DNA from: Discostella pseudostelligera
Taxonomy: Eukaryota; Bacillariophyta; Thalassiosirophyceae; Thalassiosirales; Thalassiosiraceae
Reading direction: 5' to 3'
Assembly (NCBI GenBank): GCA_036940085.1
Contig: JALLBK010000077.1
Span: 1-36,612 of the forward strand
DNA length: 36,612 nucleotides
Below, one piece after another: positions 1 to 36,612 of this stretch; the first letter of the stretch is position 1; every line of letters starts with the position of its first letter. Under the pieces are notes generated by a model, which searched no databases, had not been told where the DNA came from, and was given only the letters and a program-made list of their open reading frames with translations. Made by a program: the position numbers and the translations under genes.

Positions 1-297
1 GCGAAGAGATGGTACTCTTTGTACGTAGCCTCAAATAATACTACGTAAACAAGTCACCAAAATCAAAGTAACTCAGGATCTTCCAGGCTGTGTCCATAGG
101 CAGAATTTTATTTCCCATTTTCCAGCTTTTTTTGCTCCGAAACGTACTGTCTATCGCCGAGGTCGGCAACTGTGTCCATAGGCAGAATGAGAGAAGGGAG
201 GTACGTACCCACCCAAGAAAGGGCAGGAACACCCATCACCATCAGATGCCATTACAATTCCATCCAAATAATACTCCTACTACTCCCATCTCCCATC

Positions 298-1715
298 ATG
301 ACAACCACCACCCAAGCCGCTCACACAGCATGCCGGCGTCATAGGCGAACTGAAATGGTTGTTATTAATTCTGCCTCAGCTGCGGCATCGCAGTACTCCA
401 AAAGATTGGTGACATCCGGTGGGAGGACAGCCGGCGCAAGCCACAGGCACCAAGTTTGTGCATTGGTTCATGATGTATATCTGGGGCTAGGACCAATTTA
501 TTTCCGCCGTGCCTATCGAATGGAGTACTCCTCATTTCTGCATCTCCGCAAAAAATTGAAGGATAATATGGATGCAGCAAAGCAGAATATGACAACACAT
601 ATTTCCAATGGGGAGAAAGGGTGGTCGCTATAAACTTCCACCGATACCTAATGACGCGGTACCATCACAGACTAGGTTGGCGTGTGCTCTACCATATTTC
701 AGTGGTGGATCACCATACAACATAATGTCTTTGTATGGAGTGTCGCACACAATTGTGTTTGACAGCATATGGCAAGTAGTTGAGGCAACAGACAATGTGG
801 AAGAATTCAAAATCTTGTACCCAGAGTGCCACAGAATGCAAGAAGCCATCGCTTGCGGCTTTGCAGCAGTGAGTGATGTTCGCTTTACCAATTGTGCTGG
901 CGCAGTGGATGGAGTTGTCATTTGGACAAATAGGCCGACAGAAAATGATACATTTGCTCAAGTCAGTGATGGAAAGTTTTATTGCGGGCGGAAGAAGAAA
1001 TATGGACTCAACTGCCAGGCAGTCTCTGATGTCAATGGCCGAATACTTGATACATCGATTACACACAGAGCTGCGACCTCAGATGTTATAGCATTTGAAG
1101 CAAGTTCTTTGTTTGGTCGTTTAGAAGCAGGTGTGCTCAAGGAGGGTTTGATGCTATTCGGTGACAATGCATACCTGAACACACTACATGGCATCGCCGT
1201 ACCCCAACGCAAATGGTACAAGAGATGCGTATAACTTCTACCAGTCACAATTACGAATCAGAGTCAAATGTTGTTTTCGAATGTTGGCCATGCGTTGGGG
1301 AATATTACGCATGGCTATTCCTCAAAATATGTCCATGGTAAAGGTAATTGGAATGGTGAATGCCCTCGCAAAGATGCATAGTTTTTGCCTTGATGAGAGT
1401 CATTTGGGCAATATGCGCGCAGAGATGGAAATGTATCGTGATGCAAACAGGCTTCGTCGTGATGTCGTGTACATGCAGGGGGTGGGCTGTGTTGCAATGA
1501 ATGATACTGACGAGCATGCTGGGGTTGCTATTCCAACAGACTTGACAGACATTGGGAATGACTCAGATGATGTTCCCAGATCTGTGATTAGGCAGGATGT
1601 AATAAGAAATTTCAACCAGCTGCTTGAAATCAATGAGACAGGAGAGTTCTTGTCGAGGCGATTGTTCCACGACATGGTGATAGCACAAGGACTTCAGACA
1701 AACTTGTTCAGATAA
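298..1715 (+). pseudogene. Harbinger transposase (DDE_Tnp_4-like), broken
   Basis: The reading frame is in three pieces: 298 to about 614, about 614 to 1180, and about 1180 to 1715, each offset by one base, so at least two frameshifts are present. Frame 1 has the FRRAYRM segment usual before the catalytic domain. Frame 2 has the helix-turn-helix-like region (YFSGGSPYNIM) and the first two catalytic aspartates, in GAVDGVVIW (codon 908-910) and FGDNAYLN (1163-1165). Frame 3 continues with DAYNFYQSQLRIRV and RWGILR. The third catalytic acid, normally Glu in a RVECAF-like motif, is Lys here (AAA at 1266-1268). With two frameshifts and a lost catalytic residue it cannot make an active enzyme. The upstream limit is uncertain. 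Confidence 0.85.
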
Positions 1716-1784
1716 ATAAGTATGCATTTAACATCTACATATGACTACATGACTTGACTTCATCTCCCCTACAACATTACATTA

Positions 1785-3010
1785 CTAGTCTACAAGACAC
1801 GGGCGCTTATGAAACATATCACACTCCTTCATCTGCTTCTTCAGATTGAGTATCTCCACTTGCAGCTCATCCACCTGCTCATTCAACATGGCATACAATG
1901 TATCATTATCAATCGTAGCAGGGTCGACTAGCCTCAACATTAGAGTGGACCTCTCAATCTTTGTCTTGAGATAGATATTCATGAGATTATTCCACTTGGA
2001 AATATTGGCTTCAATCCTTGCCACCATCTCATTGTGCTGGCCAAGATCACGAATGCTTTTAGCAACAACAACCATGTCATTCTGGTCACTCTTCTTCTTC
2101 CTGCCGCCAAGAATAGATGGCACACCACTCGCTCCATTGATCTCGGATCATTCCTGGCCACTGCACTTGTAACGAGATTGTTCTCCTCAAGATGATGCCA
2201 AAGATAAAGCAAGTAGGATGGCCTGCCTCTGAGGAATTCCCCCCTTGAAGCTACTAATGCCCCATCCCTCATCGTCGTCGTCCCACTCCTCTCCCACCTT
2301 GCAATGATGCGTCCAAGATTCACCAACATATTGGTAATCTTCTCCTTGCAGTTTTCAGCGGTAGCTGGGATCAATCCGGCAACTTCATCAAATGGGATAA
2401 CCATTTCAAAACTAAAATCTTCGTGCATGCTCATGATTCAGGTTTCAGGAGCAAAGGAAGGATCGTTCCACAAAATTGCCATCATCTCCCAGCAGGTTAG
2501 AGGAGCATCTGCAGCGTTGCGGCCATCGAGCTCTAGGTGGGTGCGAGCAAAGGTGTTTCGACGAAAGAATGCACTACGAATCTCATCATTATCGATGAGA
2601 CAGTGGATGAGGCAAAGGTAGGGTGCCTTCTGAATCCAGGATAAACCCCTGCTGGTGGCTATGGCTGACGCAGCTATCAACAATTGCCTCTCGTCAATGG
2701 CCTCTTGAGTGGCATTCACTGCATAGAGTTGGCATGTAGCATATTTTGCTTGTAGATATGCAACATCATTTGGGGTAAAAATGGCATGTGCATTCAACCA
2801 AGTGGTACACTGTGCAATTATCCATGACTTGCAATGGGGCTTGACTACATTCCCTTGAGAGGAGACAAACAAATCCCAACGGCGCTTGACTTCAGATCGT
2901 AGCATGGCATTGGATGGGTGTACCGAGGGCTTGATGGACTTCCATGGTTCTTCCTCCCAGTCGACAACCACTTTTCCATCAGTACTTGGAAGCCCACAAC
3001 AAACGACCAA
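1785..3010 (-). pseudogene. Second (accessory) Harbinger gene, broken
   Basis: Three open segments follow each other on the minus strand, convergent with the transposase. The first, 3010-2438, starts with ATG and ends at TGA 2438-2440; reading continues in the same frame from 2437, so this stop looks like a nonsense change. A frameshift near 2100-2123 leads to the last segment, which ends at 1785. The C-terminal part has a basic GGRKKK patch and then a likely coiled coil (DELQVEILNLKKQMKE). PIF/Harbinger elements usually carry a Myb/SANT-like DNA-binding protein as their second gene; I do not see a clear SANT signature, so that role is inferred from position only. It could also be two separate small proteins. 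Confidence 0.5.
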
Positions 3011-3712
3011 GATATCCCTTCAATAAATTCCCCTTCTCGTTGAGGTACACAGCACTGGTACACTGGCTGTTGTTGGTGTTGGGTTCAGCAAGGGCTCCAT
3101 TGATGCCGGCAGGAGGGCGATTGGGCAATGACGGCAATGATGATGAAGCCAAAACTGATGATGAATGTGGAGCGAGGCGATAGTCGCATCCATGGTGGGA
3201 AGAGATCCCAACATGACTGGGGTCAAAGCGAGAGGATCGATGATCATGGCGGAGATGTGAGTTGATGTCGTTGAAAGTAGAATGAAGTAAAATGATGAAT
3301 TATGAGATGAACTCACCACCTTGCATCACGTATCACATGAAATCCGACCACGTACTACCCAGCCGCGCCATCCATAAAACCAAGGATAAGCAAATAAAAT
3401 GGGTGCGCGCCATAAATATTGACCCAGGCAATTGCTAGTGAGGCCAGGGGTCTTGTTGGTAGCATATTGGCAGAGAGGTATTTGATATTGGTGCATTGAC
3501 GAGTGATGATCGATGCAATATTGGTGGTGTTGATTGATATTATGATGGTGGGAAGTAGCAAAATTTTGGCGGGAGGCAACTAGGCAACTCAACTCCGCAA
3601 CTTTTGGAGGGACAACCCAGCAAGAGGAGAAGTCCCTCCAAGTTCTTGTTTTTTCGTCTTGAAGGGTACTGAGCCCAAAAAAAAGTCCTCAAGACGAGAA
3701 AATGGGCAAAGA
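3011..3712. other. Non-coding right part of the Harbinger element
   Basis: I see no convincing gene between the accessory gene and the right terminal repeat. Open frames here are short and of low complexity (His-rich on the minus strand). Confidence 0.4.
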
Positions 3713-4029
3713 ATTCTGCCTATGGACACGGCCTCAACACTGTTGTTTCCCTCACTGAGGTCGGCCGAGCTGACTTGGTTGTACTACGTAAGATTTCATG
3801 GGTTCTGCTGCGGTTGGTGTGCCGCCCGGGCTGTTCGGAGCCCCAGAAAGCAAGCAGATTGGTCCTACAAATGCAGCAGCGGAGGGTTGTTGTTGGAGTA
3901 GATCTAGATTAGTAGGGTTATTAATTTAGTAGACCAAAAAGAGAATAGAAACAGATCTAATAGTTTGTGGGCTTCATGTACCATAGCCTACTTAGTCATT
4001 GGGAGGGATGCACGTTTTTTGCTCTCAAT

Positions 4030-5448
4030 CTAGTCAAACAAGTCTTGTATGAAGTGTGACACTGGGAAATTCTTACGGTTCGGCAAAACATAGTCCAAGT
4101 CAACTTCATCGACACCTGCCCACTTTGCCAGTGGAAGGAAGACTGCTTCCCAAGAAGTTGTGGGGATTATACGGCCTCTTCCAATATTAAGGGGGGCATT
4201 TTCCTTGATTGCTGGATATGTTCCAACAATTTGACCTCCACGAACACTTCCACCTGCCATGAAGTAATTCCCACCCCAACCATGATCAGAGCCTGCATTT
4301 CCATTTGGAGCGATGGTGCGGGCAAAGTCAGAAACCTGGATCACTGTCACGGAATCCCATACGTTCTTTGCTTTCATTTCATCCACAAATGCCTTGAGGG
4401 ACGCATCAACGTCGGCAAACAATCTTTCTTGGTTGGCGAGCAATGCATCATGTGTGTCCCCTATTGAGCGAGTGGTATCGGTGTGAGAATAAGGGCAAAA
4501 AGAGAGAGGTGCATAGAAAGTTCAGTTCACTACTTACACCCGCCAGTCTCCAAGTAAAAGAAATCAGCATCACTCCGACGGACAGAGCGAGAATCAATCA
4601 TTTTTGCTACCATACTCAACTGCCTTCCGAAGCCACTTGTGGGGAATGAAATTTGTGTGGTCTTGCCTGCTAGCGTGTCAAACATGATTTTGTTTTTGGA
4701 GAGGCTCGTCATCAGTGCGTCTGAATACCATTCTGCAAAAACACCAGATTCGGATTTAGTTCCCCCATTGAGCAAGCTGATTGTGCTCTCCATACCACTG
4801 GTTGACTGTGCCTGATTGAATGGAGTGACGCCGGCATCACTTAGAATCACAGGCGACGACGAGGATGTCTTCCCGATTAGGGATATCGAGTTCACATTCA
4901 GTGAAAATGCACCCGCAACACGACCTTTCTTTGTTAGGACATCTTTGATCCTCCCGAGGACGCCCGTGCCATCCTGCGCTTTGAGAGGATCTATTTTCTG
5001 TGCTGCTAGCTGCATGAAATTGTGCGCAAAAAGCTGTGTTTTGGTATCTCTCCAATAATTTTCCTTGTTTGTTTCCTTGGTCAAATCGCCAGCATTTGCT
5101 GTCAATATAATTGGAAAGGTTGATCAGCGATGAAACATATTAGGCACCTGTAGGCATCAACAATAAGATTGAGCTCTTACCGAAGAATAGCAGATCACCG
5201 TCATTGAACAGTTTCTGAGCAGTTTCAAACTTTGGATGGACCGCAAATGTTTCACATGCTTGATTGGTGGTAGTCCTGTTCAGCACTTTCAAAGTAACCC
5301 GGTTAAGGGCAACTTCCTGGCGAAGATCCAAATATTCGTCCCAGAGTGTTGTGTTGTCAGTTTTGATAGAGCACGTGTAAGGAACCAACATGTTGAAAGA
5401 GTCACAGCCTCCACCGAACAAAACGTAAACAATTGCCTTGTATGTGTT
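4030..5448 (-). other. DUF1501 domain at the C-terminus
   Basis: Residues about 3705-4123, exons 26-28. It opens with YKAIVYVLFGGGCDSFNM and carries GGWDTH (split between exons 27 and 28), VIQVSDFARTIAPNG, NAGSDHGWGGNYFMAGG and RGRIIPTTSWEAV, the characteristic DUF1501 string. The family is, as far as I recall, placed with alkaline-phosphatase/sulfatase-like folds, in which Asp and His of such motifs bind metal; enzyme activity here is inference. The domain ends normally at a TAG stop. Confidence 0.92.
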
Positions 5449-8400
5449 GTTCGACATTGGCGGTGGTGCAGGCACTACCCTCTCTAGCCCGGTCTTAAGG
5501 ACGAGGTTTGTGGTATGGAACTCGGGAGTAGTTAAAATGAGTTGCTGGGAAAGTTATATAAGAGAAAAAAGTCAAGCACCAGTAATAACTGACAGCGCAA
5601 AGGATGAAACAGAAATGACACACCTGGGCAACACGAAGTGCAGCACCTGCGGGGTCCATGATGGATGTTTGGTTTAGTTTTGAGATGTATGCATCTTTTA
5701 TCAGTCGCTTATTGTCAGTGCTGAGCCTCCCACTTGTGAGAATTGTTGAGAGTTCTCCAACAACACTTTCAGCCTGGTCTTGTGGAGTAGTGGTGGCTTT
5801 AATGTACGGCCTCGAGAAGGAGAGACGGGCAGATGCGCGAGAGAAATCGCCTTCGATGCAATTTGTCCCCACCGCTCCGACACCCCCATAACATGTACTC
5901 AATCCAAATTTCACCATGGAGAACATGCCGTTAAGGAGACCGACTGAATTTGTTCAGTTATTTGAAACGTCAAATTGATTAGATCATTTTTGTTTTATAA
6001 ACAGAAAGCGAACAGTTTCTTACCAATTTTGGGCATATCCATGAGCATTGCTTCAGGAGCTACTAGTGTCGCATCTCTTGGACGGCCACCCGGAACATAT
6101 TCAGGTAGCATGAACGAAAATACACTGCGGAAACTGTGCGCCATCATGCCGATTTTGTAGTCTAAGTCAAGCAACTTTACAACAGGTTGGCCAGCAGATA
6201 ATTGAAGCTCCATTCCTCTCATGAGCGCCATCAGTCTGAGCAAAGGCTCGCGAAGATTCCCCTTGAAGGGATCGGCATCAAGCTGAACAGATCTCGCTTC
6301 TGGGTCGAGCAAGACTGCGGCGATAGTTGCAGCAAGATCGCCATATTTGCTGGGTGAAACAGAATGTAAAAAGTGGGGATGAAACTCAGTACCTGTGCTA
6401 CAAGGCAAGGAATTAATAACAAAGAATTACAGGAGAAATCACTTACCCTTTGCCAATTCCTTCGTAACTGCCAGTGCGGAATGCTGTCGCAACAGCTTTG
6501 ACGTATCGAGGCTTCGGATTGGATGTCGTGAACCGTTGAATCAACCGGAAGGCAATAAATGGAGCTGTATTGGTATGGTAAAAGTAGTGATCAAGAGCGG
6601 CCTCTGTTTCATACTGAGCATCTCTCACAGTTGCCTACGGTGAGGGAAGGATGGTAAGAAATAAAGTGGAATAAGATCATATGGCGGTACTTGAAAGAAA
6701 AACTGTTGAAATAGTTACGCGGCCAACTCACTTCGGTGTTTAGGACTGACATGAAACTTGGTGCATTACGGAAGGCGTAAGTGCTTGCTCCTTGAATAGC
6801 GACTGTCGAGCGGATGTTTCTGAGGCGGAACAGACGACCCACATTATCTATCACCTCAAACACAGTATTTTTGTCGAAGGCCCCGCTGCTAGTTACCAGG
6901 TAGGCGGTGACACCATTGACTGTAGTATGAGGAAGGTAAGTTCCTTCTGGGTAGGAAGCAGGATCGTATGCCCCAATCGTAAGCTTTGACAAGACTTCCT
7001 CTACACTTCTTGGCATTTTGTTGAAGACTAAAGATTCAGATACAGCTATGGAACAGAGACAACCGCCTGTGTCGAGGGTTTCACAAGCGTTGTTTCCACA
7101 TGAATTTCCGGCCATTACATCATTGTTGTTCGTTGGATAGTCGTTGTCCCAATACACTTTGAAATAGTTCCTGTTGTCGTCTCGTACGTGAGGGTGCAAA
7201 CTGGCATACGACTGCAAGGATTTTGGAATTTCAGTTCGTTAGACACGGTAAAGCTCACAACTGACCCAAGGCAGAATCAAGAGTAAAACAAAACGACCTA
7301 CCTCAGGCTTAAACACCAAGGCTACTTGACCAATTGCATTGACCTTAACCTGAATTGCGCAGCTATCGGTGGTCCAGTGAAATCCTTTTTTGTAGGCATC
7401 GATACCCGCAATATCATTAAAATCGCAACTGATCATGCCCATGGCCTTGCAACGGGCATTTGCGGTTGAAAAAGTAACACGCTCTTGGTCGTATAGGTAG
7501 CCAGGAAATCGTTCAGCCTGAAGATCAAAGGTACCTGCGCAGCATGCCTCTGAAGCGTAAGGCAAAAGCGGGTTGGCGCAAGATGATGTCGAATACCTTT
7601 CTTTGTAAATGACCTTCTTTGCGTCGGCATAAAAAGCTTGCTCTACACATGCAGGCCGGACATACTCATAATGAATGCCAGAGCTTGCTTGAACAACACG
7701 CAAGATATCGGCGTCGCATTCTTTTCCTGTGCAGGCAAGATTCTCTTCTAAAGTCACAGTGTTTCTCCATCGGCAATTGCCATTAACGTCTTTTTTGCAA
7801 AGCGCTGACTTCAGAAATGAATTGTCATCTAGGGCGAATTTTCTCAGGGTAAGATCGTTCTTAAACATTTGATCGTCTTCCATCAATTCTGGCATGTGCA
7901 ACGCCCCAAGTAACCGAAAAGTTGCTCCCTTCCTTAGAAATTGTTTCTTGGGAAGGTCGACCTTCAAGAGAAATGCGATAGCAAAAGATCATTATGAGCG
8001 GTTTAGCAGAGTGTGCCTCCGATAGAATACTGACACCTTTGTTAAACTCACACAGAGTGGATAACGATCCCCAATATAACCCCCAGTCATATCCGTCTTG
8101 GGAAATTTATCACGCCAGGGAGCTTGGATTTTCATTGGATCTTGGCGGTTTCCAGACCAAGTGTTCTCTTCTATATTTCCCCGGCCTTGCTGGTAGTCAA
8201 ATCCAGTCCAAATTCTTGCAAAGGACATGATTTCGTCATTAGTATAGGCCAACATGGGCTGTAATTTATCGTCGAGCACTGGAGTGCCATCAGGATGAAG
8301 TTTATACAGTCCAGTTGAAAACAACTGCATGATCTCACGAGCCTGAAAAGGACAGCGATGACAGTTTAGCACAATAGTTGAGCGCCAATAATTGTTGACA

Positions 8401-11400
8401 AAGAACCCACTTACGAAGTTTTCATCTGCAAAGCTTATTGTCTGCTGATTCTCCCACATGTAGGCTGCGCTTTTGCTTTGGAGGAAAGACAAGTTTTCTC
8501 CCATTAGTGGACTGTATGCGATCTCTCGAAGCATATCACGATAATTACCAAACGCATGTCGGACAAAAATGTCATAGTATGTGAGAACTGAGTAGACGGG
8601 GAAAATGAGACAAATGCGGCATGCGTTGAGATATCAATGATAAGGTATTGATCTTGTGATAATGAGATGCAGGAAAGAGGGGCTTACAAGCTTCAGTGTG
8701 AGATCCTTCAACGTCTATGGCGCTACGAGCGATGACAAGAAGCTGAGCAAATGCCCAGGCAACTCTCTGCCGAAGTTGATCAGGCGCTGTGAGGCCAACT
8801 TGTATCCAAGTAAATTCTCGTTGTCTCCAGAGATCCCAGGATGTGTCTCTCCCTGTTGCAACTTCGAATACGTGGCCAACACCTGGGTCATTTGCACTCT
8901 CATAGGGTGAACCGCATAAAATGATTCCGCCTCCTCCAACATTGGTTTCTGCTCCGAAGTATTCCGCCACTTTGGCCAGTCGTACCTCGTTTGGCAAGTC
9001 AACAAACTTAATTTTATCGCCGAATCTGCTCAACTTCGAAAACAGAGGACTGTAGATATCCCAGCGGTGGATAGGGTGAGCCCTCAAAATAGGATTGCTT
9101 GGCTGCGCCGATGCCGGATAAGTGAGGATTGCACTCCGATTTATGTCCATCCACTTTGTAATAGGATGAGAGTGGTTGTTCATCTCAGCAATTATGTTGC
9201 CCGGGTGTGTATTCATCAAAGTCCAGTACGTGAAGTCGTACACAGAAAGACTGATGGCGAAAAAATGAATAGCAAGTGGTGGTGAGATCTTCAGCCTCAT
9301 CGATGAAAAATAAACATAACCGACATAAATTTGTCCTTACTGATCTGGGTGAACGCGTCGAAAGCATTGGGAACGGATGATGATGTCTACTTCCACAAGT
9401 GTGTTGTGATTTGAACTGCAAGACATCCCTGTCAATGGAAATGTAATATCACGCAACAGTGGATTAGCATCAATGGTTGCTCTTTGCTGCAAAAGAGTAG
9501 CAAGAGAAGAATTCGTCTCGGGGCCCATCGGAGTTGGGGTGCATTCACTAGCATTCAATATTTCCCATCGAGATCGTACACCTGGAACACACGGCGATGG
9601 TTGGGTGACATTATCTACATCCCTAAGTGGTAAACCTGCAATGGCATACACATATCTTCCCGTAATGTCATGGAGATCGATTATGTTGGAAGAATTCAGT
9701 TCAATCAGAACCAGTGGTGTACCTGCAGACCCACATGCTGTATTGGAACTGGAGAGAGAGCACTGATCTTCACTGAGGAATGTCCGAGGGGTATTGGCGC
9801 ACTTAGTTTTGTCACCAGTCAGGGACCTAACAAGTCCACCACCATCACTGATATGAGATTCCAGTGTGTTGTCTTCGAGCACTATTCTCGGATCGAATTG
9901 AAGCCAAGAGCCATCAGGCAATTTACCAAATACCGGTGCATCATTTTCCTCGGTCACAGCACTGAGCTGACCACAGAGGGGGTCGTTCAAGCCACCACGA
10001 AGAAGGTACTCCACTCCTTGACTTCGCACTTCATCTATGCGGTCAAGGATACCGGCGGTTACATTTGGAAGATTCAAGAAACTGTTTGGTTGGACTGAGT
10101 CCGGGTAAAATTTTACAAGAGGATTCGGTAGTGCTTGACAGGAGCCATCGGACATGCGAAGGTTGAACCATCCACCAGCCCACTCCTCAGGTCTTGAGCA
10201 CATCAAATATTCCTTGTTCCATTCCAACGGGTACTTGGAGCCGACCTTAAAGGCCAAGGATGTCACGACAGTACGGATGTGACCTGTAGCAGTGACCAGT
10301 GACCAGCAGAGTATTAGCCATAGAGTGTTAGACATGGAGAACACACAAGGCATCGACATTCGAACTCACCGTTCAGCATGATTGTAATGTAGGAGTCAGT
10401 CAAGTTGTTATATTTTGCTTGAAATCGCTGAGGGTTGATAACGCCACTATCCCCTTCCTTAACTGAAAAGGCAAAATTCCTCCATCGAGATAATACACCA
10501 CATGGGTGACCGTTGCGTGCAATTCCGACTGGATTAGTGAGCTGATGAAAACGAAACAGATCAGTTTCAATGGGCGAAGACGAACACCGTGGACAAAAGT
10601 AAGAACCATGTTTACGTACTCGTGGATTCGCGCGCTTCCTGAAATATTCACGGTGGCTAGTTATGTTCGTATTCATTTGATCTATTATCCATTGTTTTGC
10701 AGTTGCCTCTGTGAGAGTGGGGAAGGATGCAAGATCTTTGGCCATGGTACCAAATGTTCCAGTCTCTAACAAACGCGCTACCTTGTCGGCCTCACTAATT
10801 GTGCGGTTATAACTAGTGAGATAGTACTTCCCACTGCCATTCAAACCTGGCAGGGTAATTTGAGAGCCGCTATTAGCGTAGTCGGAAAAGTCTTGGCCGT
10901 ACAGCAACTTCATTGCAAATTCACCAGCAGCCTTCTCCCATGCTCTTCCATCGTAGGACAGTGCCACCGGTGCAATGTTAGATAATTTTCCAGCAGAATC
11001 AGCAACAACTGCCTTCGTGAGAATGCACAAGGAGTTACTCCGAGCCAACATGACAGGTCCGCTGGGAATTTCTGTGGGAATCAACTCCTCATTAGGACAG
11101 AAAGTGAGCGACGAAATAGTTGGCATGGCCGTTGGCTTCAAGATATAGAGCGTGTGTGTTGTTTGAAATGAGAATATAAGCATAAACCAATCATTCATGA
11201 AGTCTTAATAAGAACTGAATGTCAACAAGAAAGATTAACTCACAGAACGAGTTGGTGCTTCAGTTTCGTCAATTATCAACATGTCGGTTTGGCTCGCCGT
11301 TGGTGCGAGAGTAGGTGGTATGGTAGTCCGTTTTGCGATCTGCAAGTCATCAACCACAATGTCCCTGACAGACAACAATTTCGCGGCGACACAATATTAG

Positions 11401-14400
11401 TTTGGAAAGAATGTGATGTGGAACAATTAATGCAATCACACTCACTGCTCCTTGCTGATTTCATTAACATATACCCAGACATTTGAACATGATGACAATT
11501 GATCGTTGACAATGAAGGCCGTAGTAAATTCATTATACGAATCCTTCTGCCATCGGGAAATAGTGTTCCAGAATCTCCACTGAAGATTACTAGTACCGAT
11601 AGTACAGCCTTCTCCATAAATCATGACAGATGGGCAGTTTTTGCCGCTAGTCCACTGGTCGTTGGTATTACAGTCCAAACCAGTTCCAGTTGTTGCATTG
11701 AGCAGACGGAACTTGGCTGAGATCACGTACTCTTCTCCGGTGACAAAGCAACGTTTGTCGAGTGGCTGACGAATTCCACGCCATGAATGATCACGGTTGT
11801 AAGCTCGCAGTGCGAAATCACCGACACCATCGGCACCTGGGCTGTACAATTTAACTTTCAATCTGTCTCTGTCGGTTGTCTGCCAGAATTCGGCACTCCT
11901 ATTTTTGAACGAGGAATTTTCAACGAGGGCATTACACTGGAGGGGGAGATGCTTGATCTGAACATTATCAATAATGACATCATATGACATATCAATGCCA
12001 TCAAAATAAATCTTGGCGAAGTCAGCTCCGGATTGATTGGGGCGTAAAGGCCAAAGTCCGTGAATGTGATACCTGAAGGGAATGACGTGAATCCGCAAGA
12101 TGTGAGTACGTATGAATAAAACAGTGCATCATTTGCAAATAGAAAAGCTCACCACCCATTATCAACATCAGTATCATCAGTAACAATCAATGCAACACGA
12201 TTGTATTCATTAACATTCCCTTTCTTGGTGTACATCCAAAGATCTGAGCATCTGATGCCGCTATCAGACCATGTGAAGGGATTGCACGGTGCTGCAACTC
12301 CACCCTTTTCGAAGCGAATTTTTCCTGAGAACGCCAACCGATCGCCCACTGACATTACAGGAGTGAAAACGGCAAATGAATATGGATTAAAAATGAATTG
12401 AAATTCATGACGCCGATTACACTAAAAAGTACGATAGCGCCACGCAAAGAGGCTTACCCATCCGAACACAGTCCAAGTTGACAATCTAGGTAGAAGGAGA
12501 AAAAATGAGCTTAATCCGAAGACTATTCATTTAACGAATCGGACTTGCATAATCTAAACTCACCTGAGCAGGACCTTGAGAAAGATGAAGGCGCTGAGAC
12601 GCCTTCAACGCTTGTCCTGTTCCCCCATACCCAGTCACCAGGGACAAGGCTACCTCGCCTCCCCACGTATCCCAGTATTTCGTATTGGGCTCTTCGAAAT
12701 CACCATTAAGTAGCAGTTTATTCGGGTCGCACATCATCTGTCGAAAGGACACATTATCTATAATAAAGTCCTGGTTGTCTGGGCTCCGTTCGATTTCAAA
12801 GAAAACACGAACAGCATCAGGAAGACGAAGGATCCCATGAAGAAGGTTGAATCCGCTGGCGTTGTACGGACGAGCAAGGACAGCCTTATCGAAATCTTCC
12901 CACGTGTTCACTAAAAAGATAAATGTTGCGTCAATTTTTTGGTTAGAAGGATGAGACTAGTCAAAGAAATGTCGACAATAAACATCACGAAAAACTCACA
13001 AAATTCTTTGGTTGAAACGTTGCTGTAGCTCCGGCCGTTAATTGTCATGATAGGGGACAAATTTTTATACCATTCTTTGTTTGGGTCGATTGTTTGAATA
13101 ATTGTTGATGGATCGTTTTTGGCTGTGATTTTGATAGGAGCACTAAATTCGTAGTACCTTCCCTTCATGAGCTCGAGGCAACGGCTGTCAATATTCTGCC
13201 CAAGTCCAGTCCAATACGCCTGACGATTGACAGTACCAATGGCATTGGTCCCATCTATCCCGAGGCCATTCCTGACTATGATATCATTTGGGTTGTTCAT
13301 GGTGTGAATCCAAGGTTCCGTACCGAGGATGTTGCTATCTTTGCCTCCGTTTCTGACAAGCTCGACGCACTGCTGCTCATTAATCGCTGGCTTCAGTAGG
13401 GTGACAGAATCGACAGATGCGTACCCAACGCAGTCAGGCGGTTTTTGCCACTTCTCTTCCACGAATTGGGGCCACACAAGGGTGCCATCTTGGTCAATAA
13501 ATTCAGCAGTATATGTACCTGAGGGAAGAGAGGCGGCGAATACTCGGCCAGCATTTGCGTCAGAAAAGTATGCTTTGTTGATTGTTAGAATCGTGCCAGG
13601 GACGTCCATGACTGTTCCAGAGCCAGTATTTTTGATCTGTGTACAAGAATAGAGATCAGTGATGCAATTTATAGACACAAATTCTCATAACATCTCTTTT
13701 GCACTAGAATGGTGGTACTCACCCTGAGCTTCCAATTTTCAGTTCCAAACTGCTCCACTTTAAATGAAAAGGTTCTCAAACATGTATTGGGACAGAATGC
13801 TAAACATTTTCCTAGTGACGAACAGGCCCCTACACCCAATATTTGCTTGACATGGTCATAATCATGAACCAATGATCCACTAGTAGCATTTCCTGTGGGA
13901 TCTAAGCTTCCGTCAACGCTAGTAATCACTAAATTCTTCACGCCAATCTCATCGGATAATTGGCAACCATCCAGAATGATTCCACGACTATCAGTTATCT
14001 TTACTTTCTGGGCGGAGGAAATGTAGTCAAAATGTTTATCTCTCACGTCCGGACTGATTGCGATTGCCTATAATGGTATAGCATTCAAATGAATGTTGGC
14101 ACTCGACGATAGGTATTGCATTAGCTATTAAATATTTCAAGCGCTCACCTCAGTCGATTTGCAATTCGGATACCACTGCTTTTCCTTGTCGAAGCCTGAA
14201 ATATTGACGTTCTTGAGTTGCAGTCCGCGACCCGGGTCCAGTTGCCCTGTTGCCCAAATGGCAGACATCATAACGATACCCTGGTGCCGCCATGAAGGAT
14301 CACCGCAGAGCTTGGTGGAACGAGCGTCAGTGTGATTCTTGAAGGCAGACGAAGAGCCGACGATATCAAAGTCCTCAACCTTGAGACGGTCTGAGACGCG

Positions 14401-17400
14401 TTGCACAAAACCCCACTGGTTGTCGGACAGCTTGCCTCCGCGCCATTCAGATGCCATGACGTCTTACAGCAAGAAAGCATGGAAAGAGTGGTGATGCAAG
14501 AGTAGGTGAGATCAGCACTCTAATCAACAAAAGAGTGAAATAATGCAACAAAACTTACTATACACGGCAATACCAATTTCCCTGTTCCTGTACGCCAGTG
14601 TATTCTCAAAAATTGGAACATTCACAGCATTTCTAAACGCGTAGAATTGCTCATAGTGTTCAAGACGGAATCCTTGCCAGAAATTTGAATGCGCCTACCA
14701 AACAATTAATAATTTCATGCAAAGGACAGTTGAAAGTAATTTCGTTACGGATGACGATCATGTTAGAATGACGGATGCTTGAAGTTGAAAAAAGTTACTT
14801 AGTGTGGCATCGACATTCTTACCCTGTTCGACCGGAATAGGCCCATGGGCTTCTGACGGCAGCTTTTTTTGTCGCCAATGGCGTTGCTGTCCTGAACTTC
14901 ATCTTCGCCGTAAAACGCCCAATGCAAGCTGGCATCAAAACTGAGAAATACAGTTCAAAATAGATTCCATATGATATCAGAGAGATTAGCCACCAGGTCT
15001 TCAGGGGGGAGCGGAGATGTTATCACTGAAAGCGGGAAAGGAAAATAATTACTCACCCTCGTCCGGCACTACCGGCAGCAACATTCCCAACAAAATCGTT
15101 ATGTGAGCTCCTTATGAAGTATGTGGCTCTGTCATGATCAGACTGTCCATTTAACTGCTCGCCCCAGGATATCAAATCGTTTGTCCTAGACCCAAGATTG
15201 TTCAGAACCAAGTTCTTGGTGGCCTCCATACCAATATAGTAACAATGGCCAGCGGTCTCATGAGCAACGTTTGCCTAAAGCCCAAAATTTGCCAGATTGA
15301 ACAAGATCGATGAATAGTGGTTTAGATTGTTCCTCTGCACTCCCAGAGCAACAAAACAGAATAAATAAAATCATTTATCTAACTCACGGCGATGGTGGCA
15401 TTAGACACACCGTCCATCGAAATGCAACGATGCGCAGAGTAGCGGATTGAATTGCGGCTGATGGAAGTGCCCTTCACGTCACGCGTGTACAGGAACTGAA
15501 TGGGGAACCGATTTTTGAACCCTTGCTGTCCCATATTTGTCAGTTCCACACCCTCAATTACTTGAGCGACTCTGGGCGTATGAAAAACTTGCAGATAGCC
15601 CCCCCTGCACATGGGCACATTGCAAAGCTCCCACTGCTTGGCCGGGTCAGTGGTAAAGCACCATGCTTTTTCCTGCCCACCAGGGTTGCGGCAGTAGTTG
15701 TGGTCACCAAGGCCAGCATCTGGGTAATTCTGTGGAGTTCGCGAGTGAGACCAGGGCGTCTGCGCCGTCCACTTTTGACAAGTACGCCCAGAAACAGTTT
15801 GAGCGATATTGCCACGGTAATCTGCTTGCTTGATGCGGTCGGTACCACACTGACTAATGAGGGTCTCTCCCTCGATCTTGATGTTCCGTGTGAGCAAGGC
15901 GACTTCGACACCCATTCCTGGAGTTTCCTTCTCACTCAGCACTGCATCAATACCAGTGTTGAGCTTAATGATCGAACTGCCGTCGTCTCTAGCTTGGATA
16001 GAAGTGATGATAGAATCTTGAGAGTCGCGCCAGTGAAGTGTCGACGATGTAATATGAACATCAGAATTTGCCGCCCAGCGGGAAACGGCGGTACCATTAA
16101 CTATTATTCCCTCGGCGGGCTGATGAAAAGAAAAGCTGATGTGTAAGTACAGCACCGAATACCGACGATCCTGGACAGGGTGGTAAAATGACTTCATACA
16201 CTCACCCCGCTCACGAATTTGATACTAATGTCATCAAAATCAATCACTGCCCGATTAGTCGCATCCTCATTCTCAGTGAGCACCTCCCAACGCGTGTCTA
16301 CCAAACTCGCAATCTCCTCACCAACCAAAAGGGGGGCCCCGCATGTCGTCCAATCATTGGATTGCGTCATTTCTGGACATTGCAGTATCGCAATGTAGGC
16401 GTAGTCCCCGGTGGGCTTACGACCCGAGAGCCGGACAATGAGCTTCATCTTGCCCGAGGTGTATGACTGCAACCGTGCGCGGAGGCTGGTGGTGTACATA
16501 TGGCCTTTTACGAAGCACTCCTGGTTGGGGCGGAATTGCAGCGAGAAAGACGAGCCGCGGGCCCTGGTGCGGTAGAATCTATTGACCTTGCCGGCGTAGT
16601 CAGTCTCCTCGAGGATAAGGGGATTATATCGCCAGGGCTCGGCAGATATAAAGGGGAAGTGTGCATGGCCATTACCGTCGTTGTCACTGGCGTCACCGTT
16701 GACTACTAGATCGGCACAGGCATTGCCCGTCGCCGCAAAGCTCTTGGAGGATGGCAATTCAAATACAAATTCATCCATCGATATCACAGCACCTATCGGG
16801 AATCTATCCAGGATGAAGATATTCGCGATGACATTGGTCAGGTCATCGCCAGTCCACGTCCAGGTTGTCGAGAACCAAAACCATTCAGAATATCGCCCAA
16901 TGGTGCCGCGCTGAATGTACTGCTCGTAAATTCTGTCGCCTCCCGCGGAACGAAGAATCTTGCGATAAATACGGGGGCAGTTGTTGCCGCTGGCTTCACA
17001 ATCGGTCATGGTGCCCGAGATGCTGCCTTTGAGGTCTATCTTCAGCCTTAAGGTGACCAAGTAGGTTGCATTAGCAATGAGCGGACATTCGCTTGCAATG
17101 TCGCTATGATGTATTGAGTAAGAAGGGATGCACATACATTGAAAGATGTTGAGGGGCGAGTGTGAAGATAAGTAAAAATCGAGGCCTACAACATAAAAGA
17201 ACATACATCTGGACTTCAACCATCCGACAAGAGTCAGAGAGAGACAAAATAACTGACCTAAAGTCCAATTTGAAGCCCTGCCAGTTCGTACGCAAGTCTT
17301 TCAATACGATGGTGCCATTCACTTGTTCTATGATCTTTCCTTCTCCTCCACTCCAAACTCTGTAATTCACCGACGTATCAAAGTTGTCACTAACCAACTT

Positions 17401-18924
17401 GCGTGGACATTGCAAGCGCTCTCCCCCAGTGTTGGGGATCAGCGCCAGTGGCGGAGCAAGAGCCATACTCTCCTTGCCGGGGACGGACGAAAGCGTCACA
17501 TTTGGCTGTGCTGCCACCGCCATTTCCAGCATCGGCGTCCATGTCTCGATGGGTCCACCCTCGTTGAGGCTTCCGGTCCATCCACGAACATTCAGTTGTC
17601 CTCCGGCAACCAAGAATGGCTTGACACCCGCATTGAATGTCCCACCCACGACGTTGGCATTGGAATCCGCTGGTACGAACGTAACATCCGTATCGCCCGT
17701 CAAAATGAACTTCATACTGGTATTATTCTTCGATATCGGATTGGTATCGCTCATCTCCAGCACTCCCTGCACGAACACGTACTTCGTAAGCAAGGTAGAT
17801 TTGTAATTGGGCGGGATGTAGAGCTTGCCTCTAATGTCCAACCCTCCGATGGCAATGGGTGTTGAAGTGCTCAGGTCGTACGTGTAGCACTTTCCGCAGG
17901 GTACTGTCACGGCGGCTGAACCGGAGAGCAACGACGAGAGCTTGTTGGCGGAGCAGTCAGCCGTGGCGATGTTGACATTGCAAGCGAGAGGATTGAAGAG
18001 GCCGATTGGGGCGGTGTTGATTCCCTGCGATACCTGCAGGTGACGGCGATCGTGACTCTGCCGAATGTCGTCGTTGACGATGCCGCCTCGGTTGCGGTTG
18101 AGCTTTCGAGCATCCGACTCTTCCTTGGTGGAGAAAATGTTCAGCTTTGCGACGGCCAGCAATTCCTCCTTGTCCTCACCCGTCGTCTCACCCGTCGTCA
18201 ATGATCCCTCGTCCTCAAAGACAAGGAGTTGTTCATCGACCGGGTACTCGATAAGCTCGCTCTCCTCGACACCCGTCCTCGGAAAGAAGTCCCAAACGAC
18301 GGGTGTGTCCATAATCATGCTTTCGGGGGGGACTATCTCGCCATCGCCATTACTGGGGATGGTAAAACTAAAAGCATCTCCCTCCGTTACCTGCGACGTC
18401 ACTGTAGTAATGACCGGGTTGAATCCTCCACCTTCCATGGAGGTGTCCGTGATGTTGATGCCAAAGCTCTCCAGTATGGCGGGGGCGGCCTGGTCGGCGG
18501 CAGCGGTTACATCAACCGTGATGACCAGAGAGTCTAGCGGCGCTGGGTCGGACTTGTGGTTCTTTCCCGACTCGATGGCATCCTTGGGAATGTCCACACC
18601 AACTCCGACTGTCTCGGCATCTTGCAATTGCGCGATGACATCGGGCGGGAGATTCTTGGGCGGCTCGCAGCAGTCCGACGGACCTTGGGCAACTTGTGCT
18701 GCTTCGCCACTTTGGTTCTCCTTCTCCTCCACGCCTTCACCAGCATGGTCACCTAGACGTTGCTTCTGGCGATGCTTCGGCTGCCCCTTTTTGACGATGC
18801 CACCGCCTGCGTGCGACACCGTTGCTGCAGCGACGACAATGCCCATCGCAGCCGGGAATGTTCTTACCTGCGGGACGAGGACGAGCCATCTCGCAACAGG
18901 AATGATGATGAAGCAGAGCTTCAT
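4030..18924 (-). CDS. Giant secreted fusion: G8/beta-helix, kringle, CBM-like, DUF1800, DUF1501
   Basis: Exons in coding order: 18924-17258, 17103-16206, 16119-15388, 15274-15057, 14940-14823, 14694-14559, 14462-14149, 14067-13723, 13636-13000, 12910-12564, 12485-12458, 12348-12153, 12072-11446, 11364-11244, 11135-10620, 10541-10370, 10283-9341, 9250-8688, 8587-8415, 8342-8052, 7961-7302, 7211-6732, 6634-6447, 6349-6024, 5943-5624, 5544-5181, 5098-4538, 4460-4030 (TAG). All 27 introns are GT-AG, 72-154 nt, and phases agree throughout: 12,372 nt, 4,123 residues. Residues 1-36 have a hydrophobic signal-like start; 41-315 are acidic and unrecognised; then G8 (about 320-455), beta-helix with inserted CBM-like modules and kringle (to about 1550), CBM-like block (to about 2090), PT linker, DUF1800 (about 2240-3690), DUF1501 (about 3705-4123). 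No later membrane segment is evident, so secretion or wall association is inferred. Function is unknown. Confidence 0.88.
5490..10802 (-). other. DUF1800 region with large insertions
   Basis: Residues about 2240-3690. Family landmarks appear in order: ADKVARLLETGTFGT, VYDFTYWTLMNTHPGN-like strand, LRQRVAWAFAQLLVI, YYDIFVRHAFGNYRDML, REIAYSPLMGENL, AREIMQLFSTGLY, FARIWTGFDY, HTNTAPFIAFRLIQRFTTSN, YGDLAATIAAVLLDPEA, LREPLLRLMALMRG, and a final LRVAQQLILTTPEF. Bacterial DUF1800 proteins are about 450-600 residues. This one is nearly 1,450 because of Cys-rich insertions, chiefly exon 17 (about 315 residues) and exons 21-22 (about 350 residues). The biochemical role of the family is not known. Confidence 0.88.
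11446..13370 (-). other. Block of CBM-like modules
   Basis: Exons 9-13, residues about 1560-2088. Three units start with a Cys and an x-L-x-x-N motif: CVELVRNGGKD (Cys1566), CDPNKLLLNGDFEEP (Cys1749) and CNALVENSSFKNRS (Cys1925). Each continues with an aromatic-rich strand and a second Cys followed by a G-x-x-Y/L strand, like the unit in exon 2. Exon 11 (12485-12458) supplies just 28 nt of the middle unit. They resemble CBM_4_9-type sugar-binding beta-sandwiches. Confidence 0.6.
13415..16119 (-). other. CEMIP/PKHD1L1-like beta-helix region
   Basis: Exons 3-9, residues 856 to about 1550. Segments match the region after G8 in CEMIP and fibrocystin-L: HITSSTLHWRDSQ, VEVALLTRNIKIEG, QVIEGVELTNMGQQG, RFPIQFLYTRDVKG, SRNSIRYSAHRCI, NVAHETAGHCYYI and NVAAGSAGRGF. 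These are turns of a right-handed parallel beta-helix. The region ends with EFIDQDGTLVWPQ, also like the C-terminal part of that family. The kringle is inserted inside it. Confidence 0.82.
15607..15849 (-). other. Kringle domain within the giant gene
   Basis: Residues 946-1026 in exon 3. It has the full kringle signature: YRGNIAQTVSGRTCQKW, NYPDAGLGDHNYCRNPGG, AWCFTTDP, WELCNVPMC. The six cysteines are 946, 969, 998, 1009, 1021 and 1026, the number and spacing needed for the three kringle disulfides. It sits in a loop of the beta-helix between TRNIKIEG and the VELTNMGQQG turn. Kringles are protein-binding modules, best known from animals; here the flanking exon sequence is continuous with algal-type introns on both sides, so it is not contamination. 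Confidence 0.92.
16206..17420 (-). other. Carbohydrate-binding-like modules inserted after G8
   Basis: Residues about 505-850, spanning the end of exon 1 and exon 2. Two beta-sandwich-like units can be seen. The second begins CADLVVNGDAS (Cys685) and has the CFVKGHMYTTSLRARL strand pair typical of CBM_4_9-like modules (xLxxNGDxE start, then Cys-x3-G-x2-Y). The assignment to the CBM_4_9 type is from this pattern, not from a search. A sugar ligand is inferred, not shown. Confidence 0.55.
17517..17967 (-). other. G8 domain within the giant gene
   Basis: Residues about 320-470, all in exon 1. The order VTVPCGKCYTYDLS, GGLDIRGKLYI, VFVQGVLEM, VAGGQLNVRGW follows the G8 pattern of short beta strands with conserved glycines. 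G8 domains (named for eight glycines) occur in CEMIP, TMEM2 and fibrocystin/PKHD1L1, proteins linked to hyaluronan binding or breakdown. In those proteins the strand ending in RGW is followed directly by the GDEIVI-type segment; here a long insertion intervenes before that segment resumes at 16119. Confidence 0.8.
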
Positions 18925-19216
18925 TGTTAACTTGTATGGTCTATGCCACTGTTAGTTGATGATTTGATTGCTTCTGGAGCTGGTTTGGGATGAGAGATAC
19001 AAACGATAATGTTATCGATGTCATGAGCAATGGCACAACAGCAACATGAACATGCATGCCCTCTCCTCCACCCAAACACCAAAAAACGCTCGCTCACCAA
19101 AACCCGATTTTAATGTCACAAAATGACAAATGACCCTTGATCGCAGAATGTCACAACATTCATATCGGGTACCATACTTCATAGCGATTAAACTTCAAGT
19201 TGGGTTCTGTCACCGA
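18925..19216. other. Upstream region of the giant gene
   Basis: About 290 bases between the start codon of the giant gene and the inverted-repeat element. I see no gene. It presumably contains the promoter, but I recognise no specific element. Confidence 0.3.
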
Positions 19217-20257
19217 CTGTCACAGTTATTATGCCACCGGCGGTCAGCTCACTCTAGAGGGTTTTACTGGACATTTCCGACCAGTCGACCGCTTGATCGC
19301 TTCCTTGTTTTTTAGCGAGATACGACATTCTTCGGCCGTTCCTCGAGCGGTCGACTTGAAAGTGGTCGGGTTGGAATTGTGGTCTTACGGCTCAGTCGAT
19401 CGATCGACTGCGCGCCAAAATTCTGGGCTGCTCCGGCCACGTGTAGGCTGTGACTGGGTCGACTTCATCTCACCATGGCGGCCGCTTCCGTCGGCCCGTA
19501 TGAGTGCTATGGCGAGGGCACTACCAAACCAAGCACATCAACGTCATCAAAGAGACATGATCGACACTTGAGCCGCTTGGCTTTGCCTGAGTCTAAGGAA
19601 ATGATCATTTGATGGGCCTTCACGCAGAGACTAGTTCGCGACGGCTACGGCGACGACGATGTTCCGTCATTTTTTCCATGTTGATGGTCGATTTCGCCCC
19701 AACGGATCGCATCACGACGATCTGCATGACATAACCGGAGGGGCAGGTAATTTTCAGGGGCAGGGGGGTGATAGAAGTTGGTAAATAATGAGACACACCT
19801 CATGGAGCGTCGTCGAACCAGCAGCGATGTGAGGAGAGACAACATGCTCTAACATCTACGATAAGTTAAGGAAAACAACTAATCCGATGATAACATACTA
19901 TTGTTCATAGTATTATATGTCTATTGATGCCTTCGGCGAACCCATATCGTCTGAATTGAAGGCGGTATGCCTCTGCCGATTCAGCCGCCATGGAATGGTG
20001 TTGGTGTGGTCTGCGGTCCTGTGGTCTGTGGCGATGAGCGCAGCCAGTCGACTGCAGAAAAGGGCAGTCAAGTCGAACAGAAAGTCGACAAAAATCGGTC
20101 GAGTCTGCCCTTTTCTGCAGTCGACTGGCTGAAATTTGCAAGTCGGCCGCATGTGGAATGACCCGGCTGTCGCAGCATCCGAAATTTTGTGTCACATCGT
20201 TCGACCGACTGAACGAAATGTCCGGTAAAACCACTCTACTGGCGGGGCAAGTGACAG
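19217..20257. mobile_element. Non-autonomous inverted-repeat DNA element
   Basis: The two ends are imperfect inverted copies. The left has CTGTCAC (19217-19223), then a CCACCGGCGG-like stretch, then GTTTTACTGGACATTTC. The right end, read inverted, has CTGTCAC (from 20257), CCCCGCCAG, then GTTTTACCGGACATTTCG, followed by a CAGTCG/GTCGAC motif on both sides. The interior is rich in GTCGAC-type motifs and has no protein I recognise, so this looks like a MITE-like or foldback element of about 1.04 kb. A second CTGTCAC at 19207 makes the left end ambiguous, and I could not define a target-site duplication. Confidence 0.55.
20041..20131. repeat. Perfect 27-bp inverted repeat (hairpin)
   Basis: The arms 20041-20067 and 20105-20131 are exact reverse complements (the left arm begins CAGCCAGTCGACTGCAG). 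They are separated by 37 bases. A single strand would form a long stable stem-loop. It lies inside the inverted-repeat element and may be part of its structure. Confidence 0.9.
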
Positions 20258-20393
20258 ACAACTCCGAGTACCTTCTAATCCGACAACATTCCACGTGTAC
20301 TCCACGTGGATTAGTCGACCAGTTATTTCACATGTACGTACACGTGGAAGAGGAGCGACAATCGGCTGCCGCCAGCGGCGAGGTACGATAAAA

Positions 20394-21694
20394 CATTAGG
20401 GGTTGGAGGATGTTGTAGCAGGAGGTTCAAAAGATGCTATCGGTTATTGAGTTGAACATTTCGTCGACGACATAGATGAAGGTTTATTGGTTTGTAGCTG
20501 ATTTGACGGTGCTTATGTTGATTCAATTGTTGGCTTCGATGTCGGCTACGGCGAACGAGATGCAGGGCTGATGGTTGAGGACGGTTGTGATTTCGTTGGA
20601 CTTCTGGTTGGCGGTGAGGGAGATGGTTTGTTGGTGGTTCCTTTTGAAGTGGGGACGGCGGTCGGTTTCGTTGTTTGCATTGATGGTATTTTTGTCGGTG
20701 GCGGTGACATTGAACTAGGGGTTGGAAGCATAGATGTTGTAGCGGTAGGTTCGATAGATGCTATCGGTAATTGAGTTGGAACTTTCGTCGGCAGCATAGA
20801 TGAAGGTTTATTGGTTTGCAGCTGATTTGACAGTGCTACTGTTGATTCCATTGTTGGCTTCGATGTTGGCGACGGCGAACGAGTTGTAGGGCAGATGGTT
20901 GATCGCGATGGCAGCTATCTTCGCTGGACTTCTGGTTGGCGGTGGTTGAGATGGTTTGCTGGTAGTTGGAGTCACTGTCGGGGCATGTGTTGGCTAAGAC
21001 TTTGCTGGTCTTACTGGAGCTAATCGTCGACTTCGACGACTTACTTGATGCGGTAGGCGGGTGAGGTTTACTGGTGTAGATTCATGGCGACATTGACGGC
21101 TGTGGATGTGGGTGGGATTACTCGATGTTGTTGTCGGTGGTTGAATCAATGACGGTTTGGAAGTGAACTCAACAGTTGGCAGGCTTGATGGTAATGGTCC
21201 AATGGTGTGATTCGCTGTCGGGTTAGATCTAAGAACAGACTCTCGTCGACTTCGAAGACTTACTAAATACAGCCGGCAGTGTGGTGACGAAGGTTCACTG
21301 GTTTGCGTAGGCTGCGGTTGTGGTTGATCTACAAGTGGGCTTGCCCGTCCGCTCTGATGTCGGTTTGGAAGTGAACTCAAAAGTGGGCAGGCATAATGGT
21401 GATGGTAGAATGGAATGATTCGCCGTCGGGTTGGATGAATGAAATGGTGTTGGCATTGCTTTTATTGGAATGTTATGATGTCGACCAAAATGGGCTGCTA
21501 GTATTTGAAGGCTTGGTGGCACTGTCGGTGGTTGTATTACTGTTACCGGCTTTGATGAGATCTGTTCGCAAGTTGACTTCTGTTGCGGTGATGAGGGAAC
21601 AGTTGTATGCGATGTAGGTTGAGAAGTCTGCACCGTTCCCGTCTTTGGAAAGAATGACAAAGCATCCGCGTATGGGATGGCTCCAATGGCAATC
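20394..21694 (-). pseudogene. Truncated copy of the PT-repeat membrane-protein gene
   Basis: This segment matches the 5' and repeat part of the gene at 24879-28216. It starts at the sequence for residues about 20-25 of that gene (CTCCAATGGC at 21685-21694) and ends within a 324-bp PT repeat. It therefore lacks the signal peptide, the cysteine ectodomain and the membrane segment. Shared pieces include SSKPVTVIQPPT, FHSSNPTANHSILPSP and LQTNKPSSMLPTKVPTQLP. The reading frame is broken several times (open pieces 21660-21295, 21380-20994, 20851-20546 are in different frames). It is a partial duplication, not a working gene. Confidence 0.8.
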
Positions 21695-22431
21695 TATCGG
21701 GTGCGCCCTGTATTTAAAGGATTGGTAACAGACAACGAATTTGGTGAGGTTCGAGTCCAATTTCACGTATACACTGACAGTCACGAGCAAATGAAGTCGG
21801 CACTCGAAGCTTTCCGAGGTACTGCTACGAGTTTGGGCTTACCTGACGTGCGCCTATTCTTACTGACAACCCTGCTGGAGACAGGCAGTTCTACATGCGG
21901 CAATTGCCATCTCTGCAAGTTCAACAAGACGCTTTCGAAGCACTCAGTTTATCGAACAAAGAGCCCGACAGAATTCGAGACGCACTTCAATCCTATCCAC
22001 ACGATGATGTATTTGTTTGGCATGCATTCACCAAACGCTATGTTGAACAGATTGTTCCGAGAAGTGAGAGCACATATTCAAATATGGAGACAACTGAAAC
22101 CAGTGGAGGCAACCCAATCAGACATTTGGAGGATTCATTACCTATACTGCACGTACCCGCGAGGAACCAAATTGTGCCTGGGACAATGATTCCGATGCCG
22201 TCTCCACAAGCAATTATCCATACATCCCGCTCCATGATCGTTGGTGGAGTATCGATTGAAAATAGTTTGGGCGCCGATGATGGGGATAGTTACCCTCGGC
22301 TGGCGAAGAGAAAAGTCCGTCCACCGGGCAGTAAAAATGTTAAGGCGTCGGAACACGTAGCTGTGGACGCTTTGGGAACCGTGGCTGTCGAGGAGCCGGG
22401 AAAACAGGACGGGATGGTTGCGAGTATTTGA
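21695..22431 (+). pseudogene. RNase H-like / transposon-derived gene fragment, frameshifted
   Basis: Coding similarity starts right at the junction with the PT pseudogene: VFKGLVTDNEFGEVRVQFH, then YTDSHEQM, then LGLPDVRLF. After about 21862 the frame must shift by one base to give TDNPAGDRQFYMRQLPSLQ, which completes the TDNP motif expected next. The second frame stays open to TGA at 22431. The GLxTVTNEFGEIR / TDNPxxDK pattern is one I associate with RNase H-like proteins near 3'-5' exonuclease or transposon genes in algae and fungi; the assignment is tentative. Lack of a start, the junction and the frameshift mark it as a fragment. Confidence 0.55.
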
Positions 22432-23405
22432 ATGAAGATGGTACGGATAAAATTTCGCCTGGCATGGATGTTGATAAATAATTGTAGAGAGAGAGAGTAT
22501 GATTGAAACGAGATAACGAATGATATGCACGACAATCGAATCTCGCTTACATTCTATCCCATAATTCATTGGTAGATTGTTGCATCGCAAATTAGGTTTT
22601 GAGTTTCCTCCAACTCAAATTTGGGCAGAGCTTCCGCACTACCAACATTACGAAAAAGTTGCACCCCGGGGGGATGACCGGCCGTGGCAGGTTTTGATCT
22701 TATATTCTCCATCACGCTGCAGATATCCATCCATTTAATCTCTCTCTCTTTGTACCCAGCTCCATACTAATACAACTAGCCCGCCCCACACCCCACTCCC
22801 CCATGGATAAAAAATGATGACGATGACAGCAATTGGTTCGACGCGCGTGAGATGACCGGGGCAGTGTGGATGATAATACAATAATGTAAACATTGATACT
22901 CACATAGAATGTCAAATTGATTGTCTAATGCACGCTCGGTGATTGACGCAATAATGTTGGTATTTCAACATTAATTGATGGGGCAGGTGGCAGTGCCTCT
23001 CGAGACGCTATCCAGGTCAGTGCCACTTAGCATGCCGGCAAATTCCAATGTCGTTCAATCAAAGAAGAGGCAGTGTGCGGTTGAGGATAGAAGATGATCG
23101 CCTTGCATCATTATCGATGCATCATGTTGCCAGCGCCGTAATAATATCGTAGTACTTAGTCGAAATCGTCGTCATCGTCATGGTCAGTTCTAGGTCCAGT
23201 TTACAATAGCGAGCGGTCACGTTGAGGCATTAATGGCTTGTCGTCGCCAAGGCAAGGATGGCGCCAAGCAGGCTCCTCACCGCCGCCGCCACCGACGACC
23301 GCCGCCATCACCACAAGTACAAAAAAATTCTCCTAAGAAGTACCATAGGATAGAAACATTCAACCGTCGACGACGATAAGTTGATATGGATCAACATTAT
23401 TCATC
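22432..23405. other. Intergenic region, no gene seen
   Basis: Nearly 1 kb without a supported gene. It holds a short GA run near 22485, a CT run near 22740, and a GCCGCCGCC/ACCGCC-rich patch near 23280-23310. Promoter sequence for the hydroxylase gene that follows is likely here but I recognise no element. Confidence 0.4.
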
Positions 23406-24596
23406 ATGGTACTGATACGTTCTCTCCCTAGTGCCGCCTCACACAAGATCTATGGTCATCGACATTGCTGCTCTTCAAATCGATTATTTAAGCAGTTAGG
23501 TTTATTTGCCCCTTGTACATTGTTTTCCTCAACCTCAACCCCAGACGGCGACGACCGGCCGCCGTCGCAACCACATCCTGACAATTCGGCAACCATTATT
23601 CAAGGTCCATCGTTACTAGCTTCCACTGGTGTTCATCGACCATCTCCATCACTCTTTCATTTGCCTGGTCTTCGATCATTGCCATTTTGGACAGCTCCTG
23701 ACCACCAGCAGCAGCAGAAGGGACGGGGGCGAATTGCATACAATGATCCAATTGTTACCGCTGCGATACAACATGTCGAGTCTAACTATATCGCCATACG
23801 ATCCGAATATTTCTCGGCGGTACTTGGACAGGGCACTGAGACTACTAACTCAATCCTAATGAACAGTGGTGGTACCATTTCCAAACCGTTGGAGCCAGAT
23901 TATGATGTGGCTACCCGAGGGGGGGAACATGCCGATGATGCCTTGCATTCGGGAAGTTGGGATTGGCATTCATATATATTAAATGGTGTGAGGAATGAAA
24001 GATTTAGGGAGAAGTGTCCCAAGACTGCTCAAGTTGTGGATGATGTACGTGTGTAAACGCGTTTGCATTGGTCTGGTGTGGTACTTTTATTGAATGAGAT
24101 GTCTCTACTCACATGTTAATCAAATACGTCATCGTGTCAGCTTGACAAGGAACGAATGCTATTCAGAACACCATTTGCCTTTTGCTTCTTTTCTACACTG
24201 CACGGGCAATCATCTATCAAGGCACATTCCGGTCCTATGAATTTGCGCTTACGAATGCATCTACCTCTTATTGTGCCAACGAAAAATCCGCAGGATGACT
24301 CGAGGATGATGCGACCGAGTAGTAGTAGTAGTGATGGTAGTAGTAGTAGTCGTCGGCTGACGACGGGAATACAAGTGGCCGATCAAGTTCGTGAGTGGCA
24401 CGAGGGGTCTGCCATCGTATTAGATGATTCGTATGTGCATGAAGTTTGGAATAACACCGATCAAAGTCGTGTGCTCTTCTTGCTTGATCTATGGCATCCA
24501 GATGTGAGGATGGAGGAGAGGGAAAAGATAGCAAACATGTTCGATTATGCAAGAGGGAAGGGGTGGATTGGTGGAGCAAATAAAACACGCTGGTGA
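23406..24596 (+). CDS. Aspartyl/asparaginyl beta-hydroxylase-like (Asp_Arg_Hydrox) protein
   Basis: Two exons, 23406-24044 and 24141-24596, with a 96-nt GT-AG intron in phase 0; 364 residues. The C-terminal 150 residues match the Fe(II)/2-oxoglutarate aspartyl beta-hydroxylase fold: FCFFSTLHGQSSIKAHSGP, NLRLRMHLPL, IVLDDSYVHEVWN, RVLFLLDLWHPD. His242 and His313 correspond to the two iron ligands of the family, and the RVLFLLDLWHPD strand holds the 2-oxoglutarate-binding Arg. A Ser-rich insertion (about 272-285, from an AGT repeat) interrupts the loop before the second half. The first 100 residues are low complexity and could be a targeting segment; the start chosen is the first ATG in frame. 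The substrate is unknown. Confidence 0.82.
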
Positions 24597-24878
24597 TAAA
24601 TGGCGATGCTGTCTTTTAGTGCAATATTGCTTTGGTCGTCACTAAGTGCGAGTCAAGCGAAATGATGAGTAATGATTGCGATACTGTAGGTCAACCTTTT
24701 GATGGATATTCACTAATTTATTACATCTATCACCATCGGCCTTATCGATACTGCCCACAAGCACTAAAAATTCAATTCATGGACTATCAGGAGCAACAAA
24801 GTAATGCCAGATCAAATTGGTATTCGGCATTGAGTGGCGAATGTGATATTGCTGTGTGTCCACTTACACAGCGAATTA

Positions 24879-27800
24879 TCATCCAAGGGAATAATACCCA
24901 GATCTTGACGTCGTCGATCCAAAGAGGAATGCCTGTCTATTCCGCTTGCTCCAAAACAGGGCAAATAAGACCACGCCCACGAGAAGAGAACAGCCAACAA
25001 ATATGATCCAAAAGAACGACCTGTCGTCATCGGCTGTAACTGCGTCTTCTCTCGGACTGGTCAGAGTTGTGTATGACATAGTATCGTTGCCGACGTATTT
25101 CGCTCCCAGTAAACCTAGATCGTCTAATTCAATGAGAGCGTGTAGCACTGCAGTGTTTGCTTCGTCTATGATAATGTTATCGCCAAGATCGGCGCCACCC
25201 TCAACTTTGAGAGAGATTGTGCCCTCGACTACTGTGCAATTGTGCGTGATTGAGTTGGAACAGTTGTCTTCAACGAAGGACGAGATTAAAAAGTGAGCCC
25301 AAGAAAAGGAATATGGAATCGGTGACGGGACTGCGCTTACTCACATTGATTGGAAGTGGAATTACCTGACAATGAATACGCTGCAACTCCACGAGGACCC
25401 TTATTTCGACAAGAAATAATTCCATCAGCGAGCTCACTAAGCACAGAGCTTTGAATACGCAAGAGAAGTTCGACACTTGAGATAAGGGTGGTGTCTACCT
25501 CACAAAAGTATGGAATATCGATCAGTCGGTATGGATCTTGAGACTCTACTCCCGAGTTGCACCGGACTTCAGTCTCAAAGTAGGATGTATCATTAATCGA
25601 CGGTGACAGCGTGACAACACTGTTACCTGAATTAGATGTGGGAATGCTTGTCACCGGACTAGAGGGTCGACCGGACTGAGGCTTACGTGTACTCGATCGC
25701 TTATACGTGGGCTTACTCGTCGGCTTTCGAGACACTCGTAACGTGGGATTGACAGTTGCTGGCTTGCCTTTAGTTGGACTGCTTGTTGTCAAGGTGGTGG
25801 GCTTTCTGGATACGACTGTCGGTGGTTCTGACTTTGATATTGGGGCTAATGATGATCCAATAGTTGGCTTCGATGTCGGCTGAGGCGATCGAGTTGAAGG
25901 CCTGGCGGTGGAAACGATTGTCGGCAGTTTTGTTGGACGCGCAGTTGCAATCGGTGTCGAGGCGAGCGTAGGTAAACTTGTTAATAGCACAGTGGTTGAT
26001 GGCAGCTGTGACTTCGATGGACTCCTGGTAGGCGGTGAGGGAGATGGTTTGTCGGTGGTTCCATTTGAAGTGGGGACGGTGGTCGGTAATGATATTTGCA
26101 TTGATGGTATTGAAGTCGGTCGCGGTGACATTGAACTAGGGGTTGGAAGCAAAGAGGTCGTCGTGGAGGTGGGTTTAAGAGATACAATCGGTAATTGAGT
26201 TGGCGGCTTCGTTGACGGCATAGATGAAGGTTTATTGGTTTGCAGCTGATTTGACGGTGCTACTGTTGCTTCAATTGTTGGTTTCGATGTCGGCTGCGGC
26301 GAACGAGTTGTAGGGCTGATGGTTGATGGCGGTTGTGATTTTGTTGGACTTCTGGTTGACGGTGGTTGAGATGGTTTGCTGGTGATTTTCATTGATGTGG
26401 GAATGGCGGTCGCTTTGGTTGTTTGCATTGATGGTATTGAAGTCGGTTGCGGTGACGTTGAACTAAAGGTTGGAGGCATAGATGTTGTAGCGGTAGGTTC
26501 AACAGATGCTATAGACGGCATAGATGAAGGTTTATTGGTTTGCAGCTGATTTGACGGTGCTACTGTTGTTTCAATATTTGGCTTTGGTGTCGGCTGCGGC
26601 GAACGAGTTGTTGGGCTGATGGTTGATGGCGGCTGTGACTTCGAAGGAGTTCTGGTTGGCGGTGAGTGAGATGGTTCGCTTGTGGTTCCATTTGAAGTGG
26701 GAACGGCGGTTGGTTGGTTTGTTTGCATTGATGGTATTTTTGTCGGTTGCGGTAACATTGAACTAAAGGTTGGAGGCATAGATGTTGTAGCGGTAGGTTC
26801 AACAGATGCTATCGGTAATTGAGTTGGAACTTTTGTCGATGGCATAGATGAAGGTTTATTGGTTTGCAGCTGATTTGACGGTGCTGATGTTGCTTCAATG
26901 GTTGGCTTCGATGTTGGCTGCGGCGAACGAGTTGTAGGTCTAACGGTTGATGGCGGCTGTGACTTTGTTGGACTTCTGGTTGGCGGTGAGGGAGATGGTT
27001 TGTTGGTGGTTCCATTTGAAGTGGGGACGGTGGTCGGTAATGATATTTGCATTGATGGTATTTTTGTCGGTTGCGGTGACATTGAACTAGGGGTTGGAAG
27101 CATAGATGTTGTAGCGGTAGGTTTAACAGATGCTATCGGTAATTGAGTTGGCCGTTTCGTCGACAGCAGAGATGAAGGTTTATTGGTTTGCAGCTGATTT
27201 GACGGTGCTGATGTTGCTTCAATATTTGGCTTCGATGTTGGCTTCGGCGAACGTGTTGTAGGGCTGATGGTTGATGGCGGTTGTGATTTCGTTGGACTTC
27301 TGGTTGGCGGTGGTTGAGATGGTTTGCTGGTAGTTGCACTCACTGTCGGGAAATGTGTTGGCTCAGACTTGCTGCTCTTGTTTGAGCTTCTCGTTGACTT
27401 CGACGACTTGCTTGATGCGGTAGGCGGATGAGGTGACGTAGGTTTACTGGTATAGATTGATGGCGACACTGACGGCTGTGGTTGTGGTTGCTTCTGCGTT
27501 GGCTTATTCGATGATGTTGTCGGTGGTTGAATCAATGTCGGTTTGGAAGTGAACTCAATAGACGGCAGGCGTGATGGTAATGGTCGAATGGTAGGATTCG
27601 CCGTCGGATTGGATTTATGCTCAGACTTGCTGCTCTTGCTTGACTTTCTCGTCGACTTTGAAGATTTACTAAATACAGCCGGCAGGTGCGGTGACGAAGG
27701 TTCACTGGGTTGAGTAGGCTGTGGTTGTGGTTGAGTAGTCATATTGGGCTTGTCCGTCCGCTCCAATGTCGGTTTGGAAGTGAACTTAAAAGTGGGTGGG

Positions 27801-28216
27801 CGTGATGGCGATGGTAGAATGGAATGATTCGCCGTCGGGTTGGATGAATGAAATAGTGTTGGCTTAGTGGCGGACTTGTTACTCTTGCTTGCATTGGAAC
27901 TTTTCGATGCCGACGAAAATGGGCTACTGGTATATGAAGGCTCTGTTGGCGCAGTCGGTGGTTGTATTACTGTTACCGGCTTAGATGAGATCTCTTCGCA
28001 ATTTGGCTTCTGTGATGGTGATGATGGAACAGTTGTATACGATGTCGGTTGTGAATTCTGCATCGTTCCAAAAGCTTTGGCCGACTTTGGAAAGAATGGC
28101 AACCCGTTCGTCCGCGTATGCATAGGGGACGGCTCCAATGGCTCTGCAGAGTGCAACGGAAGCCTCCGACTACCGGCATATGGTAGGAACAAGGCGAGAA
28201 TAAATAGGAAGTTCAT
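24879..28216 (-). CDS. PT-repeat single-pass membrane protein
   Basis: Exons 28216-25345 and 25267-24879 (TGA), with a 77-nt GT-AG intron in phase 1; 1,086 residues. MNFLFILALFLPYAG is a clear signal peptide. Residues about 30-820 are Pro/Thr/Ser-rich with SKSSKS blocks and four tandem 108-residue repeats. Then comes an ectodomain of about 150 residues with five cysteines (VRCNSG, IPYFCEV, IISC, YNCSN, THNCTVVEG). A membrane helix follows (FFWIIFVGCSLLVGVVLFAL) with a short basic-start tail. The PT region is probably heavily O-glycosylated and holds the domain away from the membrane. Its closest relative is the divergent gene at 28557. The family is not one I can name. Confidence 0.85.
25990..27300 (-). 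repeat. Tandem 324-bp PT repeat, four copies
   Basis: Landmark GGTTGATGGC(G/A)G(C/T)TGTGA recurs near 27269, 26945, 26622, 26320 and 25994. The spacing is 324, 324, about 300 and about 327 bases. Each unit encodes 108 residues with the landmarks TTRSPQPTSKP, SNQLQTNKPSS, PSMQ and PPTRSP. The third copy has lost 24 bases (eight codons) after NKPSSMPS. High similarity between copies points to recent unequal exchange. Confidence 0.85.
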
Positions 28217-28556
28217 TTGTTGGATGTGGGATGATAGATGCTATCGAGTTTGGGTCCATTGAAGTCGGTATTAGGAGTACTCCTAGGTTGTAGGATCCGA
28301 AACATTGCAATTGGTGGAGAAGGGCCACATCTCCACTTCTCTTCGGCGTAAGTGAAGATGTTGTGGCGGCGGCGGGAGGAACCGTGGGAGCCGTTTGTGC
28401 AAGATCGTACTATTCCTACGTAGGTAGATAAGTAGGCTGCCTCACCCCTCGGCGATTTTTGATTTTTTGCAGCGCAGCTCCTCCTTCTCTCCAATTATTG
28501 TTGGAACCTTTGCACTTGCTGAACCGAGATCATCTTTCATCCGCTATCTTACAACC
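28217..28556. promoter_or_regulatory. Shared divergent promoter region of the paralog pair
   Basis: The two start codons (28216 on -, 28557 on +) are 340 bases apart and point away from each other. This interval must hold both 5' leaders and promoters. It includes a palindromic CTACGTAG near 28420 and an ATTGG (inverted CCAAT) near 28311; whether these are used is not known. Confidence 0.5.
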
Positions 28557-29809
28557 ATGAGGGCCTTTATTCTCCTGCTCTTGAGCATTGTTGGCTCACC
28601 GGTGAAGTGTCACTTAGTACAATCCCGTCTTTACCGCCGGGACAGTGCGACCACAACAACAACAACACAACCATCCGACAAAGTGTCCTCACCACGCCTG
28701 TCGATGAGGCTTGCCACTTCGACGCATCGCTTCAATGGATCGTCCCTACCTACTTCGACAGTACTCGCCACGATGATTCTGCCCACTCTCCGAGGGATGG
28801 AAGAGCTGGACATTTTAATCCGACGTCTAACAACATCCTCCCCGAACGCTTCACCCAACCCATCAACGGCGAATATTGAAGCAACGATACGGCCATTGCG
28901 CACGAGACGCTTATCAACAACTTTACACTCAGATCCGGCACTAGATATCGCCCTTATTCCATCACACTCAATCAGCGCAACTGCTACCTTCGCAGATACT
29001 GCAGTTCGATGCATCTCGGAAGTCGAATCTGAAGAATTTCGCTTGGTCGAGATCCCCTACTTTTGCGAGATTCAAACTATCCATGGCCCGGGTGTTGATC
29101 TTCTCGAGCGGATGGAACGCTTTGTGTTAACTGCACTCGCTGAAGGTATTCGTCCTTGTTACAATGAAGAGATCAGGCGATCACTGCGCGCGAGGGCGGA
29201 GCAGTATTCTCGGGTTGTTGCGGCGTATTCATCAGCAAGACACACGATATCCGATCAATGTGAGTATGCACCTCCTCTATTTTGTCTCAACTTTCTTAGG
29301 CTCATCAAGCTCACTACACAATGCTTATCGTAACATCAGACACCTGCTCAATTTCCAATACGCACATTTGCACCATCGTCGAAGGTACGATAACTCTTGC
29401 AGTTGAAGGCGGAAGCAGTTCGGATGACGGGGACATCACCGACGAAGCATTCACTACATTGCGTCGTGCATTTCACGAGTTCGACGATCCAGATATACTT
29501 AGTGTGAACTACTTTCGCAACAATACTACCGTAGTGTCACTCATCGACCAGTATAGTCCGACAGGAGTGATGGACACCGCCAAAGATGGCAACGAATATG
29601 GAATCGACTTTTTGGTTCTTTCCGTTGTCTGCTCTTTGTTTACAGGCATCATTCTTTTTGTCTTATTTCTCAGCATACGGAATGACGAGAGTGGTGATGA
29701 GGAATACTCGGTTGGAGATACGTGTTCTGTCTCCGTTGCATCCAGCCACGATGATTGTACCTGTGAATTAGGGTGCGACCCTCCTCCATCGCCGAAGCCC
29801 CAGAGATAG
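28557..29809 (+). CDS. Paralogous single-pass membrane protein without PT repeats
   Basis: Exons 28557-29259 and 29340-29809, with an 80-nt GT-AG intron in phase 1; 390 residues. MRAFILLLLSIVGSPVKC is a signal peptide. A Ser/Thr-rich stalk (about 30-150) replaces the long PT region of the neighbour. The ectodomain aligns with the neighbour's: TAVRCISEVES, FRLVEIPYFCEI, GIRPC, VVAAYS, then after the intron YTCSIS, THICTIVEGTITLAVEGG. The membrane helix is FLVLSVVCSLFTGIILFVL, followed by an acidic tail with cysteines. The intron interrupts the same codon (Tyr after DQ/NQ) in both genes, so they arose by duplication. Function is unknown; a cell-surface role is inferred. Confidence 0.83.
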
Positions 29810-30439
29810 AAGAATCCATTGTGGGCGAATCGTCGTCGAAGTGGAAGATGGCATGTAGATAGTCTCGGCCGGTGAACTCCAGTTCACTCATCAGGAAGTC
29901 CTTGAATCGGTGCAATAGCAGTTGGTGCGTATGCCGACGAAGAACGTGATGCCACAATCGTTAGTAAACTTTTAGTAGAAAATTCGATCAAATCATCCTC
30001 ATTCTTCAATACTTAAGTGGATGGGATACACTGAAGCGGAGGACGGGAGTAGGACATTTACCAACGATGTCCATCGACCTCGTACTCTAGAGTAGTAGAT
30101 TCCCGACGTATCAAAGCAGGCACAATTTCTGGATTCATCCTTTCGTTGCAAAGCCGAGGGGGGGGAAGCGAATGGTTAGAACATTCCACAAACGGACAGA
30201 AGTATGCATATTCAAAAGTGATGTCAATGTCATGTTCTTTGGCTAACCATGGTTTGATTATGACATGCATCCTCATTCGTTAAGCATTCTCGCTCTTCCG
30301 GACAGAAACACTCTTGCGATCATGAACTCCCCCAGCGCTCTCACACACACATACACGCACACTTGCCATCACACACCTCGCTTCCCCCCAAACCAAAGAG
30401 ATCCCTAACCATCATTTCCACCCCCCTCTTCTCGTGGCA
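29810..30439. other. Intergenic region with doubtful minus-strand open frames
   Basis: Between the end of the membrane-protein gene and the end of AP-4 sigma. A minus-strand frame at 30276-30058 (72 codons, begins MRMHVIIKPWLAKEHD) and another at 29957-29670 (contains LLLHRFKDFLMSELEF) look protein-like. A GT donor (TG|GTAAAT) ends the first, but I cannot find an acceptor that joins them in frame. They may be a small gene overlapping the end of the plus-strand gene, or chance. Confidence 0.25.
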
Positions 30440-31270
30440 CTAACGAAACATCCCCTCATTCTTCTTACTCTCCCTATCCATCAAATCAATCGGCCTCAAT
30501 ATATTACTCTTATTCGTTTCCACCACATATCCATTCATTACCATCTCATCCAATAAGAAATGCACTTGCTCCAATTGGTACATAATGTCCAATTCACATA
30601 TAGATCCGGCCCATCGATCCATGGTCTCGACGAGACAGTGAATGAATTCCAGTAAGCCTAATTCGTTTTCGTGATTTTCGACATAGGCCTTGTCGTAGCG
30701 TCCTTGTTTCCCACCTGCTCCTCCACTACTATCGGATGATGACGACGACGGCTTCTTCTTTGCCGAACTACTAGCAATAGACTTGCGCAAATCCACATCG
30801 GCCTTGGTCCCCACAATAAAAAACAAACTAGCATATCGTCGATAGATTACCTTGTATCCCCGATATTGGACAAAGCTACACTGCAATTCAGATCGGCTCA
30901 TGCATTTACGAATTATTTCTGATTCGAGGGCTACGCGTTCTTGCATGTCAAGCCATTCGTAGTAGGAGGAGAGGCGGGTTTGGCCTTGTTTGTTGCTAAT
31001 TATGGTTGTTGTCATGGGGGTAGGAGAATGTGGGCAAAGATATTATGTTGTGGGGGTTGGGGGGGATGGGAAATAATGAAAGAAAGCGAGACGAATAAAT
31101 GGTGAGAGGCACATCAGTGTTGATTGGGACGAATTATCACACGAAGACGACGAAACCATAACGATGACAGAGTGTGGGGAGAGCGGGGGGAGCAGTATAT
31201 CCAACAAAAGCGTCGTCCAGCGAGCGAGAGGAGTGAGAGACACTTACACCATTAATATGAACGAGATCAT
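30440..31270 (-). CDS. AP4S1: AP-4 complex sigma subunit (clathrin adaptor small chain)
   Basis: Exons 31270-31248 and 30995-30440, with a 252-nt intron (donor GTAAGT, phase 2); 192 residues. The 23-nt first exon gives MISFILMV, which joined to NKQGQTRLSSYYEW reproduces the canonical start of AP sigma subunits. An ATG at 31013-31015 would give a non-matching N-terminus and lies in the intron. Family landmarks follow: SRSELQCSFVQYRGYKVIYR, YASLFFIVG, LLEFIHCLVETMDRW, CELDIMYQLEQVHFLLDEM and GYVVETNKSNIL. The SRS..QCSF and VETN features favour AP-4 over AP-1/2/3. A Ser/Lys/Gly-rich loop of about 48 residues (about 72-120) is inserted after FIVG; the usual length is about 144. The protein acts in TGN-to-endosome vesicle sorting. 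Confidence 0.9.
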
Positions 31271-32063
31271 GTTGCTTGTTATTTGACGTGCAGGGGATGG
31301 ATGGATAATAATGTTGTTGTCTGGAGAGAGGTAGATATCAATAAGGGGCGGGGCGGATAGTACAGTATGGTACCACCAGAGCCGTCGCATTTGGTTTGCC
31401 GCCTTTGCTTTTTGCCTTCATTCTGCCTTTTTGCAGCCTTTTTGCCATCCCCATCGCCGCGCCACGAGGCCCGCGCGCCATGCAGAATGTTGCCGTTGGA
31501 TGACTTCCGTCCGTCCGCCGTCCGCCAAAGCAGCGGTGAGCGGTGAAGGTGAGGTCAACTCTTCCACGTGGCACAAACTTTGCTTCTCTTCCACGTGGCA
31601 GAAAGAGTGATCTGCTCTTCCACGTGGCAGAAAGTGTCACCTACTCTTCCACGTGGCAGAGTATGTACTGCTTAGTGCATAGCATAGCTAGAGGCATCTA
31701 CATACTCTTCCACGTGTTCCGGCAACCCGTCGACGGACAGGAGAAGGGTGAGTCTCCCCGTCGACGGACGGACTGCAGGCACCACCATCCCAACATAATA
31801 GTATGTTAGCCCAACATGCACCGAAGCGTGCAGCAACCTCCTGGAGGCAGGACGTTCGGGGTGATGAGTTAGAGACTGTTAGAGATTCCAACCCCCCTGC
31901 CTGCGGCGGTGACGACCTCATCAAAAAACGATACGACACTACTACAATAACCATCAGACAGCAGCAAGACGACCAAGCAGAAGAAGAAGAAGAAGAAGAA
32001 GGGAGGACACTGCTGGCTGACGATGCAAGAATGCTACCAAGAAGGTTGTTTAATTTTCTTTGA
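31271..32063. other. Upstream region of AP-4 sigma, no gene seen
   Basis: About 790 bases between AP-4 sigma and the end of the PT-rich gene. Apart from the CACGTG array it holds a direct repeat CGTCGACGGAC (31728 and 31760 area) and a GAA run near 31980-32000. I see no supported gene. Confidence 0.4.
31559..31716 (+). repeat. Array of five CTCTTCCACGTG boxes
   Basis: CTCTTCCACGTG occurs at 31559, 31586, 31615, 31644 and 31705, the first four spaced 27-29 bases and followed by GGCA. CACGTG is the core G-box/E-box recognised by bZIP and bHLH proteins. The array lies about 290-450 bases upstream of the AP-4 sigma start, so it could be a regulatory cluster, or merely a short tandem repeat. Confidence 0.8.
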
Positions 32064-35000
32064 TTATTTGATCCTTTTAGTCGGTTTGGCAGAGGGCGCC
32101 TTCGTTGTCGGACGTACATTAGTCGGCAATGCTGTGGGGCGCTTCGTGGTCGGATTAAAAGTTGGAGCAGCAGTGGGTGCCTTCGTGGTCGGATTGAGCA
32201 GAGTTGGAACAGCAGTAGGTGCCTTCGTTTGAATTGTAGTGGGTGCCTGCGTGGTCGGATCAGCAGGAGCAGTGATGGGTGCTTTCGTTGTCGGATTCAA
32301 AGTTGGAAAAGCAGTGGGTGCCTTGGTGGTCGGATTGAAAGTTGGAACAGCAGTGGGTGCCTTCGTTGTTGGCTTGACAGTTGGAACAGCAGTAGGTGAC
32401 TTCGTCGGAACTGGGGTGGGTGCCTTCGTTGTCGGTTTGAGAGTTGGAACAACAGTGGGTGACTTCGTCGGAGCAGGAGTGGGTGCTTTCGTAGTTGGAT
32501 TGAAAGTTGGTTTGGCTGTGGGAGCCTTCATTGTTGGCTTGAAAGTTGGAACGGCAGTGGGTGCCTTCGTCGGAATAGGAGTGCTGGGTGCCTTCGTCGT
32601 AGGATTGAAAGTTGGAACAGCAGTTGGAGCCTTCGATGTCGGATTGAAAGTTGGCATAGTATTTGACGGACTGATCGTTGGCGTTGAGGTGGGAGCACTG
32701 GTTGATGTTGGATTGGGCGAGGGCATTTTTGATGGGGCGGAAGTCGGCGTTGCGGTCGGAGCTCGAGTTGTTGGATTGGGTGTAGGCGAATTTGAAGGGA
32801 TGGACGACGTTGGATCAAGCGTTGGATTTGTTGTGGGTTCATTTGATGGACTGGACGTTGGGATTGTGGTGGGAGCAAGGGTTGTTGGATTTGGTGTGGG
32901 TTCATTTGATGGACTAAACGTTGGGATTGCAGTGGGAGCAAGGGTTGTGGGATTGGGTGTGGGTTCATTTGATGGACTGAACGTTGGGATTGCAGTAGGA
33001 GCAAGGGTTGTGGGATTGGGTGTGGGCACATTTGATGGACTGGACGTTGGGGTTGCAGTGGGAGAAAGGGTTGTTGGATTTGTTGTGGGTTCATTTGATG
33101 GGCTGAACGTTGGGATTGCCGTGGGAGAAAGGGTTGTTGGATTTGTTGTGGGCACATTTGATGGGCTGAATGTTGGGATTGCCGTGGGAGAAAGGGTTGT
33201 TGGATTTGTTGTGGGCACATTTGATGGACTGGACGTTGGAATTGCAGTGGGAGCAAGGGTTGTTGGATTGGGTGTGGGCACATTTGATGGGCTGAACATT
33301 GGGATTGCCGTGGGAGCAAGGGTTGTTGGATTTGATGTGGGCACATTTGATGGACTAAACGTTGGGATTGCAGTGGGAGCAAGGGTTGTTGGATTTGTTG
33401 TTGGTGCATTTGATGGAATGAATGTTGGCGTGGCGGTTGGAGAACGGGTCGTTGGATTTGTTGTGGGTACATTTTTTGATGGACTGGACGTTGGAATCGC
33501 CGTAGGATCAAGAGTTGTGGGTTCAGTTGATGGCCTGAACGTTGGCATTGCGGTGGGATTATGCGTTGTTGGATTTGTAGTGGGGGAATACGTTGGAGCA
33601 GAAGTCGGAAGAGCAGTGGGAGCTGGAGTTGTTGGGTTGGGTGTGGGTACATTTGATGGACTGAATGATGATGGCATCGCCGTCGTGGGATCAAGAGTTG
33701 TTGGACTGTTTGTTGTGTGCGCATTTGATGGAATGCAAGTTGGCGTTGCGTTGCTGGGAACACTACTACTAGTTGTTGGGTTGGGTGTCGTGGGTGACAG
33801 CGATTGGGTGTGTGTGGGTAGATTTGTGAGACTGATTGATGGGGATGTTGACGGGGGGTTAGTAGCGATTGTCACCCCCACCATGTCGCAAACAGTTTCG
33901 TTATATGTTGCAGTAGGAAATGAAATGCAATCTGAATTTGAGGCGTTAAAGAATCCCATCAGCTTCCATGTTGGCCTAATCGATGTGTCCAACCCATCAC
34001 ACACTGAAGACCGTATTAAATTTGTCATATTGTCATGTCCTGGAAAGCGCGATCCGAATGATGGAGTGAACGTGTACGGGTCTGGGCCGAAGTATGTCAG
34101 TGAGGATCCACACTGAATGTGAAAGAACGGCACATATCCTGATCGCGGTGTCGACGATCCAGAACAGATGAGTGATGCAGACGTTCTGTCACACGTTGTC
34201 GAAGTTCCACCAGCAGCCGAGGCAGCAAGAACAACAAAGTTCGATCCCGCATCCTTATAAATATCCATCCTTCGTGGCGACCACTGTTCCAACCCGATTT
34301 CATCTGCGAAAGTTTTAGGCACGAGATCATTTGCAGTCGCCTGCACGCTTCCCAGATCACTGCTGAAATAAAAGCCTCGATTGACATAGGTACTCCCTGG
34401 CTGCAACCTTGCTCCGTTACCATACCAATTGACGGTAAAGACAGTGTAGTCTCTTGTGCCGACACCCAAACTTGTACTCCCGATGCGTCGCCTACTTAGT
34501 CCATCAAGAGCGACACCTTCGTAATCCTGCCCCTTGCCGTAAACGATGGTGAATGAATTGAGGATTTCTGGATCATAACCGACGGGAATATCCGCCAGAG
34601 GAAGTCGACTAGGAGCTGTTTGCGTTGTACCACCCCTCAGAAAAGATTGGGTCATCGGGACAATATTGATTGGCAATGAACTAGCATAACCTCTGTTATC
34701 AAAGATTATGTTCACCATGTTGATTGCAGATGTTGTGTTGGTGGAGTAAACTGCAAAGTACATCCTCTTGTTGCTAGTAGAATATGACCAGTGACGCAGA
34801 AAGGCGACATTCAATACCTCCTCACCAGTTCTACTGTTGACCAAGCCTATGTCAGTCGAAGGGGAGCATTTGTTGACTACGTCCAAGTATGGAGAAGTCT
34901 GTCCAAAGCCTGTGTCATGCATGTTGCACTGAAGCGAGACAAGTCCATTCCACATCATATGATACGCACAATTAGGGGTGCTTCCGGCATCGACCTTGAG

Positions 35001-36536
35001 TTCCATGCGTACGTAATTTTCATTGAGAATTTGATCATCCGTGCAGGACAATACCATACAAGTGGCAGCGTTGGTGCAGGTAGGGTCAGTGCCCTTTCGA
35101 CATGGTGGTAGAATGGGAGCAAATGTCTGATTCACGAGCAAACCACCATCGACAAATGAGGTATACCCCCCCAGATTCTTCAGATCTGTACGTGCGGCAC
35201 GTCCTGCGGATCCACCAGGGGCATCATTTCCCCAAAGACATGTGGGGAGGTAATCGACATTGTTTACATCGGCGTAGTTCAAGGTGCCCGTGGATGGATT
35301 TGGTTTGAGTGCGTATGGAAGCGAACTGGAGCGGACGCCTCCCCAAGCGACATCAAAAAATGTTTGATCTACATTCAAGGCAGTGGAAAGAGGGTCGCTG
35401 GGATTCGCAAAGCTGTTACACCGATCGAAAATGGGAGGGCGGAGGAAGTGAAGAATGTGTGATATTACCGATCAACATGGAACATGGCATGCATGGAAAC
35501 AAATATTGGAGAGGGTGGATAACAACAACAGTATTGTTTGAAACTCACTTGTGAATCATCTGTGTATGCTCAATAATCCCATTATTGCAATTGGTGTACA
35601 TATTGATGTAAATGATGGGAGATGTGAATGGAGTTGGAACATGCGCTGATGTGCCCCACGATGCGAAGATGCATGAATTTCCAGAGCAGTGCTTTGCCAG
35701 GCTAGGAGAATGAAATGGAACGGGTGTCGTATATGCTCCATCTCGCTGGTAAGCTCCCGCCTGATGAATGAAGTATTTTTTGCACTGTGTATTGTTGTTG
35801 ATATTTGGTCCCGGACAATATTGAGGAAGGCTGAGATTCTGATTCAACTGCAAATTGATGGCGACAGATTGAATGACCTCATCGACCCACGGCGATTCTG
35901 TGGTGGTATTGTCTCGCCATGCATGTCTGGTGCAAAGTGGCTGTAAATATTCCCCCCCGTTCCGATGCGTATTGACCAAGAGCGATTCCCCGTGGCGTCA
36001 GTGTGAGACATTATTGTTTGGAACATAACCTACTCCAACGGAACATGCGAGGCGTACCAGTTTGACTGGGAATTGGCACCTGGCCAATCGAAGCTGAACG
36101 ATGTAGCGGCTGCAGATGCCGCGGTGTTGCATGTCGATGGCTCATGGGTGGCGTAGGCCTCGATCAAGTCATTCAGGATGGCATTGTCGAGGGCGTCAAA
36201 TGGGGTTGCGCCAGCGATGGCGACGGCGATGTTGCTACCGCCGATGTTGGCGCTGATGAAATTGAGAAGATGGGGCGCCGCAGATATGGTCCAGATCCAA
36301 CAAATTGGGGAGAATATGAATCGCATTGGGGGGGAGTATTGTCGAGTCTTCCAACAATAACATGAACATGGTAGACTAAGTTGCAAGTTGCAGGGTCGGG
36401 GGGGGGCTTTGGAAGGAGCTACCTACCAGCGGCAGCGGCAGCGGCGGCGAAGGCAAGAATCTCATTGTCATCGTCGAGTGCCCATCGTGACCGATAGGTC
36501 TTCGCACATTCATCTTCGCACACACTAGTGGTCACC
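32064..36536 (-). CDS. PT-rich extracellular protein, 5' partial, with apparent stop and frameshift
   Basis: The last exon, 35410-32064, is open for over 1,100 codons. Upstream pieces are read as 36536-36423 (CEDECAKTYRSRWALD, Ala run) and 36252-35547, joined by GT-AG introns 36253-36422 and 35411-35546. Within 36252-35547 the message needs two corrections: TAG at 36030-36032, in VPLE-stop-VMFQTIMSH, and a one-base shift near 35897-35902, between GETIPPQ and ESPWVDEVIQ. The N-terminal half (WSIRIGTGGNIYSHF, YFIHQAGAYQRDGAY, INMYTNCNNGIIEHTQMIHN, FFDVAWGGVRSSSLPYAL) is a Cys-containing globular region I do not recognise. The C-terminal 550 residues are PT repeats, ending KPTKRIK with no membrane segment. 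The start lies beyond the window. The breaks may be real decay or assembly errors. Confidence 0.68.
32090..32660 (-). repeat. Degenerate short PT repeat (about 13 residues)
   Basis: This encodes repeated NPTTKAPTAVPTF units and shorter KAPTPVPTKSPT variants, near 39 bases each, at the C-terminal end of the same gene. Copies are less regular than in the 63-bp array. Confidence 0.65.
32843..33490 (-). repeat. 63-bp tandem repeat (21-residue PT repeat), about 11 copies
   Basis: GATGGACTGAACGTTGGG and close variants recur every 63 bases near 32846, 32909, 32972, 33036, 33098, 33161, 33224, 33287, 33350, 33413 and 33479. Each unit encodes 21 residues of the form TFSPSNxPTxNPTTLAPTAIP. Confidence 0.88.
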
Positions 36537-36612
36537 CTGAGACGCTATTAAGTCTAGTATAGCATCTCATATAGCTGAATTTATACTGTTTTCAATAGCT
36601 CATAATATCTTT

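Follow-up and report, generated by a model that had tools for sequence, protein, structure and literature searches.

The minus strand of the 36,612-nucleotide stretch of DNA analysed here (the window) carries a single gene of 28 exons and 27 introns, whose 4,123-residue product joins a sugar-binding half to a half made of DUF1800 and DUF1501. In our opinion it is practically certain that this is one gene and that it belongs to a conserved family; this diatom protein family is real and apparently so far undescribed. We also think it quite probable, judging from sequence comparison, that the DUF half goes back to a bacterial gene pair that was later fused. Our proposal that the product would be a wall-anchored, polysaccharide-modifying hydrolase is more tentative, and we place it slightly below even. 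As to the explanation as a whole, namely a fused bacterial pair within a secreted, wall-anchored mosaic hydrolase of a diatom, we are evenly divided.

One gene

The gene was modelled by self-trained dynamic programming, run on 3800-19600. The coordinates of the original prediction set this region, and its exon list was not used in building the model. Unguided, the model recovered the ends 18924 and 4030 and 25 introns; correcting three uncertain stretches against the homologue P0001 gave 27. Intron 1 was set to 154 nt, which yields a higher alignment score with P0001 and a product of 4,123 residues. In all, the unguided model accounts for 22 of the 27 introns; the remaining five (introns 1, 10, 11, 15 and 21) were picked with the help of P0001. 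Every intron is GT-AG and 72-154 nt long, and 25 of the 27 would, if retained, cause a frameshift or a stop. The original prediction of 28 exons, 27 such introns and 4,123 residues is thus reproduced by the unguided model together with the P0001 correction.

P0001 is informative in its own right. Its 4,319 amino acids fill a contig of 13,243 nt, hence it has no introns of note. The window protein aligns with it end to end (2,592 identical of 4,078 aligned residues, 64%), and 25 of the 27 exon junctions are free of gaps; the remaining two lie on either side of a 28-nt micro-exon, with a one-residue gap common to both. The junction at intron 14 (11243-11136) falls in a Pro/Thr linker. One may object that two adjacent genes were falsely joined here, or that the DUF half is a bacterial contaminant. 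Indeed the halves differ in domain ancestry, and there are proteins with the N half only (P0096) as well as diatom proteins with the C half and no N half (P0039, for example). However, intronless relatives continue across the join, as P0001 and P0008 do in contradiction of this objection, and 13 introns of the window gene lie inside the DUF half. We consider the objection very improbable indeed. That the modules form one gene rather than separate genes had been claimed from the sequence at the outset, and the alignment of the intronless P0001 across all 27 joins bears this out.

Table 1. Features of the gene, in positions of the window
Feature	Position	Strand	Remarks
Whole gene	4030..18924	-	28 exons, 27 GT-AG introns, 4,123 residues
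N-terminus, aa 1-40, hydrophobic, signal-peptide-like	18805..18924	-	hydropathy > 1.7 only at aa 2
Low-complexity charged stretch, aa 41-299	18028..18804	-	near its end R-H-L (aa 294-296), shortly before G8
G8-like domain, aa 336-448	17581..17919	-	18.3 bits, under the Pfam cut-off of 22.9 in the window copy
Kringle, aa 954-1026, N-terminal to the CEMIP beta-helix match	15607..15825	-	Pfam 79.7 bits, cut-off 34.3, E 2e-22; six Cys present (946, 969, 998, 1009, 1021, 1026)
CEMIP beta-helix match (CEMIP_beta-hel), aa 1028-1220	14668..15603	-	Pfam 104 bits, cut-off 27.3, E 1.2e-29
CBM_4_9 match, aa 1752-1800	12576..12722	-	Pfam, E 1.4e-9
Exon 11, 28-nt micro-exon	12458..12485	-	position set with the help of P0001
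Intron 14, separates sugar-binding half from DUF half	11136..11243	-	present in the unguided model; junction gap-free against P0001
DUF1800 (PF08811), about aa 2805-3690	5491..8853	-	Pfam 166.2 bits, gathering score 26.1, E 1.9e-48; two stretches around a Cys-rich insert; ends mapped onto the final model
DUF1501 (PF07394), aa 3707-4068	4198..5442	-	Pfam 108.3 bits, gathering score 27, E 6.5e-31; fold inferred from relative P0044

Domains and the origin of the N half

The domains in Table 1 come from a Pfam scan run in two pieces on the first, 25-intron model. G8, weak in the window copy, is over the cut-off in the relatives P0095 and P0096 and matches at E <= 0.01 in 6 of the 11 members scanned, all 11 of which have CBM_4_9 somewhere. 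About 580 residues, the kringle among them, separate the G8 and CEMIP beta-helix matches. This arrangement resembles CEMIP and TMEM2, where a G8-like region is likewise followed by the beta-helix with other domains in between. The window protein differs from them in having CBM-type domains and a kringle and in being fused to DUF1800-DUF1501; for a lectin-like domain of the TMEM2 kind it gives no Pfam match at E <= 0.1.

The N half had been called animal-type, and we disagree with this designation. One of 14 control genomes has both G8 and the CEMIP beta-helix, and it is that of a bacterium, Deinobacterium chartae; hence these two domains are not animal markers. The kringle is a sporadic insert and not a fixed part of the family. 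It occurs in 2 of the 11 members scanned by Pfam (P0001 and P0009), and of the 12 sequences that could be anchored here, out of 17 tried with the window among them, no others than the window and P0001 have it at the window's position. The family appears to have two separate sites of kringle insertion. The only named animal among the retrieved rows is a sea urchin protein, P0098, with 58% identity over 6% of the query, the kringle region being covered. The kringle of P0009 lies inside the DUF1800 part, at about aa 3333.

Distribution of the family

Homologue searches returned 26 proteins (first search), 73 (DUF half) and 6 (N half), 99 distinct ones overall. The DUF-half and N-half searches scored only the 7,987 and 7,994 candidates that had most words in common with the query and were of bounded length, a preselection that proteins with DUF1501 alone might escape, and the queries for the set of 73 covered both domains, which biases it towards proteins with both. 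The span from G8 to DUF1501 is found in 12 of the 99, as judged by BLAST coverage of the window regions rather than by Pfam in each. Among the 12 are an MMETSP ORF labelled complete and two named gene models of Cyclotella cryptica, CCRYP_005584 and CCRYP_018076 (P0003 and P0005), which run from G8 to DUF1501 like the window protein at 55% identity and, unlike it, have no kringle. The suggestion that diatom homologues may exist was correct.

Eukaryotic proteins with DUF1800 have named sources in Cyclotella, Thalassiosira, Skeletonema, Ditylum, Odontella, Fragilaria, Epithemia, Seminavis and Asterionellopsis, all of them diatoms. Since every named source of the fused proteins is a diatom, we call these proteins eukaryotic; the named bacteria among the retrieved proteins have DUF1800 alone. 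Three further, paralogous DUF1800 + DUF1501 genes are present in the window's genome (L021-L023, on contigs C674, C209 and C508), where the CEMIP beta-helix turned up on the window's contig only.

The open-licence literature that we searched, including the available text of PMC5122149, PMC7563939, PMC3597751, PMC10206443, PMC5525289 and PMC10328945, holds no description of the protein or of the DUF1800-DUF1501 fusion. To this extent the statement that no described protein with such a domain order is known still stands; the architecture is nevertheless not an isolated one, given the 12 proteins that share it. The same literature reports no function for the secreted bacterial domains DUF1800 and DUF1501. 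PMC7563939 names DUF1800 as one of the terms enriched among genes that are upregulated in Emiliania huxleyi, a haptophyte (2 of 10 genes).

A bacterial gene pair and its probable fusion

We scanned bacterial and archaeal genomes with a query covering both domains and ranked the loci by it. In all of the best 80 of 569 loci a DUF1800 ORF is followed directly, and with no change of strand, by one for DUF1501, which, given such a query, is a biased estimate of how often the genes pair; an ORF with both domains was found in none of these 80. The original view that this half is of bacterial type agrees with these adjacent genes of the same order. Among the retrieved proteins, all 68 with DUF1501 have it fused to DUF1800, always with DUF1800 first (here, too, the queries covered both domains). 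This natural fusion suggests that the two act as one unit. The bacterial pair (PF08811, PF07394) has both domains of the window protein in identical order, and differs in being two genes instead of one frame; in addition, the Cys-rich insert splits DUF1800 of the window.

Bacterial DUF1501 has a twin-arginine-like start, an apparent export signal, in 79 of 82 cases, which agrees with PMC5122149. At 30 of the best 80 of 569 loci the pair is followed within 300 nt by a gene of one cluster, which was built by single linkage and may include other genes. All eight members scanned match the F5/8 type C domain, seven of them over the cut-off (the L101 match is under the curated one), and two also have PA14 and GLEYA. 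The fused C. cryptica protein P0005 has F5/8-C as well, and some fused proteins carry domains that we take to be F5/8-C, C-type lectin or ricin-type. The pair is thus accompanied by sugar-binding modules in both settings, and the modules adjoining DUF1800-DUF1501 hint at the substrate of the pair.

In both domain trees a branch has the sampled fused rows on one side and bacteria on the other. The DUF1501 tree compares 27 of the 68 retrieved domains, together with that of the window, to the 52 best of the 82 bacterial ones (51 rows after locus merging). The DUF1800 tree, made by a quick method, sets the window and 23 retrieved fused proteins against 45 locus rows and 6 DUF1800-only proteins, three of the latter named as bacterial. 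As the trees are unrooted, the direction of transfer is our inference. The scenario that we favour is that an ancestral alga gained the bacterial DUF1800 + DUF1501 gene pair, whose two genes were fused into a single frame. In the subgroup of the window, the fused pair would then have been placed behind the G8/CEMIP beta-helix with its CBM_4_9-type sugar-binding domains, and some members would have gained a kringle. A nuclear gene for a secreted mosaic protein, in a diatom close to Cyclotella, would be the result.

Possible function

The protein would enter the secretory path and undergo R-X-L cleavage as in other diatom silica-associated proteins. Of 14 G8-to-DUF1800 members, 13 have the motif no more than 30 residues ahead of G8 (P0014 is the exception). 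Its chance occurrence, estimated by shuffling, is 0.09 to 0.52 per protein across these 14, which are related to each other, and the motif was spotted before it was counted, the pattern used to locate the start of G8 having been devised after inspection of the sequences. Four further proteins are outside the 14: P0096, which has no R-X-L; P0094 and P0095, both partial, which do have it; and P0097, for which anchoring failed. Diatom silica proteins have a processing tag of this kind, a resemblance that is suggestive only. Like silaffins and silicanin-1, the window protein may have a signal-like N-terminus (by hydropathy only) followed by a stretch ending in R-X-L; a silica location of the window protein is hypothetical. 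If R-X-L does point to the diatom wall, transformable diatoms could be used for probing both domains and the organic finishing of the wall.

The beta-helix and the sugar-binding domains would hold the protein in the wall or in the wall's organic coat. There DUF1501, as a putative metal-dependent hydrolase of the alkaline phosphatase (AP) superfamily, would remove or transfer phosphate or sulfate esters on wall polysaccharide, with DUF1800 as its partner. Modelled in the relative P0044, DUF1501 has a fold like that of AP-superfamily hydrolases, and the window's domain probably has the same core fold. DUF1800 matched no solved structure. D3720, S3721, R3747, H3819, D3982, H3984, R4028, D4039 and H4040 are nearly invariant in the family. 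The likeness to the superfamily, which includes nucleotide pyrophosphatases and sulfatases, thus consists of the fold and of a conserved Asp/His-rich set.

There are also differences, among them a sequence identity of about 10%. Enzymes of the superfamily usually have a Ser, Thr or Cys nucleophile. At the likely place of the nucleophile, as read off secondary structure rather than from a superposition, the window has H3775, and His is found there in 64 of the 68 retrieved fused and 72 of the 82 bacterial rows. Catalysis by DUF1501 may, to judge from this residue, be altered or lost. The formylglycine signature of sulfatases, C/S-x-P-x-R, is absent from the window's DUF1501; at any place in the domain, it occurs in 5 of the 68 fused domains retrieved and in 2 of the 82 from bacteria.

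It could be argued that the protein is a structural or adhesive component of the wall with no catalysis, in which DUF1501, like every other module, functions in binding and cross-linking. The sugar-binding modules, the 79 cysteines, the Pro/Thr linker and the Pro/Thr/Ser-rich C-terminal tail of P0001 would all suit such a role, as would the precedent of TMEM2, the solved CEMIP relative and a beta-helix protein, for which PMC10206443 reports that hyaluronidase activity was not found. On the contrary, the Asp/His/Arg set of DUF1501 is at or near 100% of rows in bacteria and fused proteins together, and pure scaffolds seldom need such conservation. We regard the structural role as unlikely, although deserving more weight than a role linked to chitin.

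In the latter, the pair would aid chitin synthesis or export, as has been proposed for some bacterial chitin-synthase operons: DUF1800 and DUF1501 genes adjoin bacterial chitin synthase genes according to PMC5122149. Four contigs of the window's genome have chitin-synthase-like matches. However, a chitin-synthase-like ORF was found in none of the best 80 of 569 loci (E <= 1e-3, two diatom queries, at most 6 kb on each side), and the DUF fusion is also present in the pennate diatoms Fragilaria, Epithemia and Seminavis, which are not known to make chitin fibres like those of Thalassiosirales. In our opinion the link to chitin is improbable.

Returning to the hydrolase that we prefer, a wider and frankly speculative reading, which we doubt more than we believe, is that algae adopted a widespread bacterial surface-polysaccharide machine (DUF1800, DUF1501 and a discoidin-type binder) as a fused cassette and incorporated it into the diatom wall. 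DUF1501 might then stand for AP-superfamily enzymes of a new, wall-bound class, editing charged polysaccharide at silica deposition, and the DUF1800 fold might be new among solved structures.

Other features of the window

Elsewhere in the window, two long stop-to-stop frames on the minus strand (25340-28240 and 32067-35471; 967 and 1,135 aa) give no Pfam match at E <= 0.01. Open frames with recognizable domains are a transposase-like one at 593-1231 on the plus strand (DDE_Tnp_4, 8.7e-12), one with an aspartyl/asparaginyl beta-hydroxylase domain at 24120-24593 on the plus strand (1.1e-28) and one with a clathrin adaptor small chain domain at 30443-31042 on the minus strand (2.2e-34).
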